From Paraburkholderia largidicola (lineage in GTDB: Bacteria; Pseudomonadota; Gammaproteobacteria; Burkholderiales; Burkholderiaceae), in contig NZ_AP023176.1 of NCBI RefSeq assembly GCF_013426895.1, forward strand, positions 558,001 to 622,000: a DNA stretch of 64,000 nt, in the 5' to 3' direction. Of this stretch, positions 1-64,000 are shown piece after piece. The translations under genes were made by a program, and so were the position numbers. Below the pieces are notes generated by a model, which was not told the origin of the DNA, searched no databases, and saw only the letters and a program-made list of their open reading frames with translations. Position 1 is the first letter of the stretch, and every line of letters begins with the position of its first letter.

Positions 1-22
1 TTCCTCGAATGGAAATGGAAAC

Positions 23-1198
23 TCAAGCTGCTACGGCGCTTTTTGCTGTTTTTGCAAACGATGCGATGCGGCGCGTCGCGAGCGCTGAGACAAGGATCGC
101 GATGACCACGGGAATGCTGGAGAGGTAGCCGAGGTTATGGCTGCCGATGACCGGGATCACAGCAGCACCGAGCGCCCCCGCAATGGAAACACCCACGTAC
201 GTCGCTGAAGTGTTGAGACCGACCAGCACGGCCGTCATCGGCGGATTCAGGCTTGCGAGACGGAACTGTTGCGGCACCAGCACACCCCATGCACAAGCGC
301 CCCATATCGTCACCGCGATCGCTGCACTCCAAAGATGGGCGCCCGTGATCGGCATCGTGAGGATGACGATTGCAACGATGGAGAGTTTGATCAGCACGAC
401 TTTGTGCGAACCGATCCTGTCGAGGATCCGTCCTGTCAGCAGGTTGGAGAACGTTCCGGCGAGTCCCCAGAGGACAAGCAATCCACCCAGCACCAGGGCG
501 CTGTGGCCGACCGCACGATCGAACACAACGGAGAAGTAGCTGAAGATGATGAAGGTGCCGATCTGTGCAAGCACAGTCGTCGTGAGCGTGAGTCCGACAC
601 GCGAATCCGTCAGCGGAGACAGGCGTTCGCGCAGCGAGATGGCGGGCGGCAACGGCACGTCAGGCAGGAACGCCAGGATACCGGCAAACGCGGCTGCACC
701 GAGTGCGGCAACGAGCACCATCGTCCAGTGCCAGCTTGCGAGCCCGCCGATCACGGCACCGATGGGCGAGCCCAGCGCGGTAGCGGTGGTCAGTCCCGCC
801 ACGATGATGGACAACGCGTACCCGCGACGCTCGGGCGGCACCAGTGACGCGCCCGTTCCGCTGGCAGTCGGCGAGAACATCGCTGCGCCAAGGCCTGCGA
901 AAGCGCGCGTGGCCAATGCGATGCCGAGATTCGGCGCCACGATGGTGCCGAGATTGGCGATGACGAACAATCCGATGCCGCTGAGCAGCAGACGCTTGCG
1001 TGGAACGTTCGCAGCAAGCGCGGCGATGGTCGGACCGAGCAGGGCATAGCTCAGCGCGTAGACGCTGATCAGCTGGCCCGCAGCGCCGATGCTGACGCCA
1101 AACGAATGCGCGATTTCGGGCAGGATGCCAGCGAAGACGAAGCTGTCGGTGCCCAGCGCGAACATACCGAGTGAGAGTGTTAGAAGGCGGCGATCCAT
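23..1198 (-). CDS. MFS drug-efflux type transporter
   Basis: Inner-membrane major facilitator superfamily exporter of 391 residues with about 12 hydrophobic segments, starting with TDSFVFAGILPEIA in TM1 and carrying a basic cytoplasmic loop (VPRKRLL) between TM2 and TM3. The overall look is that of the AraJ/chloramphenicol-efflux (DHA1) branch, which exports small drugs or sugars by proton antiport. ATG start at 1198; the protein ends AKSAVAA. It is transcribed leftward from a control region (1226-1312) that is nearly the same as the one in front of the RND operon and the HxlR gene, so it is probably co-regulated with them. The substrate cannot be read from the sequence. Confidence 0.9.
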   Translation of the reverse strand: MDRRLLTLSLGMFALGTDSFVFAGILPEIAHSFGVSIGAAGQLISVYALSYALLGPTIAALAANVPRKRLLLSGIGLFVIANLGTIVAPNLGIALATRAFAGLGAAMFSPTASGTGASLVPPERRGYALSIIVAGLTTATALGSPIGAVIGGLASWHWTMVLVAALGAAAFAGILAFLPDVPLPPAISLRERLSPLTDSRVGLTLTTTVLAQIGTFIIFSYFSVVFDRAVGHSALVLGGLLVLWGLAGTFSNLLTGRILDRIGSHKVVLIKLSIVAIVILTMPITGAHLWSAAIAVTIWGACAWGVLVPQQFRLASLNPPMTAVLVGLNTSATYVGVSIAGALGAAVIPVIGSHNLGYLSSIPVVIAILVSALATRRIASFAKTAKSAVAA

Positions 1199-1225
1199 GT
1201 CGGCTTCTCCAGAAAGATTGCGAAT

Positions 1226-1312
1226 TAAGTCTCGTGACGAAACTATAGGGAAGCCGACTGCATCGCACTACGGGCCGAAAGCAGGAAGCTGTTCCCCATA
1301 AACCGGTTAAGT
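1226..1312 (-). promoter_or_regulatory. Control element of the MFS gene, copy 1 of an 87-bp repeat
   Basis: This stretch aligns without gaps to 7389-7475; by hand I count about 70 identical positions out of 87. Both copies hold the block CTATAG next to a palindrome, the block GGCCGAAA, and GGAAGCTGTTCCCC. It begins about 28 bp upstream of the MFS start codon. Leftward, a TATAGT hexamer lies directly before the palindrome, so a bound repressor would cover the -10 region. The role is inferred from conservation and position. Confidence 0.65.
1228..1244. promoter_or_regulatory. Palindromic operator candidate upstream of MFS gene
   Basis: AGTCTCGTGACGAAACT is a near-perfect 17-bp palindrome around a central base and matches the pattern AGTTKCGTSACGMAACT seen at 7391 and 7473. 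The likely binder is the HxlR-family regulator encoded at 7511, because the other two good sites lie directly beside that gene. Confidence 0.55.
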
Positions 1313-1324
1313 CGTGCTTCCGAG

Positions 1325-2803
1325 TCAGTTCGTCCGGGCGACCTGCTGATGCGGAGCGTCCCAACCGCCGCCCAGCGAGCGGAACGTTCTCACTGCGGCG
1401 CGGGCAGCGTCGGCCTTCGTTGCATCGAGATCGTCGCGTGACGCGAGAAGTTGCCGGTCGGCGTCGAGCACATCCGTGAGCGTGATCGACCCCGCGCGAT
1501 ACGCTTTCTCTGAAAGGTCGCGCGCCTTCGTCAATGCGGCGACTTCCTGTTGGATTTCCTGCGCACGAATCTCCGTTTGCGAGAGCGTCATCAATGCGTC
1601 TTCGACGTCTTCGGTCGCTTTGAGGGCAGCCTCCCGATACTGCGCCAACGCCTCTGCATACGATCCGCGCGCACTTTTGACCTCGGCGTCTACCTTGCCG
1701 AAATCGAACAGACGCCATTGCAGCGCACCTGTCCCGATTGGCTGGAACGACTTCGCGCTCAGGAAGTGGCTGGCTGAGATGCTGTCGAATCCCAATGCGC
1801 CAGCGAGCGAAATCTTCGGGTAGTAGTCGGCAAGTGCCACGCCGATCGCTTCGTTGGACGCCGCCAGGTGGCGTTCGGCAGCAATGATGTCAGGACGGCG
1901 CCGCAAGACGTCGACGGGCTGGTCCGCGCTGCCGATGGCAGGCACGTCCGGAATGACGCCCGCATTCGTGCCGAGTTCTGCCGCATAGGTCCCCGGCTGT
2001 GCGCCCATCAGCACATCGAGCCGGTTCAGTTGCGCTTCGAGCGAGACGCGCAAGCTCGGAACGGTGGCGCGTGCCTGACGCAGCAAGGCTTCAGCCTGCG
2101 CCACTTCGCGTTCGTCGGATGCACCAGCCTGCTTGCGCGCTTTCACGAGTTCCAGCAAACGCGCATCGGTATCCACCTGGTCCTGCGTGACGGCCAGCTG
2201 CGCCTGCAGCCCTCTGATTTGCAGATAGGCGTCGGCGGCGTCGGCAGCAACCGTCACGCGCGTGCCGAGTTGAGCGGCTTCGGCGGCCTGCTCTTCATCG
2301 GTGGCGGCCGCGTGTGCACGCCGCAGACCGCCGGCCAGATCGATTTCCCAGCTTGCCGTCGCACCGGCGACATATTCCTTCTGGTCGCGGCTGTAGTTGG
2401 GAAACGCGCTCGCAATCGTGCCAAGCGGACTCTGCGTGCTCTGGTGTACTGCCGTGTACGACGCATTGGCATCGACCGTCGGAAGCAGGCGGGCGCCAGC
2501 CGCCTGAGCCGCTGCGCGCGACTGGGCGACCCGCGCAATCGCAGCCTGGAGACTCAGGTTCTGATCGAGCGCACGTTGCACCACCTTGACCAGTTCGGGG
2601 TCGTTGAATCCCGTCCACCAGCTATCGAGACTCGGGGCCGGCAGCGTCGTTTGACGGTCCGCGACGACCTTCGCGTTGTGAAACGGCGCCATCTGCGTAT
2701 CGGGCGCAACATAGTCCGGCCCGACGGCGCAGGCCGCAAGCAAGGCGCTGACGATCAGACTACCTGCGATCGCTTTCGAAGTTCTGAATACGAAGCCGTT
2801 CAT
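1325..2803 (-). CDS. RND efflux outer-membrane lipoprotein (NodT/OprM family)
   Basis: Outer-membrane channel of a tripartite pump, 492 residues, the usual length for the OprM/NodT group. The N-terminus has a lipoprotein signal with lipobox LAAC (Cys25), followed by AVGPDY, a common start of mature proteins in this family. Two long outer-membrane-efflux repeats follow, and a conserved RRPDI stretch lies near the middle. The start codon overlaps the end of the RND permease gene by 4 bp, so the order in the transcript is adaptor, permease, channel. It probably exports organic toxic compounds together with the two upstream gene products. Confidence 0.93.
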   Translation of the reverse strand: MNGFVFRTSKAIAGSLIVSALLAACAVGPDYVAPDTQMAPFHNAKVVADRQTTLPAPSLDSWWTGFNDPELVKVVQRALDQNLSLQAAIARVAQSRAAAQAAGARLLPTVDANASYTAVHQSTQSPLGTIASAFPNYSRDQKEYVAGATASWEIDLAGGLRRAHAAATDEEQAAEAAQLGTRVTVAADAADAYLQIRGLQAQLAVTQDQVDTDARLLELVKARKQAGASDEREVAQAEALLRQARATVPSLRVSLEAQLNRLDVLMGAQPGTYAAELGTNAGVIPDVPAIGSADQPVDVLRRRPDIIAAERHLAASNEAIGVALADYYPKISLAGALGFDSISASHFLSAKSFQPIGTGALQWRLFDFGKVDAEVKSARGSYAEALAQYREAALKATEDVEDALMTLSQTEIRAQEIQQEVAALTKARDLSEKAYRAGSITLTDVLDADRQLLASRDDLDATKADAARAAVRTFRSLGGGWDAPHQQVARTN

Positions 2804-5800
2804 TTCACGTCTCCACTACCGAGTTGCCGCACGGCAAGCGCGCCTTTGACGCCAAGCTTGCGAACGAAGGCGTAAAACGCCGGGGTGAATGCGAGCCCGA
2901 ACAGCGTCACGCCGAGCATGCCGAAGAACACCGTCGTGCCGAGTGATTGCCGCATTTCCGAGCCGGCGCCGCTGGCGATGGCGAGGGGCGCCACACCCGC
3001 GATGAAGGCGAATGACGTCATCAGGATGGGCCGCAACCGCACGTGTGCCGCATGGGTTGCAGCGTCCTCCGCATTGACGCCGTCTTCCTCCTGACGCTGT
3101 CTGGCGAACTCGACGATGAGGATCGCGTTCTTGGCGGCCAGTCCAACGAGCACCACGAAGCCAATCTGCGCAAGAATGTCGATCGGCATGCCTCGCATGT
3201 TCAGACCGATCGCCGCTGCGAGCAGACACATCGGCACGATCAGCACGATCGCGAGAGGCGTCTTCCAGCTTTCATACTGCGCAGCGAGCACGAGGAACAC
3301 GAACAGTGCCGAAGCGGCGAAGATCACGAGCGGAGACATGGTCTGCTCTTTCTGCTGATGAGCGAGATCGGTCCATTCGTAGGTGATGCCGTTCGGAAGA
3401 ACCTGCGCCGCGAGCTGTTCCATGTGTTGAATGGCATCGCCGGACGAGTATCCAGGGCCCGCTGCACCCATGATTTCCGCTGCGGGATACATGTTGTAGC
3501 GCGGCACGCGATACGGCTGCGTCATGTTTCTGAAGGTCGCCACACTGCTGATCGGCACCATGTCACCCGTCGAGTTGCGCACCTTGAGCCGTCCGATGTC
3601 TTCCGGTGTCCGCCGGAATGCTTCATCGCCCTGAACCCGCACCTGATAGGTACGGCCCATGAAGTTGAAGTCATTCACGTATTGCGAGCCAAGGTAGAGG
3701 TCCATCGTGGAAAACACATCCGCTGGCGTGAGACCAATCTTTTCTGCCTTGAGGCGGTCGATGTCCGCATAGACAGAAGGCGCGCCCGCGTTGTAAAGCG
3801 TGAAGACTCCGCCGAACACCTTGTCCTTGTTCGCTGCAGCGACGAGTGCACGCGCCGCGTCGGCGAGGGCCTGTGGCCCGAGTCCGCCGCGGTCTTCCAG
3901 CATCAGCTTGAAGCCACCCGCTGCGCCCAGCCCTTGCACGGGCGGCGGATTGATCACGACCACCACCGCGTCCTTGACACCCGCGACCCGCTTGCGGAGT
4001 TCGACCAGCATCGACGCCGCATTGACGCCGGGCACATGCTTGCCATACAGCGAAGGCAGCCCGTAGAACAGCGTTCCCACGTTCGGCGCAATCGTGCCCG
4101 TCGTCACGTCGAGGCCCGACACAGGCGACGTATGAGTCACGCCTTTGAGTCCGGGCGTATCGAGCACGATGTCGTTGATCTCGCGGATCACCTTGTCGGT
4201 GCGTTCGAGGCTCGACCCCGGAGGAAGGAACGCGATCACAGCCTGATAGCCGATGTCCTGATCCGGAATAAAGCCGGTGGGCATTCTCGACATCTGCAAG
4301 GCAGTCGCGCCAATCAGACCGGCGTAGACGATCAGCATGACGGTCGTCGCGCGAACGGCGCGGCCCGTCATCTTTCCGTAGCGGGACGACAGCCATTCGA
4401 ACGATGCGTTGAACCGGCCGAAAATCGCATGATGGACGCGGCCCAGCGCGGTCGTTCCGCCGTGAGACTTCTCCATTTCGTGCGGCTTGAGCAGCACCGC
4501 GCACAGAGCCGGGCTCAGCGTCAGCGAAACGAAGCATGAGATGACGGTGGACGCGGCGATCGTGATCGCGAACTGCTTGAAGAACAGCCCCGAGATGCCG
4601 GACATCAACGCAGTGGGTCCGAACACCGCACACAACGTGAGCGCGATGGCAATAATGGCCGTCGAAACTTCGTTCATCGTTCGATGCGCGGCTTCTTTCG
4701 GCGACATGCCGAGCGCCATGTTCCGTTCGACGTTCTCGACAACCACGATTGCATCGTCCACGACAATCCCGACGGCCAGAACCAGTCCAAACAACGACAG
4801 GTTATTGATCGATGCGCCGAACAGCGAAAGGACGGTGAACGTGCCGATCAGCGACACCGGAATCGCGACAACCGGGATGATCGTGGCACGCCAGTTCTGC
4901 AGGAACAGATACACGACACCGACCACCAGCAGAATGGCGATGCCGATCGTTTTCGCGACTTCCTCGATCGACTGGGAAACGAAGGTAGTCGGGTCGTAGA
5001 TCTTGATGTAGTCGACGCCGGGCGGGAAGCTCTTCTTCAGTTCGGCCATTTTGGCCCAGACGTCATGCTCGACCTGCACCACGTTCGCATCGGGCGTGGC
5101 AATCACGAACCACGGCGTCGCCGCGAAGCGGTCGGCATAAGCCTTGGAGCCGTAGTCCACCGAACCAAGCTCGACCCGGCCGATATCGCGAATGCGTGTC
5201 ACACGGCCCTGCGTATCGGACTTGACCACGACGTCGCCAAACTGTTCGGGCGTGGTGAGGCGGCCCAGCGCGTCGATATTGATCTGGTAGGCACCCGTCC
5301 CATTGTTCGACACAGGCGGCTGATTGAGCACACCTGCCGACACAGCAGCGTTTTGCGCACGAAGCGCGGCCAGTATTTCGCTGGCGCTGATGTTGTACGA
5401 CGCAGCCTTGTCCGGATCGACCCAGATTCGCATCGCGTACTGTCGCTCGCCGAACAGCTGAAAGTCCGACACGCCCGGCAAACGCGCGATCTGATCGCGA
5501 ACCTTGAGCATGTAGTTCGACAGGTATTCGGGACTACGGGAACCATCGGGCGAATAGACATGAACGCCGAGCAGCAGCGCCTGGATGGTCTTTTTCACCT
5601 GCACGCCCTGCAATTGCACTTCTGCGGGCAGACGCGACAGCGTGTCCTCCACACGGCTGCGCGTCAGCAGAAGCGCCGTGTTCGGGTCCGTGCCGACCTT
5701 GAAGATCACGGTGATCGTCAACTGACCATTGCTGGTCGATTGGCTCGAGATGTAATCCATGTTCTCGACGCCATTGACGGACTGCTCGAGCGGCGTTGCA

Positions 5801-5988
5801 ACCGTACGTGCAATCGTATCCGCCGACGCACCCGGATACGAGGTCGTGATCTGAATGGTCGTGGGAACGATGTTCGGATACTGGGCCACCGGCAGCTTCA
5901 TCATGGTTGCCAGGCCGATGAGCACAGCGAATATGTTGAGCACCGCGGCAAAGCGCGGGTGCTCGATAAAGAAGTGAGTCAGTTTCAT
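2800..5988 (-). CDS. RND multidrug efflux permease, HAE1 family
   Basis: Inner-membrane proton-driven pump of 1062 residues, close to the length of AcrB/MexB. The first residues (FIEHPRFAAVLNI) form TM1; a large periplasmic porter domain follows, then the TM4 proton-relay motif with Asp411 and Asp412 (GIVVDDAIVV), equivalent to Asp407/408 of AcrB. A second half with the same fold contains GLAAKNAILI. This marks it as the hydrophobe/amphiphile type rather than the metal type encoded at 40440. It overlaps both neighbours by 4 bp, so the three genes form one translationally coupled operon. Confidence 0.96.
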   Translation of the reverse strand: MKLTHFFIEHPRFAAVLNIFAVLIGLATMMKLPVAQYPNIVPTTIQITTSYPGASADTIARTVATPLEQSVNGVENMDYISSQSTSNGQLTITVIFKVGTDPNTALLLTRSRVEDTLSRLPAEVQLQGVQVKKTIQALLLGVHVYSPDGSRSPEYLSNYMLKVRDQIARLPGVSDFQLFGERQYAMRIWVDPDKAASYNISASEILAALRAQNAAVSAGVLNQPPVSNNGTGAYQINIDALGRLTTPEQFGDVVVKSDTQGRVTRIRDIGRVELGSVDYGSKAYADRFAATPWFVIATPDANVVQVEHDVWAKMAELKKSFPPGVDYIKIYDPTTFVSQSIEEVAKTIGIAILLVVGVVYLFLQNWRATIIPVVAIPVSLIGTFTVLSLFGASINNLSLFGLVLAVGIVVDDAIVVVENVERNMALGMSPKEAAHRTMNEVSTAIIAIALTLCAVFGPTALMSGISGLFFKQFAITIAASTVISCFVSLTLSPALCAVLLKPHEMEKSHGGTTALGRVHHAIFGRFNASFEWLSSRYGKMTGRAVRATTVMLIVYAGLIGATALQMSRMPTGFIPDQDIGYQAVIAFLPPGSSLERTDKVIREINDIVLDTPGLKGVTHTSPVSGLDVTTGTIAPNVGTLFYGLPSLYGKHVPGVNAASMLVELRKRVAGVKDAVVVVINPPPVQGLGAAGGFKLMLEDRGGLGPQALADAARALVAAANKDKVFGGVFTLYNAGAPSVYADIDRLKAEKIGLTPADVFSTMDLYLGSQYVNDFNFMGRTYQVRVQGDEAFRRTPEDIGRLKVRNSTGDMVPISSVATFRNMTQPYRVPRYNMYPAAEIMGAAGPGYSSGDAIQHMEQLAAQVLPNGITYEWTDLAHQQKEQTMSPLVIFAASALFVFLVLAAQYESWKTPLAIVLIVPMCLLAAAIGLNMRGMPIDILAQIGFVVLVGLAAKNAILIVEFARQRQEEDGVNAEDAATHAAHVRLRPILMTSFAFIAGVAPLAIASGAGSEMRQSLGTTVFFGMLGVTLFGLAFTPAFYAFVRKLGVKGALAVRQLGSGDVK

Positions 5989-7235
5989 GATTTCGCTCCT
6001 TCGTCGCCGTGCTCTGCCGAGAACTGGATCGTTCCGGTGTGTGGAGAAATCTTCGAGCCAGGACGCACGGCCGGAATACCGTCGATCACGATGCGGTCGG
6101 TCGGGGCGAGTCCGGATCGGATGACGCGCAGGCCGCCGCGAAGATCTCCAACCTCGACCTTTCTGGGCGTGGCCACGTTGTCGTCTCCCACGACGTACAC
6201 CATGTGGTCGGTTTGATCCTGGAGAACGGCGGCATCGGGGACGAGCAAGGCCGGTTGCGGTGCAGTCGTGGCCAGCCGCAGGCGCGCGAAGCCACCGGGC
6301 GTCAACGACAGGTCGCTATTGGGAATGGTTGCGCGTGCATGGATGGTTCCGCTCGAACGGTCGAGCGTGTTGTCGATAAAGTTGAGCGTGCCTGTGCGTG
6401 CATATCCACTGTCGCCCGTCGGCGAAATATTCACTGCGTCTGCCAACGGTCCTTTGCGGTTTTCACGCGAGTGCTGGAAAGCGGCATAGTCGTTTTCGCT
6501 GATGTCGAAATCCAGATAGATCGGGTCCAGCGAAACGATCGTCGCAAGCAGCGTCGTGGGCCCACTGCCGGCGCGGCTGCCGGATACCAGATTGCCCGTC
6601 GAGACGAGGTGCGTACCGATGCGGCCGGTGAACGGTGCCGTGATCTTGCAGCGATCCAGGTCGAACCTGGCATCGCGAACCAACGCATTGGCGTTGTCGA
6701 CGGCCGCTTGCGCGGCGCGTTGTTCCGCGACCTTCTGGTCGACGTTCTCGACCGTTCCCGCTTCCGAACGCTGCAGTTCCTGCGCGCGGGCAAGCTCTCG
6801 CGTGGCGAGCGCCAGCCGGGCATTGGCGGATTCGAGTCCCGCCGTCGCCTGGCTCAACTTGATCTGATACGGTTCCGGGTCGATCTCGAAGAGCACGTCG
6901 CCTTTGTGCACGATGTCGCCGTCCTTGAAATTGATCTGCGTGAGCGTGCCCCCGACCTGAGCGCGCAATTCGACACGGTTCACGGCAGAGAACTGGCCGA
7001 GGAACCCGAGCCGGCCTTCAATATCGCGCTGCAATGGCGCGCTGATGGCAACCGACGGAGGCGGCGGTGCGACCACGGGCGATGCACTCGACCAGTGCAT
7101 GTGAGCCGCCGTCGCCGCCACGGCGACGATCACAGCGGCTGCAACACCTTTACCGACCCATCGAACGGAGCCGGACGTCGCCGGGTTGGCTGGAGTCGCG
7201 ACGCCCACCTCGGCCTGATCAATACGGTTATTCAT
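5985..7235 (-). CDS. RND efflux periplasmic adaptor (membrane fusion protein)
   Basis: Adaptor linking pump and outer-membrane channel, 416 residues. A cytoplasmic N-terminus is followed by one transmembrane anchor (about residues 30-48) without a lipobox. A barrel-sandwich half-motif (VELRAQVGGTL), an alpha-hairpin (roughly residues 130-190) and a beta-barrel with the second lipoyl half (ITAPFTGRIG) follow. It is the first gene of the leftward efflux operon and diverges from the HxlR regulator gene; the 275-bp gap between them carries three copies of a palindromic operator candidate. Confidence 0.94.
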   Translation of the reverse strand: MNNRIDQAEVGVATPANPATSGSVRWVGKGVAAAVIVAVAATAAHMHWSSASPVVAPPPPSVAISAPLQRDIEGRLGFLGQFSAVNRVELRAQVGGTLTQINFKDGDIVHKGDVLFEIDPEPYQIKLSQATAGLESANARLALATRELARAQELQRSEAGTVENVDQKVAEQRAAQAAVDNANALVRDARFDLDRCKITAPFTGRIGTHLVSTGNLVSGSRAGSGPTTLLATIVSLDPIYLDFDISENDYAAFQHSRENRKGPLADAVNISPTGDSGYARTGTLNFIDNTLDRSSGTIHARATIPNSDLSLTPGGFARLRLATTAPQPALLVPDAAVLQDQTDHMVYVVGDDNVATPRKVEVGDLRGGLRVIRSGLAPTDRIVIDGIPAVRPGSKISPHTGTIQFSAEHGDEGAKS

Positions 7236-7390
7236 GGCATTCCTAAGTATGTTGACAGGCTGTACGACAGAGAGTCATGTCCAGCTCGCCCGTTAGATGA
7301 TCAATCTTTGCTTTCTCGTATGAAGAAAGCCGGTTAGTCCAGAACCAGGCCGTGATCGTGGGAGACTTCCTCGTGAACGATTGCCGGCTA

Positions 7391-7407
7391 AGTTTCGTGA
7401 CGCAACT
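7391..7407. promoter_or_regulatory. HxlR-type operator candidate, site 1
   Basis: AGTTTCGTGACGCAACT reads as a palindrome (AGTTKCGT-S-ACGMAACT) on both strands. It is directly followed by CTATAG, a possible -10 region for the leftward transcript. Confidence 0.55.
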
Positions 7408-7418
7408 ATAGGCAACAC

Positions 7419-7435
7419 CGTTGCGTCACACTACT
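7419..7435. promoter_or_regulatory. HxlR-type operator candidate, weaker site 2
   Basis: CGTTGCGTCACACTACT matches 13 of 17 positions of the palindrome pattern; the left half GTTGCGTCAC is complete and the right half is degraded. It starts 28 bp after site 1 and 54 bp before site 3. Confidence 0.35.
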
Positions 7436-7472
7436 GGCCGAAACCGGGAAGCTGTTCCCCGCAATCTGGTTA

Positions 7473-7489
7473 AGTTGCGTGACGAAACC
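7473..7489. promoter_or_regulatory. HxlR-type operator candidate, site 3
   Basis: AGTTGCGTGACGAAACC is one base from the full palindrome pattern. It sits 21 bp before the proposed ATG of the HxlR gene, the position expected for autoregulation. Confidence 0.5.
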
Positions 7490-7510
7490 TGGGCTACGAT
7501 ACGTTCCATC

Positions 7511-8029
7511 ATGTATAGAAAACGCTTTGATGGAATGGACTGCTCGATCGCTCGCGCCCTCGATGAGGTAGGCGAGTGGTGGACGCTACTGATCGTTCGC
7601 GAGTGCACGCAAGGCAGCCGGCGCTTCGACGAATTTCAGAGCGGGCTCGGCATCGCCCGCAATGTCCTCACGGCACGGCTGGAACGTCTGATCGAGCTGG
7701 AGATACTCGAACGCTTCCCGATCGCAGAGCGTGCAAACACGTTCGGTTACCGCTTGACCTCGAAGGGAGCGGACTTGTATCCGGTGCTGGTCGCGCTGAT
7801 GCAATGGGGCGACAAGTGGCTAAGGCCAAATGGGAAGCCGCCGATCGCCCTGGTGGACCATGCGAGCGGGAATCCCGTGGAAGTCGTGGAGGTGCGCGCA
7901 ACGAACGGGCAAGCGCTGACGTATCGGGACGTTCGTTTTGCTGCCGGTCCGGGCGCAACGAAGGCGACGCGGGATGTCATCGAGAACCGGAATGACCGGG
8001 TACTCGGTGACCAGAGCGAAGAGTCTTGA
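7511..8029 (+). CDS. HxlR-family transcriptional regulator
   Basis: Winged-helix regulator of 172 residues. The HxlR core is clear: CSIARALDEVGEWWTLLIVREC, with the recognition helix region FDEFQSGLGIARNVLTARL and wing RTNTFGYRLT-like residues (ANTFGYRLTSKG). I chose the ATG at 7511 rather than the upstream TTG at 7421, because the extra 30 residues would run through the conserved operator region and families of this type start just before the Cys-containing helix. The C-terminal 50 residues are longer than in minimal HxlR proteins. It most likely controls the divergent RND operon, the distant MFS gene and itself. Confidence 0.88.
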   Translation: MYRKRFDGMDCSIARALDEVGEWWTLLIVRECTQGSRRFDEFQSGLGIARNVLTARLERLIELEILERFPIAERANTFGYRLTSKGADLYPVLVALMQWGDKWLRPNGKPPIALVDHASGNPVEVVEVRATNGQALTYRDVRFAAGPGATKATRDVIENRNDRVLGDQSEES

Positions 8030-8052
8030 GTGTCGAAGGCAGCGAAACAGCG

Positions 8053-8973
8053 CTAGTGTCGCTTCTGCTTGCCGAATCTGGACATCGATTGCCTGAGTTT
8101 GGGCGCCGCAAAGTCGATGAACTGCCGCAGTTTGATGGGCATGAGATTTCTGGACACATGAACCAGATGCACGGGTACGGGCTCGATCTCAAACTGGGGC
8201 AGGAGAATCTCGAGCTGCCCGTTGCGGATCGCTTCGTCGGCATCGTGCTCGAATACATAGGTGATGCCTGCGTTGTCCACGGCGGCGCTGACTGCGGCGT
8301 CGGGTGTCGTGACCTCGAGCCGCGGTTTCACGCCGAGTACATAGATCTTGCTCGTCGTGGGAAGGCGGAAGCGCCAGGGCGACAGGTACGGGCTGTTGAA
8401 GACGACGCACGAATACTTCACGAGATCGTCGGGTTCGCGCGGCGGCGTATGGTTGGCAAGGAAGGCGGGACTCGCGCAGACGATCGGCCGCAATGAGCCG
8501 ATGCGCGTGGCGATCATGCTGCTATCCGCGAGTTCTCCGATCCGCAACGCGAGATCGGCGTGCGAATCGATGAGGTCGATGTTTCGATCGGAGAGAAGCA
8601 GGCGAACGGTGATGTCCGGATACTGCGCCAGGAACTGATTGATGACGGGCAAAACATGCAGACGGCCCAGTTGCACGGGCGCGGTCACGACCAGTTCACC
8701 TTTCGCTGTCGCGAACTCGCCCGTGGCCTCGCGCTCCTGTTCCCGCACGAGGTCGAGAATGCGCCGGGCCGCCGCGACGTATGACATGCCCGTGTCGGTC
8801 AATGTCAGCTTTCGCGTCGTTCGTATCAGCAACCGTGTTCCTAGCATCTCCTCGAGATCGGCGACCTTACGGGTGAGTGTGCTGACAGGGATCTTGAGCT
8901 CGCGCGCTGCCGCCGACAGGCTTCCCCTGTCCACGGCGGTCAGCAACATTTCCATGGCTTCCAGTCGGTCCAA
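8053..8973 (-). CDS. LysR-family transcriptional regulator
   Basis: LysR-type regulator of 306 residues with an N-terminal helix-turn-helix (GSLSAAARELKIPVSTLTRKVADLE) and a substrate-binding domain whose strand ALRIGELADSSMIATRIG is typical of the DmlR/CrgA-like group. The start is a TTG at 8973, giving MDRLEAMEMLL, the usual opening of this group; an ATG six codons later at 8955 is possible. The gene converges with hxlR, with 23 bp between stop codons, and diverges from the DUF1993 gene, its most obvious target. Confidence 0.92.
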   Translation of the reverse strand: MDRLEAMEMLLTAVDRGSLSAAARELKIPVSTLTRKVADLEEMLGTRLLIRTTRKLTLTDTGMSYVAAARRILDLVREQEREATGEFATAKGELVVTAPVQLGRLHVLPVINQFLAQYPDITVRLLLSDRNIDLIDSHADLALRIGELADSSMIATRIGSLRPIVCASPAFLANHTPPREPDDLVKYSCVVFNSPYLSPWRFRLPTTSKIYVLGVKPRLEVTTPDAAVSAAVDNAGITYVFEHDADEAIRNGQLEILLPQFEIEPVPVHLVHVSRNLMPIKLRQFIDFAAPKLRQSMSRFGKQKRH

Positions 8974-9115
8974 CGCGTTCGCTCACGTGGGATTAGGTCG
9001 CAGTATTGTAGGGGATGTTGCCACCCGAAAGCCGGATGAAAGTTTTTGCCGGCCCGCGCCTTCGCGGTGTCGTGTCGGAACGTGACTTCAAGAAAACACA
9101 TGACTGGAGAGTCCG

Positions 9116-9619
9116 ATGTATGCACAGGCTATCGCGCAATGCGTGCAAGCAGTAAAAACCATGGAGACGTATCTCGACAAGGCGGAGCGCTTCGCGAACG
9201 CGAAGAAGTTCGATGTTGCCGTTCTGTTGTCGACTCGCCTCGCTCCCGACATGGGCGGCTTGCTCTATCAGATACAAAGCGCTTGCGACTATTTGAAGGG
9301 TGGCGCGGCCTTTCTTTCAGGGCAGCAGCCACCGCGGCATGAAGACAATGAACGAACGTTCGATGAAGCGCGTGCGCGCATCCGCAAGACGATTGATTTC
9401 GCCGAAAGCGTGACGGTGGACCAGTACGCCGACGCAGCCAGTCAGATCGTAAAAGTATCGTGGGTGCCGGGTAAGCTGACTGCCGAAAACTATCTGCTGC
9501 AGATCGTGATTCCGAATGTCTACTTCCATGTCGCCATGGCTTACGCAATTTTGCGCACGAATGGCGTCGACGTCGGGAAGCAGGACTTCATCGGCCCGGT
9601 CAATGCGTTCGATGCCTGA
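9116..9619 (+). CDS. DUF1993 family protein
   Basis: Cytosolic protein of 167 residues belonging to the DUF1993 family, a DinB-like four-helix group of unknown function. Visible family traits are an N-terminal helix ending in TMETYLDKAE, the RLAPDMGGLLYQIQSACD stretch and a C-terminal VYFHVAMAYAILR helix. A good ribosome site (GGAGAG) precedes the ATG. It is divergent from the LysR gene across 142 bp, the classical layout of a LysR regulator and its target. Confidence 0.85.
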   Translation: MYAQAIAQCVQAVKTMETYLDKAERFANAKKFDVAVLLSTRLAPDMGGLLYQIQSACDYLKGGAAFLSGQQPPRHEDNERTFDEARARIRKTIDFAESVTVDQYADAASQIVKVSWVPGKLTAENYLLQIVIPNVYFHVAMAYAILRTNGVDVGKQDFIGPVNAFDA

Positions 9620-9884
9620 TCGGCAGGCAGCCCAGGTCGTTGCTGACATGCGAGTCGAGGCACTGAAACCTGCACGGCCCCGCCGCACGGTAGCGCCTTG
9701 CCTGCCGTGCGAATATGTAAAGACCGGGTGGAACAGCGAGTCCACGCGCCCCTCGACTCCGATAATCGTCTGCATGCAGGCTGTCGATCACGACAGCGAC
9801 GATCTATCGAGTCGCGCGCCGCAGGCCATCGACGGTTGACGGTCCATCGAGCGCGCGGCGCTTCCTTGTTGAAGGGCCCGTGGC

Positions 9885-10295
9885 GTGTGCAATAACCCGA
9901 TTGTCTCCATCATCGACGACGACGAGTCCGTGCGCGTCGCGACATCCAGCCTCGTGCGGTCGCTTGGCTGGAAGGCCCGGCTCTATGCGTCGGCAGAGCA
10001 GTTCATGACGTCCGGCAACCTCGGCGACGAGACCTGCATCATTTCGGACGTGCGGATGCCGGGCATTTCCGGCATCGACATGTACCGGCAACTCGTCGGG
10101 CGCGGCGTGGCGACGCCGATCATTTTCATCTCCGCCTTCGCGACCGACAAAACCCGCAGGCAGGCTTTCGACGCGGGCGCCGTCTGCATGCTCAGCAAGC
10201 CCGTTGACGTGACGGACGTGACACGCTGCCTCGAATCGGTGCGAACGCACACCTCCCGCGCTTCTGCCGCGCAACCGCCGGCGGGAGCGCGATGA
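9885..10295 (+). CDS. Receiver-only response regulator (FixJ-like receiver)
   Basis: Single receiver domain of 136 residues with acidic pocket IDDDE (Asp11-13), phosphoacceptor Asp55 in ISDVRMPG, a Ser/Thr switch at Ser83 and Lys105 in SKP. The sequence resembles FixJ/NodW receivers but there is no DNA-binding output domain: after the receiver only a short Ala/Pro tail remains. The start must be the GTG at 9885, since an in-frame stop lies at 9870; GAAGGG nearby can serve as ribosome site. The gene overlaps the histidine kinase gene by 4 bp, so the two are a coupled pair. Confidence 0.93.
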   Translation: MCNNPIVSIIDDDESVRVATSSLVRSLGWKARLYASAEQFMTSGNLGDETCIISDVRMPGISGIDMYRQLVGRGVATPIIFISAFATDKTRRQAFDAGAVCMLSKPVDVTDVTRCLESVRTHTSRASAAQPPAGAR

Positions 10296-12502
10296 TTTTC
10301 GATGCCTTGCCAATCTTGTCCGTAGGCCGCGTCAAGGGCACGCGCGCGCTCTATCCGGCGGCCGCTGCGATCGCACTGGCCGTGTTCGTCATCGACGCGT
10401 TCACGATGATCGATATCGCCGTCGCCGTGCTGTACGCGACCGTGGTGTTGCTGGTCGCATCGGCGGGCTCGCGCGTGACGACGGCCAACGTCGCGTGGGG
10501 TTGCGTTGCGTTGACACTGCTGGGATTCATGTTGTCCCATGACGGGCACTATTCGGATGGCTCGGTGGCCCGCTGCGTGGTGAGTCTGCTCGCTATCGCG
10601 ACCACCTCGATACTGGCGCTGCGAAACCAGGCGAGCAACGACACGCTGCGCAAGCAACTCGAAATGCTCGACCTCACGCATGACGCGATCATCGTCTACG
10701 ACATCGACGACCGCGTCACGTTCTGGAACCAGGGCGCGGAGCGGCTGTACGGCTGGACCGCGCAAGAGGCGATGGGCCAGCCGCTGCACGAGCTGACGCA
10801 AACGCGGGCGTCGACGATGCCCATCGACGAGATTCGCAGCGAGACCCTGCTTCATGGCGGCTGGCACGGCGAACTGCAGCGCATGCGCAAGGACGGCGAG
10901 ACGGTCTTCATCTCCAGCCGCTGTACGCTGTGGCGCGACGACCGAGGCAAGCCGCTCGCGATCCTCGCCACCAGCAACGACATTACGGCGCGCAAACGGA
11001 TGGAAGAAGAACTGCAGCGCCAGCAGGACGAACTGCGCGCGACGATCGACGCCATACCCGGCATGGTCTGGAGTTCGTCGCGCGACGGCTGCCCCGATTA
11101 CATGAACCGTCGCTGGAACGAGTACGGTGTGGAGCTTGCCGACGACGTCCGCGATATCTGGCAGTCGATCGTGCATCCCGACGACCTTCCCGCAATGCAG
11201 GCCGCGTGGCGTGAAGCCGTCGCCACGGGCAGCGCGCTCGAAACCACCGCGCGCATCAGACGCAAGGACGGCGTGTATCGCTGGATGCACGTTGGCGCGG
11301 AGCCGTTGCGCGACGCGAATGGGGACATCGTGCGCTGGTACGGCGTCAATACCGATATCGAAGAGCACAAGCAGACGCAGCAGGCGCTCGAACGCAGCGA
11401 GGCGTTCCTGTCGGACGCGCAGCGCCTGAGCCGCACGGGCAGCATCGCCACGCGCGTGCCAGAGTGCGACATGGGGTGGTCGGACGAGACGTATCGCATC
11501 TTCGATGTGCCGCGTCACGTGACGCCCAGCGTCGAGCTGATCGCGGCGCGCACGCATCCCGACGATATCGACATCGTGAAGCGCGCACATGAGCGGGCGT
11601 TGCGGGGCGAGTCGCATATCGACAGTGAGTTCCGGCTGCTGCTGACGGATGGCTCGGTCAAGCATGTCCATTACGTCGCGCATCTGTCGGCGCCCGTTTC
11701 CGGAAAGGTCGAGTATGTCGGCGCATTGATGGACGTGACGGATCGCGTGACCGCGCAGGAAGCGCTTGATCGCTCCACAGCCGAACTCGCGCATGTCACG
11801 CGCGTGACGATGCTGGGCGAGATGGCGGCGTCGATTGCGCACGAGGTCACGCAACCGCTCGCGGCGATCGTGACGGCGGGCGACGCGGCGGCGCGCTGGC
11901 TCAACCGGCCGCGCCCCGATCTCGACGAGGTCGGGCTGTCGATCGGCCACATGACGCGCGACGCGAAGCGCGCCACCGATATCATCCGGCAGATACGCGC
12001 GATGGCGCAGAAACGCGATCCGAGTCCCATGCCGCTCGATCTGAATGCACTTGCGCGAGAGGCGATCGAACTGCTGCGGCGTGAACTCGAAGCGCACGCA
12101 ATCGAAGTCGAGACAGGCGATCTGCAACATGTTCTGCGCGTTTCCGTCGACCGCGTGCAGATCCAGCAGGTCGTCATCAATCTGATGATGAACGCGGTGC
12201 AAGCGATGTCGGCGGTGAACGACCGCGTGCGCCGGCTGAAGATCGTCACGCACAAGGTCGATGACGGGCATGCGCAACTGAGCGTCGAAGACACCGGTTC
12301 GGGCATCAGCGAAGAAAACAGCCACCGTCTGTTCAGCCCGTTCTTCACGACGAGGAAGGAAGGCATGGGGATCGGGCTGTCGATCTGCCGCTCGATCGTC
12401 GAAGCGCACGGCGGACGCATCTGGGCCGAATCGCAGGAAGGGGCAGGCACGACGATGCAATTCATCCTGCCGCTGGACGAACCTGCGAAGGTCGAAAGCT
12501 GA
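10292..12502 (+). CDS. PAS-domain sensor histidine kinase
   Basis: Sensor kinase of 736 residues. N-terminal hydrophobic segments (about residues 20-110) anchor it in the membrane. Three PAS-type domains follow: about 125-240 (DAIIVYDIDDRVTFWNQG), 250-370 with a PAC motif ending WYGVNTDIEE, and 375-500 (VEYVGALMDVTDR). The HisKA dimerisation helix carries the phospho-His at 517 (IAHEVTQPL), and the HATPase domain shows N box NLMMNAVQAM, G1 EDTGSG and GMGIGLSICRS. The kinase core resembles FixL/TodS-type oxygen or redox sensors, but no haem His is assigned. It is translationally coupled to the receiver-only regulator. Confidence 0.94.
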   Translation: MIFDALPILSVGRVKGTRALYPAAAAIALAVFVIDAFTMIDIAVAVLYATVVLLVASAGSRVTTANVAWGCVALTLLGFMLSHDGHYSDGSVARCVVSLLAIATTSILALRNQASNDTLRKQLEMLDLTHDAIIVYDIDDRVTFWNQGAERLYGWTAQEAMGQPLHELTQTRASTMPIDEIRSETLLHGGWHGELQRMRKDGETVFISSRCTLWRDDRGKPLAILATSNDITARKRMEEELQRQQDELRATIDAIPGMVWSSSRDGCPDYMNRRWNEYGVELADDVRDIWQSIVHPDDLPAMQAAWREAVATGSALETTARIRRKDGVYRWMHVGAEPLRDANGDIVRWYGVNTDIEEHKQTQQALERSEAFLSDAQRLSRTGSIATRVPECDMGWSDETYRIFDVPRHVTPSVELIAARTHPDDIDIVKRAHERALRGESHIDSEFRLLLTDGSVKHVHYVAHLSAPVSGKVEYVGALMDVTDRVTAQEALDRSTAELAHVTRVTMLGEMAASIAHEVTQPLAAIVTAGDAAARWLNRPRPDLDEVGLSIGHMTRDAKRATDIIRQIRAMAQKRDPSPMPLDLNALAREAIELLRRELEAHAIEVETGDLQHVLRVSVDRVQIQQVVINLMMNAVQAMSAVNDRVRRLKIVTHKVDDGHAQLSVEDTGSGISEENSHRLFSPFFTTRKEGMGIGLSICRSIVEAHGGRIWAESQEGAGTTMQFILPLDEPAKVES

Positions 12503-12791
12503 AGGTTCGTGTGCGCGCCGGAATGCGTATAGGCAAAACCGCGGATGGCAGAAACGCCAGGTTAGGTTATCGGCGGCTACGGGATCCTTCGCGTGGCATC
12601 GCGATACGCGGCGTCTCAATGCAAGAGGAACGATGGGAAGGGGACCTGCGATCGCTGAACATGTCAGTCAGCGTTGATCACTGCAATCGCGAAGAGAAGA
12701 GAGAGGATACAGAACAGCGGCAGCTTCAACGAGAAGCGGGCCGCTGGTGCAAAGCCAAATTCATGTCCAGTGCGAGACCGCGCATGAACGA

Positions 12792-13091
12792 TCAGCTGCC
12801 GAAGTAGGTGTTGCAGTAGCTGACGGGGCCGACACACGAATTAGCGCCCGTGTTGTGCTTGTGGAGCAGGCCACCCGAGCCGCTTTGCGACGTGCCCGAA
12901 ACAACACCGCCATACGACGTTGCGCCGGTATCGCCGCCTTGAGCCGTCGTGGCAGACGGGCCGCGTTCCGAAGCAGGCGCGCCGGCAATCGGGTTGTAGT
13001 AAGGAGCCGGACCGTAGCCGCTTGCGAAGACGGGAGCCGATACGAAAGCGGTAGCGGCGAGAAGGGCGGCGGCGACAAGTTTGGTTTTCAT
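12792..13091 (-). CDS. Small secreted Gly/Ser-rich hypothetical protein
   Basis: Exported protein of 99 residues with a clear signal peptide (MKTKLVAAALLAATAFVSAP) and probable cleavage after VFA. The mature part is low-complexity and rich in Gly, Ser, Thr and Tyr (GYGPAPYYNP), with two cysteines near the C-terminus (NSCVGPVSYCNTY) that could form a disulfide. A ribosome site (GGAGG, reading TGGAGGTACC) stands just before the ATG. No known domain is recognised. It stands alone between the histidine kinase gene and the divergent alpha/beta hydrolase gene. Confidence 0.75.
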   Translation of the reverse strand: MKTKLVAAALLAATAFVSAPVFASGYGPAPYYNPIAGAPASERGPSATTAQGGDTGATSYGGVVSGTSQSGSGGLLHKHNTGANSCVGPVSYCNTYFGS

Positions 13092-13467
13092 GGCGGGTAC
13101 CTCCAGAAACAGTTCAGGGATCGAAAGTTCGTTGAACGGATGTGCGTCAACGTCGAAACCAGTCTATGCGGCGACGCGGAAGAGAATAAGGCTTCTGGCG
13201 GGAAGGCTGACTTGCCGGATTCGTGAGTAATCCACAAACCGAAATGACTTGTTGTGGAATCCGCAAATCTGGGCCGCCTTTCTGGAGAAATAAGGACAAA
13301 ACCGTGCGATACAGAAATCCAGAGAGCGCTCGACTGGGTAACATCTTCGGGCAAGGCAAGCTCACCGTGGCCCGGACATTCAGACTCTTTTTTCGAGCTT
13401 CAGCCGCGAACCGCAGCTGACCAGGGCCGCATGTCTTTAAGGAAGGCATCCCTAAAGGAGAGTTCGA
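13092..13467. other. Intergenic region between divergent genes
   Basis: This 376-bp stretch separates two divergent genes and must carry both promoters. I see no convincing gene in it. A strong ribosome site (AAAGGAG) lies at its right end before the hydrolase gene. I could not identify a clear -35/-10 pair or operator. Confidence 0.6.
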
Positions 13468-14358
13468 ATGACTAACCCTGCGGCTGGTATTTCCGTCACA
13501 CATCACCGAACTGCTGTAATCGAGGGAATCAAACTTTTCTATCGTGAAGCTGGGCCGGCCGATGGCGACACCATCGTGTTGTTGCACGGTTTTCCAACTT
13601 CCTCACACATGTTCAGGAATCTGATCCCCGCACTTGCGGACAGGTATCGCGTCATCGCGCCGGACTATCCTGGGTATGGTCAGAGCGATATGCCGTCTCA
13701 CGCCGATTTTCCTTACACGTTCGACCGGATTGCATCGTTGGTGGATGGTCTTCTTGAGCATCTGGGTGCCAAAACATACGCGATGTATGTCATGGACTAT
13801 GGCGCACCCGTTGGATGGCGCATCGCGCTAAAGCACCCGGAGCGCGTCACGGGCTTTATTGTGCAGAATGGCAATGCCTATGATGAAGGACTCAAAGAAT
13901 TCTGGGACCCAATCAAACAATACTGGAAGGATGAATCCGACGCGAGCCGGCAGGCCTTGCAGAAGCTACTGACGCTCGATACGACTATCTTCCAGTACAC
14001 CGATGGGGTGAGCGACCGCACGCGCGTGGCACCGGACAACTGGATCCACGACCAGGCGTTGCTAGATCGTCCGGGAAACAACGATGTCCAGTTGGACCTG
14101 CTTTTCGACTATCGAACCAATTTGCCTCTCTACCCGACCGTTCAGGCCTATTTCAGGGAGCATCGACCTCCGATGCTGATCGTGTGGGGCAAGAATGATT
14201 TCATTTTTCCGGAAGATGGCGCGCATCCCTATAAGCGCGACCTTCCGGACGTCGAACTTCATTTGATTGATACGGGCCATTTCGCACTGGAGGACAAGGC
14301 CGACGAGATGATTCCATTGATACGGGATTTCCTCGCAAGGCGTGTCGCTTCGCGCTAA
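13468..14358 (+). CDS. Alpha/beta hydrolase with Asp nucleophile (epoxide hydrolase/haloalkane dehalogenase-like)
   Basis: Cytosolic alpha/beta-hydrolase of 296 residues. [11 protein letters not shown] (His40) is the oxyanion-hole motif of epoxide hydrolases and dehalogenases. The nucleophile elbow reads [10 protein letters not shown] with Asp110 in place of Ser, so an ester-type covalent intermediate is expected. Asp244 (GKNDFIFP) and His271 (DTGHFALED) complete the triad. An Asp nucleophile excludes a plain esterase, but dehalogenase and epoxide hydrolase cannot be separated here. It is preceded by a strong ribosome site, AAAGGAG, and is monocistronic. Confidence 0.88.
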
Positions 14359-14716
14359 ACCAGATAGCCATCAAAAAAAGACGGTTTGAGCCGTGGGCCC
14401 TGGAGGATGCGTGCGCAAGAATCTTCCGGCCCACAGTCATCAATCGCATCTGACTTGTCGTCGAGCAGGTACGCCTGAGGCATTTCTTTGAGAGCGTAAT
14501 GTGCAGCTGGTACACGCGTCGCGTGCGCGGTACGGCCGGCCTGCATGTTCGGCTCACCACGTTGTGTATCGCCGCGCTCGCGATCAGCGTGTTCATCTGA
14601 GGCATACAACGCCGTTCATATCGGAAATCTCCGTGGAGAACGCGAGCGTGCACGCGTTGCCATCCGTGGATACTCAGTGAGGTCGATTCGCTCGCTGTGT
14701 CTGGAAGGAGATCGCC
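14359..14716. other. Intergenic region without a convincing gene
   Basis: The 358-bp gap contains one leftward 84-codon open frame (14355-14609) ending SFFDGYLV, which has no ribosome site and no recognisable family. I treat it as unproven. The right end holds the ribosome site GGAAGGAG of the next gene. Confidence 0.5.
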
Positions 14717-15166
14717 ATGCGCGCTGAACAATACGCCTTGCTCGCGGATCTTGAACGCGACGACATGGCGCAACCTTCACGTTCCACTCCCGGCATCGCG
14801 TGCAGGATGTCCGTTGCTGCGATGCTGTCGTGGTCGCTTGTCGAAACGCCTTGGGATCTGCTCTACCCGGTGGGCAAGGTTCACATTGCGATCATTATCC
14901 TCACGAAGCTGATCGTCGCAGGCATCGAGGTGGCCGCGCTGTGCGGCTCGTTCGTTGCGCTCGCAGCCTGCGCGTTCTGCTGCGTGGTCAGCATCGTCAT
15001 GATCGGCTTCACGCTGCCTGATCTGTACGTGCTGTCGCGCACTTTTTTCTATCTGTCCATCGTGGAAGTCGTGATCAAGACCACGGTGGCTGTCGCGATC
15101 TCGTTCCACTGTGCCGAAGATCACGCCGCCCCTGATGTCGACGCTTGCCGTTGGCAAATGCGGTAG
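14717..15166 (+). CDS. Small integral membrane protein, unknown function
   Basis: Predicted 149-residue inner-membrane protein with three or four hydrophobic helices (for example HIAIIILTKLIVAGIEVAAL and FVALAACAFCCVVSIVMIGF) and a polar C-terminus. A very good ribosome site, GGAAGGAGATCGCC, precedes the ATG, which argues for a real gene. The pattern of helices recalls small DoxX-like proteins, but no signature is clear. It lies directly upstream of the YflT-type stress gene and clpK and may share their role. Confidence 0.6.
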   Translation: MRAEQYALLADLERDDMAQPSRSTPGIACRMSVAAMLSWSLVETPWDLLYPVGKVHIAIIILTKLIVAGIEVAALCGSFVALAACAFCCVVSIVMIGFTLPDLYVLSRTFFYLSIVEVVIKTTVAVAISFHCAEDHAAPDVDACRWQMR

Positions 15167-15301
15167 CCACTCAAGATGAGCCCGGCATAGTGCGTATCGG
15201 AAAGAGCCTTTGAGCCATTGCAGAGACACTGTTGATAGAGGATGTCGCCGATTAGTTCGCGCGATGTCCTCGGTCTCTTCATTGCCAAATGAGGCTCAAG
15301 C

Positions 15302-15829
15302 ATGACACAGGAAACTGAAAACACAGTGCTGGCTGTCTTCACCCACCATGCGGAAGCGGACGCCGCCGTCAAGGCGCTCGCGGAACACGGCTTCGATATG
15401 ACGAAGCTGTCTATCGTGGGCAAGGGTTACCACTCCGAGGAACACGCGGTCGGCTTCTATACAGCTGGCGACAGGATCAGGACATGGGGCGCGACAGGCG
15501 CGCTCTGGGGCGGCATCTGGGGCCTGCTGGCCGGTCCCGCGTTGTTCCTCGTGCCCGGCGTCGGGCTCGTCGCGCTGGCGGGCCCGTTCGTCGCGGCCCT
15601 GGTGTCGGCCGTGGAAGGCGCGGTGATCGGCGGCGGCGTGACGGTGCTCGGCGCGGCGCTCGCGCACATCGGCGTGCCGAAGAACGACGTCGTCAAATAC
15701 GAAACGGTGGTCAAGGCCGATGGGTTCGTGCTGATCGCGCACGGCACCGAAGAAGACATCGAGCGCGCCAAAACCATTCTCGACGAGACGAGGCAGCAAT
15801 CCCCCGCGCCGGCGCAAGCACAGGCGTAA
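15302..15829 (+). CDS. YflT/general stress protein 17M-type domain protein with Gly-rich hydrophobic centre
   Basis: Protein of 175 residues. The N-terminal 45 residues (VLAVFTHHAEADAAVKALAE followed by FDMTKLSIVGKGYH) form the ferredoxin-like domain seen in general stress protein 17M. A long Gly/Ala-rich hydrophobic hairpin (about residues 60-125) follows, then a second alpha/beta segment (FVLIAHGTEEDIERAK) at the C-terminus. Proteins of this type are common in stress regulons and often associate with membranes. It sits 100 bp upstream of clpK in the same direction, suggesting a joint stress response. Confidence 0.8.
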   Translation: MTQETENTVLAVFTHHAEADAAVKALAEHGFDMTKLSIVGKGYHSEEHAVGFYTAGDRIRTWGATGALWGGIWGLLAGPALFLVPGVGLVALAGPFVAALVSAVEGAVIGGGVTVLGAALAHIGVPKNDVVKYETVVKADGFVLIAHGTEEDIERAKTILDETRQQSPAPAQAQA

Positions 15830-15928
15830 GCCGCGCGATTGATCCGCTTCACCACGCGCACGCGTTGTCGCTTTTGAACGAAACGCGAGCGTGCGCCGCC
15901 GATACCCAACCAGAGAGATTCATCAAAA

Positions 15929-18808
15929 ATGGCCCGGAATATGTGTGACATTTGCGGGGTGCGCCCCGCATCCGTACGCGTCACGATTGCGCAGGACGGC
16001 AAGCGTCGCGATCTCGACGTGTGCGATTACCACTACAACCAGTTGACTCGTCATCAGCGTTACGTTTCGCCGCTCGAATCGCTGTTCGGCGGGATGTTCG
16101 ACGAGCCTTCAGGCTTCGGCGGGCGCGAACAGGCCCCCAGTGACCGCATGGTCGCGCCTGCGCAGCAGGAAGGCCCCGGCATCGACGCGCGCTTCAGCGA
16201 TCAGGCGAAAGAGATTCTGCAGCGCTCGGCTGAGCGTGCCGTGCAATTCGGCAGCCGCGAAGTCGATACGGAACACCTGCTGTACGAATTGCCCGACAGC
16301 GACGTCGTCGCGGCGTTGCTCAAGCGCTTCAAGATTTCGACGGATGAACTGCGCGCCTACATCGACGAGCATGCGCCCCGCAGTGAAAACACCGACTCGG
16401 CCGACGGCGCGCAACTCGGCGTATCGCCGCGTGTGAAGAGCGCGCTGGATTGGGCGTTCATCATCTCGCGCGAACTGGGTCACAGCTATGTCGGCCCCGA
16501 GCACATTCTGCTCGGCCTCGCCGAAGTACCGGAAAGTTTCGCGGGCACGCTGCTCGCGAAGTATGGCCTGACGCCGCAGGCGTTGCGTCAGCAGGCGGTG
16601 AGGCTCGTCGGCAAGGGCGCGGAAGAGGGCCGTGTCGAGACGGCGTCGTCGACGCCGAAGCTCGACGAGCATGGCCGTGATCTGACGAAGCTCGCGCGCG
16701 AAGGCAAGCTCGATCCCGTGATCGGCCGGTCGAAAGAAATTGAAACGACAATCGAGGTGCTTGCCCGTCGAAAGAAGAACAACCCGGTGCTGATCGGCGA
16801 GCCGGGAGTCGGCAAGACCGCGATTCTCGAAGGGCTCGCGCAGCGCATCGTTCATGGCGACGTGCCTGAAGAGCTGCGCGACAAGCGTCTTATCGAGCTC
16901 AACGTCAACTCGCTCGTCGCGGGCTCGAAGTATCGCGGCGAATTCGAAGAGCGCGTCAAACAGATCATGGGCGAGATCGTCGCGAACCGCGACGAGCTGC
17001 TGATTTTCATCGACGAGGTGCATACCATCGTCGGTGCCGGACAAGGCGGAAACGAAGGCGGTCTCGACATCGCGAACACGTTCAAGCCCGCGATGGCGCG
17101 GGGCGAGCTGAACCTGATCGGCGCAACGACGCTGGCCGAATACCAGAAGTACATCGAGAAGGACGCGGCGCTCGAACGGCGTTTCCAGCCTGTGCTGGTG
17201 CCCGAGCCGACTGTCGACCAGACCGTCAATATTCTGCGCGGCCTGCGCGACCGTCTCGAAGCGCACCACAAGGTGACGATCCAGGATCAGGCGTTCGTCG
17301 CGGCGGCCGAGCTGTCGGACCGTTACATCAGTGGCCGTTTTCTGCCCGACAAGGCGATCGATCTGATCGACCAGGCGGCAGCGCGCGTGCGACTTTCGAC
17401 CACGTCGCGGCCAACGGACATTCACGAGCGCGAAGCGGAGATCGAGCAACTCAAGCGTGAGCAGAGTTACGCGACGTCGCGCAAGCAGTTCGACCGCGCG
17501 AAGGAACTCGAAGCGAAAGCCAGCGAGCAGGAGGCTGAGCTTGCGAAAGCGACGGAAGCATGGAAGCGCAAGCTCGGTTCGAGCACGGCCGAAGTCACGG
17601 TCGAACATGTGGCCGAGATCATCTCGAAGCTCACGGGCGTGCCCGTCACCGAGCTGACGGAGGAAGAAAAGTCGAAGCTGCTCAAAATGGAAGAGCGGCT
17701 GCACGAACGCGTGATCGGCCAGGAAGAGGCGATCCGCGCCGTCAGCGACGCCGTGAGACTCGCGCGCGCCGGTCTGCAACAGGGCAACCGGCCGATCGCG
17801 AACCTGCTGTTCCTCGGACCGACGGGCGTCGGCAAGACGGAGCTTGCCAAGGCGCTCGCCGAAGTACTGTTCGGCGACGAGGACGCGATCGTCCGCATCG
17901 ACATGAGCGAGTACATGGAGCGTCACGCCGTCGCTCGGCTGATCGGTGCGCCGCCCGGTTACGTCGGTTATGAGGAAGGCGGCCAGCTGACCGAGCGTGT
18001 GCGGCGGCGGCCTTACTGCGTGATCCTGCTCGACGAGATCGAGAAGGCGCATGCCGACGTCTACAACGTGCTGCTGCAGGTCTTCGACGATGGACGTCTG
18101 ACGGACGGCAAGGGGCGCGTGGTCGATTTCACGAACACGCTCATCATCGCGACGAGCAATCTGGCGAGCGACGTGATCATGGACGGCGCCAAGACGCCGC
18201 CGGGCTTCGCATCGTCGCACGAGCCGAATCCGGATGTGCGCACGGCGGTGATGGCGGTGCTTCAGCAGCACTTCCGGCCGGAATTCCTGAACCGTCTCGA
18301 CGAAATCATCATCTTCGAGGCGCTGTCGAAAGCGCAGATCCGCGAGATCGTCATGCTGCAACTCGAACGCGTGCGTCGCACGGCGAGCGCGCAGGACATC
18401 GAGCTTGTCTTCGAAGACAGCCTCGTCGATCATCTCGCCGCGACCGGTTACAAGCCGCGTTTCGGCGCGCGTGAACTCAGGCGGCAGATTCGCCAGGGGC
18501 TCGAAACCGCGCTCGCGAAGCAGATGCTGGGCGGCGACGTCAAGGAAGGCGACCGCATGACGTGCGCGTGGGACGAGGCACAGGGCAAGGTCGTTCTGAC
18601 GGCGACCCCGGCTGCGTCGAAAGACGTCACCGCGAACGCTGCGCCGAAGGCCGCCGCGAGCAGCGGCAAGACCAAGGCCAGGAAGCCGCGCCGAAGCGCG
18701 AAGGCAGCCGCCGAAGAGCGCTCCGAAGCGCGCCTCGACGAAGCGCTCGACGACTCGTTCCCGGCGAGCGATCCGCCCGCTTTCATCGAGGACGGTCTGG
18801 CGCACTGA
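15929..18808 (+). CDS. clpK: ClpK/ClpG-type AAA+ disaggregase
   Basis: Hsp100 ATPase of 959 residues. It opens with a Cys4-type zinc finger (C6-C9 and C32-x2-H35: CDICG...VCDYHY), followed by SPLESLFGG, both hallmarks of the ClpK/ClpG branch linked to heat tolerance. Clp-N repeats span about 90-235. AAA-1 has Walker A at 290-297 (GEPGVGKT) and Walker B Asp362-Glu363; a short coiled-coil middle domain lies near 480-550; AAA-2 has Walker A at 630-637 (GPTGVGKT) and Walker B Asp702-Glu703. No canonical [LIV]GF ClpP loop is seen, which fits an autonomous disaggregase. The C-terminus is an Ala/Lys-rich linker plus the tail [10 protein letters not shown]. It is preceded by the YflT-type gene. Confidence 0.92.
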
Positions 18809-19330
18809 GCCGCCATCCAGGCGCCGCAAGCGCCACGAGCCGGCCGGAAGTCATTTGCAAGCTTGACGCTTCCGGCCGGCTGCGAGCCTTGTCGCAGAAG
18901 GCAATTGCCCAATCTGACCGCCCGTCCTGGTACATTCCCTACACAGCCGCCGGCAGGGCGCGGTCTTCGCGCCATCCGTTCCTCAGGCGCCGGGCGCGTC
19001 ATCCGCCCGCAAACGCCCGTCCCATCTCGAAGCGTGACGCCTCCCAACGTCGCATGCACGCTCTCGCACCCGATGCACGAAAACCTTGCATTACCAGAGG
19101 TATGGGAAAGAGCGCAGAAAATGTAGCTGGATGAAGCAAATTGGCTTGATACGCTGCACTTCATGCATTAAGCCCGCGGTTCGCCGGATGTGACGCACGA
19201 ATCTTCTGCCCGTCAGAAGACAGGCGGCATATTGCGCGAGAAACCCGGGTTCGCAATCGAGTGCTGCCGCATATCAAGCAAACGCAATGCGCGGCGCCGA
19301 TTTCCTGAACTCGCCAGTTGGGATGACAGA
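18809..19330. other. Intergenic region with hairpin, no gene seen
   Basis: The 522-bp gap holds the strong inverted repeat at 18838-18881. The open frame of the next gene continues upstream to 19190, but those 47 residues are Arg/Cys-rich and unlike the family, so I treat them as untranslated. The promoter of the betaine-type importer operon should lie in the last 250 bp. Confidence 0.55.
18838..18881 (+). terminator. Perfect 13-bp inverted repeat after clpK
   Basis: AGCCGGCCGGAAG (18838-18850) and CTTCCGGCCGGCT (18869-18881) are exact reverse complements around an 18-nt loop. It starts 30 bp after the clpK stop codon. There is no T-run, so it may act as a 3' stabilising hairpin or weak terminator rather than a classical intrinsic terminator. 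Confidence 0.5.
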
Positions 19331-20620
19331 ATGACGCCAAACCTGACATTCGCGCCGGACAGCATGGTCCATCCGGGTACCTTCGGAGCGGACGACGTTT
19401 CCGCAGCGGCGAAGCCTGTCGCTATCTCCGGGACCGATATTCTCACGGTCAAGAACCTGTCGAAGATCTTCGGACCCAAGCCCGAGCGTGCCGCTGGACT
19501 GATCAGGCAAGGTCTCGGCCGGAATGAAATCTTCGAGCAGACGGGCAACATGGTTGCCGTCAACGATGTGAGCCTCAGCGTGAAGGCGGGCGAAATTTTC
19601 GTCGTCATGGGCCTGTCCGGTTCGGGCAAGTCGACGCTGGTGCGCCTTCTGAACCGTCTGATCGAGCCGACGTCGGGCCAGGTCATTCTCGAAGGCCGCG
19701 ACATCGCGCCGATGTCGACGCCGGAACTGCGCGACGTGCGCCGCAAGAAGATGGCGATGGTGTTCCAGTCCTTCGCGCTGCTGCCGAACCGCACGGTGCT
19801 CGACAACATCGCCTATGGACTCGAAGTCGCGGGCCTCAAGAAGGCCGAGCGCTACGACATCGCACGCGCCGCGCTAACGCGGGTCGGCCTTGGCTCGTAT
19901 GAAAAGCTGCTGCCGGGCGAACTCTCCGGCGGCATGCAGCAACGCGTCGGCCTCGCTCGCGCGCTCGCCGTGAATCCTTCCGTGCTGTTGATGGACGAAG
20001 CCTTCTCGGCGCTCGATCCGCTGATCCGCTTCGAAATGCAAAGCGAACTCCTGCGGCTTCAGAAAGAAGAGCAGCGCACCATCGTGTTCATTTCTCATGA
20101 CATCGAAGAAGCGATCAAGATTGGCGGCCGCATCGGCATCATGAAAGATGGCTGCCTGATTCAGGTCGGCACACCGGCTGAACTGATCCAGTCGCCCGCC
20201 GATGCCTACGTGCGCGACTTCTTCCGCAATGTCGACGTGTCGCGCTTCCTGAAGGCGTCGAGCCTGATGACGACGGTCGAGCGCGGACTGATTTCCTGCG
20301 ACGTCGCTGCGCCTTCGGAGCGCTACCTGAATCAGCTCATCGACAGCGGCGTCGAATGCGGCTACGTGTGCGACGAAGCGGGTCGATATCAGGGCTGCGT
20401 CACGCCGGCTTCGCTGCACAAGACAGGCGGGCATTCGATCAGGGAAGCGTTCGTGAACGACGTGAACGCTGTTCCGCTGGATACGGATCTGCATCAACTG
20501 GCCACGATCGCCTTGAGCCAGCAGCACGACGTACCCGTCACCGACACAGCCGGCAGGCTCGCAGGCGTCGTGTCCTGCCGGACGATTCTCAAGCAGGTCA
20601 TGGAACGGAGAGCAGCATGA
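19331..20620 (+). CDS. Quaternary-amine (betaine-type) ABC importer ATPase with CBS domains
   Basis: ATP-binding subunit of 429 residues, ProV/OpuAA type. It has the N-terminal segment EIFEQTGNMVAVNDVSL typical of this group, Walker A GLSGSGKS, signature LSGGMQQR, Walker B LLMDEAFSALDP and switch His in FISHDIEEA. The last 130 residues form a CBS pair, used in OpuA-type systems to sense ionic strength. I chose the ATG at 19331; the upstream in-frame extension is unlike the family. The stop overlaps the permease start (ATGA). It energises uptake of a betaine- or choline-like compound at the inner membrane. Confidence 0.92.
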   Translation: MTPNLTFAPDSMVHPGTFGADDVSAAAKPVAISGTDILTVKNLSKIFGPKPERAAGLIRQGLGRNEIFEQTGNMVAVNDVSLSVKAGEIFVVMGLSGSGKSTLVRLLNRLIEPTSGQVILEGRDIAPMSTPELRDVRRKKMAMVFQSFALLPNRTVLDNIAYGLEVAGLKKAERYDIARAALTRVGLGSYEKLLPGELSGGMQQRVGLARALAVNPSVLLMDEAFSALDPLIRFEMQSELLRLQKEEQRTIVFISHDIEEAIKIGGRIGIMKDGCLIQVGTPAELIQSPADAYVRDFFRNVDVSRFLKASSLMTTVERGLISCDVAAPSERYLNQLIDSGVECGYVCDEAGRYQGCVTPASLHKTGGHSIREAFVNDVNAVPLDTDLHQLATIALSQQHDVPVTDTAGRLAGVVSCRTILKQVMERRAA

Positions 20621-21498
20621 ACTCGTCAGTCATCGGGAAGTTTGCGGAAAACGCGGTCAACTTTCTCTTTCAGCATTTCCGCGGCGGCTTCGACGCTTTC
20701 TCTGCCGCATTGGGCGCAGTCATCAAGCTGCTGGAAGACGGACTCGCTGCCGTGCCGTTCGTTGCGATGCTCGTGCTGCTCGTCGCCTTCGCATTGTGGC
20801 GGCGTGGCGTCGTGTTCTCGGTGTTCGTCGGCATTGCGCTGCTGGCGATCCACTACATGGGACTGTGGGCGCAGACGGTGTCGACGCTGGCGCTGGTGAT
20901 GGCGGCGACGGTCTTCAGCCTCGTGATCGGTGTGCCGCTGGGCATCTGGGGCGCGCGCAACAAACGCGTCGAAATGGTCCTGCGCTCGCTGCTCGATTTC
21001 ATGCAGACGATGCCGGCATTCGTCTATCTGATCCCCGCTGTCATCCTGTTCGGCCTGGGCCGTGTCCCTGCCGTGATCGCCACCATCGTGTTTTCGATGC
21101 CGCCTGTGGTACGCCTCACTACCCTGGGCATCCGCCAGGTGCGCGAAGAACTGCTGGAAGCGGGCCGCTCGTTCGGCAGCACGGATTCGCAACTGCTCTG
21201 GAAAATCCAGTTGCCAAATGCGCTGCCGTCGATCATGGCCGGCGTGAACCAGACCATCATGATGGCGCTTTCGATGGTCGTGGTCGCGTCGATGATCGGC
21301 GCGGGCGGCCTGGGCGAATACGTGTTGAGCGGCATCCAGCGGCTCGATATCGGCATCGGATTCGAGGGCGGACTGGGCGTCGTGCTGCTCGCCATCGTGC
21401 TCGACCGTCTCACGGAGAGCTTCGGCGTGAAGGCGACGAAGGCGAAGCGCACCGTTCGAACCACGAAGCCTGGCACGAACGCGGCGGTGCGCACCTGA
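20617..21498 (+). CDS. Betaine-type ABC importer permease (ProW-like)
   Basis: Inner-membrane permease of 293 residues with about six transmembrane helices. The binding-protein-dependent transport signature is present as EAGRSFGSTDSQLLWKIQLP, the coupling helix that contacts the ATPase. ALPSIMAGVNQTIMMALSMV and GAGGLGEYV are typical of the ProW/OpuAB group. The start ATG overlaps the ATPase stop by 4 bp. It works with the preceding ATPase and the binding protein encoded 98 bp downstream. Confidence 0.93.
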   Translation: MNSSVIGKFAENAVNFLFQHFRGGFDAFSAALGAVIKLLEDGLAAVPFVAMLVLLVAFALWRRGVVFSVFVGIALLAIHYMGLWAQTVSTLALVMAATVFSLVIGVPLGIWGARNKRVEMVLRSLLDFMQTMPAFVYLIPAVILFGLGRVPAVIATIVFSMPPVVRLTTLGIRQVREELLEAGRSFGSTDSQLLWKIQLPNALPSIMAGVNQTIMMALSMVVVASMIGAGGLGEYVLSGIQRLDIGIGFEGGLGVVLLAIVLDRLTESFGVKATKAKRTVRTTKPGTNAAVRT

Positions 21499-21596
21499 CG
21501 ATAACGCACGCCGTCATCTCGCAGTAAAGCACTAACACACCACATCGCTATGTCTTTCCATTTTCTAATACTTCAATAATCGCGTAGGAGTACTGT

Positions 21597-22472
21597 ATGA
21601 AGATCAATCTGTTCAAATCGCTGGTTGCGAAGCTGACTGTGTCGACGGTCGTCGCAGTGAGCGCTGGCCACGCTGTGGCAGCCGAGCCGATCAAGATGGC
21701 CGTGACCAACTGGGCAGACGTGCTCGCTGTCGCCAACGTGGCCAAGTACGCGCTCGAGACCAGTCTCAAGCAGCCCGTCCAGTTCGTGCAGGCGGATATC
21801 GGCATCCAGTATCAGGGCGTTGCGCGCGGCGATCTCGACATCATGGTTGGCGGCTGGTTGCCCGTCACGCATGGTGCCTACTACGCGAAGTACAAGAACG
21901 ACATGGAAGACGTCGGCGTGATCTATACGGGCGGCAAGAACGGCTGGGCGGTGCCGGCCTACATTCCCGAGTCGCAGCTTGCAACGATCTCCGACCTGGA
22001 AAAGCCGGAAGTGAAGAGCAAGCTGAACGGCACCATTCAAGGTATCGAGCCCGGCGGCGGTCTGATGCAGGCATCGGAAAAGGCGCTCAAGGCGTACGAC
22101 CTGAATGGCTACAACCTGCAATCGTCGAGCGAGGCAGGCATGCTCGCGGGCGTGTCGCGCGCCTATCAGTCGAAGCAATGGGTCGTCGCCACGGTCTGGA
22201 GCCCGCACTGGCTGTTCCAGAAGTGGCAGATGCGCTACCTGAAGGACCCGAAAGGCACGTTGGGCGGCGAGGAGCAGGTGCATGGGTTTGCATCGAAGCA
22301 GTTCGCAACGAAATTCCCGCGTGCTGATGTGTTCTTCAAGCACTTCAAGCTGACGCTCGCCGACGTCGAGGCGATCGAATTCGAAGGCAACAGCACGAAC
22401 GACTACGCGACGGCCGCAAAGAAATTCGTCGATGCCCATCCGGAAAAGCTGAAGGCCTGGTTGCAGCAATAA
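21597..22472 (+). CDS. Betaine-type ABC importer substrate-binding protein (OpuAC-like)
   Basis: Periplasmic binding protein of 291 residues with a signal peptide cleaved after AVAA. Aromatic residues that form the cation-binding box of glycine betaine and choline receptors are visible: Trp in [14 protein letters not shown] and VWSPHWLF. This supports a ligand with a quaternary ammonium or sulfonium group. The ribosome site TAGGAG precedes the ATG. Third gene of the importer operon; GlyA follows 89 bp later. Confidence 0.92.
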
Positions 22473-22561
22473 GCCGCAATCAGCCGAACAGCACCCGCAT
22501 CGCATCGACCGTTGTCGCCGTCTTGCACTACATGCTTCACGATCTTTCCCGGAGTAACCAC

Positions 22562-23857
22562 GTGAACGAGAACTCGCGCTTTTTTGCAGAACCGCTCCAG
22601 AGCCGCGACCCTGTCATCGCATCGGAGATTGCGCTGGAATTGCGCCGCCAGCAGACGCAGATCGAACTGATCGCTTCCGAGAACATCGTCTCGGCAGCGG
22701 TGATGGAAGCGCAAGGCACCGTGCTGACCAACAAATACGCGGAAGGCTATCCGTCGAAGCGTTACTACGGCGGCTGCGAGCATGTGGACCGCGTCGAGGC
22801 GCTCGCCATCGACCGCGTGAAGGCGCTGTTCGAATCCGAGTACGCCAATGTGCAGCCGCATTCGGGCGCGCAGGCAAATGGCGCGGTGATGCTCGCGCTC
22901 GTCAAGCCGGGCGACACGGTGATGGGCATGTCGCTCGATGCGGGCGGCCACCTGACGCACGGCGCGCGTCCCGCGCTGTCGGGCAAGTGGTTCAACGCGG
23001 TTCAGTACGGCGTGAATCCGCAAACGTATCGCATCGACTACGAGCAGGTGCGCAGGCTGGCTGAAGAGCATCGGCCGAAGCTGATCATCGCGGGCTACTC
23101 GGCGTATCCGCGTGCGCTGGACTTCGCCGCATTCCGCGACATCGCCGATAGCGTGGGCGCGCTGCTGATGGTCGACATGGCGCACATCGCGGGCATCGTC
23201 GCAGCGGGGCGGCACGAGAACCCGGTGCGATTCGCCGATGTCGTGACATCGACGACGCACAAGACGCTGCGCGGTCCGCGTGGGGGCTTCATTCTCACCA
23301 ACAACGGCGACATCGCGAAGAAGATCAACTCGGCCGTCTTCCCCGGCTTGCAGGGCGGGCCGCTGATGCATGTCATTGCGGGCAAGGCGGTCGCGTTCGG
23401 CGAAGCGCTCCGGCCGGAGTTCACCGCCTATATCGACCAGGTGCTGCGCAACGCCCAGGCGCTCGGCGATGTGCTCAAGTCGGGCGGGCTGAGCCTCGTG
23501 ACGGACGGCACCGACAACCATTTGCTGCTCGTCGATCTGCGCTCGAAGGGTCTGACGGGTACGCAGGCGGAGAAGGCGCTGGAGCGCGCCGGCATCACCT
23601 GCAACAAGAACGGCATTCCGTTCGACACGCAGAACCCGACTGTCACGTCGGGCATTCGCCTCGGCACACCGGCAGGCACGACGCGTGGTTTTGGCACCGC
23701 GCAATTCGAACAGATCGGCCAGATGATTCTGGAAGTGTTGTCCGCGCTGGAACACGAACCTGCGGGCGACGAGCAGGTCGAGCGCGCTGTCCGCAGTCGC
23801 GTGCGCGATCTGTGCAGCCAGTTCCCCATTTACTCGCATGCCGAAGCGCTTGTGTAA
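22562..23857 (+). CDS. glyA: Serine hydroxymethyltransferase
   Basis: PLP enzyme of 431 residues that interconverts serine and glycine with tetrahydrofolate. Family motifs include [27 protein letters not shown] and the cofactor lysine 234 in [14 protein letters not shown] choose the GTG at 22562 because GGAGTAACCAC places a ribosome site correctly and VNENSRFF starts where the family starts; an ATG at 22532 is a weaker option. In this position it is probably a second, catabolic copy handling glycine or one-carbon units from demethylation, as in betaine-degradation clusters. Confidence 0.95.
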
Positions 23858-23894
23858 AGCGATTCGCTGATCCACTACTCAAGAGAGAATCGAA

Positions 23895-24782
23895 ATGAGC
23901 TTCGAGGGCGTACACACACCGCTCGTCACCCCGTTCAAGGCGGATGGCGAAATCGATCACACGTTGCTCGGCAAGCACGCCGCGAATCTCGCCGGCCGTG
24001 TCGCCGGCCTCGGCGTCGGCGGAACGACGGGCGAATACTACGCGTTGAGTTTCGACGAACGCGTGGAGACGTTTCACACCGTTGCCGAAGCGGCGGGCGG
24101 CAAGACGTATCTGACGGCCGGCATCAACGCGACAACGACGAAAGAAGTGATCCGTCTAGGCCAGGAAGCGAAGCGTGCGGGCCTGAATGCACTCCTGCTC
24201 GCCGCGCCGTACTACGCGCAGCCGACCCAGGACGAACTGCTGACCCACCTGCTGAAGGTGGACGACAGTCTCGACATGCCCGTCATGCTGTACAACTTTC
24301 CGGCGCGCACGGGCACGGACATCAGCGACGGCGTGCTGTCGAAACTGCTCGAACGTCCCAACTTCATCGCGATGAAGGAAAGCACGGGCGATATTTCGCA
24401 TCTGCATCATCTCGCCACGCACTTCAAGGATCGGCTGGTGCTGAGCTGCGGGATGGACGACCAGGCGCTGGAGTTCTTCGTATGGGGCGCAAAGAGCTGG
24501 GTGGGCGGCGCGTCCAACTTCCTGCCGGAAGCACACACGGCGCTGTTCGATGCGTGCGTGAAGCAAGGCGACTTCACAACCGGCCGCAAGCTGATGGCGC
24601 AGTTGCTGCCCGTGCTCGAACTACTGGAACGCAGCGGCAAGTTCATTCAATACGTCCGATACGGCTGCGAGCTGGCCGGCATGCCCGTCGGCGTCGCACG
24701 CGCGCCGCTCGGCACGCTCGATGAAAACGAACGCAGCGGCTTTGCGAAGCTCGTACGCCCGATGTTGTCCAACGCTCAGTAA
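23895..24782 (+). CDS. DapA-family lyase/aldolase (not necessarily dihydrodipicolinate synthase)
   Basis: Class I (Schiff-base) TIM-barrel enzyme of 295 residues. GGTTGEYYALS (Thr44-Thr45) binds the carboxylate, Tyr133 (LYNFPART) and Lys161 (FIAMKEST) are the catalytic pair. The family includes DapA, hydroxyproline-pathway deaminases, keto-deoxy-sugar dehydratases and aldolases. In this operon, between glyA and an amine oxidase gene, a catabolic reaction on a keto acid or imino acid is more likely than lysine biosynthesis. The ribosome site AGAGAG precedes the ATG. The exact reaction is unknown. Confidence 0.9.
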   Translation: MSFEGVHTPLVTPFKADGEIDHTLLGKHAANLAGRVAGLGVGGTTGEYYALSFDERVETFHTVAEAAGGKTYLTAGINATTTKEVIRLGQEAKRAGLNALLLAAPYYAQPTQDELLTHLLKVDDSLDMPVMLYNFPARTGTDISDGVLSKLLERPNFIAMKESTGDISHLHHLATHFKDRLVLSCGMDDQALEFFVWGAKSWVGGASNFLPEAHTALFDACVKQGDFTTGRKLMAQLLPVLELLERSGKFIQYVRYGCELAGMPVGVARAPLGTLDENERSGFAKLVRPMLSNAQ

Positions 24783-24787
24783 CGTGC

Positions 24788-26119
24788 ATGACCTCGAAAC
24801 TGGAATTCGCGCGGTTTCCCGCCCCGGACGGCGTGAACGGATGGTGGGAAAGCCTGCCGCCGCCTGCGCCTGCCGTCGCGGTGTCGTCTGAGCGCCGCTA
24901 CGACTGGGTCGTGGTCGGCGGCGGCATTACGGGCCTGTGCGCGGCCCGGCGCCTGGCCGAACTGGCGCCCGATGCGTCGATTGCGCTGGTCGAGGCGGAT
25001 CGTATCGGGCGCACGACGGCCGGGCGCAATTCCGGCTTCTTCGTCGATCTGCCGCACGACATCAGCAGCGAGAGCTATTCGCGCAGCGTGGAGGCGGACA
25101 AGGCAGACGTCCGCTTTCAGCGTCACGGCATCGACTATGTGCGCTCGGTCGTGAAGCAGCACGGCATCGAGTGCGACTGGCGCGACGATGGGAAATTTCA
25201 TGCGTCGGTGAACCGGAAGGGGCATGGGGCGCTGGCGCATTTTGCCGAGGGCCTCGAACGTATCGAGGAATCGTTCGAATGGCTCGACGCAGCCGCCATT
25301 GCGAAGGTGACGGGCACCGACTTCTACGAGGGTGCGCTCTTCACGCCCGGCTGCAGCACGGTGCAGCCCGCGGCGCTGATGCGCGGTCTCGCTGCGAGCC
25401 TGCCCGGCAACGTGCAGGTTTTCGAACTCAGCGCGGTGACGCGGATCGAGGACCAGGGGCTTTCGAAGGTGTTGACCTTCGCGGGCGGCAAGATCGTCGC
25501 GAAGCGCGTGATTCTCTGCACCAACGCCTATGCGGCGACGTTCGGCGGACATCCGAACGGCCTGCTGCCTGTGTACACGTTCGCGTCGATGACGCGTGTC
25601 ATGAAGCCGGAAGAAGTTCAGCGGCTAGGCGGCACGCGCTCATGGGCGCTGATTCCCGCCGACCCGATGGGCTCGACGGTGCGCCGTCTGATCACGGACC
25701 GCATCTGCGTTCGCAATCACTTTGCTTTCCGGCCGAATCTGGAAGTATCGCCGGCCGATCTGGCGAAAGCGAAGAGCCTGCATCAACGGTCGTTCGACCG
25801 GCGCTTTCCGATGTTGAAGGACGTCGAACTCGAATACACGTGGGGCGGTCCGCTGTGCCTGTCGGCGAACAACGGCGCGTTGTTCGGGCGCCGGGCCGAC
25901 GGCGTGTTCGAAGCGGTCGGATGCAATGGCCTGGGCTTAAGCCGAGGGTCGGCGTCAGGCAAGCTGATCGCCGAATACGCGCTCGGCCAGTCCAGCGATC
26001 TCGTCCGTCAGCTTCTGAACCAGCCGCATCCGCGTTCGCTGCCCGTGCGTCCCATTGCGGACGTCGCGGTATCGGCGGCCATCTGGGTCAAGGAATTTTC
26101 GGCGGGTGCCGAGCTTTAA
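24788..26119 (+). CDS. FAD-dependent amine oxidoreductase (DAO/PuuB-like)
   Basis: Flavoprotein oxidase of 443 residues. The dinucleotide-binding motif VVVGGGITGLCAARRLAEL lies at about 40-58, followed by AGRNSGFF, typical of DadA/PuuB-like enzymes; the C-terminal FAD motif reads CNGLGLSRGSASGKLIAEY. Relatives oxidise gamma-glutamylputrescine, sarcosine-type N-methyl amines or D-imino acids to imines or aldehydes. It starts 5 bp after the DapA-family gene, and the following aldehyde dehydrogenase gene is 17 bp downstream, so oxidation to an aldehyde and then an acid is the likely sequence. Confidence 0.9.
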   Translation: MTSKLEFARFPAPDGVNGWWESLPPPAPAVAVSSERRYDWVVVGGGITGLCAARRLAELAPDASIALVEADRIGRTTAGRNSGFFVDLPHDISSESYSRSVEADKADVRFQRHGIDYVRSVVKQHGIECDWRDDGKFHASVNRKGHGALAHFAEGLERIEESFEWLDAAAIAKVTGTDFYEGALFTPGCSTVQPAALMRGLAASLPGNVQVFELSAVTRIEDQGLSKVLTFAGGKIVAKRVILCTNAYAATFGGHPNGLLPVYTFASMTRVMKPEEVQRLGGTRSWALIPADPMGSTVRRLITDRICVRNHFAFRPNLEVSPADLAKAKSLHQRSFDRRFPMLKDVELEYTWGGPLCLSANNGALFGRRADGVFEAVGCNGLGLSRGSASGKLIAEYALGQSSDLVRQLLNQPHPRSLPVRPIADVAVSAAIWVKEFSAGAEL

Positions 26120-26136
26120 ATCTGTGAGGACAGGAC

Positions 26137-27630
26137 ATGACGACGTATCAGGAATGGAAGCAGAAAGCGGAAGGCTTGTCGCTCGACGGCAGAGCCTTTA
26201 TCGCGGGACAGCGCACAAACGCGGCATCGAACGAGACGTTTGCGACGCTCAATCCTTCTACGGGTAAAGTGCTGGCCGACATCGCGAAGTGCGATGTGAA
26301 GGATATCGACCGCGCGGTCGCGGCGGCGCGGGATGCATTCGAGTCCGGCGTGTGGTCGAAAGCCGCGCCCGCCCAGCGCAAGGCAGTGCTGCTGCGACTC
26401 GCGCAACTGATCGACGACAACGCCCAGGAACTCGCGCTGCTCGAAGCGCTGGAAGCCGGCAAGCCGATCAGCGAATGCCTGGGACTGGACATTCCCGAGT
26501 CGGCGGCGTGCATCCGCTGGCATGCCGAAGTCACCGACAAGCGATACGACGCGCTGTCGCCGTCGGGCGCGAGCGTCGTCAGCATGATTACGCGCGAACC
26601 GATCGGTGTCGTGGGCGCGGTGCTGCCGTGGAATTTTCCGGCCCTCATGCTCGCATGGAAAATCGGCCCGGCGCTGTCGGTCGGCAACAGCGTGATCGTG
26701 AAGCCTGCCGAGCAGACCTCGCTGTCCACGCTGCGCATCGCCGATCTCGCGCTGGAAGCGGGCGTGCCCGCAGGCGTGTTGAGCGTCGTGACGGGCCTGG
26801 GCGAAAGCGCGGGTCAGGCGTTGGGCCGTCATGCGGACGTCGATCTGGTGGCGTTCACGGGCTCGACGGAAACCGGCAAGCGGTTTCTGCATTACTCGGC
26901 TGACACGAACCTGAAGCGCGTCGTGCTCGAATGCGGCGGCAAGAACCCGCAGGTCGTGTTGCCCGATGTCGCGAATCTCGATGCCGTCGCCGAGCAGGCC
27001 GTCGCCGCCGCGTTCTGGAACATGGGCGAGAACTGCAGCGCGGGCTCGCGCATTCTGGTTCCAGCGTCGCTGAAGGCGAGCCTGCTGGAAAAAGTACAGG
27101 CGGTTCTGGAAGGATGGAAGACGGGCGATCCGCTCGACCCCGACGTCAAGCTCGGTTCGCTGATCGAGCAGAAGCATTTCGAAAAGGTGCTCGCTCACAT
27201 CGAAAAGGCGAAGGCGGAGGGCGCGCGCGTCGTGTGCGGCGGCAAGGCCACGCGCGCCGACTCGGGCGGCTGGTTCGTCGAGCCGACGATCTTCGACAAC
27301 GTGACGCCGGACATGAGCATCGCGCGCGAAGAAGTGTTCGGCCCGGTCGTGTGTTTCATCGAATATGCGGATATCGACGAAGCCGTGCAGATTGCCAACG
27401 ACACCTGCTACGGCCTCGCCGCCTCGCTGTGGACCGACAACGTGAACCATGCGCACAAGATCGCGGCGCGGATTCGCGCGGGCACGGTGACGGTGAACTG
27501 CTTCGGCGAAGGCGACCTGTCGACGCCGTTCGGCGGGTTCAAGCAATCGGGCTTTGGCGGCCGCGACAAATCCGTCTATGCGCACGACCAGTACTGCGAG
27601 TTGAAGACCACCTGGCTGAAGCTCGACTAA
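26137..27630 (+). CDS. NAD(P)-dependent aldehyde dehydrogenase (PuuC-like)
   Basis: Aldehyde dehydrogenase of 497 residues, normal length. Catalytic Glu265 (VLECGGKNP) and Cys300 (MGENCSAGSR) are present, with the cofactor motif FTGSTETGK and PWNFPALMLAWK. The C-terminus FGGFKQSGFGGRDKS resembles the gamma-aminobutyraldehyde/betaine-aldehyde group and PuuC most closely. It follows the FAD oxidase gene in the same operon and would oxidise its aldehyde product. A hairpin at 27652 follows the stop codon. Confidence 0.93.
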   Translation: MTTYQEWKQKAEGLSLDGRAFIAGQRTNAASNETFATLNPSTGKVLADIAKCDVKDIDRAVAAARDAFESGVWSKAAPAQRKAVLLRLAQLIDDNAQELALLEALEAGKPISECLGLDIPESAACIRWHAEVTDKRYDALSPSGASVVSMITREPIGVVGAVLPWNFPALMLAWKIGPALSVGNSVIVKPAEQTSLSTLRIADLALEAGVPAGVLSVVTGLGESAGQALGRHADVDLVAFTGSTETGKRFLHYSADTNLKRVVLECGGKNPQVVLPDVANLDAVAEQAVAAAFWNMGENCSAGSRILVPASLKASLLEKVQAVLEGWKTGDPLDPDVKLGSLIEQKHFEKVLAHIEKAKAEGARVVCGGKATRADSGGWFVEPTIFDNVTPDMSIAREEVFGPVVCFIEYADIDEAVQIANDTCYGLAASLWTDNVNHAHKIAARIRAGTVTVNCFGEGDLSTPFGGFKQSGFGGRDKSVYAHDQYCELKTTWLKLD

Positions 27631-27651
27631 GCCGGGTCGAAACCACTGACA

Positions 27652-27672
27652 GCCCAGCCATGCCGGCTGGGC
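27652..27672 (+). terminator. Hairpin after the aldehyde dehydrogenase gene
   Basis: GCCCAGCC and GGCTGGGC form an 8-bp perfect stem with loop ATGCC, 21 bp after the stop codon. No T-run follows, so it may reduce rather than stop transcription into the ProC-like gene. Confidence 0.45.
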
Positions 27673-27697
27673 ATGCATCACATTCACGCGAGGCCAC

Positions 27698-28468
27698 ATG
27701 CGAGCTGGATTCATCGGAACGGGCACGATCACACAAGCGGTCGTGAAGGGCATGCTCAGATTCGGCGTGCCGTTCGAGCGGATATCGCTGTCGCCGCGCA
27801 ATGCGCAGACGGCGGCGGAGCTTGCCGCGCTCGACGGGCGTATCCACGTCTGCGCGAGCAACCAACAAGTGCTGGATGACTCGGATGTCGTTTGCCTGGC
27901 TGTCGTGCCGCAAATCGCGGCCGAAGTGCTCGGCGAACTCGAATTCGGTTCGCGTCACCACGTCATCAGTTTCATGGCGGGTATTTCTCTCGATCAGTTG
28001 CGCAGCCTTGTCCGCACGAACGGCAAGCTTGCGCGTGCCGTGCCGCTGCCAGCCGTCGCAGAGGGCAAGGGCAGTACCGCGATCTGCCCCGCCGACGAAG
28101 TCGCCAAAGCAATCTTCGCGGCGCTCGGTGAAGCAGTGGAAGTCGACAGCGAAGACAGGTTCGACGCCTTGTCGGCCGTCACGGCGACGATGGCGAGCTT
28201 CTACGCGGTGCTCGAAACCCAGGCGTCGTGGCTCGCGAAACAGGGCATCGACTACGCCGACGCGCGTGCATTTTTGTCCGGCTACTGTGTAGGACTTGCC
28301 CACGACACGACCCGCACGGCCCAGCCGTTTTCAGCAATGGCCATGCATTGCATGACACCGGGCGGCATCAACGAACAGGTGCACACCGAGCTTTCCCGCC
28401 GTGGGGCATACGCTTGCTACAGCGAAGCGCTCGACGGCGTGCTGCGCCGTATCAGGGGCCGGGCGTAG
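27698..28468 (+). CDS. ProC-like pyrroline-5-carboxylate reductase family protein
   Basis: Reductase-family protein of 256 residues. The N-terminal Rossmann motif GFIGTGTITQAVVKG lacks the usual third glycine spacing of ProC but keeps the fold pattern, and AVPLPAVAEGKGSTA corresponds to the P-site region of pyrroline-5-carboxylate reductase. The C-terminal dimer domain is recognisable (TPGGINEQVHTELSRRGAY, matching the TPGGTT-type motif). Placement behind an amine oxidase and an aldehyde dehydrogenase suggests reduction of a cyclic imine or a related salvage step. Function as a true proline-biosynthesis enzyme is doubtful. Confidence 0.82.
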   Translation: MRAGFIGTGTITQAVVKGMLRFGVPFERISLSPRNAQTAAELAALDGRIHVCASNQQVLDDSDVVCLAVVPQIAAEVLGELEFGSRHHVISFMAGISLDQLRSLVRTNGKLARAVPLPAVAEGKGSTAICPADEVAKAIFAALGEAVEVDSEDRFDALSAVTATMASFYAVLETQASWLAKQGIDYADARAFLSGYCVGLAHDTTRTAQPFSAMAMHCMTPGGINEQVHTELSRRGAYACYSEALDGVLRRIRGRA

Positions 28469-28688
28469 CGACAAAAGCCGAACCGCTCGCGAGCGCCGCA
28501 GCAGCGGATAATCATCAGATGCAGCCGCCGGATGCGCGCCAGGCGGCCGGGGCGCGGCACATGCGGCGATGCACCCGGGTTGGCCGCCATTGCCAGTTGT
28601 CAGGAAGAATCGCACACTATTTTCTCGCGGGAGCTGTCTGCTCGACGCGCGGTCGCCGCATCGCGGGTCCGCTTCACAGGTGAAAGCC

Positions 28689-29690
28689 ATGCAAAAGAAA
28701 CAGTTGTTCGCTGACCGGCTGCTCGCGCAGATGCCTTCTCTGCGGGCGCTGAGATGCTTCGTCACGGCTGCCCGATACGAGAGCTTCACGCAGGCCGCCG
28801 AAGTGCTGTGCGTCACCCAGGCCGCCATCAGCCGGCAGATCAAGGAACTGGAGGACTCGCTGGAAGTGGCGCTGTTCGAGCGGACGGGCAGGCACATTGC
28901 GCTGACGGATGCCGGGCGCATTCTGTACAACGCGTCGTATCTGTCGATCATGAACATCGCCGAAGCGGCCGAAGCCGTGCGCCGCACCGACCGGCATGCG
29001 CTGACGGTGTGCGTCTCGCACACTTTCTCGGCGCTGTGGCTGTCGTTCAGGCTGCCGTCGTTTCGCAAGCGCTTTCCGGAGATCCGTTTGCACGTGATGG
29101 TCACCGAGCATTTCATGGAACTCGACGACCTCATGGAGCCCGACGTCATCATCACGAAGAATCCGCCGCGCGAGCCGGAGTATGAAATCGAGCCGCTCTT
29201 TCATGACGTGGTGTATCCCGTGTGCAGCCCGTCGTTTCATGAGCGGCATTTTCACGGCAGATCGTTGAAGCCGCTGGATCTGCTGTCGCATCCCACGTTG
29301 AATCTGTCGCTGCTGGGACGCGCCCAGGTTTGCGAGCACGTCGACTGGCGCGTGTGGCGCAACTGGTTCCAGCAAGGCGACGGTTCGGACCGGCTGGTCG
29401 ACAACGAACATCTGGAAAGCAACGACTACCGGCTGCTGGTTGCGCAGGCCGAGGCAGGTGAAGGCACGTTGCTCGGCTGGCATCATCTCGTGCATCGTCA
29501 GGTCGAACAGGGCCAGCTGTTACGGCCCGTGCAGGATGCGCTCGAATTCCACGACCGTCATCACTATGTGATCACGCACAAGAATGCGAAGCTGCGGCCC
29601 GAATACGTGCAGTTCCGCGAATGGCTCGGCGAAGAAGTCGGCGCGATGATGCGCGAATGGCGAGGCGTCGAAACCGAAGCGGCGAAGTAG
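28689..29690 (+). CDS. LysR-family transcriptional regulator (GcvA-like)
   Basis: Regulator of 333 residues with the helix-turn-helix ESFTQAAEVLCVTQAAISRQ and a GcvA-type effector domain. The ATG at 28689 is chosen because AGGTGA lies at the right distance and MQKKQLFADRLLAQMPSLRAL leads directly into the DNA-binding domain; the open frame extends 40 codons further upstream without family resemblance. It is in line with the catabolic genes and probably controls one of the two halves of the cluster. Confidence 0.9.
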   Translation: MQKKQLFADRLLAQMPSLRALRCFVTAARYESFTQAAEVLCVTQAAISRQIKELEDSLEVALFERTGRHIALTDAGRILYNASYLSIMNIAEAAEAVRRTDRHALTVCVSHTFSALWLSFRLPSFRKRFPEIRLHVMVTEHFMELDDLMEPDVIITKNPPREPEYEIEPLFHDVVYPVCSPSFHERHFHGRSLKPLDLLSHPTLNLSLLGRAQVCEHVDWRVWRNWFQQGDGSDRLVDNEHLESNDYRLLVAQAEAGEGTLLGWHHLVHRQVEQGQLLRPVQDALEFHDRHHYVITHKNAKLRPEYVQFREWLGEEVGAMMREWRGVETEAAK

Positions 29691-29757
29691 CTTGACCGAT
29701 ATCCGTTCAGGCCGCGTGAGCGGCCACGATTCACAGTACGTCGACGCAGGCAGTGCC

Positions 29758-30792
29758 ATGTTGAGCGACACGCTTCACTCCGAAAGCAGAACGTCCCGGC
29801 CCTTGCGCTTTGGCATCGTGCTGCTGCCGAACTTCACGTTGACGGCATTCTCGGGCTTCGTCGACCTGCTCCGTCTGGCCAGCGACGAAGGCGACATGAG
29901 CCGGCCCGTGCGCTGCTCGTGGACTATCGTCGGGGAATCGCTCGTGCCCGTCAGGGCGAGTTGCGGCATCCAGGTCGCGCCGTGGACTACCTTCGATGAA
30001 GCAGGCGTCTTCGATTACGTAGTGGTCGTCGGCGGCCTGTTGCATTCGGGGCCGTCCGCCAGCAAGGCCACGCTGCAGTTCATCCAGGACGCCGCCAGGA
30101 CATCCGCGACGCTGGTCGGCATCTGCACGGGCGCGTTCGCGCTGATGCGAGCCGACGTGATGGATGGCTACCGCATCTGCGTGAGCTGGTTCCATTACTG
30201 GGATTTCGTCGAACGCTTTCCGGGTGTCGACGAGCGAATGCTGGTCGCGGACCGGCTGTTCGTGATCGACGGGCGGCGCATTACCTGTTCGGGCGGACGC
30301 GCATCGATCGATGTCGCCGCCGCGATCCTGCTGCGTCATGTCGAGGCGACGATCGTCCAGAAGGCGCTGCGCATCATGCTGGTCGACGATGCGCAGAAGG
30401 GCAACGCGCCGCAGCCGCATCCGCCGGGACTCGAACCGGCAACGCATCCGAAGGTGCGGCGCGCGATCCTGCTGATGGAGCAGCATATCGGGCAGCCGTT
30501 GAGTCTCGCGGAACTGGCCCGACGGCTGGATATGTCGGTGAGGCAACTGGAGCGGCTGTTCGCGGCCGAAACGGGCAAGTCGCCGCATGCGTATGGACGG
30601 CAGATCCGCATACGCATGGCGTCGTGGCTGCTGACCAGTTCGGACCGCACGGTTGCCGATATCGCCGCGTCGTGTGGCTTTTCCGACGCTTCGCATCTCG
30701 GCCGTGAATTCAGAAAGGAATTCGGCGAATCGCCAAACGCGTATCGCGTGGCGAGGCCGCAAAGCCACTCACCTGCACTGGCCGCAAGCTGA
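29758..30792 (+). CDS. GlxA-family AraC-type regulator (GbdR/CdhR-like)
   Basis: Regulator of 344 residues made of an N-terminal class I glutamine amidotransferase-like domain (about 18-190; FGIVLLPNFTLTAFSGFVD, GICTGAFALMRA) and a C-terminal AraC double helix-turn-helix (about 235-325; LSLAELARRLDMSVRQLERL and VADIAASCGFSDASHLGREF). This architecture is that of GbdR, CdhR and related activators of glycine betaine, carnitine and dimethylglycine catabolism. The ATG at 29758 is preferred over an upstream TTG (29692) or GTG (29716). It supports an onium substrate for the cluster. Confidence 0.9.
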   Translation: MLSDTLHSESRTSRPLRFGIVLLPNFTLTAFSGFVDLLRLASDEGDMSRPVRCSWTIVGESLVPVRASCGIQVAPWTTFDEAGVFDYVVVVGGLLHSGPSASKATLQFIQDAARTSATLVGICTGAFALMRADVMDGYRICVSWFHYWDFVERFPGVDERMLVADRLFVIDGRRITCSGGRASIDVAAAILLRHVEATIVQKALRIMLVDDAQKGNAPQPHPPGLEPATHPKVRRAILLMEQHIGQPLSLAELARRLDMSVRQLERLFAAETGKSPHAYGRQIRIRMASWLLTSSDRTVADIAASCGFSDASHLGREFRKEFGESPNAYRVARPQSHSPALAAS

Positions 30793-30837
30793 CAGGTGCG
30801 GTGAGCGCATACAACCCGGCAACAGGAACCACTCTAC

Positions 30838-31248
30838 ATGACGACCGCCCAACTGCGTGACGAAATGGTTCTCTTCGGCCTGAACGTGAAGGATGCGCGC
30901 CGCTGGTATTCGATCGACGAGCGCGACTGGCGCGCGATGAAGATCGGCGACTCGGTGCTGCCCGGCTTCTTCTGGATTCCCGTTGCCGAAGACGAACGCG
31001 GCGCGTGGACCAGCTACTGGATGCGTCTGGAGCCAGGCGCGCGCTCGTTCGAGCATCAGCACGATTCGACCGAGCTGATCATGATTCTCGACGGCGTGTT
31101 CACGGACGACGACGGCACCGATTTCCTTCCCGGTCAGACCGTGTGCTACGCGGCGGGTTCGCGGCATAGCACGTCGTCGGAAGGGGGCTGCACGGTGCTG
31201 GTGGTCGCGCATATCGGCTCGACGATCGTTTCTCGCGCGCAAGGCTGA
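30838..31248 (+). CDS. Cupin-domain protein (ChrR-like cupin)
   Basis: Single cupin of 136 residues with metal ligands His73, His75, Glu79 (FEHQHDSTELIMILDG) and His110. The layout resembles the ChrR-type cupin fold found in anti-sigma factors and small dioxygenases. It lies 45 bp after the AraC-type gene and 44 bp before a binding-protein gene. It could sense or modify the pathway substrate; nothing in the sequence identifies a reaction. Confidence 0.82.
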   Translation: MTTAQLRDEMVLFGLNVKDARRWYSIDERDWRAMKIGDSVLPGFFWIPVAEDERGAWTSYWMRLEPGARSFEHQHDSTELIMILDGVFTDDDGTDFLPGQTVCYAAGSRHSTSSEGGCTVLVVAHIGSTIVSRAQG

Positions 31249-31292
31249 GCAGGAAGCATTGCGCCTCATGTGCCGCAATCGGAGGTGAACCG

Positions 31293-32441
31293 ATGGTCAA
31301 TACTTCACGAAGAGTTCTTCTCGCCTCGCTGACTGCGATCGCGATGACGCTCGCAAGTCATCCATCCGTTGCACAGCAGGTCGTCAAGATAGGCGTGTCG
31401 GCGCCGTTGACGGGCGTCGGAGCGGCGAACGGGAAGGACATCGAAAACGGTGTGCGGCTTGCCATCGAAGAAGCCAACGCGCAGCACATCAAACTGGGCG
31501 GACAGGACGTGCGCTTCGAGATGGCCTCCGTGGATGACCAGGGCGACCCGCGCGTCGGTGTACAGGTAGCACAGAAACTGGTCGACGACGGCGTGGTGGC
31601 CGTGGTCGGTTATTACAACTCGGGTGTCGCATTGCCCGCATCGCCGATCTTCGCCAAGGCAGGCATTCCACTGATCGACCCCGCCGCGACCAATCCCGCG
31701 ATCACGCGTCAGGGCCTGAAGAACGTGTTCCGCATCATCGCCACCGATGCGCAGAACTCCGGCAATGCCGGCAAGTACGCCGTCACCGTCACCAAAGCGC
31801 AACGGATCGCCGTGATGGACGACCGCACGGCATTCGGCCAGGGCGCCGCAGACGAATTCAAGAAGGCCGTCGCGGCGGCGGGCGGCCAGATCGTCGCGTC
31901 GGAATACACGCAAGAGAAGGCCGTCGAATTCAATGCGCAACTCACGAGCATCAAGGCGGCCAATGCCGATCTGCTGTACTTCGCCGGACTCGACAATCAG
32001 GCCGCGTTGCTGACCAAGCGCATGAGACAGCTTGGCATGCGCGCGCAGTTCGTCGGCAGCGGCGGTATTGCCGACAGCATCTTCATCAGTGTCGCGGGCA
32101 GCGCGGCCGAAGGCGCGATGGCGTGGGAGTACGGCCGGCCAGTCGAGTCGCTGCCGCAAGGCAAGGCGTTCGCGGAAAAGTTCAAGAAGCGCTTCGGCGC
32201 GGACACGCTGACTTATGCGCCATTCGCCTATGACTGCGCATGGGTGGCGATCAACGCAATGAAACAGGCGAACTCCGCAAAGCCCGAGGTGTTCATGCCC
32301 ACACTGCGCACGACACAGTACGAGGGGATCACCGGAAAGATCGAGTTCGATGCCTACGGCGACCTGAAGCATCCAACGTCGACGCTGTATCAGGTGAAGA
32401 ACGGAAAATGGGTGCCTGTGACGACGATCAGCGCGGAATGA
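31293..32441 (+). CDS. Branched-chain-amino-acid-type ABC substrate-binding protein (LivK-like), orphan
   Basis: Periplasmic binding protein of 382 residues with a signal peptide ending near SVAQQ. The peripla-BP-6 fold is shown by VKIGVSAPLTGVGAANGKDI and GVVAVVGYYNSGVALPASPI. A very strong ribosome site, GGAGGTGA, precedes the ATG. No LivHMFG-type permease or ATPase genes occur in the window, so it must share a transporter encoded elsewhere or act as a sensor. It lies between the cupin gene and a LysR gene whose start is 7 bp downstream. Confidence 0.9.
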   Translation: MVNTSRRVLLASLTAIAMTLASHPSVAQQVVKIGVSAPLTGVGAANGKDIENGVRLAIEEANAQHIKLGGQDVRFEMASVDDQGDPRVGVQVAQKLVDDGVVAVVGYYNSGVALPASPIFAKAGIPLIDPAATNPAITRQGLKNVFRIIATDAQNSGNAGKYAVTVTKAQRIAVMDDRTAFGQGAADEFKKAVAAAGGQIVASEYTQEKAVEFNAQLTSIKAANADLLYFAGLDNQAALLTKRMRQLGMRAQFVGSGGIADSIFISVAGSAAEGAMAWEYGRPVESLPQGKAFAEKFKKRFGADTLTYAPFAYDCAWVAINAMKQANSAKPEVFMPTLRTTQYEGITGKIEFDAYGDLKHPTSTLYQVKNGKWVPVTTISAE

Positions 32442-32448
32442 GTTCAGG

Positions 32449-33375
32449 ATGAAACCGGCTAATGCAGGGACCAAAGGATACCGGCGCCTCATTCCGTCGA
32501 TGACGGCCCTCGTCGAGTTCGAATCGGTCGCGCGCCTGAGCAGTTTCACGGTCGCGGCGAACGAACTCGGCGTCACGCAGGCGGCCGTCAGCCGGCAGGT
32601 CAAATTCCTCGAAGACACGCTCGGCGTGCGGCTCTTTCACCGCCTGCATCGTTCGATCGAGCTGACCGACGAAGGCGAGGCGCTGTACCTCGTGGTCGCC
32701 GGGTCGATGCAGAAAATAGCCGGCGTGTTCGACCGGCTTTCCAGCGGCCCGGTGCAGCAGGAACTGGTGCTGGCGGCGACGTCCGCCTTCTCGCATTTTC
32801 GGCTATTGCCGCGTCTCGCTTCGCTGAAGAAAGCGCAGCCGAATCTTCAGCTTCGTCTGTCCACCCAGATGTTCACGGCAGACCTGCGGCACAAGGAGAT
32901 CGATGTCGCGGTGCGCTTCGGTAACGGCCGATGGAGCGACGGCACGGCAACCTTGCTGTTCGACGAGGAAGTCTTTCCCGTGTGCTCGCCGAAGTGGGTG
33001 GCGTCGCGCGGCATGCCGCAATCGCTGCAGGACGTCGCGAACGCGGCGCTGATCGAGTCGGACTCGACGTCGGAAGGCTGGATGGGATGGGAAGCGTGGT
33101 TCAATGCCGTCGGCCTGCGGCCGCTGCGCCTGAACTTCGCGCTGCGCTGCAGCCTGTACACGGACGCGATCCAGGCCGCGCGCTATGGCGAGGGCATCGC
33201 GCTCGGCTGGGGAAGGCTCGTCCACGATCTCGTCGAATCCGGCGAGCTGGTAAGGCTGCCCGTCGCGTCGCTCAAGCCGGACGACGCGTACTTCATCGTG
33301 GTGCCGCACGGGCGCACCATCACGGCTGCCACCGACAGCCTGATCGACTGGCTGCGGCAGGATTCGCTCGCATAA
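32449..33375 (+). CDS. LysR-family transcriptional regulator (GcvA-like)
   Basis: Regulator of 308 residues; the helix-turn-helix reads SSFTVAANELGVTQAAVSRQV, followed by a GcvA-type effector domain with RFGNGRWSDGTATLLFDEEV. It begins 7 bp after the binding-protein gene, so it is probably co-transcribed. The likely target is the Rieske oxygenase operon 118 bp downstream, whose upstream region carries a T-rich inverted repeat (33408-33429). Confidence 0.92.
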   Translation: MKPANAGTKGYRRLIPSMTALVEFESVARLSSFTVAANELGVTQAAVSRQVKFLEDTLGVRLFHRLHRSIELTDEGEALYLVVAGSMQKIAGVFDRLSSGPVQQELVLAATSAFSHFRLLPRLASLKKAQPNLQLRLSTQMFTADLRHKEIDVAVRFGNGRWSDGTATLLFDEEVFPVCSPKWVASRGMPQSLQDVANAALIESDSTSEGWMGWEAWFNAVGLRPLRLNFALRCSLYTDAIQAARYGEGIALGWGRLVHDLVESGELVRLPVASLKPDDAYFIVVPHGRTITAATDSLIDWLRQDSLA

Positions 33376-33407
33376 TCCAAAGTAATGCCAGACCGAAAAT
33401 AAAGCGC

Positions 33408-33429
33408 ATTGACGCTCTTTTTCGTCAAT
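33408..33429. promoter_or_regulatory. Inverted repeat ATTGACG-N8-CGTCAAT upstream of the Rieske operon
   Basis: ATTGACG (33408-33414) and CGTCAAT (33423-33429) are exact reverse complements around CTCTTTTT. It lies 65 bp before the Rieske gene and 32 bp after the LysR stop. It fits a LysR-type or AraC-type operator; a weak terminator for the LysR gene is the alternative. Confidence 0.4.
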
Positions 33430-33493
33430 CCAATACTGGGTTCATCGCGGGAACACTGGACGTTCCCACATCCCCTGAACGTTGGAGAAGACG

Positions 33494-34750
33494 ATGTCCG
33501 AAGTGTCATTCAAAACTCATGGCGAATTGATCCGCAGCCGTCAGGCCGGTCACGGCATGCCCGGCGAGCTGTTCGGGCGTCAGGACGTGTTCGAGACGGA
33601 CATCGAAGTCTTCTTTCACAAGCACTGGATTCTCGTCGGCGTGACGGCGGATGTTCCCGAACCGGGCGATGTGTCCGTCGTCGATATCGGCAAGGCGTCG
33701 ATCATGATCGTGCGGGACGACGATGAAAACGTCCGCACCTACCGCAACGTCTGCCGGCATCGGGGCGCGCGTCTGAAGGAGGCGGGGAAGTCGACGGTCG
33801 GCATGCTGGTCTGTCCTTACCATCAATGGACCTACGACCTCGACGGCAGCCTGCGCCACGCCTCGCACATGGGCAAGGATTTCGATGCCACCTGCCGCAG
33901 CCTGATCCCGGTGCATACGAAGATTGTCGGCACGCATATTTTCGTGTGCCTCGCCTCGGAGCCGCCCGAAGATATCGCGATACTCGAAGAAACGATGGTG
34001 CCGCGTTTCGCTCCGTTTGACCTGCGGAATACGAAGATCGCTTTCGAGCAGGAGATCATCGAAGAAGGCAACTGGAAACTCGTGATGGAAAACAACCGCG
34101 AGTGTTATCACTGCGCGGCCACGCATCCCGAACTGACGGCTTCATTTCTTCCTGAAGACTTCGGCTTTTGCCCGGACAATCTGAACGAAGAGTCACTGCG
34201 CGCGCTGGACGAATATAAGGCGCGCAATGCGGCGTGTCAGGCAAGCTGGGAACGCGACGGATTCATCAGCGCCGCTTTCGAGCGGCTCGACGAGGACGCC
34301 GTCACCCAGTTCAGAACGCAGCAACTGGTCATTGCGGGCAACGGCGAATCGCAAACGCTCAACACGAAAGTGGCGAGCACCCGGCTGCTGGGCAATCTGC
34401 AGCGCCGCGATCTCGGCGATATGCACCTCTGGACGCACAACTCATGGACGCATGTGATGAGCGACCATGCCGTGATCAGCTACATCATTCCGCTGGCGCC
34501 GGACAGGACGCTGGTGCGGTCGAAATGGCTCGTCCATGCCGATGCGGTGGAAGGCGTCGATTACAAGGTATCGGACCTGACCGAAGTCTGGATCGCAACC
34601 AATACGCAGGACAAGCACCTCGTCGAAATCACACACGAAGGCACGCAGGACCCGGCCTACACGCCGGGCATGTTCTCGCCGTTCACCGAAACCTACGTCG
34701 ACCAGTTCTCGCGCTGGTATGCAGCGCGTTTGAGCGCGCACGGCATCTGA
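33494..34750 (+). CDS. Rieske ring-hydroxylating-type oxygenase, GbcA-like (onium demethylase) alpha subunit
   Basis: Terminal oxygenase of 418 residues. The Rieske [2Fe-2S] site is Cys87-x-His89 and Cys107-x2-His110 (CRHRG, CPYHQW). The catalytic Fe ligands His206 and His211 lie in ENNRECYHCAATHPEL, a motif shared with GbcA (glycine betaine monooxygenase) and stachydrine demethylases. The late motif TNTQDKHLVE also matches that group. It would oxidatively remove an N-methyl group from a betaine-like compound with release of formaldehyde. The ATG at 33494 has a GGAG ribosome site. The reductase gene follows at 15 bp. Confidence 0.93.
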   Translation: MSEVSFKTHGELIRSRQAGHGMPGELFGRQDVFETDIEVFFHKHWILVGVTADVPEPGDVSVVDIGKASIMIVRDDDENVRTYRNVCRHRGARLKEAGKSTVGMLVCPYHQWTYDLDGSLRHASHMGKDFDATCRSLIPVHTKIVGTHIFVCLASEPPEDIAILEETMVPRFAPFDLRNTKIAFEQEIIEEGNWKLVMENNRECYHCAATHPELTASFLPEDFGFCPDNLNEESLRALDEYKARNAACQASWERDGFISAAFERLDEDAVTQFRTQQLVIAGNGESQTLNTKVASTRLLGNLQRRDLGDMHLWTHNSWTHVMSDHAVISYIIPLAPDRTLVRSKWLVHADAVEGVDYKVSDLTEVWIATNTQDKHLVEITHEGTQDPAYTPGMFSPFTETYVDQFSRWYAARLSAHGI

Positions 34751-34764
34751 GCGAGGTCACCGTC

Positions 34765-35904
34765 ATGAATTCTGTCGAAAGGGTATTCGACCCGGCGCCC
34801 GATGCAGCGGACCGGTTCACTGATGCGAATACGTGGGAGTCCGGCGGCAGGCTCTGGCCGGGCAACGAGCGGCAGGTGCTGACGTGCTGCCGCGTGGTGG
34901 ACGAAACGCATGATGTGAAGAGCTTCGAGTTCCGTGCAGGCGATGGCTTGCCGGTGCGCTTCGAGCCGGGGCAATTCCTGACGGTGTCGGCGGATGTGAA
35001 AGGGCAAGCCGTCGAGCGCTGCTACACGATCTCGTCGCCGCCGACGCGTCCGTGGCTGCTGTCCATCACGGTCAAGCGGGTGCCGGGCGGTGTCATGTCG
35101 AACTGGCTTCACGACAACATGAAGCCGGGAAACACGTTGCAGGCGTACGGGCCTTCCGGCACCTTTACGCCGACGGGCACTCGCGTGGCGAAGTCGCTGT
35201 ATCTGTCCGCGGGCTCGGGCGTGACGCCGTTGATGTCGATGACGCGCGCCAGTATCGATCTTGGCCTCGACCGCGATATCGCATTCGTGCACAGCGCGAG
35301 AACGCCCGCCGATATCGTGTTTCGCGACGAACTGCGCAGGCTCGCGAAGCTGTCGCCGCGTCTTCGACTGTTCTTCGTTTGTGAAGGTGTGGGCGATGAA
35401 CTCGACTGGACGGCGCCGACAGGCAGGCTCAGTCTCGCGCTGCTTGCGAAGTGGCTTCCCGATTACACCGAGCGCGAGGTGTTCACGTGCGGCCCGGCAG
35501 GCTATATGGGCGCGGTGAGGGAGATGCTTCGCGAAGGCGGTCACGACCCGGCTCGCTACCATCAGGAAAGTTTCGACATCGCGTCTGATGTTGCTGTGCA
35601 AGCGCCGGCGCTGTGTTCGTCGGAGCGCGCCGTGAGCCAGGAAACGTACACCGTCAAGCTGTCGCGCTCGGCGAGGTCGTTCACGATGGCTGCGACGGAA
35701 ACGGTCCTCGCCGCCGCGAAAAAGGCTGGCGTGGCGATTCCATCGTCGTGCAGCCAGGGCGTATGCGGAACCTGCAAGACGAAGCTGCTTGAAGGTTCGG
35801 TCGAGATGCAACACAACGGCGGAATTCGTGACAGGGAAGTCGTCAAAGGCTTCAGGCTCCTGTGCTGCAGCCGTCCGACGTCCGATCTGGTGCTGGAGCT
35901 TTGA
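34765..35904 (+). CDS. FAD/[2Fe-2S] ferredoxin-type reductase, GbcB-like
   Basis: Electron-transfer partner of the Rieske oxygenase, 379 residues. The FAD domain has RCYTIS (85-90), the NAD domain has GSGVTPLM and FTCGPAGYM, and the C-terminal plant-type ferredoxin domain has Cys329-x4-Cys334-x2-Cys337 and Cys367. This FNR-ferredoxin order is that of GbcB-type and vanillate/toluene-type reductases. The start ATG at 34765 is preceded by GAGG. It is co-transcribed with the oxygenase gene upstream and, 20 bp downstream, with the DddP-like gene. Confidence 0.93.
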   Translation: MNSVERVFDPAPDAADRFTDANTWESGGRLWPGNERQVLTCCRVVDETHDVKSFEFRAGDGLPVRFEPGQFLTVSADVKGQAVERCYTISSPPTRPWLLSITVKRVPGGVMSNWLHDNMKPGNTLQAYGPSGTFTPTGTRVAKSLYLSAGSGVTPLMSMTRASIDLGLDRDIAFVHSARTPADIVFRDELRRLAKLSPRLRLFFVCEGVGDELDWTAPTGRLSLALLAKWLPDYTEREVFTCGPAGYMGAVREMLREGGHDPARYHQESFDIASDVAVQAPALCSSERAVSQETYTVKLSRSARSFTMAATETVLAAAKKAGVAIPSSCSQGVCGTCKTKLLEGSVEMQHNGGIRDREVVKGFRLLCCSRPTSDLVLEL

Positions 35905-35924
35905 CATTCGTCTGGAGCGAGCGC

Positions 35925-37148
35925 ATGGCTGAATGCGAACCCATCGACGTTCTCGTCGATTCGACGGGAACGGATAACACGCTGTCCGATGTCAGGGCAT
36001 ACCGCCTGGCGCGCGTGCAAGCGCAGTTAAAAAAGGCCAACTGTCCCGCGATACTGCTCTATGACCCGGTAAATATCCGCTATGCGACGGATACGTCGAA
36101 CATGCAGATATGGACGGGACGCAACCCGTCGCGGTATGTGATGGTATTCGCCGATGGCCGCGTCACCGGTTGGGAGTTTCATAGCTGCGAGCATGTGTGG
36201 AAAGGGCTGAGCCTGAACGTCGAGTTGCGTCCTGCGATCAGCTGGACGTTCTTCAACGCGGGGCACGACGCTGAACGCCGCGCGAAGACATGGAGTGCGG
36301 AAATCGTCGACGTGTTGAGCAGGCATGCGCCGAACGAAATGCGTCTTGCGGTCGACCGGCTCGATCCATTCGGTGCGGCATGCCTTGCCGAAACCGGCAT
36401 GACGCTGCTGGACGGGCAAGCGATGATGGAACTGGCGCGGAGCATCAAGTCGCCGGATGAGTGCGTGCTCATGCGCGAATCGATCCGTGCGTGCGAGAAG
36501 GGCATCGAGCGCATGCATCGCGAGCTTCGGCCGGGCATCACCGAGCAGGATCTATGGGCGCATCTTCACTACGAAAATATCCGCCACGGCGGCGAGTGGA
36601 TCGAAACGCGCCTTCTGTCTTCGGGGGACCGGACCAATCCGTGGATGCAGGAATGCTCGGCGCGCGTTCTGCGGCCTGGCGAATTGCTGGCATTCGACAC
36701 CGACATGGTCGGGCCGAATGGCTACTGTGCGGATATCTCCCGGACGTGGACGGTCGGGCATACCCGACCGACCGACGAGCAGCGCAAGCTCTATGAAACG
36801 GCGTATGCGCAGGTTCATTTCAACATGGGTTTGCTGCGTGCGGGGATGACATTCCGTGAGTTCTCGGAGAAAGCATGGAGGATCCCCGATGCGTATCTGA
36901 AGAACCGGTATAGCTGCATTGCGCATGGTATCGGCATGGTGGATGAATATCCGTCCATTGCGCATCAGGTCGATTGGGCAAGCAGTGGGTACGACGGCCA
37001 GTTCGAAGCGGGCATGACGCTCTGTGTCGAGAGTTATATCGGCGCGGATCGCGGCAGCGAGGGCGTGAAGCTCGAACAGCAGGTCTTGCTCACGGAGCAC
37101 GGTTGCGAGCCGCTCACGTCATGCGGGTTCGAAACGGGCTGGCTGTGA
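35925..37148 (+). CDS. M24-fold protein resembling the DMSP lyase DddP
   Basis: Protein of 407 residues with a creatinase-type N-domain and a pita-bread C-domain. LYDPVNIRYATDTSNMQIW and GGEWIETRLLSSGDRTNPW resemble DddP, the dimethylsulfoniopropionate lyase, more than Xaa-Pro aminopeptidases. Candidate metal ligands are Asp258, Asp260, Asp270, His334, Glu369 and Glu384. Tyr329 and Asp340 sit at the positions of the DddP catalytic residues, and the spacing of all eight equals what I recall for marine DddP (Asp295/297/307, His371, Glu406/421, Tyr366, Asp377). ATG at 35925. It closes the Rieske operon. A hydrolase acting on a related onium compound is the main alternative. Confidence 0.82.
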   Translation: MAECEPIDVLVDSTGTDNTLSDVRAYRLARVQAQLKKANCPAILLYDPVNIRYATDTSNMQIWTGRNPSRYVMVFADGRVTGWEFHSCEHVWKGLSLNVELRPAISWTFFNAGHDAERRAKTWSAEIVDVLSRHAPNEMRLAVDRLDPFGAACLAETGMTLLDGQAMMELARSIKSPDECVLMRESIRACEKGIERMHRELRPGITEQDLWAHLHYENIRHGGEWIETRLLSSGDRTNPWMQECSARVLRPGELLAFDTDMVGPNGYCADISRTWTVGHTRPTDEQRKLYETAYAQVHFNMGLLRAGMTFREFSEKAWRIPDAYLKNRYSCIAHGIGMVDEYPSIAHQVDWASSGYDGQFEAGMTLCVESYIGADRGSEGVKLEQQVLLTEHGCEPLTSCGFETGWL

Positions 37149-37217
37149 GGCTGCGCTTCGCGTCAGTTTGACTCAGTTTGACTCAATGCGCGCAGCGCCC
37201 GCTGTCTTCCCGCCGCG

Positions 37218-37388
37218 CTAGCCGCCGCCGATTCCCTGCAGCACCTTGCCCGTCCCGTTGCAAACGCTGCAGCGTTGTCCTTCTACGCTCCCTGTGCCGT
37301 GGCAGGCGCTACAGGTGTCTTCGCCGACGCCAGGGGCGTCGGGTGGCCCTTCGTCGCCGGGTTTGAGGGGTGTGTCATCGGGTTGCAT
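37218..37388 (-). CDS. Small DnaJ-type zinc-finger protein
   Basis: A 56-residue protein. After an acidic Pro-rich N-terminus it has two CxxCxGxG repeats (CSACHGTG and CSVCNGTG), the zinc-binding motif of the DnaJ cysteine-rich domain, here as a single zinc site. The ATG at 37388 is favoured because GGAG stands seven bases ahead; an ATG at 37400 is possible. Such free-standing mini zinc fingers are frequent in Burkholderia-type genomes; their role is unknown, possibly as chaperone-like or redox proteins. Confidence 0.75.
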   Translation of the reverse strand: MQPDDTPLKPGDEGPPDAPGVGEDTCSACHGTGSVEGQRCSVCNGTGKVLQGIGGG

Positions 37389-37629
37389 GTCGGGCTCCAT
37401 TGAGTTTGGCGAGTTCGGCTATAGGTGACGGTGCGCAAGTGGTATTCCCGCGCCGCGTTTCTCCGCAGCGAGTCGACTTCACATTGCCGCGTCGCCGCCG
37501 AAGTGGCGCCGCACCGTCCGCGCGGCAGGTCGTGCCAACCCTCGCAGCGGCAAGCGGCATTCCCGGGTCGAAAAGGCTGGAACGCCGCATGCACGGTGAG
37601 GGATGCCACATGTCCCAATGGAGCGAATC

Positions 37630-37848
37630 ATGTCGACGTCGAACCCGAAGCACGAGCCTGGCCGCAAGTTCATCGATGTACAGAAGGCGCTGAAGGGCGA
37701 GTCCTATCCGGCGCGCAAAGAGGTGCTGCTGAAAACCGCGAAGGAAAACGACGCCGACGAGGACGTGATGGAGGCGCTCGCCGCCTTGCCGGACGAGGAT
37801 TACGAAAGTCCGGCCGCCGTTTCCAAAGCGGTAGGCAACGAAGAGTGA
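37630..37848 (+). CDS. DUF2795 family protein
   Basis: A 72-residue protein whose core matches DUF2795: FIDVQKALKGESYPARKEVLL, then AKENDADEDVMEALAALPDEDYESPAAVSKAVG. Family members are small helical proteins of unknown role, often induced under stress. GGAG lies six bases before the ATG at 37630. The neighbours on both sides are also small stress-type genes. Confidence 0.85.
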   Translation: MSTSNPKHEPGRKFIDVQKALKGESYPARKEVLLKTAKENDADEDVMEALAALPDEDYESPAAVSKAVGNEE

Positions 37849-37915
37849 GCGTTTTTTCGCAGCATGGAGTACGAAGCTGGCGCGGCTTTCACTCACCGCG
37901 CCGTACGTTTCTTTG

Positions 37916-38479
37916 TTATTGCGATACGCCCTTCTTCACGGCGAGGTCCTGCGCCATCTGATAGTGCTTCTTGATGGTCGGCAGCGCGTCTTGCGCGGCC
38001 TTCTTCAACTTCGCATCCTGTCCGTCGGAAATCTCCTTTTCGAACGCAGCGACAGCCTGCTTGTGGCCCTCCACGCCGACCTTCGATATATACGCCTCGT
38101 CGAAGGCCTTACCCTTGAGCCCTCTCAGCGGGCCGAGCACGGTCGTGTCCGAATTGTTCATGGGGATGGTCACGCCATGCGGGGCGGCCATTTTCAACTG
38201 CACGGACAGCTTCGTGTGGTCGAGCATCATGTGACGCGCGAACGATTTCACATCCTTGTCTTCCGAATTGGCGGTGGCGAGTTTGGCCGCATCGATCTCC
38301 GTCGATGACGACATCGACGCCGCCTGCACGAAGTCCTTGTCGGCCTGGGCCAACGGATTGGCGGCAGTCGTCGACGCGGCTTCCGTCTGCGCGACGGCGA
38401 GCGGCGCGAAGGCGAGGGTGCTCGTCAGCACGATCGCGCCAATGGCGATATGTTTAAGGTTCGTGTGCCTATGCTTCAT
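37916..38479 (-). CDS. DUF4142 periplasmic ferritin-like protein
   Basis: Exported protein of 187 residues; signal peptide ends LAVAQ. The mature part is a four-helix DUF4142 domain, with the family stretches DKDFVQAASMSSSTEIDAAK and VKSFARHMMLDHTKLS. ATG at 38479 with GGAGG ahead; an open frame extends 15 codons further but without a ribosome site. Function unknown; such proteins occur with oxidative and envelope stress genes. It diverges from the VOC gene. Confidence 0.87.
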   Translation of the reverse strand: MKHRHTNLKHIAIGAIVLTSTLAFAPLAVAQTEAASTTAANPLAQADKDFVQAASMSSSTEIDAAKLATANSEDKDVKSFARHMMLDHTKLSVQLKMAAPHGVTIPMNNSDTTVLGPLRGLKGKAFDEAYISKVGVEGHKQAVAAFEKEISDGQDAKLKKAAQDALPTIKKHYQMAQDLAVKKGVSQ

Positions 38480-38589
38480 GCGTATCCTCCCGGGATTCAC
38501 GTGGATGTCACGCATGAGGTGCAATCGCTGTGCCGCCTGAGCTTGTTTGCATTTGCCCCCGTGGAGTGGTCAATCGTGAGGAGCTGGAC

Positions 38590-39213
38590 ATGAGCAATGA
38601 ACAGAGAACGGTCGACATGAAACTCGAAGTCGTCGTCATTCCCGTGGCGGACGTCGATCGCGCGAAGCAGTTTTACACGCAGTTGGGTTGGAGACTCGAC
38701 GTCGATCTCGCGAAAGACGATCAGTTCCGGGTCGTGCACTTCACGCCTCCGGGTTCGCAGTGTTCGGTCCTGTTCGGGAAAGGTGTCACGACGGAAGCAC
38801 CCGGCTCGGTGCAGGGGCTGCATCTCATCGTGTCGGACGTGGTGGCCGCGCACGCGGAGCTTGTGGAGCGGGGCGTCGAGGTGAGCGAGGTCTTTCACGA
38901 CGTCGGCGGCGTATTCCATCATGCTGGTGAAGAAGGACGTTTGAGCGGCCCGCATCCATCGCGCGCTACCTATGGTTCGTTCGCGTCGTTCAGCGACCCC
39001 GACGGGAACGGCTGGGTTTTCCAGGAAGTGACGACACGGCTACCCGGCCGCGTAGAGGCTGGCGACACGACCTTCGGTTCGTCGAAGGAACTTGCGGGCG
39101 CGCTGCGTCGCGCTGCCGCCGCGCACGGCGAACACGAAAAAAAGACCGGTCAGCATGATGAAAACTGGGCCGACTGGTACGCCGAATTCATGGTTCGGGA
39201 GCAGGCTGGCTAG
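38590..39213 (+). CDS. VOC (glyoxalase/bleomycin resistance) family protein
   Basis: Protein of 207 residues. The VOC fold occupies about 10-155: LEVVVIPVADVDRAKQFYTQ begins it and FSDPDGNGWVFQEV ends it, the latter containing the usual metal-ligand Glu. A C-terminal extension (about 160-207, DENWADWYAEFMVREQ) is found in a subgroup of uncertain function. AGGAG precedes the ATG at 38590. It could be a glyoxalase-like or dioxygenase-like enzyme; no partner genes help decide. Confidence 0.86.
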   Translation: MSNEQRTVDMKLEVVVIPVADVDRAKQFYTQLGWRLDVDLAKDDQFRVVHFTPPGSQCSVLFGKGVTTEAPGSVQGLHLIVSDVVAAHAELVERGVEVSEVFHDVGGVFHHAGEEGRLSGPHPSRATYGSFASFSDPDGNGWVFQEVTTRLPGRVEAGDTTFGSSKELAGALRRAAAAHGEHEKKTGQHDENWADWYAEFMVREQAG

Positions 39214-40095
39214 CAAGCAGTTGGCGGCTTTAGCGCCCGCGTTATGAGGGTCCGGCGACATTCGTCGTATCGTATCGCACTGTGATTATCATAGTTATAT
39301 CCTTGCGGCGATTGATCGGCGCGGGGGATTGCGTGCGGCGCTCCAGGCTGTTTTTGTGCTGGCAGTCGTGTTGTGGTGTTCTTGGGGCTTTGCGCTGGCA
39401 TCCGCGTTTTGTTATTGGTGCTTCAAGCGTTGCCCCTGTGCGGGGCGGCACCTACTTTTCTTTGCCGCCGCAAAGAAAAGTAGGCAAAAGAAAGCGGCTC
39501 ACACCGCTAGCCCGTGTTCTTGTCCACGGGCCCCCAACGTCCCCGTGCTTTACACGGTAGCAATCTTGTTCGCGTGCGTTGCCAACGCTTTGAGTGAAGG
39601 CATCACCCGCTTCAGGCACCCGTACAACGGCAGACGGCAGCGAATGGTATGTGCCGCCCAGGTGGCAAACGGTGTGCAGGTTGTCGCACCGCACAGGGTA
39701 GTGCTCTTATCAGAAACGCCAACCTTGCTACCAGTCCGGAGTGATGCGCCTATGGTGCGAAAGCCTACACACAGTTTGCCACCTGGGCGGCACACACCAT
39801 TCGGTGCCGCTTGCCCAAGCATGGGTATTCGAAGTGGGTGAGGCGTTCATTTGAAGCGTTGGCAACGGGCAGCACCGGGGCACCACTGTGTGAAGCACGG
39901 GGACGTCGGGGGCCCGTGGATAAGAACACGTGCTGGCGGTGTGAGCCGCTTTCTTTTGCCTACTTTTCTTTGCGGCGGCAAAGAAAAGTAGGTGCCGCCC
40001 CGCACAGGGGCAACGCTAGCGAACCAATAACATCAAGCGGATGCCAGCGCAAAACCCCAGAACAACCAAACCGCTTGCGCAGCAAACACCGCCCC
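39214..40095. other. Gene-free region dominated by a large palindrome
   Basis: The 882-bp gap between the VOC gene and the CusF-like gene contains no credible gene. It is taken up by the roughly 700-bp imperfect palindrome at 39371-40072; left of it about 150 bp of less GC-rich sequence may hold a promoter. Open frames through the palindrome are mirrored on both strands and reflect its symmetry. Confidence 0.7.
39371..40072. repeat. About 700-bp imperfect palindrome (nested inverted repeat)
   Basis: The left arm from 39371 and the right arm ending at 40072 pair around a centre near 39721. Outer blocks such as TGCGCTGGCATCCGC pair, the block TTGCCCCTGTGCGGGGCGGC (39430-39449) pairs near 40000, CTTTGCCGCCGCAAAG occurs in both arms, and the inner block GTGCCGCCCAGGTGGCAAAC (39651) pairs with its complement near 39774-39793. 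The outermost 130 bp of the core are nearly perfect, with scattered mismatches and a short unpaired centre (about 39681-39762). It looks like a dispersed, possibly mobile non-coding repeat, but no transposase or target duplication is visible. Confidence 0.8.
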
Positions 40096-40443
40096 TCAAG
40101 ACCCCTTCTCCATCTTGACGATGGTCAACGCACCATTAACGTTTTCGATCCGCACCTTGACCTTGTCACCCTCGTGCACCTGCTTGACCATCGCAGCGTC
40201 CTTCGCCTTGAACGCCATGGTCATCGGCGGCATGCCGACATTTTCCAGCGCGCCGTGCTTCAACGTCACCATGCCAGTCTCCGGGTCCACCTTCCTGACC
40301 TCCGCATCGGTGAGCGCCGTCTTCGGCGACATCTTCGAACCCGAAGGCGCAGACATATTCATGCCCGCCATCTCATCACCAGCAAACGCCGGAACGGCAA
40401 AAACACCTGCAAGCGCAGCAGAAACAACAATCAGTTTTTTCAT
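40096..40443 (-). CDS. cusF: CusF-like periplasmic Cu(I)/Ag(I)-binding protein
   Basis: Periplasmic metallochaperone of 115 residues; signal peptide cleaved after AFA. The mature N-terminus is Met-rich ([10 protein letters not shown]). The CusF beta-barrel has His63 and Met74, Met76 (GMPPMTMAF); the Trp that caps the metal in E. coli CusF (NWPEMTM) is replaced by Met71 here. Such proteins hand copper or silver to the CusB adaptor. It overlaps cusA by 4 bp and ends the leftward operon. Confidence 0.9.
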
Positions 40444-43400
40444 CGGATTTCTCCAGTTTCAGTAGAAGGCACGTTCGTGCCAGAAGGGACTGCATCGAGG
40501 AACCGCTCATGGCCCACATGTCTCGCGCGACGGCGCTGCAACAGATACCAGGCCGCGGGAATAACGAACATCGACAGAAGCGGCGCGGTGACCATGCCGC
40601 CCACCATCGGCGCGGCAATGCGCTGCATCACCTCCGACCCGGCGCCATGTCCGATCATGATCGGGATGAGACCCGCAAGCACCACCGCGACCGTCATGGC
40701 CTTCGGCCGGACACGCAGCACCGCACCCTCGCGAATCGCATCGAGTAGCAAAGCCTCGGTGAACGGTTCGCCATCTTCGAGCCGGCGGTTAAGCGCGCCT
40801 TTCAGGTACAGCAGCATCACGACACCGAATTCGGCCGCGACGCCCGCGAGCGCGATGAAGCCAACCGACGTCGCGACGGATACCGCATGCCCCAGCACCC
40901 AGATCAGCCAGAAGCCGCCCACCAGCGCAAACGGCACCGTCGACATCAACAGCAACGCATCGGCCGCCGAGTTGAACGTGAGGAACAGCAGCACGAAGAT
41001 GACGACGAGCGTCACCGGAATCACCGTGCGCAACTTCGCCGCCGCGCGCTCCAGGTACTCGAACTGACCTGACCACGCAATCGAGTACCCCGGCGGCAAC
41101 GCAACCTTCTCCGCGACGGCGCGCTGCATCGCCTTCACGGCCGACTGCAAGTCCGTATTGCGAATGTCGACGTAGACGAAACCGGAAAGCCGCGCGTTTT
41201 CACTGCGAATCGACGGCGGCCCGTCGACAATGGCGATATGCGCAACATCGCCGAGCTGGATCTGCGCGCCCCGGTCCGTGACGACGGGCAGTTGCCGCAA
41301 CTTCTCGAGCGAGTCCCGGACCTCGCGCGGATAGCGGATGTTGATCGGGTAGCGCTCGCGGCCAGCAATCACCTCGCCGACGTTCTCACCGCCCACCGCC
41401 GACGAGACGACCGACTGCACGTCCGCCACCGAAAGCCCATAGCGTGCCGCCGCGAGCCGGTCGATATCGACGTCGATGTAACGGCCGCCATTCAGCCGCT
41501 CGGCGAGCGCCGAGGTGACGCCCGGCACATCCTTCACCGCTGCTTCGACCTGTGATGCAATCCTGTCGATTTGCGTCAGGTCCGGGCCCGAAATCTTGAC
41601 GCCGACGGGCGTCTTGATGCCCGTCGACAGCATGTCGATCCGGTTGCGGATAGGCGGAACCCACACATTCGACAGACCCGGCACCTTCACCGTCCGGTCC
41701 AGTTCATCGACCAGCTTTTCCGGCGTCATGCCGGGTCGCCATTCGCTGCGGGGCTTGAACTGGATCGTCGTCTCGAACATCTCCAGACCCGGCGCGGGGT
41801 CAGTGGCGGTGTCGGCACGTCCCGATTTGCCGAACACGGTCGCCACCTCCGGCACGGTCTTGATGAGCCGGTCGGTCTGTTGCAGCAGTTCACTCGCTTT
41901 CTCGGTCGAAATGCTCGGCAGTGCCGTCGGCATGTACAGCAGGTCGCCTTCGTCGAGTGGCGGCAGGAACTCTCCGCCAAGACGCGACACCGGCACGATG
42001 GTCGCAGCCAGTGCGATTACGGCGACGCCGATCGCAAGCCATGGGTGTCGAAGCGTGGCTTCGAGCAGCGGTCTGTACAGGCGAATCAGTACGCGGTTGA
42101 TAGGGTTGGCGTTTTCGTGCGGAATGCGGCCCCGGATGAGATAGCCCATCAGCACAGGCACGAGCGTCACGGACAAACCTGCTGCGGCTGCAATCGTGTA
42201 CGTCTTCGTGTATGCCAGCGGCGAGACGAGCTTGCCTTCCTGTCCTTCGAGCGAAAACACAGGAATAAAGGACAGCGTGATGATGAGCAGCGAGAAGAAC
42301 AGCGCGGGCCCGACCTCGGCGGCAGACGTCGCAATCAGTTCCCAGCGTTGCGCGGCGGTTATCGGCGTGCCCGGATGCGCGTGCTCGAACGCCTCAAGAT
42401 GCTTGTGCGCGTTCTCTATCATCACGATGGCCGCGTCGATCATCGCGCCGATGGCAATCGCAATGCCGCCGAGCGACATCAGGTTCGCATTGATGCCCTG
42501 ATAGCGCATCACGATGAAGGCCGCCAGCACACCGAGCGGCAGCGACAGGATGGCGACGAACGCACTGCGCAGATGAAACAGGAAGACCGCGCAAACCAGC
42601 GCGACGACGATGAACTCCTCGATGAGCTTGTCCTTGAGGTTGTCCACCGCGCGATCGATGAGTTGCGAGCGGTCGTAGGTCGTGACGACCTCGACGCCAG
42701 GCGGCAGCGAGCGCTTCAGGTCAGCAAGCTTTGCTTTCACCGCCTCGATGGTCGTCAGCGCGTTCTTGCCCGAACGCATGACGATGACGCCTCCCGCTAC
42801 CTCTCCCTGACCGTTCAGTTCCGCGATACCGCGGCGCGTCTCGGGCCCAATCTGGACGCGCGCCACATCGCCGAGCAGTACGGGCGTACCGGCATCGTTC
42901 GTGCGCAGCACGACATGGCGAAAGTCATCCGGTGAATGCAGATAGCCGGAAGAACGCACCACATATTCGGACTCGGCGAGTTCGACGACGGAGCCGCCTG
43001 ACTCCTGGTTGGCCTTGCCCAGCGCGTCGGCCACCATCGTCTGCGTGATGCCGTATGCGCGCAGCTTGTCAGGGTCGAGCACCACCTGGTACTGGCGCAC
43101 CATGCCGCCTATCGACGCCGCTTCGGACACGTCCGGCACCGACTTCAGTTCGAACTTCAGGAACCAGTCGTTCAGTGCACGCAGTTGCCCGAGGTCATGC
43201 CGCGCGGTCCGGTCGACGAGGGCGTACTCGTACACCCAGCCCACGCCCGTCGCATCCGGGCCGAGCGAGACGGTCGCCCCAGGCGGCAGACGACTTTGCA
43301 CCTGGTTCAGGTACTCGAGCACGCGCGAGCGAGCCCAATACGGGTCGGTCTTGTCGTCGAACAGCACGTAGACGAACGCATCGCCGAACGCCGAATAGGC

Positions 43401-43649
43401 GCGGATGGCTTTTGCGCCCGGCACGCCGAGCAACGTCGTGGTGAGCGGATAGGTCACCTGGTCCTCGATGACCTGCGGCGCCTTGCCCGGGTACGAAGCC
43501 TTGATGATGACCTGCGTGTCAGACAGGTCGGGCAGTGCATCGAGTGGGGTCTGGGTGACCGAATAGATGCCCCACGCCGTCACGAGCACGGTGGCGAGGA
43601 GAACCAGGAAGCGGTTGTGAATGGACCAGCGAATGAGGCGCGCAATCAT
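40440..43649 (-). CDS. cusA: CusA-type heavy-metal RND efflux permease
   Basis: Inner-membrane metal pump of 1069 residues, HME-RND type. Features include [13 protein letters not shown] in TM1, the family motif [22 protein letters not shown] (with one Asp in TM4, not the Asp-Asp of drug pumps), [17 protein letters not shown], and [20 protein letters not shown]. The Met-rich context of the operon (CusF and CusB-CusF fusion) points to Cu(I)/Ag(I) rather than Co/Zn/Cd. Overlaps of 4 bp on both sides show translational coupling. Confidence 0.95.
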
Positions 43650-45178
43650 TGGGCACCTCCGGCGGGTTCGACCTTCTGCAACTGGTAGCCATCACCGGAC
43701 TGGCTGAAGACGAAATGCACCGTCTGGCCTGCCTTCACATCCGGAAACGCGGTGGGCGCCGGCTTGCTGAACGACATCGTCATTGCCGGCCAGTTCAGGG
43801 CCGGTATCGGCTGATGCGAGAACGTGATGTCTTGCGGCGTGACCTTTTCGACCTTGCCGGTAGTCTCGTACGTTTGTGGCGCCGCCGCTGAAGCCGATGC
43901 CGGCGTTGCAACGCCCGGACTCGCGCCTGCGCCACCTTCCAGCCGTGGCAGGACCGATTTCAGGCTGGCTTCCGAATCGATCAGGAACTGGCCGGAGGCG
44001 ACGACCTGCTCGCCGTCGCTCAATCCGCTCAGCACCTCGGTTTCGCTGCCGACGTCGTTGCCAACCGTCACCGTCACGGGCTGCAGCCGGCCACCCCTGT
44101 TTCTCGCGATGACGACAGAGCGCTTGCCCGTCGTGATGACTGCCTCGGACGGGACGAGCAGACGCGACACGGTCTTCTGTCCATCGACGCGCACACGCAT
44201 CAACATGCCGGGCGTGAGCTTCAGCGCGGTGTTGTCGATTTCGAGGCGTGCCTGCAGCGTGCGGCTACTGGCGCTGATGCCCGGCAGGATTTCGCGGATC
44301 TGCCCGTTGAAGTGTTGCGCCGGGTCGCCGGAGAACGTCGCATCGACGCGCATGCCGGGTTGAACGCTCAACGCAAGCGACTCGGGAATTTCGACGATGA
44401 GCCAGAGCTTCGAGAGGCCGGCGACCTTGGCCAGCGTCTGGCCCGGCGTAACCTGTGCCCCGTCTCGCACGTTCAGTTCGCTCACGACGCCCGTTTCCGG
44501 CGACGACAGAACGACATGTGTCTGAACCTTTCCAGTCCGGTCGAGGGCCGCGATCACGCCGTCTGGAATCGACAGCGCACGCATCCGTGCGCGCGACGCT
44601 TCCAGCAGGCCCACGTCCATGCCGCTGCGCCTGAGCGACAGATATTCTTCCTGTGGCGCGAGCCAGTCGGGTACGAACAGCGACGCTATCGGCGCTCCCT
44701 TGCGTATTCGCTGCATGGGCGCATTGGCGTACAAATGGTCGATGTAGCCCGTGACCCGTGACTGCACGACGTCCGCCTGGGACTCGTCGAACTGGGTGGT
44801 GCCGACGGCATCGAAGCCTTCCGACGTCTGCTGGCGGCGAACGGTTGCGTAGCGGATGCCCAGATTCTGCTGGAGGCCCGGGTCGATGTGGATGCCCGTC
44901 GAGCCGCCTCCTTCGTCCGCGTAGACGGGCTCCAGCTGCATCTCCATGAAGGGAGACTTGCCCGGCTTGTCGAAGTGCTGGGCGGGGACCATCGGGTCGT
45001 GCCAATACAGTACCTTGCGACCTGTCTTCGGATCGACGTTGGCGCTGGACGTCGCGGTGCCGACAGCGCTCGCTCCCTCCGACGCCGGACGACGCGTGCC
45101 GGCAACATAGCCTGCAGCGAGCAGGGCCACCGCGGCGAACACCATCAGGGCCGCGCGTGCCAGTTGTTTCTTGTGCAT
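43646..45178 (-). CDS. cusB: CusB-type efflux adaptor with fused C-terminal CusF domain
   Basis: Periplasmic adaptor of 510 residues. After a signal-anchor ([17 protein letters not shown]) comes a heavy-metal-binding segment ([20 protein letters not shown], then MEMQLEPVY), the barrel, hairpin and lipoyl parts, and from about 430 onward a CusF-like domain with the complete motif [17 protein letters not shown]. The same fusion is known in SilB of Cupriavidus. The ATG at 45178 has AAGGAG; the open frame runs on upstream only because it overlaps the channel gene. The start lies 11 bp after the stop of cusC. Confidence 0.93.
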
Positions 45179-45189
45179 GTTGTTCTCCT

Positions 45190-46485
45190 TTACTGACCCA
45201 CGGACATCGACGCCGGCACGACCTGGTATTCGAGCTGTGCCCAGGTTTGCGACACATCGCGTTGCAGGTCCAGCACCTGAAGCTCGGCCTCGAGTTGCGC
45301 ACGCCGGGCAGCAAAGGTGTCGGCGAGCGAGCCGGTGCCTGCCCGGTATGCGGCAGCCGCAAGTTGCACGCGCTGGCCGGCTGCCGGAAGCAGGGAGTTG
45401 GAGAGACTGGTAATGCGTTCGCGACCGCTGGCGAGGGTCGCGGACTCTGTGCGGATATCCGCTTCCACCTGACGTTGCGCGTCTTCGTACATCAGCCGCG
45501 CCCTGGTGGCGAGTTCCGCCTTCTCGCTCGCATCCCGGTCCTGGCGATTCTTGCGATTGATGGGCAGCGGAATGCTGACGCCGACCGACACCATGTTCGA
45601 ATACGCGCCACCGCGTTGCTGGTAGGCGACTTCCCACGTCCAGTTGGGGCTGCGGTTACTGTTTGCGACGGCGGTATCGGCATCGGCGACCGCAATGTCC
45701 CGCGAGGCCGCGACGAGCACGGGCTGCACCTCGCGCAGTTCTTCCGGCGGCAGCGACGACACATAGGATTGCGGCGCGGGCGGCTCGCCCGTCACGTCCG
45801 AAACGGGTGTCGCCGTCCAGCGCGACAGGCCGATGAGCGCGGTCTGCAATGTCTGCTGCGCCTTGAGCAACTGGTCCTGGGTCTGCGCGAGCATCGCCTG
45901 GGCCTGGGTGACATCGGCGGCCGTCGCTTTCGCTCCACGATAAGACGCTTTCGTCGCGTCCAGTTCGTGGGTCATATGCTCGACGAGCTGACGTTGCAGC
46001 GAGACGCCCTTCTTCGCGTAGACCGCGCCGAGCCACGCTATGGCCGTTTGTTGGCGGGTGTTCGCGAGCTGGCCCAGGTAGCCGGCCCGTTCGCGGTCCA
46101 CCAGGTCGTTCGCCAGTTCGGAGCGGAGCCGGCGCTTGTCGCCCGACACCCATTCCTGCTCGATGCCGATACGGCGCATCGTCATGAAGTCCTGGCCGAT
46201 GGTGTATTTCTGCGGCCCGGTGACCGGCAGATTATCGACACCGGCCTTGAGTGTCGGGTCGGGCAACTGACCGGCGCGGACGGCCGCTTCCGAACTCGCG
46301 CGCACGGAGGCCTGTGCCGCCCCCATCGCGGCGGAGCGATCCGTCGCAGCCTGAAGCGCGGCATCGAGTGTGACGGGTGTTTCCTGAGCGTACGCGCTGA
46401 CGCTCGTGAGAAGCAGCGCGGCAAAAAGTGAACGCGCGCGCGGTGGTGCACGCCGGCATGACGGCGTGACTTTGGTCGAAGGCAT
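45190..46485 (-). CDS. cusC: CusC-like outer-membrane efflux channel
   Basis: TolC-family channel of 431 residues with a signal peptide ending AYAQ and no lipobox, unlike E. coli CusC. Two outer-membrane-efflux repeats are seen (for example TLDAALQAATDRSAAMGAAQ near the start and QAMLAQTQDQLLKAQQTLQT in the middle). First gene of the leftward cus operon, so the order is C-B-A-F. It connects the CusAB complex to the outside. Confidence 0.92.
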   Translation of the reverse strand: MPSTKVTPSCRRAPPRARSLFAALLLTSVSAYAQETPVTLDAALQAATDRSAAMGAAQASVRASSEAAVRAGQLPDPTLKAGVDNLPVTGPQKYTIGQDFMTMRRIGIEQEWVSGDKRRLRSELANDLVDRERAGYLGQLANTRQQTAIAWLGAVYAKKGVSLQRQLVEHMTHELDATKASYRGAKATAADVTQAQAMLAQTQDQLLKAQQTLQTALIGLSRWTATPVSDVTGEPPAPQSYVSSLPPEELREVQPVLVAASRDIAVADADTAVANSNRSPNWTWEVAYQQRGGAYSNMVSVGVSIPLPINRKNRQDRDASEKAELATRARLMYEDAQRQVEADIRTESATLASGRERITSLSNSLLPAAGQRVQLAAAAYRAGTGSLADTFAARRAQLEAELQVLDLQRDVSQTWAQLEYQVVPASMSVGQ

Positions 46486-46577
46486 GGTCTAACCCCAACG
46501 GCGGACTCCCATAGGGAATCCACGTCCTGGACGCAGGACGACATCGCCACTAATGCGGCGAACCTGTCAGCAAGGGA

Positions 46578-46940
46578 TCAGATGGCGCGAGGAGGTCGCC
46601 AGAGGCCGCCCGGTTCACGGACGATGAGCGACTGCGCGTAGTGGAAAACGACGGGGCTGGACAGTCCCGCAGGGCGGGAGACTTCGATGCGCGAGGCCGG
46701 GTGGTACAGGCTGCCAAGCTGGCATTGCGCCGTTGCCTTGCAGAAGAATCCTTTGGCTTTTTCCGGCTGAGACGATTGCGTCATCTCGCAGCCGGGCATG
46801 TCCGACGACATGGCGCTGCCTTCGTCGGAACCCATGCTCATCTGCATCGGACATTCACCCGTCAAGCCGCTCGCTGCCAGCCCACTGATGGGCAGCACCG
46901 CGCAAAGCAAGAGGAGGAGCAAGGTCCGGAGAAATTTCAT
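46578..46940 (-). CDS. Small Met/Cys-rich exported protein near cus operon
   Basis: Exported protein of 120 residues: signal peptide MKFLRTLLLLLLCAVLPISG, then a Met- and Cys-rich stretch (ECPMQMSMGSDEGSAMSSDM, followed by PGCEMTQ) suited to bind Cu(I) or Ag(I). It resembles the short CopL-like or DUF2946-like proteins that travel with copper operons, but I cannot assign a family firmly. It reads in the same direction as cusC with 92 bp between them. No ribosome site is visible; a TATAAT hexamer ends 7 bases before the ATG. Confidence 0.72.
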   Translation of the reverse strand: MKFLRTLLLLLLCAVLPISGLAASGLTGECPMQMSMGSDEGSAMSSDMPGCEMTQSSQPEKAKGFFCKATAQCQLGSLYHPASRIEVSRPAGLSSPVVFHYAQSLIVREPGGLWRPPRAI

Positions 46941-46947
46941 GGCTGGG

Positions 46948-46953
46948 ATTATA
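46948..46953 (-). promoter_or_regulatory. TATAAT -10 box directly before the start codon
   Basis: Reading leftward, TATAAT is followed by CCCAGCC and the ATG at 46940. A transcript starting at the usual distance would begin at or next to the start codon. No good -35 hexamer is seen. Confidence 0.35.
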
Positions 46954-47140
46954 GCCGAGGCTGCGCCGGAAAATGCGTACGCTGCACGACTGTATGACCG
47001 CTCTCGCGGATACAGGCGCTAGCATGGGCGTTACCGCGAATGCGCTTCCGCTGCTCCCGTGTCATACATGGCGTACGCCGATATCCGGGCCGCCCTGACG
47101 CGGACATCGGCGAAAAAACAAAAGCATCACGAGCCTGGGT

Positions 47141-47521
47141 TCAAGCCATCCAGCTCACATGCGCACTCACCACGCGCCAGCCTTCGGGCGTCTTCACCCA
47201 GGTCTGACTTTGCCTGCCGACACGCGCCTCGCTATCGCGCCGAAACTCGATATTCGCGACGGCGAACGCATCGCCATAAGTGGTCACGACACGCGCCGTC
47301 ACCGTACGCTCGAGTCCCTTACCAGGCCGCGCAGCGCGAAACGCACGGATCGCGTCATACCCGTACAGGTTTTCCGTCGCGCCATACCGCAACGTATGCG
47401 GCGAGTCGAAGAACAGCGCATCGAGCACGGCAACGTCGTTGGTGACGAGCGCCTGCTCATAAGCATCGAATGCCGCATTGACTTCGGCGAGTACATCCGG
47501 TCGATTGATCTCGATCATCAT
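47141..47521 (-). CDS. hpxZ: AtzH/HpxZ-like protein (DUF3225)
   Basis: Protein of 126 residues with an NTF2-like fold: [20 protein letters not shown] at the start and [21 protein letters not shown] at the end match DUF3225 (HpxZ, AtzH). These proteins accompany oxalurate and cyanurate-derived amidohydrolases; AtzH has been reported as a small helper or amidohydrolase of the 1,3-dicarboxyurea step. It overlaps the AtzE-like gene by 4 bp and is last in the leftward operon. Confidence 0.88.
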
Positions 47522-48921
47522 TGCGCTCCCGCATCGAACGAAGGCAGCGAACAGTACGCGACCTCCGCAGCTTCCAGACGCCGCGCCGCTTCGAACGCAA
47601 GCTCTTCACGCCAGGGCGGCGCGATCAGTTGAACGCCGATCGGCAAACCACCGCGCGTACGCATCGGCGCTACGACGACAGGCAGACCGAGACAGGAAAC
47701 CGGCTGCGTCAACAACCCGAGATTAGGCCGCACAGCGAGCCGCTCGCCATTCACGTCCATGAACTCATCGCCGATGTGCGGCGCCACGACGGGCGTAGCC
47801 GGTGCAATCAGCACATCGTATTGCGAGAACAGTTCCAGCACGCGACGCCGCAATGCAGCGCGCACACGCTGCGCCTGCACGATCCACGCAGCGGGTAGCA
47901 ACGCACCCGCAATCAGCCGGTCGCGCGACAAGGGCTCACGTTCGTCATAGCGCGCATGCAGATTCGCCATATGCAGTTGACCGCCCTCGGCCGCCGTGAT
48001 CAGAAACGCCGCGCCGCGCGCCGCATCGGCATCGGGATATTCAACCGTATGCGTCGCCGACAACGCCTCAGCGGCAACGTGCGAGGCTTCGCGCGCATCG
48101 TCATTCGCATGTTCATCGAAATAGCCGCCGAGCCGCGCCACGCGCAACACACCCGGCCGCGCATTCGCGGATTCGAAGCCACGCTGCGCGCAGGCGGGAT
48201 CGAACGGATCGGTGCATTGCAACGCGTCGTAGACGGCAGCGAGATCGTCCACGCTACGCGCGAACGCACCCATATGATCGAGGCTCGCGACGAACGGCCA
48301 GGTGCCGTGCCGCGACAGGCGTCCATAAGTCGGCTTCACGCCGAACACGCCGCACAGCGAAGCCGGCACGCGCACGGAGCCGTTGGTATCGGTGCCGAGC
48401 GTGATCGGCACGAAGCCCGCTGCGACGGCCGCCGCGCTCCCGCCCGACGACCCGCCCGCCGTACGCGTCACATCGTGCGGATTGCGGCACGGTCCTGCGT
48501 GATGGTTTTCGGTCGTGAAGCCGTACGCGAACTCGTCCATGTTGAGCGCGCCGACCATGATCGCGCCTTGATCGCAAAGGCGTTTTACGAGCGTCGCGTC
48601 AGTGGTGGCGGGCGGCGCGTCGGCCAGTACGCGCGAGCCGGCGATCGTCGTGACGCCCGCTATGTCGAACAGATTCTTCGCCGCAAACGGAACGCCCGCG
48701 AGCGGCGGCAACGTCTGACCGCTCGCGCGGCGCGCATCGAGCGCATCGGCTTCGGCGAGCGCGCGTTCGCGCGTGACGGCGGTGAACGCATTGATCTGCG
48801 CGTCGTGTGTGTCGATCCGTGCGAGCGTCGCCTCGATCAACTCACGGGCGTTGAACTCGCCTTCGGCATACGCGCGCGCGATGGACAACGCACTGCCGGA
48901 AACACTGCTGGATGTCGTCAT
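47518..48921 (-). CDS. atzE: AtzE-family amidase
   Basis: Amidase-signature enzyme of 467 residues with the Lys82 (AAKNLFD), cis-Ser158 (GGSSGGS) and Ser182 ([10 protein letters not shown]) triad. The closest recognisable relatives are AtzE (1-carboxybiuret hydrolase) and HpxY-like amidases, which need the small AtzG subunit. Here the AtzG-like gene ends with a 4-bp overlap directly upstream, and the AtzH-like gene overlaps directly downstream, giving the order AtzG-AtzE-AtzH known from triazine degradation. Likely role: hydrolysis of a ureide or carboxybiuret-like amide in the cytosol. Confidence 0.9.
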
Positions 48922-49109
48922 GGGCGATACACCGTCGCGGGTTCGTCGTTTGTGTCGACGGGATACGCCAGCACGGGCGCGGCAAGCTGCGCGACGCGCG
49001 CGAATTGCGCTTTCACGCGCGCGGCGGCTTCAGCGGGAAGCGCTGGGAAGTGCAGGGCGAGTGCGGCATCGACGTAATCGTCTAGCGTGGTATCGAGAGA
49101 AGTTGGCAT
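48918..49109 (-). CDS. AtzG-like small subunit (DUF4089)
   Basis: A 63-residue helical protein (LDDYVDAALALHFPALPAEA, then VKAQFARVAQLAAPVLAYP) of the DUF4089/AtzG type, related to GatC. AtzG stabilises and completes the active site of AtzE in the known complex. Overlaps AtzE by 4 bp; the amidase gene lies 10 bp upstream. Confidence 0.86.
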   Translation of the reverse strand: MPTSLDTTLDDYVDAALALHFPALPAEAAARVKAQFARVAQLAAPVLAYPVDTNDEPATVYRP

Positions 49110-49119
49110 GGTTGTCGGA

Positions 49120-50271
49120 TCACAAAAGAGTAGGGAAAAGCTGGCGCGCCCGCGCGATCAACGCGCGGTCGCTGCCACGCGGGCCGATGATCGATAGCGC
49201 CAGCGGTCGTGCGCTTTCGTTCACGACGGGGACGGTGACTTGCGGCAAGCCGCCGAATGCGGCAATCGCATTCATGGTCAACGCGTCGCGATAGAACGCA
49301 TCGGTGCGTTCGGGCGTTTCCTGCCTGTTCAACAGCGAGCGCGGCGTGGTCGGCAGCACGATCAGTGCGTCGCCCACGACGCCGTCGATGCGTTGCGCGA
49401 ACGTCTCGCGCAAGACTCGACAGCGTTCGACTTCGGCGGCGTCGTGCGTCTTCAGGCGCGCGAAGCGCGCGGCGATATCGGCGCCGAAGCGCGGCCTGGT
49501 CGCATCGATCCACGCGCCGAGCGACGCGCCGATCGCATCGTCCTGCAACTGCTGGTACACATGCAGCCAGTGCGCGCGGTCATCCGCGATGACGTCGATC
49601 TCGTCGTCCGTGGCCAACCATTCGCGCAGGCGCTGTGCGTCCACAGGTTCATTCGTTGCGCGTGCAGCGAATGCTTCCTTGCAGCGCACGAGGGCCGAGG
49701 GCGCATCGACGGAAGGCGCGCCGTCCAGCAACACGTCGGCGACACGCGCGAGCAGCGCGCCCGTGGGCGCAAACCAGCCGACAGTATCGAAGCAGGGCGC
49801 GAAGGGCAGGACGCCTTCCAGCGAGACGGCATCGTGAGTCGGACGAATCCCCCACAGTCCGCAGAACGCGGCGGGCACGCGCACCGAGCCGCCCGTGTCG
49901 GTGCCGAGCGCGAAGTCCACTTCGCCGCTCGCCACGGCGGAGGCCGAGCCGCTCGACGATCCGCCCGGCAGCGCAAACGGCCAGCGTGGATTCAGCGGCG
50001 TGCCGTAGTGAGCGTTCACGCCTTCCAGACTGTAGGCAAGTTCGTCGGTGATCGTCTTGCCGTCCACCGATGCGCCCGCATCGAGCAAGCTGGCCACACA
50101 AGGCGCATGTCGCACCGCGGGATGGTGAGTCGCGAGCCAGTCGGGGTTGCCGCCGCCCGTGGTCGTGCCCGCCACGTCGATCAGATCCTTGACCGCGAAG
50201 CGCAAGCCGTCGAGCGCGCCGCGCGCGGTGGCGCCGACTTCGACACGCGGGCCCGGGATGAACGCGCTCAT
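49120..50271 (-). CDS. Amidase-signature hydrolase, shorter form
   Basis: Amidase of 383 residues, shorter than usual (about 450-480) because the N-terminal helical part is nearly absent. The triad is complete: Lys28 (FAVKDLIDVAG), cis-Ser105 (GGSSSGS) and Ser129 (TDTGGSVRVP). The start ATG at 50271 overlaps the cysteine-hydrolase stop by 4 bp. Its substrate is probably a small amide or ureide handled by the same operon; I cannot separate it from general AtzF-like or indoleacetamide-type amidases. Confidence 0.9.
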   Translation of the reverse strand: MSAFIPGPRVEVGATARGALDGLRFAVKDLIDVAGTTTGGGNPDWLATHHPAVRHAPCVASLLDAGASVDGKTITDELAYSLEGVNAHYGTPLNPRWPFALPGGSSSGSASAVASGEVDFALGTDTGGSVRVPAAFCGLWGIRPTHDAVSLEGVLPFAPCFDTVGWFAPTGALLARVADVLLDGAPSVDAPSALVRCKEAFAARATNEPVDAQRLREWLATDDEIDVIADDRAHWLHVYQQLQDDAIGASLGAWIDATRPRFGADIAARFARLKTHDAAEVERCRVLRETFAQRIDGVVGDALIVLPTTPRSLLNRQETPERTDAFYRDALTMNAIAAFGGLPQVTVPVVNESARPLALSIIGPRGSDRALIARARQLFPTLL

Positions 50272-51074
50272 GCTGCCGCTCCCTTCAGTGCAGCCGCGAA
50301 TTGCGGCGAATCCGCGACGAAGCCATAGCACTTCTTCACATTCCAGATGCTGGCTTCCGTGCAGAACGCGGGCGACGACGTCGCGCAGCAATCGGTCAGC
50401 ATCACGCAGCCGTAGCCGAGAAAATTCGCGTCGGTGAGCGTGTGCATCACACACTGATCGGTATTGACGCCCGCGAAGAACACCGTGCGCGTGCCGAGGT
50501 TGCGCAGGATGCTGTCGAGCGGTGTGTCCCAGAAGCCGCTGATGCGGTACTTGTCCACGCAGATGTCCTGCTGCTCGATCTTCAGTTCGTCGACCACGGC
50601 GGCCGCCCACGAATCTTTCTCCAGCACGCGCGCGCCATGTTCCGGCAACGGCTCGCCAAGACCGATGCCCGTGCCTGTCGGCTTGTACAGATGGATCTGA
50701 TTGGGCGGCATGTTCGCGAGATCCGGCCGGTTGCCCCAGTTCACCCAGATGACGGGAACGCCGCTCTCGCGCACGACGGGCAGCAGGCGCTGCAGTGGTG
50801 CAATCGGTGCCCGGTCCGCACTGTAATCGCCCCCAATGTGGTCCACCCACCCGCCTTTGGTGCAGAAGTCGTTCTGCATGTCGATGATCACGAGGGCCGA
50901 TTTTTCGATGTCGAAGCGGACGTTTTGCGGCTCGGAATCGAGGATGGCGATGCGCGGCGCAGGCGTCGGCGCGGCCATGTCGACGAGCGTTTCGGTGGCC
51001 CTCCAGCGGGTCTGCGCGAAGGCGCCGAGCGCGCCGCCAGGCGTTGCCAGGTCTGGGTTCGAGTTGTCGTTCAC
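50268..51074 (-). CDS. Isochorismatase-family cysteine hydrolase (biuret hydrolase/RutB-like)
   Basis: Cysteine hydrolase of 268 residues. Catalytic triad Asp65 (LVIIDMQNDF), Lys175 (CVDKYRISGF) and Cys208 (VNTDQCVMHT) with the cis-peptide turn just before. The family includes biuret hydrolase, RutB ureidoacrylate hydrolase and N-carbamoylsarcosine amidase; location in an operon with AtzE and AtzG makes a biuret-like or ureido substrate likely. The start is a GTG at 51074 with GGAG eight bases ahead. First gene of the leftward operon. Confidence 0.9.
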   Translation of the reverse strand: MNDNSNPDLATPGGALGAFAQTRWRATETLVDMAAPTPAPRIAILDSEPQNVRFDIEKSALVIIDMQNDFCTKGGWVDHIGGDYSADRAPIAPLQRLLPVVRESGVPVIWVNWGNRPDLANMPPNQIHLYKPTGTGIGLGEPLPEHGARVLEKDSWAAAVVDELKIEQQDICVDKYRISGFWDTPLDSILRNLGTRTVFFAGVNTDQCVMHTLTDANFLGYGCVMLTDCCATSSPAFCTEASIWNVKKCYGFVADSPQFAAALKGAAA

Positions 51075-51137
51075 GGGTTTCTCCAGAGCGTTGAACGGGT
51101 GATGTCCGAGGGTTCCTGAAACGGCGGTTTACACGTC

Positions 51138-51200
51138 GCCAATGCCGCTCGCCAGATCGGAAACGCGGAAGCATTCCGGCGGGATCGAACGCGCATTGGC
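51138..51200. promoter_or_regulatory. Inverted repeat GCCAATGC / GCATTGGC between divergent operons
   Basis: GCCAATGC (51138-51145) and GCATTGGC (51193-51200) are exact complements 47 bp apart inside the 196-bp region separating the amidohydrolase operon from the ABC importer operon. They could be paired operator half-sites, for instance for the TetR protein encoded at 55931. Support is limited to the symmetry and position. Confidence 0.3.
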
Positions 51201-51270
51201 ATCGAAGTTGCAACGTGCATTTCAGTCATGAATAACCTACTTACCCAAATCCAACGCAAAAGGAGTGCCA

Positions 51271-52293
51271 ATGATGATCGGTTCGCAACAGGTATCGAAC
51301 GGGAAACTGCGCCGGCTCCTGGCTCGCACGCTCGTCGTGACGGGACTCGTCGCGCTCGCCGCGCCGTCGCTCTTCATTCCCGCCGCGCACGCCGCCGATG
51401 ACGCGATGCGCGTCGGCGTGCTGATTCCCGGCTCGAAGACGGACAAGGGGTGGATGGAATCGGGCTACGACGGCGTGGTCGCCGCGCAGAAGGAATTCGG
51501 CCCGAAGCTGAAGACGCAGATCATCGAGAACATCAACTACGCGGACATGGAGCAGGCGCTCACCAATCTCGCGTCGAAGAATCAACTGGTGATCGGCATC
51601 GGCGGACAGACGCAGGCGGCCGTGCTGAAGATCGCCAAGCGCTTTCCCAATGTGAAGTTCTCGGTCGTGGGCGGCAACAAGGGTGAGAACATGCCGCCCA
51701 ATGTCGCGGGGTACGACGTGAAGCAGGCCGAGATCGCATTCGTCGCGGGCGCGGCCGCCGCGATGATGTCGAAGAGCGGCGCAGTGAGCTACGTGGGCGG
51801 CATGGAGATTCCGTCCATCGTCAACGCGGGCAAGGAATTCGGCAACGGCGCGCGCTATATCAACCCGAAGGTGAAGTACTTCGAGAGCTATACGGGCGAC
51901 TTCGACAACGTCGCGAAGGCACGCGAAGCGACGGCTGCCGCCATCGCGCAAGGCGCCGACGTCCACTATCACATCTTGAACCTCGGGTTGCGCGGGCTGG
52001 AACAGGCGGCGAAGGAAAAGAACACGCACATCATCGGCAGCTATACGGACCGTTGCGGCACCGATCCGCTGTATGTGGCGTACAGCATCACGGGCGTCGG
52101 CTACCAGGCGCAGTACGCGATCGAGCAACTCGAGAAGGGCCAATGGCAGCCGGGCTACAAGGCCTTCGGCCTGGCAATGGGACCGAAAGCGTCGAGCATG
52201 GTGATCTGCAAGTCGACGCCCGCGATGGACGCGAAGCTCAAGCAGATCGAAGACGACATCCTGAGCGGCAAGATCAAGGTATCCGAGGGATGA
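51271..52293 (+). CDS. BMP/PnrA-family ABC substrate-binding protein
   Basis: Periplasmic binding protein of 340 residues with signal peptide ending AHA. The BMP family start MRVGVLIPGSKTDKGWMESG is clear; members bind nucleosides or purine-type bases. AGGAG precedes the ATG at 51271 (another ATG follows at 51274). First gene of a four-gene importer operon, diverging from the amidohydrolase operon, which suggests that the imported compound is the operon's substrate or its precursor. Confidence 0.93.
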   Translation: MMIGSQQVSNGKLRRLLARTLVVTGLVALAAPSLFIPAAHAADDAMRVGVLIPGSKTDKGWMESGYDGVVAAQKEFGPKLKTQIIENINYADMEQALTNLASKNQLVIGIGGQTQAAVLKIAKRFPNVKFSVVGGNKGENMPPNVAGYDVKQAEIAFVAGAAAAMMSKSGAVSYVGGMEIPSIVNAGKEFGNGARYINPKVKYFESYTGDFDNVAKAREATAAAIAQGADVHYHILNLGLRGLEQAAKEKNTHIIGSYTDRCGTDPLYVAYSITGVGYQAQYAIEQLEKGQWQPGYKAFGLAMGPKASSMVICKSTPAMDAKLKQIEDDILSGKIKVSEG

Positions 52294-53870
52294 GCACGCT
52301 CGCTTCTCCCGTCGCGCGTGCCGAGCCGATTCTGTCGCTGACGACCATCGGCAAGCATTTTGGCGCGTTCACGGCGCTCGAAGGCGTGTCGCTCGATCTG
52401 ATGCCGGGCGACGTGCACTGCCTGCTCGGCGAGAACGGCGCGGGCAAATCGACGCTGTGCAACGTGATTTTCGGCGTTCACCAGCCCGATGCGGGCGCGA
52501 TGCAGGTGAACGGCGCGCCGTATCGTCCGCGTAATCCGCGCGAGGCATTGGCGCACGGCATCGCGATGGTGCATCAGCATTTCAGTCTCGTCGACGACGC
52601 CAGCGTGCTCGACAATCTTCTGCTTGGCCAGGCGCGCGGCTGGCTCAACCGGCAACGCGAAGCGACGCGCTTGCGTGAAGTGCTGGCGAGCGTCGGGCTG
52701 GAACTCGCGCTCGATGCGAAGGTGGCCGACCTGTCGGTGGGCGAGCGGCAGCGCGTGGAAATCGTCAAATGCCTGATGCGCGAGCCGCGTCTTCTGCTGC
52801 TCGACGAACCGACAGCCGTGTTGCTGCCCGCCGAGATCGACGCGCTGCTCGACACCTGCGAGCGCGTCGCCGCACGCGGTTGCGCGGTGGTGCTCGTCAC
52901 GCACAAGCTGAAGGAGATTTGCCGGATCGCCACGCATGCGACCGTGCTGCAATCGGGGCGCGTGGTGGCGCGTTCGGCGACGCCGTCGAGCGAAATCGAC
53001 CGGCTCGTGCATGCGATGATTCATCGCCCCGGTAAAGACGGTGATGAGGACGACGGCGATCTGGCGAGCCGTCTGTCGCTCGTCAGCGCGCGCTCGCCAT
53101 ACTCGCGTCCGCTTGCCGAAGAGGTATTGCAGATCGACGGTCTGAGCGCACGCGATGCCGAAGGTGTCACGCGCCTCGAAGCTTGCACGCTCGTCGTGAA
53201 TCGCGGCGAGATCGTCGGCATTGCGGGCGTGGAAGGGAATGGGCAGAGCGAACTCGGCGCGGTGCTCGCGGGCATGTCGAGCGCATCGGCGGGACGCTTT
53301 TTCATCGCGGGGCGCGACATGACGAATGCGACGCCGCGCGAACTGACGCAAGCAGGCGTCGGCATCGTGCCCGAAGATCGACACGCAGTGGGATGCGTCA
53401 CGGGCATGAGCGTCGCCGACAATCTGCTGCTCAATCACCTCGACCGTTACACGCGCGCCGGTTTTCTGCGCCGCGGTGCGATGCGCGCTGCCGCGCTCGA
53501 TCTGATGCAGCGCTTCGACGTGCGCGCAAGCGGCCCCGACGCGCTGTTCGGCGGGCTGTCGGGCGGCAATCAGCAGAAGGCCGTGCTGGCGCGAGAACTG
53601 ACGCTCGATCCCCTGCTGTTCCTGCTCGCCGCGCAGCCCACGCGCGGCCTCGATGTCGGCGCGGTCGCCGCCGTGTATGCGCACATTCGCGCCGCGCGCG
53701 ATCGCGGCGTGGGCGTGCTGCTGATTTCCTCCGAACTCGACGAACTGATGAGCGTCGCCGACCGTATCGTCGTGCTGTATCGCGGGCGCGTCATGGGCAC
53801 CTGTACGCCCGACGCGAGCAATCGCGGCCGCATCGGCGCGTGGATGGCGGGCGCGGGAGAACCTGCATGA
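52290..53870 (+). CDS. Nucleoside/nucleobase-type ABC importer ATPase (double domain)
   Basis: ATPase of 526 residues with two fused nucleotide-binding domains. Domain 1 has Walker A GENGAGKS, signature LSVGERQRVEI and LLLLDEPTAVL. Domain 2 has GVEGNGQSE in place of a full Walker A, signature LSGGNQQKAVLAREL and LLAAQPTRGLD without the catalytic Glu, as usual in this family (YufO, RbsA-like). Both ends overlap the neighbouring genes by 4 bp. Confidence 0.94.
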   Translation: MSTLASPVARAEPILSLTTIGKHFGAFTALEGVSLDLMPGDVHCLLGENGAGKSTLCNVIFGVHQPDAGAMQVNGAPYRPRNPREALAHGIAMVHQHFSLVDDASVLDNLLLGQARGWLNRQREATRLREVLASVGLELALDAKVADLSVGERQRVEIVKCLMREPRLLLLDEPTAVLLPAEIDALLDTCERVAARGCAVVLVTHKLKEICRIATHATVLQSGRVVARSATPSSEIDRLVHAMIHRPGKDGDEDDGDLASRLSLVSARSPYSRPLAEEVLQIDGLSARDAEGVTRLEACTLVVNRGEIVGIAGVEGNGQSELGAVLAGMSSASAGRFFIAGRDMTNATPRELTQAGVGIVPEDRHAVGCVTGMSVADNLLLNHLDRYTRAGFLRRGAMRAAALDLMQRFDVRASGPDALFGGLSGGNQQKAVLARELTLDPLLFLLAAQPTRGLDVGAVAAVYAHIRAARDRGVGVLLISSELDELMSVADRIVVLYRGRVMGTCTPDASNRGRIGAWMAGAGEPA

Positions 53871-54985
53871 ATCCGCAGATGAAGGTGCAAACCCTATTCG
53901 GCTCGACGCACGACGCGCAGGGCTGGCGCGCGCGTCTGCCGCATGTGCGCGTGGCGGGCGTGATCGCCGGGGCCGTCGTATTCGCGATGCTGGCGGCGCT
54001 CGCGCTGATCGCGCTGATGGGCGTACACATTTCAGACGCGCTCGCGGCTTTCGCCGACGGCGCATGGGGCTCGCCATATGCGATCGGCGCGTCGATCAAT
54101 CGGAGTCTCGCGTTCGCGCTGGTCGGCACCGGCTTCGTGATCGCGAACCGCGCGAAGCTCACCAACGTGGGCGGCGAAGGGCAGCTTGCGATCGGCGGTA
54201 TCGTCGCGACGGCGCTCAGTCTCTACGGCGGCTGCGCGCACTTGCCGTTCGGCCTGTCGTTCATCGTGCCGATGCTCGGCGCCGCCGCCGCTGGCGCGCT
54301 GTGGGGCGGCGTGCCCGGCGTGCTGAAAGCGAAGGCCGGCACCAACGAGGTGATCAGCACGTTGCTGCTGTCGTTCATCGCCGTGTGGTTGCTTTACTGG
54401 TGCGTGCAGAGCGAAGCGCTGCTGCGCCAGCCGATGACGAACGGCGCGACCTTGCCCGAATCGCTCGAAATTCCCGATCTCACGAAACTCCCGGCGATCT
54501 TCGCGGCGAGCGGCATGAACCTCAATATCGGCCTGCCCGTCACGATCGCGCTGGCGATCGGTTCCGCGTTCATGCTCACGCGTACGCGCTTCGGCCTGTC
54601 GCTGCGCGCCGCGGGCCTCAATGCGGTCGCGGCGAGGCGCGCGGGTCTGCCGATCACATCGTCGATCGTCGGCGCGCTGGCGCTGGCGGGCGCCTTCAGC
54701 GGGCTGGCCGGCGCGTTGATGCTGCAAGGCGATCAATACTCGCTGAAAGCAGGCTTCTCGTCGGGCTACGGCTTCGACGGTCTGGTGGTCGGCCTGCTTG
54801 CGCGCGGCTCCATCACGGGCGTGTTCGCAGCGGCGCTGCTGTTCGGCTTTTTGCGCTCGGGCGGCATCAACATGGAAATGGTCGCGCAGGTGCCGTCGGC
54901 GCTCGTGCTGATCGTGCAGGGCATCGTCACCATCGCGCTCGCGGGCGGCGCGATGTGGCTCGACAAGGGAGACGCGCGTCAATGA
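53867..54985 (+). CDS. ABC importer permease 1 (nucleoside/nucleobase type)
   Basis: Inner-membrane permease of 372 residues of the BPD-transp-2 family. Recognisable stretches are IANRAKLTNVGGEGQLAIGG and GTNEVISTLLLSFIAVWLLY, typical of the YufP-like permease. About 8-10 hydrophobic helices. Translationally coupled to the ATPase (ATGA) and to the second permease (ATGA). Confidence 0.93.
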   Translation: MNPQMKVQTLFGSTHDAQGWRARLPHVRVAGVIAGAVVFAMLAALALIALMGVHISDALAAFADGAWGSPYAIGASINRSLAFALVGTGFVIANRAKLTNVGGEGQLAIGGIVATALSLYGGCAHLPFGLSFIVPMLGAAAAGALWGGVPGVLKAKAGTNEVISTLLLSFIAVWLLYWCVQSEALLRQPMTNGATLPESLEIPDLTKLPAIFAASGMNLNIGLPVTIALAIGSAFMLTRTRFGLSLRAAGLNAVAARRAGLPITSSIVGALALAGAFSGLAGALMLQGDQYSLKAGFSSGYGFDGLVVGLLARGSITGVFAAALLFGFLRSGGINMEMVAQVPSALVLIVQGIVTIALAGGAMWLDKGDARQ

Positions 54986-55899
54986 ACCTCGAACTTCTCG
55001 CAGTCTTTGCGGGCGCGTCGATCCGGCTCGCCGCGCCGATGATGCTCGCGTCCACGGGCGAACTCGTGAGCGAGCGCGCGGGCGTGCTCAATATGAGCGT
55101 CGAAGGCATGATGCTGACGGGCGCGTTTCTCGGCGCGACCTTTTCATGGTTGACGGGCAATCCGTCGATTGGTTTGCTGTGCGGCATGCTCGGCGTGATT
55201 CCGCTCGCGCTGCTGCAGGCATTCCTGAGCGTGACGATGCGCGCGAACCAGATCGTGACGGGCATCGGCATCAACATTCTGGCGCTCGGCGGCACGACAC
55301 TCGCGTACCGCGAAATCTTCGGCGAGCGTTCGAGCGCGGTGATTCCGGGTCTTGCGCACTGGTCGCCGCCTGTGCTCGGCACGCTGCCCGTCATCGGCGA
55401 ACCGATATTCGGGCAAGTGTGGCTGCTGTATGCGGGGCTCGCGGTGCTAGTTGCAACCTACGTGGTGATGCGTCACACCGCCCTGGGCGTCGCGCTGCAC
55501 GCAACGGGTGTCGCGCCTCGCGCGGTCGATCAATCGGGTCTCGGCGTCGCGCGAATTCGCTACGGCGCGGTGGTGTTCTCGGGCGTGATGTCGGCGGCGG
55601 CAGGGTGCTTCATCTCGATCGGCGACATCCATACCTTTACGGAAGGCATGACCAACGGCGCGGGCTATCTGGCCATTGCCGCGATCATCTTCGGCAACTG
55701 GAAGGTCGGACGCACGGCGCTCGCGTGCCTGCTGTTCGGGGCGGCGACGGCGATGCAGTTTCAACTGCCGATGTTCGGGCTGCATGTGCCGACCGCGTTG
55801 CTCATCATGCTGCCGTATCTGCTGGCGCTCGTGGCCGTGGCGGGCCTGATTGGCCGCCAGTCCGCGCCGCCCGCGCTCACCCAGCCGTTCAGGCGCTGA
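54982..55899 (+). CDS. ABC importer permease 2 (nucleoside/nucleobase type)
   Basis: Inner-membrane permease of 305 residues, YufQ-like. APMMLASTGELVSERAGVLN at the N-terminus and MRANQIVTGIGINILALGGT are hallmarks of the second permease of BMP importers. It forms the heterodimeric channel with permease 1. The TetR gene follows after 31 bp in the same direction. Confidence 0.93.
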   Translation: MNLELLAVFAGASIRLAAPMMLASTGELVSERAGVLNMSVEGMMLTGAFLGATFSWLTGNPSIGLLCGMLGVIPLALLQAFLSVTMRANQIVTGIGINILALGGTTLAYREIFGERSSAVIPGLAHWSPPVLGTLPVIGEPIFGQVWLLYAGLAVLVATYVVMRHTALGVALHATGVAPRAVDQSGLGVARIRYGAVVFSGVMSAAAGCFISIGDIHTFTEGMTNGAGYLAIAAIIFGNWKVGRTALACLLFGAATAMQFQLPMFGLHVPTALLIMLPYLLALVAVAGLIGRQSAPPALTQPFRR

Positions 55900-55930
55900 G
55901 CGCGCGAGCGCCAGGGCGCGGCGGAGTACC

Positions 55931-56686
55931 ATGACGATACGCCGCGCCATTCTTCAATCATTCATCGACACCATGCCACGCAACGCCTCTGTACCCAGTG
56001 CATCCGCCCGAACGGCGAAGGACGAGCCTACGCGTCGCCAGCAACTTGCGGCCAGGACGCGCGAGCGTATCTTCCGGATCGCCATCAAGGAGTTCGCCGA
56101 CAAGGGCTTCAGTGGTGCGCGCGTGGAAGGGATCGCGAGTCGCGCGAAGGTCAACATCCGGATGATCTATCACTACTTCGGCGGCAAGGAAATGCTGTAT
56201 GTCGAAGTGCTGGAGCATGTGCTTGCGAAGCTGCGCGAAGCGGAGCTGGCCGTCGAACTGGATGAGAAAACTGTCGATCCCGCAGCGGGCGTCTTGCAGC
56301 TATACGATTTCACGGAAGGCCACTTTTCTGCGCATCCCGAGTTGCTGTGTCTGCTTTCGTGGGAGAACCTGAACCGGGCGCGCTACCTGAAACGATCGAA
56401 AGTCATTCCCGCGATGTCGTCGCCCGTGCTCGACAAACTGCGCACCTTGATTCAACGCGGAGAGGCCGCTGGCGAGTTGCGCGAGGGGATCGATCCGTTG
56501 CATATGTACGTGACGCTCGTGAGCCTCGCGTATTTTCACAAGTCCAATGCGTATACGCTGTCACGCATGTTCGACACGGACATGCTCGCGCCTGAATGGC
56601 AGACGGCGCACAAGGCACAGGCGCACGAACTCGTGCGCGCGTTTCTGACGGGAGCGCGTGTACCGGAACTGGCGGCGCATTTCTGA
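55931..56686 (+). CDS. TetR-family regulator (RutR-like context)
   Basis: Regulator of 251 residues. The helix-turn-helix occupies about 40-85 (IFRIAIKEFADKGFSGARVE, then NIRMIYHYFGGKEMLYVEVL), followed by a ligand domain of the nodulation/RutR-like C-terminal type. The ATG at 55931 has GGAG five bases ahead; an ATG at 55973 is an alternative. Fourteen residues of basic N-terminal tail are expected with the longer form. It most likely represses the importer operon and the divergent amidohydrolase operon in response to a nucleobase or ureide. Confidence 0.88.
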   Translation: MTIRRAILQSFIDTMPRNASVPSASARTAKDEPTRRQQLAARTRERIFRIAIKEFADKGFSGARVEGIASRAKVNIRMIYHYFGGKEMLYVEVLEHVLAKLREAELAVELDEKTVDPAAGVLQLYDFTEGHFSAHPELLCLLSWENLNRARYLKRSKVIPAMSSPVLDKLRTLIQRGEAAGELREGIDPLHMYVTLVSLAYFHKSNAYTLSRMFDTDMLAPEWQTAHKAQAHELVRAFLTGARVPELAAHF

Positions 56687-56714
56687 TCTTGCCGATAACG
56701 CGCCGCGCAGTGCA

Positions 56715-57611
56715 TCAAGCCGCAGCGGCTCGCTTGCGTGCGAGCGATCTCGCGATGAGCAATCCCCCCACCATCACCGCCAGCGAGATCAACGTCGTCA
56801 TCGTGCCGAGCGCGTAGATGACGGGCGTAGTCACCGAGGTCGTCAGGCCCTGCAGTTCGAGCGGCAGCGTATTCTGATCGCCGATCGCCTGTGACGTGCG
56901 CGCGATTTCATCCCACGAAAGCGTGAAGCCGAACATCGCGACGCCGATCACGGACGGCCCGATGATGGGCAGCACGACATGGCGGAACGATTGCCACGGC
57001 GATGCGCCCAGATCGCGTGCCGCTTCCTCGAAGGCGGGATTGAAGCGGTTGAAAACGGCGAACATCACGAGCAGGCCGAACGGTAACGTCCACGTGAGAT
57101 GCGCGCCGAGCGCGGACGTATAGAGGCCCATCGACGTGGTCCAGCTATCCGCGAACGACTGGAATCCCCACTCATTGGCCAGATACTTGATGAGCGTATC
57201 GAGCAGCCGGAAGGTCAGCCCGATGCCGAGTGAGACGATGATGGACGGCATGATGAGACTCGCAACCGATACGTAGAACACGGCCGTATCGCCGCGAAAG
57301 CGCCGCCTGAACGCGAGGCCCGCGCTCACCGAGAACAGCACCGTCAGCAGCGTTACCGCAATCGCGAGCTTGACGGAGCGCCCGAACGCAGCCCAGATGT
57401 CGACATCGCCGACACCATTGCGCAAGACCTCGAACCAGTGCAGCGACACGCCGCGCATCGGAAACGTCAGACCGCCTTCCGGACCCTGAAACGACAGAAT
57501 GAAAATCGTGATCACAGGGCCGTACAGAAACAGCACGAAGAGGCCGAACAGCAGCGCGAGCCAGTAGAAGCTCGCGGGGCGACGCTCGCGATGCCTGAGC
57601 GAAACACTCAT
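56715..57611 (-). CDS. Pot-type ABC importer permease (PotC-like)
   Basis: Inner-membrane permease of 298 residues with six helices. Coupling-loop motif EAARDLGASPWQSFRHVVL at about 195-213. It is the last gene of a leftward four-gene polyamine/thiamine-type importer operon (ATPase, binding protein, permease, permease). Only one base separates its ATG from the stop of the PotB-like gene. Confidence 0.92.
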   Translation of the reverse strand: MSVSLRHRERRPASFYWLALLFGLFVLFLYGPVITIFILSFQGPEGGLTFPMRGVSLHWFEVLRNGVGDVDIWAAFGRSVKLAIAVTLLTVLFSVSAGLAFRRRFRGDTAVFYVSVASLIMPSIIVSLGIGLTFRLLDTLIKYLANEWGFQSFADSWTTSMGLYTSALGAHLTWTLPFGLLVMFAVFNRFNPAFEEAARDLGASPWQSFRHVVLPIIGPSVIGVAMFGFTLSWDEIARTSQAIGDQNTLPLELQGLTTSVTTPVIYALGTMTTLISLAVMVGGLLIARSLARKRAAAA

Positions 57612-57612
57612 G

Positions 57613-58533
57613 TCAGAGTTCCTTTCTGATGTCGACGGCGCGCGTCAGTGCCCACACGATCATGAGCACCGCCGCGAGCAGAATGATCGCGTTCGCGGCC
57701 GCGGCGGGAAACTGCAGATAGCCCGTTTGCACCTGGATGATCTTGCCGACCGACGCGATCTGCTGTCCGCCCATCACGCCCACGGTGAGGAAATCGCCCA
57801 TCACGATCGTGACGACGAAGATCGAGCCGATCACGATGCCTGTTTTGGACAGCGGCAGCACGACGTCGCGGATCACCTGCCAGCCGCTTGCGCCGCCGTC
57901 GCGCGCGGCTTCGAGCAGCGAGCGGTCGATCCGCATCATCGCGTTGAAGATGGGGACGATCATGAAGAACGTATACAGATGCACGAACGCCAGTACGACC
58001 GAAAAGTTCGAATACAGCAGCCATTCGAGCGGCTGGTCGACCAGATGCGCGGACATCAGCGCCTGATTGACCAGCCCGTTGCGGCCGAGCAGCGGAATCC
58101 ACGAGATCATGCGGATCACGTTCGACGTCCAGAACGGAATCGTGCAGACCAGAAACAGCACCGTCTGCATCGCCGTGGTGCGCACATGGAACGCGAGGAA
58201 ATACGCAATCGTGAAGCCGAGTACCAGCGTCACCGCCCAGACCATCGCGCAGAACTTCAGCGTGGACCAATACGTCTTGAAAGTGACGCAGACGTCCGTG
58301 AACGACGTGCAGCCGTCGAAGATCGCCGCGTAGTTCTTCAGCGTGAACGCCGGGATGATCTGATACTCGTTGAAGTCCCAGAAGCTGACGATCAACGTGA
58401 TCACGAGCGGCACGATAAAAAACAGCGCGAACGTCACCGTGAGCGGCGTGGCCTGGAGCCACGCGCTCACGCGCCGATGACGCGCGGCCGGTTGCTTCGC
58501 CTGCTGGAGATACTCGACCGAGGCCATCTTCAC
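57613..58533 (-). CDS. Pot-type ABC importer permease (PotB-like)
   Basis: Inner-membrane permease of 306 residues with six helices and the coupling-loop motif EAARDGGASGWQVIRDVVL. A typical PotB stretch is PFWTSNVIRMISWIPLLGRN. It pairs with the PotC-like protein encoded directly downstream. The binding-protein gene ends 25 bp upstream. Confidence 0.92.
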   Translation of the reverse strand: MKMASVEYLQQAKQPAARHRRVSAWLQATPLTVTFALFFIVPLVITLIVSFWDFNEYQIIPAFTLKNYAAIFDGCTSFTDVCVTFKTYWSTLKFCAMVWAVTLVLGFTIAYFLAFHVRTTAMQTVLFLVCTIPFWTSNVIRMISWIPLLGRNGLVNQALMSAHLVDQPLEWLLYSNFSVVLAFVHLYTFFMIVPIFNAMMRIDRSLLEAARDGGASGWQVIRDVVLPLSKTGIVIGSIFVVTIVMGDFLTVGVMGGQQIASVGKIIQVQTGYLQFPAAAANAIILLAAVLMIVWALTRAVDIRKEL

Positions 58534-58558
58534 ACTCCGCGCTTGTTCTTTTGCACTG

Positions 58559-59860
58559 TCATGCCGCGATGAATTCGTTCCACTTCTGCACCATGTAGAT
58601 GTTCTCGTCCATCACGGCGTTCCAGCACGCGATCGCACCCATGCGCTGGTTATAAGAACCACCATCGCGCACGGCGCCCGCTTTTTCGAGTTGCTGGCCG
58701 TCAGGCGCCTTGATGTCCTGCGCCGCGGGTTTGCCTTCCATCCAGTAATCCCATTCGTAAGCCTGCATATGCGTGCGCGCCGTTTCCGTCACGCCGGGGT
58801 AATAGCCCTGGCGCATCAGATACGCGCCAGCCCAGCCGTCCTGGAACCAGTTGACGAATTCATATGCGGCATCGAGCTTCTTGCCCTGTAGCGAGCGCGG
58901 GAAGCCAAAACCCGACGCCCATGAGCGATAGCCTTCCTTCAGTGGCTGGAACTTGCAGGCGATGCCCATCGTGCGGACCTTCGTGACGGCGGGCGACCAC
59001 ATCGACTGGATCACGACTTCACCCGAGGCCATCAGGTTCACGCTCTCGTTGAAGTCACGCCAGAACGCGCGGAACTGGCCGGCGCGCTTCGCTTCGATCA
59101 GGATCTTGATGGTCTGATCGATTTCGGCCTTGGTCATGTTGCCCTTGTCGCCGTATTTCACGCGGCCCATCGCCTCGATTGCCATCGCGGCATCCATGAT
59201 GCCGATAGCGGGAATGTTCAGCAGCGCCGCCTTGCCCTTGAATTGCGGATTGAGCAGGTCCGCCCACGTCGTGACGGGCCGCGCGATGAGGTCGGGGCGA
59301 ATGCCGAGCGTGTCGGCGTTGTACGTGGTGGGGATCAGCGTCATCCATTCCGTGGGCGTCGCGGAGAACTCGGTCGAGCGCGCGCCCTTGAGGAACATCA
59401 CTTTCTTCGGCGCCGTGCCTTGATCGCCGATCTTCTTGCCGTCCACTTCGCCCTTCGTCAGCACGGGCGTGATCTTGTCGGCGAGCTTGATGCGCTTGGC
59501 GTCCATGCCCGCGAGCGTACCGGCCGGGATGAGCTTCTTCAGCGCGAAGTACTCGGTGTCGACGATATCGAACGAATTGGGCTGCGTGATGATGCGCTTG
59601 GTGACGTCATCGGTGGTGACGGGAATGTATTGAATCTCGATGCCCGTGTCTTCCTTGAACTTCTTTGCAATGTCCGCGCTCTGGTTGACGGCCGTGCCGA
59701 GGTAACGCAACGTGATCTTCTCTTGCGCGTGCACGTACGGGAAACCCGCGATGCCCGCAGCCGCGACCGCACCCTTGATGAACGTGCGGCGCGATATCCC
59801 TTTGCCGACGGTCTCGTCTTCAGCCTGTTGCACGTTTGCGGCCACCTTGTCGTCGTTCAT
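58559..59860 (-). CDS. Pot-type ABC importer substrate-binding protein, Tat-exported
   Basis: Extracellular solute-binding protein of 433 residues. The N-terminus has a twin-arginine signal (SRRTFIKGAVAAAGIAGF), so the protein is folded before export, which is unusual but known for this group. The binding domain (ITLRYLGTAVNQSADIAKKF) belongs to the family-1 polyamine-like receptors; a Trp/Tyr-rich C-terminus (EWDYWMEGKPA) would line the ligand site. Preceded by AGGAGAAG. The ligand is unknown. Confidence 0.92.
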   Translation of the reverse strand: MNDDKVAANVQQAEDETVGKGISRRTFIKGAVAAAGIAGFPYVHAQEKITLRYLGTAVNQSADIAKKFKEDTGIEIQYIPVTTDDVTKRIITQPNSFDIVDTEYFALKKLIPAGTLAGMDAKRIKLADKITPVLTKGEVDGKKIGDQGTAPKKVMFLKGARSTEFSATPTEWMTLIPTTYNADTLGIRPDLIARPVTTWADLLNPQFKGKAALLNIPAIGIMDAAMAIEAMGRVKYGDKGNMTKAEIDQTIKILIEAKRAGQFRAFWRDFNESVNLMASGEVVIQSMWSPAVTKVRTMGIACKFQPLKEGYRSWASGFGFPRSLQGKKLDAAYEFVNWFQDGWAGAYLMRQGYYPGVTETARTHMQAYEWDYWMEGKPAAQDIKAPDGQQLEKAGAVRDGGSYNQRMGAIACWNAVMDENIYMVQKWNEFIAA

Positions 59861-59913
59861 TGCTCTTCTCCTCTAAAGAAATTGTCGTTGCGTCGTCGTT
59901 GTCAGATCACTTG

Positions 59914-60969
59914 CTAGGCCGCGAGCGGATGGGCGTTCTGCTCATCCCACCAGACCGTCACGCGCGCATTCGGCCCGAGACGTTGCGGATCGTAGTCGGC
60001 GTCGCTCATCAGGGACACGAGCGCGGGCGAGCCGTCCTGCGGGTCGAGCGTGATGCGCAAATGCGTGCCCTGATACTCGGCTTCCCGCACGGTGCAGGCG
60101 AGGCCGCCTATGCGGCTCAAGCCGCTTTCTCCCGCGCTCGTGCCCGGTGTGACGCCTTGCGGCGCGATGCGCAAGCGGTCCGCGCGGACGGTGAAGAGGC
60201 CGCCTTTCGCGCCAAGCACGTTATGACCGCCGAGAAAGCGCGCGACGAATTCCGTGCGCGGCCGGTTGAAGACGTCGAATGGCGTGCCCGTCTGTTCGAT
60301 ATGGCCGTGACTCATCACCACGACAAGATCGGCGAGCGCCATCGCTTCTTCCTGCGAATGGGTGACGTGGACGAAGGTGATGCCGAGTTCCTTTTGCCAG
60401 CGCTTGAGTTCGGCGCGCATCTGCACGCGCAGGAATGGGTCGAGCGCGGACAGCGGCTCGTCGAGAAGAAGACAGCGCGGTTCGTTGAGCAACGCGCGCG
60501 CGAGCGCGACCCGTTGCTGCTGGCCACCCGAAAGCTGCGCGGGCCTGCGGTTCGCATAGGCCGACATCGCGACGAGTTCGAGCAGTTCGCCCGCGCGCTT
60601 TCTGCGCGCCTCTTTGGCGACGCCGCGCATCTTGAGGCTGAACGCGACGTTGTCGAGCGCCGACAGGTGCGGGAACAGCGCATAGCTCTGAAACACCATG
60701 GCCGTGCCGCGCGCGGCGGGCTGTTCATGGGTCACGTTGCGTCCGCCGATCAGCACGTCGCCCTCGGAGACCCACTCGTGACCCGCGATCATGCGCAGCG
60801 TCGACGTCTTGCCGCAGCCCGACGGGCCAAGCAGGCAGCAGTAGGCGCCGCCCGGAATGCGCAGGTCGATCGCATCGACGGCGAGCGAATCGCCGTAACG
60901 CTTCGACACGTGGACGAGCTCGATGTCGGCGGGACTTGCATGAACCACGGTTGAGGCCGGCTGAACCAT
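59914..60969 (-). CDS. Pot-type ABC importer ATPase (PotA-like)
   Basis: ATP-binding subunit of 351 residues with Walker A GPSGCGKTS, Q-loop FQSYALFPH, signature LSGGQQQRVALARAL, Walker B LLLDEPLSALDP, switch His in HVTHSQEEA, and a C-terminal TOBE domain from about 265. I start it at the ATG at 60969; the open frame upstream to 61269 does not resemble the family. First gene of the leftward importer operon and divergent from the deacetylase operon. Confidence 0.92.
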   Translation of the reverse strand: MVQPASTVVHASPADIELVHVSKRYGDSLAVDAIDLRIPGGAYCCLLGPSGCGKTSTLRMIAGHEWVSEGDVLIGGRNVTHEQPAARGTAMVFQSYALFPHLSALDNVAFSLKMRGVAKEARRKRAGELLELVAMSAYANRRPAQLSGGQQQRVALARALLNEPRCLLLDEPLSALDPFLRVQMRAELKRWQKELGITFVHVTHSQEEAMALADLVVVMSHGHIEQTGTPFDVFNRPRTEFVARFLGGHNVLGAKGGLFTVRADRLRIAPQGVTPGTSAGESGLSRIGGLACTVREAEYQGTHLRITLDPQDGSPALVSLMSDADYDPQRLGPNARVTVWWDEQNAHPLAA

Positions 60970-61146
60970 GAAGGTGTGTCCTGTCAGGAAACGCGAATGG
61001 AGTACGGCGAAACGTGCGGCGAACGAAGCATGCAGCCGGGAGCTTCTGCAAGTCATATGCCATTCGCGGTTTCGTCGTGGCTCGAGGGTGTCCGCATGGG
61101 TGCTGCAAGGCCAGCCGACAACGCGTGTCGACAGGTTGGCGCGCAT

Positions 61147-61204
61147 ATTGCACACGATTGAGGACCTCGATCGTCTGCACTTCTGGATTGGTTGCGTGTG
61201 CAAT
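61147..61204. promoter_or_regulatory. Inverted repeat ATTGCACACG / CGTGTGCAAT in the divergent promoter region
   Basis: ATTGCACACG (61147-61156) and CGTGTGCAAT (61195-61204) are exact 10-bp complements, 38 bp apart, in the 299-bp region between the importer operon and the deacetylase operon. A pair of operator half-sites for the GntR regulator encoded at 62201 is the simplest reading. Confidence 0.45.
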
Positions 61205-61268
61205 CGCAGTGCAGGTTCCGTTCGGATTGGGGCACAACCTAACCAAAGCGGATCATTCACACCCGACA

Positions 61269-62204
61269 ATGAACGACTTCAAGCGCGAGCCGAGCAGTTC
61301 GTTTGGCTCACTGGCAACACATGGCCGCTTCGGCTATCAGCCGATTCACGAGGGCGACGCTTATGACTGGCCGAATGGAGCGCGACTCGCCGTCTATCTC
61401 GGCTTCAATCTGGAGCACTTCGCGTTCGGCGAGGGATTGGGCGCGGCGCTGGGGCCGCTGTCTCCGCAGCCCGATGTGCTGAACTACAGCTGGCGCGAGT
61501 ACGGCAACCGGGTCGGCGCGTGGCGTTGCATCGAGTTGTTCGATTCGCTCGATATGCCGGCGGGCACGCTCATCAATACCTCGCTTTACGATCACTGCCC
61601 GGAACTCGTCGAAGCCTGCGTGGCGCGCGGCGACGAACTGATCGCGCACGGCCACACCAACGCGCAGCGCCAGAGCGACCTCGACGAGGACGGCGAGCGC
61701 GCGTTACTCGCGCATTGCCGCTCGCGCATGATCGATCAGTCGGGCGCGGAGCCTGCGGGATGGCTGTCGCCGTGGATCTCCGAGTCGCACCGTACGCCCG
61801 ATCTGCTGGCCGAGACGGGATATCGCTATACGCTGAACTGGTGTCACGACGACCGGCCGGTGCGCATGCAGACGACGAGCGGTCCGCTCTGGTCGGTTCC
61901 CTATCCGCAGGAGCTGAACGATCTGCCGATGATCATGGCGCGGCAGATGGACATGCGCGATTTCGCGGACATGATCGTCGACCAGTTCGACGAAATGCTC
62001 GAGCAGACTCAACGCGGGTCGCAGGCACTGGTGATGGGCATCGCGCTGCATCCGTACATCGTCGGGCAGCCGTACCGGTTGCGGCATTTGCGGCGCGCGC
62101 TCGCGCATATCGCCAGTGCGCGTGACGACATCTGGCTCACGACGCCCGGCGATATCGCGCGCCATGCAGAAGAAGCCGCGCCTGTCGCGGCGCAAGCCGC
62201 ATGA
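61269..62204 (+). CDS. Polysaccharide-deacetylase-fold hydrolase (PuuE/allantoinase-like)
   Basis: NodB-fold hydrolase of 311 residues. Residues ARLAVYLGFNLEHFAFGEG replace the TFDDG motif of chitin deacetylases, a feature of the PuuE allantoinase-like subgroup; ELIAHGHTNAQRQ and GWLSPWISESHRTPDLLAET are other family motifs, and ALHPYIVGQPYRLRHL gives the C-terminal His. No signal peptide, so it acts in the cytosol on a small ring or amide compound rather than a polysaccharide. ATG at 61269. Overlaps the GntR gene by 4 bp. Confidence 0.86.
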   Translation: MNDFKREPSSSFGSLATHGRFGYQPIHEGDAYDWPNGARLAVYLGFNLEHFAFGEGLGAALGPLSPQPDVLNYSWREYGNRVGAWRCIELFDSLDMPAGTLINTSLYDHCPELVEACVARGDELIAHGHTNAQRQSDLDEDGERALLAHCRSRMIDQSGAEPAGWLSPWISESHRTPDLLAETGYRYTLNWCHDDRPVRMQTTSGPLWSVPYPQELNDLPMIMARQMDMRDFADMIVDQFDEMLEQTQRGSQALVMGIALHPYIVGQPYRLRHLRRALAHIASARDDIWLTTPGDIARHAEEAAPVAAQAA

Positions 62205-62935
62205 GTGCCGTGCAGGCGGGCATGCGGCCCGAGAAGCGCGATCAGGCGGGTGCGGATGGGCGCATCTATCAAACGATCTTCGAAGGCGTGCTGAATCACA
62301 GGCTCACGCCGGGCACCAAGCTGCCCGAGCCGGAGTTGTGCGAGCTGTTCGGCGTCGGGCGCGCGGTCGTGCGGCGTGCACTGGAGAAGCTGGCGCACGA
62401 CGGCATCGTCGTCCTGCGTCCGAACAAGGGCGCTGTCATCGCGCAGCCGACTCGCGAAGAAACACGCGAGATTTTCGAGGCGCGCTGCGCGGTGGAACGC
62501 GCGCTGGTCGAACTCGCAGCGCAACGCGCGAGCGTCGACGATATCGGCGCGCTGCGCAAACAGCTTGCCGACGAGCACGAGGCGATGCATCGCTTCGATC
62601 AGCCGTCATGGGCGCGGCTTGCCAGCGAGTTTCATCTGCGTATCGCGGCGCTGGCAGGCAACGCGACGCTCGAACGCTACCTCACCGAACTGATTTCGCG
62701 CTGCTCGCTGATCGTCGGTGCTTACGAGCCGGTGGGCAACGCGCCATGCGAGCACGACGAGCACACCGCGATTCTCGATTGCCTCGAAGCCCGCGATGCC
62801 GAAGGTGCGATTGGGCATATGACCGCGCATCTCCGGAGTCTGGAAGCGCGCATCGAAACGTCGCGCATGCCGGGCAAGAAGCGGCTTGCGCAGCTGCTAG
62901 GCATCGAACCCGATCGACAAACCGCGATGGAGTGA
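62201..62935 (+). CDS. GntR-family regulator, FadR/FCD subgroup
   Basis: Regulator of 244 residues. The winged helix (about 20-85) contains GTKLPEPELCELFGVGRAVV; the all-helical FCD domain follows with FHLRIAALAGN and EHDEHTAILDCLEARDAEGA, which supply the metal-binding Asp/His set. Coupled to the deacetylase gene by a 4-bp overlap and to the flavin reductase gene by a 1-bp gap. It probably controls this operon and the divergent ABC importer operon. Confidence 0.9.
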   Translation: MSAVQAGMRPEKRDQAGADGRIYQTIFEGVLNHRLTPGTKLPEPELCELFGVGRAVVRRALEKLAHDGIVVLRPNKGAVIAQPTREETREIFEARCAVERALVELAAQRASVDDIGALRKQLADEHEAMHRFDQPSWARLASEFHLRIAALAGNATLERYLTELISRCSLIVGAYEPVGNAPCEHDEHTAILDCLEARDAEGAIGHMTAHLRSLEARIETSRMPGKKRLAQLLGIEPDRQTAME

Positions 62936-62936
62936 C

Positions 62937-63524
62937 ATGGAAATCGACTTCGAAGCGATTACCGAGTACCAGCGCTACAAGCTGATGGCGAGCCTGATCG
63001 TGCCGCGGCCTATCGCGCTCGTGACCACGCTCGGCGTGGACGGCACGGTGAATGCCGCGCCGTTCTCGATGTTCAACATGCTGGGCGAGGAACCGCCCAT
63101 CGTGATGATCAGCATCAACCGGCTGTCGGACGGCACGTTGAAGGACACGGCCGTGAACATTCCGCGCGAGAAGGAGTTCGTCGTGCATCTCGCCGACGAG
63201 GCGATTGCGCAGCAGATGCATCGCTGCGGCGAGCGATTTGCTTCGAATGTCAGCGAACTCGATGAAGTGGGCTTTAGCGCTTTGCCGTCGACACGCGTCA
63301 AGCCGCCGCGCATCGCACAGGCGCCTGTCGCGTTCGAATGCGAGCTTTGGGAAACGCTTGAAACGACCAGCCGCCATATATTTATCGGTAAAGTACTGGT
63401 GCTGCATGCGCGCGACGAACTGATCGATCGCGAGGCCTGGCGCGTCAGGTTGCAGCACTACTTTCCCGTGGGCCGGTTCGGTGCGAGTGATTATGTGACG
63501 ACGCGGGACCGGTTCGAGCTTTAA
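62937..63524 (+). CDS. Flavin reductase-like FMN-binding protein
   Basis: Protein of 195 residues of the flavin reductase (DIM6/NTAB) family: IVPRPIALVTTLGVDGTVNA and APFSMFNMLGEEPP start the FMN-binding split barrel, and GKVLVLHARDELIDREAW lies near the end. It would supply reduced flavin to a monooxygenase or act as a small oxidoreductase. No monooxygenase is encoded nearby. Starts one base after the GntR stop. Confidence 0.88.
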   Translation: MEIDFEAITEYQRYKLMASLIVPRPIALVTTLGVDGTVNAAPFSMFNMLGEEPPIVMISINRLSDGTLKDTAVNIPREKEFVVHLADEAIAQQMHRCGERFASNVSELDEVGFSALPSTRVKPPRIAQAPVAFECELWETLETTSRHIFIGKVLVLHARDELIDREAWRVRLQHYFPVGRFGASDYVTTRDRFEL

Positions 63525-63576
63525 GCGGCATTCGATCTTTGAAAAGATGAAGCTCGCTCCAGCGGCTTCACTTCGA

Positions 63577-64000
63577 TCAGCGTGCATTGAATACCTTAAG
63601 GCCGCGCGCGAACGCGGGCCTCGCCGCGATCTGTTCATACCAGCGGCGCAAATTGGGCAGTTGAGCCCAGGGCAGTTGTGACTCGACCGACTGAGTGATC
63701 GTAAAGGCCGCGATGTCCGCAATCGAAAATGTCTTTCCTGCCATATACGGTTCTTTATCGACAAACCGTTCTGCCGATTCGAGCGCGGCGAGCATCCGTT
63801 CCACAAGGCGCGCTTGTCCCTCTGGCACACCACCCGAGCCCCGAAGAAAAAAGGCAGCGTGACTCACGGCTATCACATCGGTGACGAAAAAGAAAAACCG
63901 CTCATAGACGACGGCGCGTGCAAGAGAGTCGTCGGGTAACAGGCGCCCGGGTGCCTTTTCCGCCGCGTAAAGCATGATCGCGTTCGATTGCGTGATCACG
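63577..64000 (-). CDS. Glutathione S-transferase, partial (N-terminus outside window)
   Basis: The C-terminal 140 residues of a glutathione S-transferase; the gene runs off the right edge of the window, so the N-terminal thioredoxin domain is mostly missing. ITQSNAIMLYAAEKAPGRLL is the end of that domain with the glutathione-contacting Ser (QSNAI). The helical domain has the N-capping motif MAGKTFSIADIAAFT. Convergent with the flavin reductase gene. Confidence 0.9.
   Translation of the reverse strand, partial: VITQSNAIMLYAAEKAPGRLLPDDSLARAVVYERFFFFVTDVIAVSHAAFFLRGSGGVPEGQARLVERMLAALESAERFVDKEPYMAGKTFSIADIAAFTITQSVESQLPWAQLPNLRRWYEQIAARPAFARGLKVFNAR

Follow-up and report, generated by a model that had tools for sequence, protein, structure and literature searches.

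A DddP-Family M24 Protein at the End of a Putative Betaine Catabolic Island in Paraburkholderia largidicola

Gene content of the island

The window, by which we mean the whole stretch of 64,000 nucleotides of Paraburkholderia largidicola DNA analyzed here, contains an island of about 18 kb (19190 to 37148) in which all accepted genes lie on the plus strand and which is closed by a dddP-like gene (Table 1). An ATG at 35925 with a GGAG stretch upstream of it opens this frame of 407 amino acids, which runs to a stop at 37148. The Rieske oxygenase gene is followed after 14 nt by the reductase gene and this after a further 20 nt by dddP, a spacing from which the three genes are inferred to be cotranscribed. 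The operon with an onium demethylase that the preliminary description proposed is borne out, with a Rieske oxygenase of the GbcA/Stc2 type and the corresponding reductase as partners. The oxygenase contains the CxH-CxxH motif and matches PDB entries 3n0q, 3vca, and 4qup, of which we take 3vca and 4qup to be Stc2. It is of the same type as the N-demethylases Stc2 and GbcA but remains below the GbcA cut-off, and among the matches listed, none of the window Rieske, DAO, ALDH, and DHDPS proteins reached an equivalog cut-off. An ordinary glycine-betaine pathway is not favored for the island, since a second GbcA-like Rieske protein elsewhere in the same genome, 52% identical to that of the window, scores higher (473 versus 389 bits, with a cut-off of 670).

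Table 1. Features of the island and codons of aligned active-site residues (positions in the window)
Feature	Position	Strand	Basis
ABC ATPase with CBS domain, ProV-type	19190..20620	+	BLAST and position
Probable ABC permease	20617..21498	+	Position: relatives' homologues stand between ProV and OpuAC
OpuAC-type betaine-binding protein	21597..22472	+	Profile scan
Serine hydroxymethyltransferase (SHMT)	22523..23857	+	Profile scan
DHDPS-superfamily protein	23895..24782	+	dapA model 178 bits, cut-off 206
DAO-family FAD oxidoreductase (D-amino-acid oxidase)	24788..26119	+	Profile scan
Aldehyde dehydrogenase (ALDH)	26137..27630	+	Profile scan; no cut-off reached among the best 25 of 43 models
Pyrroline-5-carboxylate-reductase-like (P5CR-like) protein	27698..28468	+	NF005063 325 bits, cut-off 254
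LysR-type regulator	28569..29690	+	Scanned from 28689
GlxA/AraC-type regulator, best match GbdR	29692..30792	+	188 bits, cut-off 480, scanned from 29758
Small Cupin_7 (ChrR-like) protein	30838..31248	+	Profile scan
Branched-chain-type ABC substrate-binding protein	31293..32441	+	Profile scan
LysR-type regulator	32449..33375	+	Profile scan
Rieske oxygenase, GbcA/Stc2-type N-demethylase	33494..34750	+	GbcA model 389 bits, cut-off 670, scanned from 33497
Flavin/2Fe-2S reductase, GbcB-like, 379 aa	34765..35904	+	GbcB model 343 bits, cut-off 500, scanned from 34858
DddP-like M24 protein, 407 aa	35925..37148	+	Subject of this report; profile, PDB sequence, predicted fold
Trp63 codon (RlDddP W95, aromatic residue of onium site)	36111..36113	+	Alignment
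Tyr329 codon (RlDddP Y366)	36909..36911	+	Alignment
Asp340 codon (RlDddP D377, proposed catalytic base)	36942..36944	+	Alignment

Judged by its genes, the island looks like a hydroxyproline-type catabolic set with a betaine ABC importer. No proline-racemase-family gene was found among the scanned members of the window island, and the 4-hydroxyproline epimerase of this genome lies on another contig (locus L209). Likewise, no acrylate gene was found among the scanned neighborhood genes of the window and of the relatives' loci, and the acuI gene of the same genome is on a contig other than that of dddP. In locus L233 of this genome (C1:1619791-1623635), away from dddP, a true AcuI stands 2 to 3 kb from an aromatic-type Rieske oxygenase. 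Reverse-strand ORFs at 20626-21192 and 34693-35907 overlap the permease and reductase genes and were taken as shadow ORFs. Just upstream of the island, 15929-18808 encodes a ClpA/ClpB-type AAA protein (Clp_N, AAA_2, and ClpB_D2-small domains), and 40440-46485 holds what appear, from the translations judged by eye, to be the inner-membrane pump, adaptor, and outer-membrane protein of an RND system for heavy-metal efflux.

Family membership and active-site residues

By sequence and predicted model, the 407-aa protein is a member of the DddP family with an M24 pita-bread fold, predicted to be closest to that of solved DddP. A phmmer search against PDB sequences gave RlDddP (4rzy) at an E value of 2.5e-92 (313 bits) and RdDddP (4b28) at 304 bits, while the best M24 entry other than DddP reached 54 bits. 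The NCBIfam DddP model NF043017 matched at 395.8 bits (E=2e-118) and the next model, for aminopeptidase P, at 51.4 bits; the equivalog cut-off of NF043017, 600 bits, lies above the score of the window protein. The PDB E value rules out a chance resemblance to DddP. Placement within the peptidases or creatinases, which the preliminary description had named as speaking against DddP, was not seen: profile, PDB match, predicted fold, and tree are all DddP-like and rule out membership with creatinase, prolidase, aminopeptidase P, or DoeA. Prolidase, creatinase, and DoeA were the next folds after DddP in the structure comparison.

The window protein and RlDddP share 38% identity. The six metal ligands of RlDddP (D295, D297, D307, H371, E406, and E421) correspond to D258, D260, D270, H334, E369, and E384, and Y366 and D377 correspond to Tyr329 and Asp340, all at a constant offset of 37. 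The "exact spacing" of these eight residues relative to marine DddP that the preliminary description had claimed was therefore right, and both signature stretches of DddP are present as they had been quoted. W95 aligns with Trp63, and this shift in numbering, 32 at W95 and 37 from D295 onward, points to an N-terminal region that is shorter in the window protein and to one small gap. In one structural study, Tyr366 and Asp377 lie above the metal ions of DddP, with Asp377 favored as the base (PMC4108388); the sulfur-binding Trp of another we read as W95 (PMC5395565).

The D377 column of 175 DddP-like proteins holds Asp in 154, Gly in 19, and Val in 1, the remaining one (the fragment L072) having a gap there, so the residue match of the window protein is not trivial conservation. 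The window clade described below (69 proteins) and 17 Roseobacter-type DddP proteins have 76 positions in common at a conservation of at least 95%, and 27 positions differ between them, each at least 90% fixed per group.

Relatives, linkage, and companion cupins

The tree was built from 141 DddP-like proteins, cut from the 175 by removal of duplicates and of the fragments L072 and L073, and was rooted on five M24 proteins of one genome that were recognized by family profile (E<1e-12; L186 and L190, with E>1e-3, were left out). Reported DddP proteins were represented in it only by RlDddP and by locus L105 of Vibrio orientalis. The phylogeny proposed in the preliminary description as a check placed the window protein outside the peptidases and creatinases, in a D377-containing clade of 115 proteins (support, 0.996). 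This clade splits into an RlDddP side (46 proteins, with a support of only 0.501) and a window clade, also called clade B (69 proteins; support, 0.918), and the window protein thus falls outside the RlDddP side. L105 groups with RlDddP; its Vibrio orientalis DddP shares 81% identity with a protein from Oceanimonas. Six SAR11 proteins with D377 stand just outside the 115-member clade, and paralogues that have lost D377 are nearest the root, where some nodes are poorly supported (0.05 to 0.98).

DddP outside the marine groups had been put forward as unusual. No description of DddP in Burkholderiaceae, of a Rieske-DddP operon, or of a shared DddP/cupin island was found in the literature searched, in which subscription journals are mostly not included, while DddD is already known in Burkholderia. 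A DddP-like gene is, on the other hand, no rarity in Paraburkholderia, where 53 of 144 genomes have one at E<=1e-90, several with two to four paralogues, and where clade B, counted at an identity of at least 66%, occurs in 30 of 144. Counted among these 30 is G831, where the clade-B DddP match (C3:1485076-1485573; 84% identity) covers no more than residues 242-407 and lies beside a Rieske and a reductase gene; this fragment is probably the result of loss. With the window protein as the query, 2 of 399 genomes in the order sample had a match at E<=1e-90, one being the own genome, and in the phylum sample, 41 of 398 genomes had a DddP-model match at E<=1e-70 and 17 of 398 had one above the cut-off.

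Linkage to the demethylase genes was compared among loci flanked by 6 kb or more of sequence at both ends. A Rieske or reductase gene lay no farther than 6.5 kb from dddP in 27/31 such loci of the window clade, compared to 0/12 for the RlDddP side and 0/19 for the D377-lost paralogues; two of the four unlinked window-clade loci (L048 and L049) have a Rieske gene 7 to 8 kb off. All four SAR11 loci had a Rieske gene of a different kind. Across the genus, 38 genomes have the Rieske gene, 30 have clade-B DddP, and 29 have both, i.e., Rieske is present in 29/30 clade-B DddP genomes versus 9/114 others (Fisher P=2e-21, with related genomes treated as independent). The linkage is kept in beta- and gammaproteobacteria and in a further class: the LysR-Rieske-reductase-DddP set recurs in the same order in L179 and L162, from another class, presumably Alphaproteobacteria. 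Beside the set, L162 has DHDPS, ALDH, and DAO, and L179 has a true 4-hydroxyproline epimerase (568 bits; cut-off, 376), DAO, ALDH, and a ProV-type importer. In a Burkholderiales clade at 65% identity, proline-racemase-family and Ldh_2 proteins near dddP resemble 3-hydroxyproline enzymes, with no cut-off reached. In 6 of 79 loci, the gene that immediately follows dddP encodes a formaldehyde dehydrogenase, and one of the glutathione type lies near the Rieske gene in L205 and L216. The gene calls in relatives are longest-ORF/GC3 picks labeled by BLAST and miss some genes, such as the window reductase and the cupin in L196.

A second DMSP-lyase fold, unrelated to that of DddP, shares these islands. 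What is new here is a cupin of the DddQ/DddL/DddW type (PF16867) that adjoins dddP in several relatives and is also part of this island in three genomes from which clade-B DddP is absent. It is present in 9 of 79 dddP loci, in seven of them directly after dddP. The companion cupin (200 aa) matched PF16867 DMSP_lyase at 181 bits with a cut-off of 27, while its best PDB match, 5cu1, reached only 32 bits and was followed by DddQ. DddQ residues Y120, H125, E129, Y131, and H163 are retained in 24/24 companion cupins, and the HxH motif keeps both of its His residues, including the first, in 20/20 aligned ones. No PF16867 protein was found in the window's own genome, and in the genus, 21 of 144 genomes have one: 13 of 30 with clade-B DddP versus 8 of 114 others (Fisher P=8e-6, related genomes again being treated as independent). 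For four of these eight (G811, G819, G864, and G874 being left out), the cupin loci were examined. The cupin stands beside the LysR-Rieske-reductase part of the island in three of them: G765 and G773, both lacking a DddP match at E<=1e-90, and G795, where nothing closer than a 49% relative is present; in G814, it stands beside the ALDH-DAO-DHDPS-SHMT half.

Altogether, 32 of the 38 Rieske genomes hold clade-B DddP or the cupin, and six (L211 to L216) hold neither. Among nine ORFs scanned in five of these Rieske-only loci (all except L215), no enolase-type or other obvious substitute was found. An AcuI-like reductase near L213 and L214 proved nearest to PIG3-type quinone reductases and not to AcuI. 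In G882 (L215), whose genome is without clade-B DddP, a Rieske protein 90% identical to that of the window occurs with its reductase.

Proposed role and its alternatives

Pathways for hydroxyproline and proline betaine are said to have been described in Zhao 2013 and Kumar 2014, the mechanism of DddP was reportedly treated in a 2015 paper in Molecular Microbiology, and earlier work is said to include "DMSP lyase-like" cupins of unknown function. HpbD, which we take to be the hydroxyproline betaine 2-epimerase and a member of the enolase superfamily, would resemble the window protein in proposed function only, i.e., in taking the alpha proton from a cyclic betaine, whether ahead of Rieske demethylation or following it; the M24 fold of the window protein is different. 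A hydroxyproline betaine 2-epimerase is cited in PMC5144071. For 4-hydroxyproline catabolism, PMC4113996 names DAAO, DHDPS, and ALDH superfamily enzymes that act after 4-hydroxyproline epimerase and mentions organisms growing on hydroxyproline betaine.

With moderate confidence, we propose that the window protein is an M24 enzyme with the DddP fold and two metal ions, which would act on an alpha proton within a catabolic island for proline-type betaines, most likely hydroxyproline betaine. The Rieske linkage, the hydroxyproline-type gene set, and the formaldehyde dehydrogenases fit the N-demethylation of a proline-type betaine, and the DAO, DHDPS, and ALDH genes of the island support such a substrate since they belong to the same superfamilies as those named for 4-hydroxyproline. 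The kept W95, Y366, D377, and six ligands and the PF16867 cupin in the island are counted on the same side. The gene sets, from which alone the betaine class is inferred, make a proline-type betaine the more likely substrate compared to DMSP, and the related onium compound that the preliminary description offered as its alternative appears to be the better half of that proposal. The carboxylate of the onium acid would bind the two metal ions and its positive group would pack against Trp63 and Tyr329. Asp340, with Tyr329 nearby, would take the alpha proton, in line with what has been proposed for DddP. With a cyclic betaine, this would lead to C2 epimerization or, where a 3-hydroxyl group is present, to elimination; with DMSP, the same proton removal would expel DMS, and cleavage of DMSP may be a side activity of the window protein. 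The Rieske-reductase pair would strip the N-methyl groups after or before the alpha-proton step, with the formaldehyde entering C1 metabolism; DAO, DHDPS, and ALDH would degrade the ring amino acid.

The specific version in which the enzyme is an epimerase is rather unlikely. A betaine epimerase is less needed where L179 already has a 4-hydroxyproline epimerase in the island and the own genome has one elsewhere, and the six Rieske genomes without clade-B DddP or cupin imply that the step is not always needed. Across the tree from the window clade, neighbors of the glycine-betaine type (MTTB and DMGDH), for which no epimerase is called for, also argue against the proposed reading. In three loci (L164, L169, and L054), the neighbors of DddP are genes for an MTTB-type methyltransferase and DMGDH-like proteins, which makes a second context of onium demethylation. 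The SAR11 proteins L061, L066, L067, and L068, which have Tyr for Trp95 and retain Asp377, are neighbored by a methyltransferase, a DMGDH-like protein, a BHMT-like protein, and a Rieske oxygenase.

The role suggested in the preliminary description, that of a DMSP lyase, is possible but not favored. For a working lyase of DMSP (or DMSOP), DMSP would be taken up through the betaine transporter and cleaved to DMS and acrylate beside a coregulated but separate betaine pathway, and since DMSP/DMSOP is the known substrate class shared by DddP and the DMSP-lyase cupins, their joint presence in one island can equally mean DMSP. The DddP half of that suggestion holds by sequence, residues, and predicted fold. 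The lyase half is doubtful: unlike marine DddP (RlDddP and RdDddP), the window protein is Rieske linked, lies outside the RlDddP clade, scores 396 bits against a cut-off of 600, and has 27 near-fixed differences from the 17 Roseobacter-type proteins. Its neighbors serve N-demethylation and ring amino acids, with no acrylate gene among those scanned and acuI on another contig, in contrast to SAR116 bacteria, for which PMC3338564 places acuI upstream of dddP. An ordinary M24 hydrolase, acting for instance on hydroxyproline dipeptides or a betaine amide and feeding the same pathway, would suit the C-N bond hydrolysis usual for M24 enzymes, the next folds (prolidase, creatinase, and DoeA), and an island concerned with hydroxyproline-type compounds. 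It is nevertheless improbable given a DddP profile score of 396 bits versus 51 for aminopeptidase P, the W95 and D377 that many DddP-like paralogues lack, and the finding in PMC5395565 that RlDddP has no measurable Val-Pro activity. That dddP is a passenger gene with no role in the island could be read from the six Rieske genomes that manage without it and from G815, which retains dddP without the Rieske gene, but the 20-nt spacing and a linkage kept over beta- and gammaproteobacteria and a further class make this very hard to believe.

A wider and speculative extension, which we think unlikely as a whole, is that the clade-B DddP proteins and the PF16867 cupins that accompany or replace them are two unrelated inventions of one step in the catabolism of proline-type betaines, metal-assisted alpha-proton removal (C2 epimerization, or elimination with 3-hydroxy forms), like HpbD in other bacteria, with the DMSP lysis of marine DddP and DddQ being a specialized or side activity. 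The algal DMSP lyase Alma1, of the aspartate racemase superfamily, could be a third example; as we read it, removal of the proton next to the carboxylate of an onium acid is common to DddP, DddQ-type cupins, and Alma. Among bacterial DMSP lyase families, DddP is the one most widely found, and its native role is uneasy because of a Km for DMSP of 14 to 17 mM, as given in PMC5395565. The occurrence of a DddP-fold protein and a DMSP-lyase-type cupin in the same soil-bacterial betaine island offers a concrete candidate substrate class for both.

These findings also bear on how dddP genes are counted. A polar-ocean survey used E=1e-30 for DddP together with trees and residue checks (PMC8520302). 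In single genomes, Asp-lost paralogues score 1e-82 to 1e-97 versus 2e-118 for the window protein, E values that depend on database size, and counting at E=1e-30 alone would include DddP-like proteins that may not cleave DMSP. The paralogues in which Asp377 is replaced by Gly, once by Val, are L146 to L153, L156 to L161, L165, L170, L172, L173, L181, and L075. Most of them carry Tyr or Phe for Trp95, as do 17 of the 20 proteins without D377 in the tree set, and those in the phylum sample reach 278 to 325 bits with the DddP model and would be counted as dddP at a loose cut-off. Three of them (L149 to L151) directly precede an OpuAC-permease-ProV importer.
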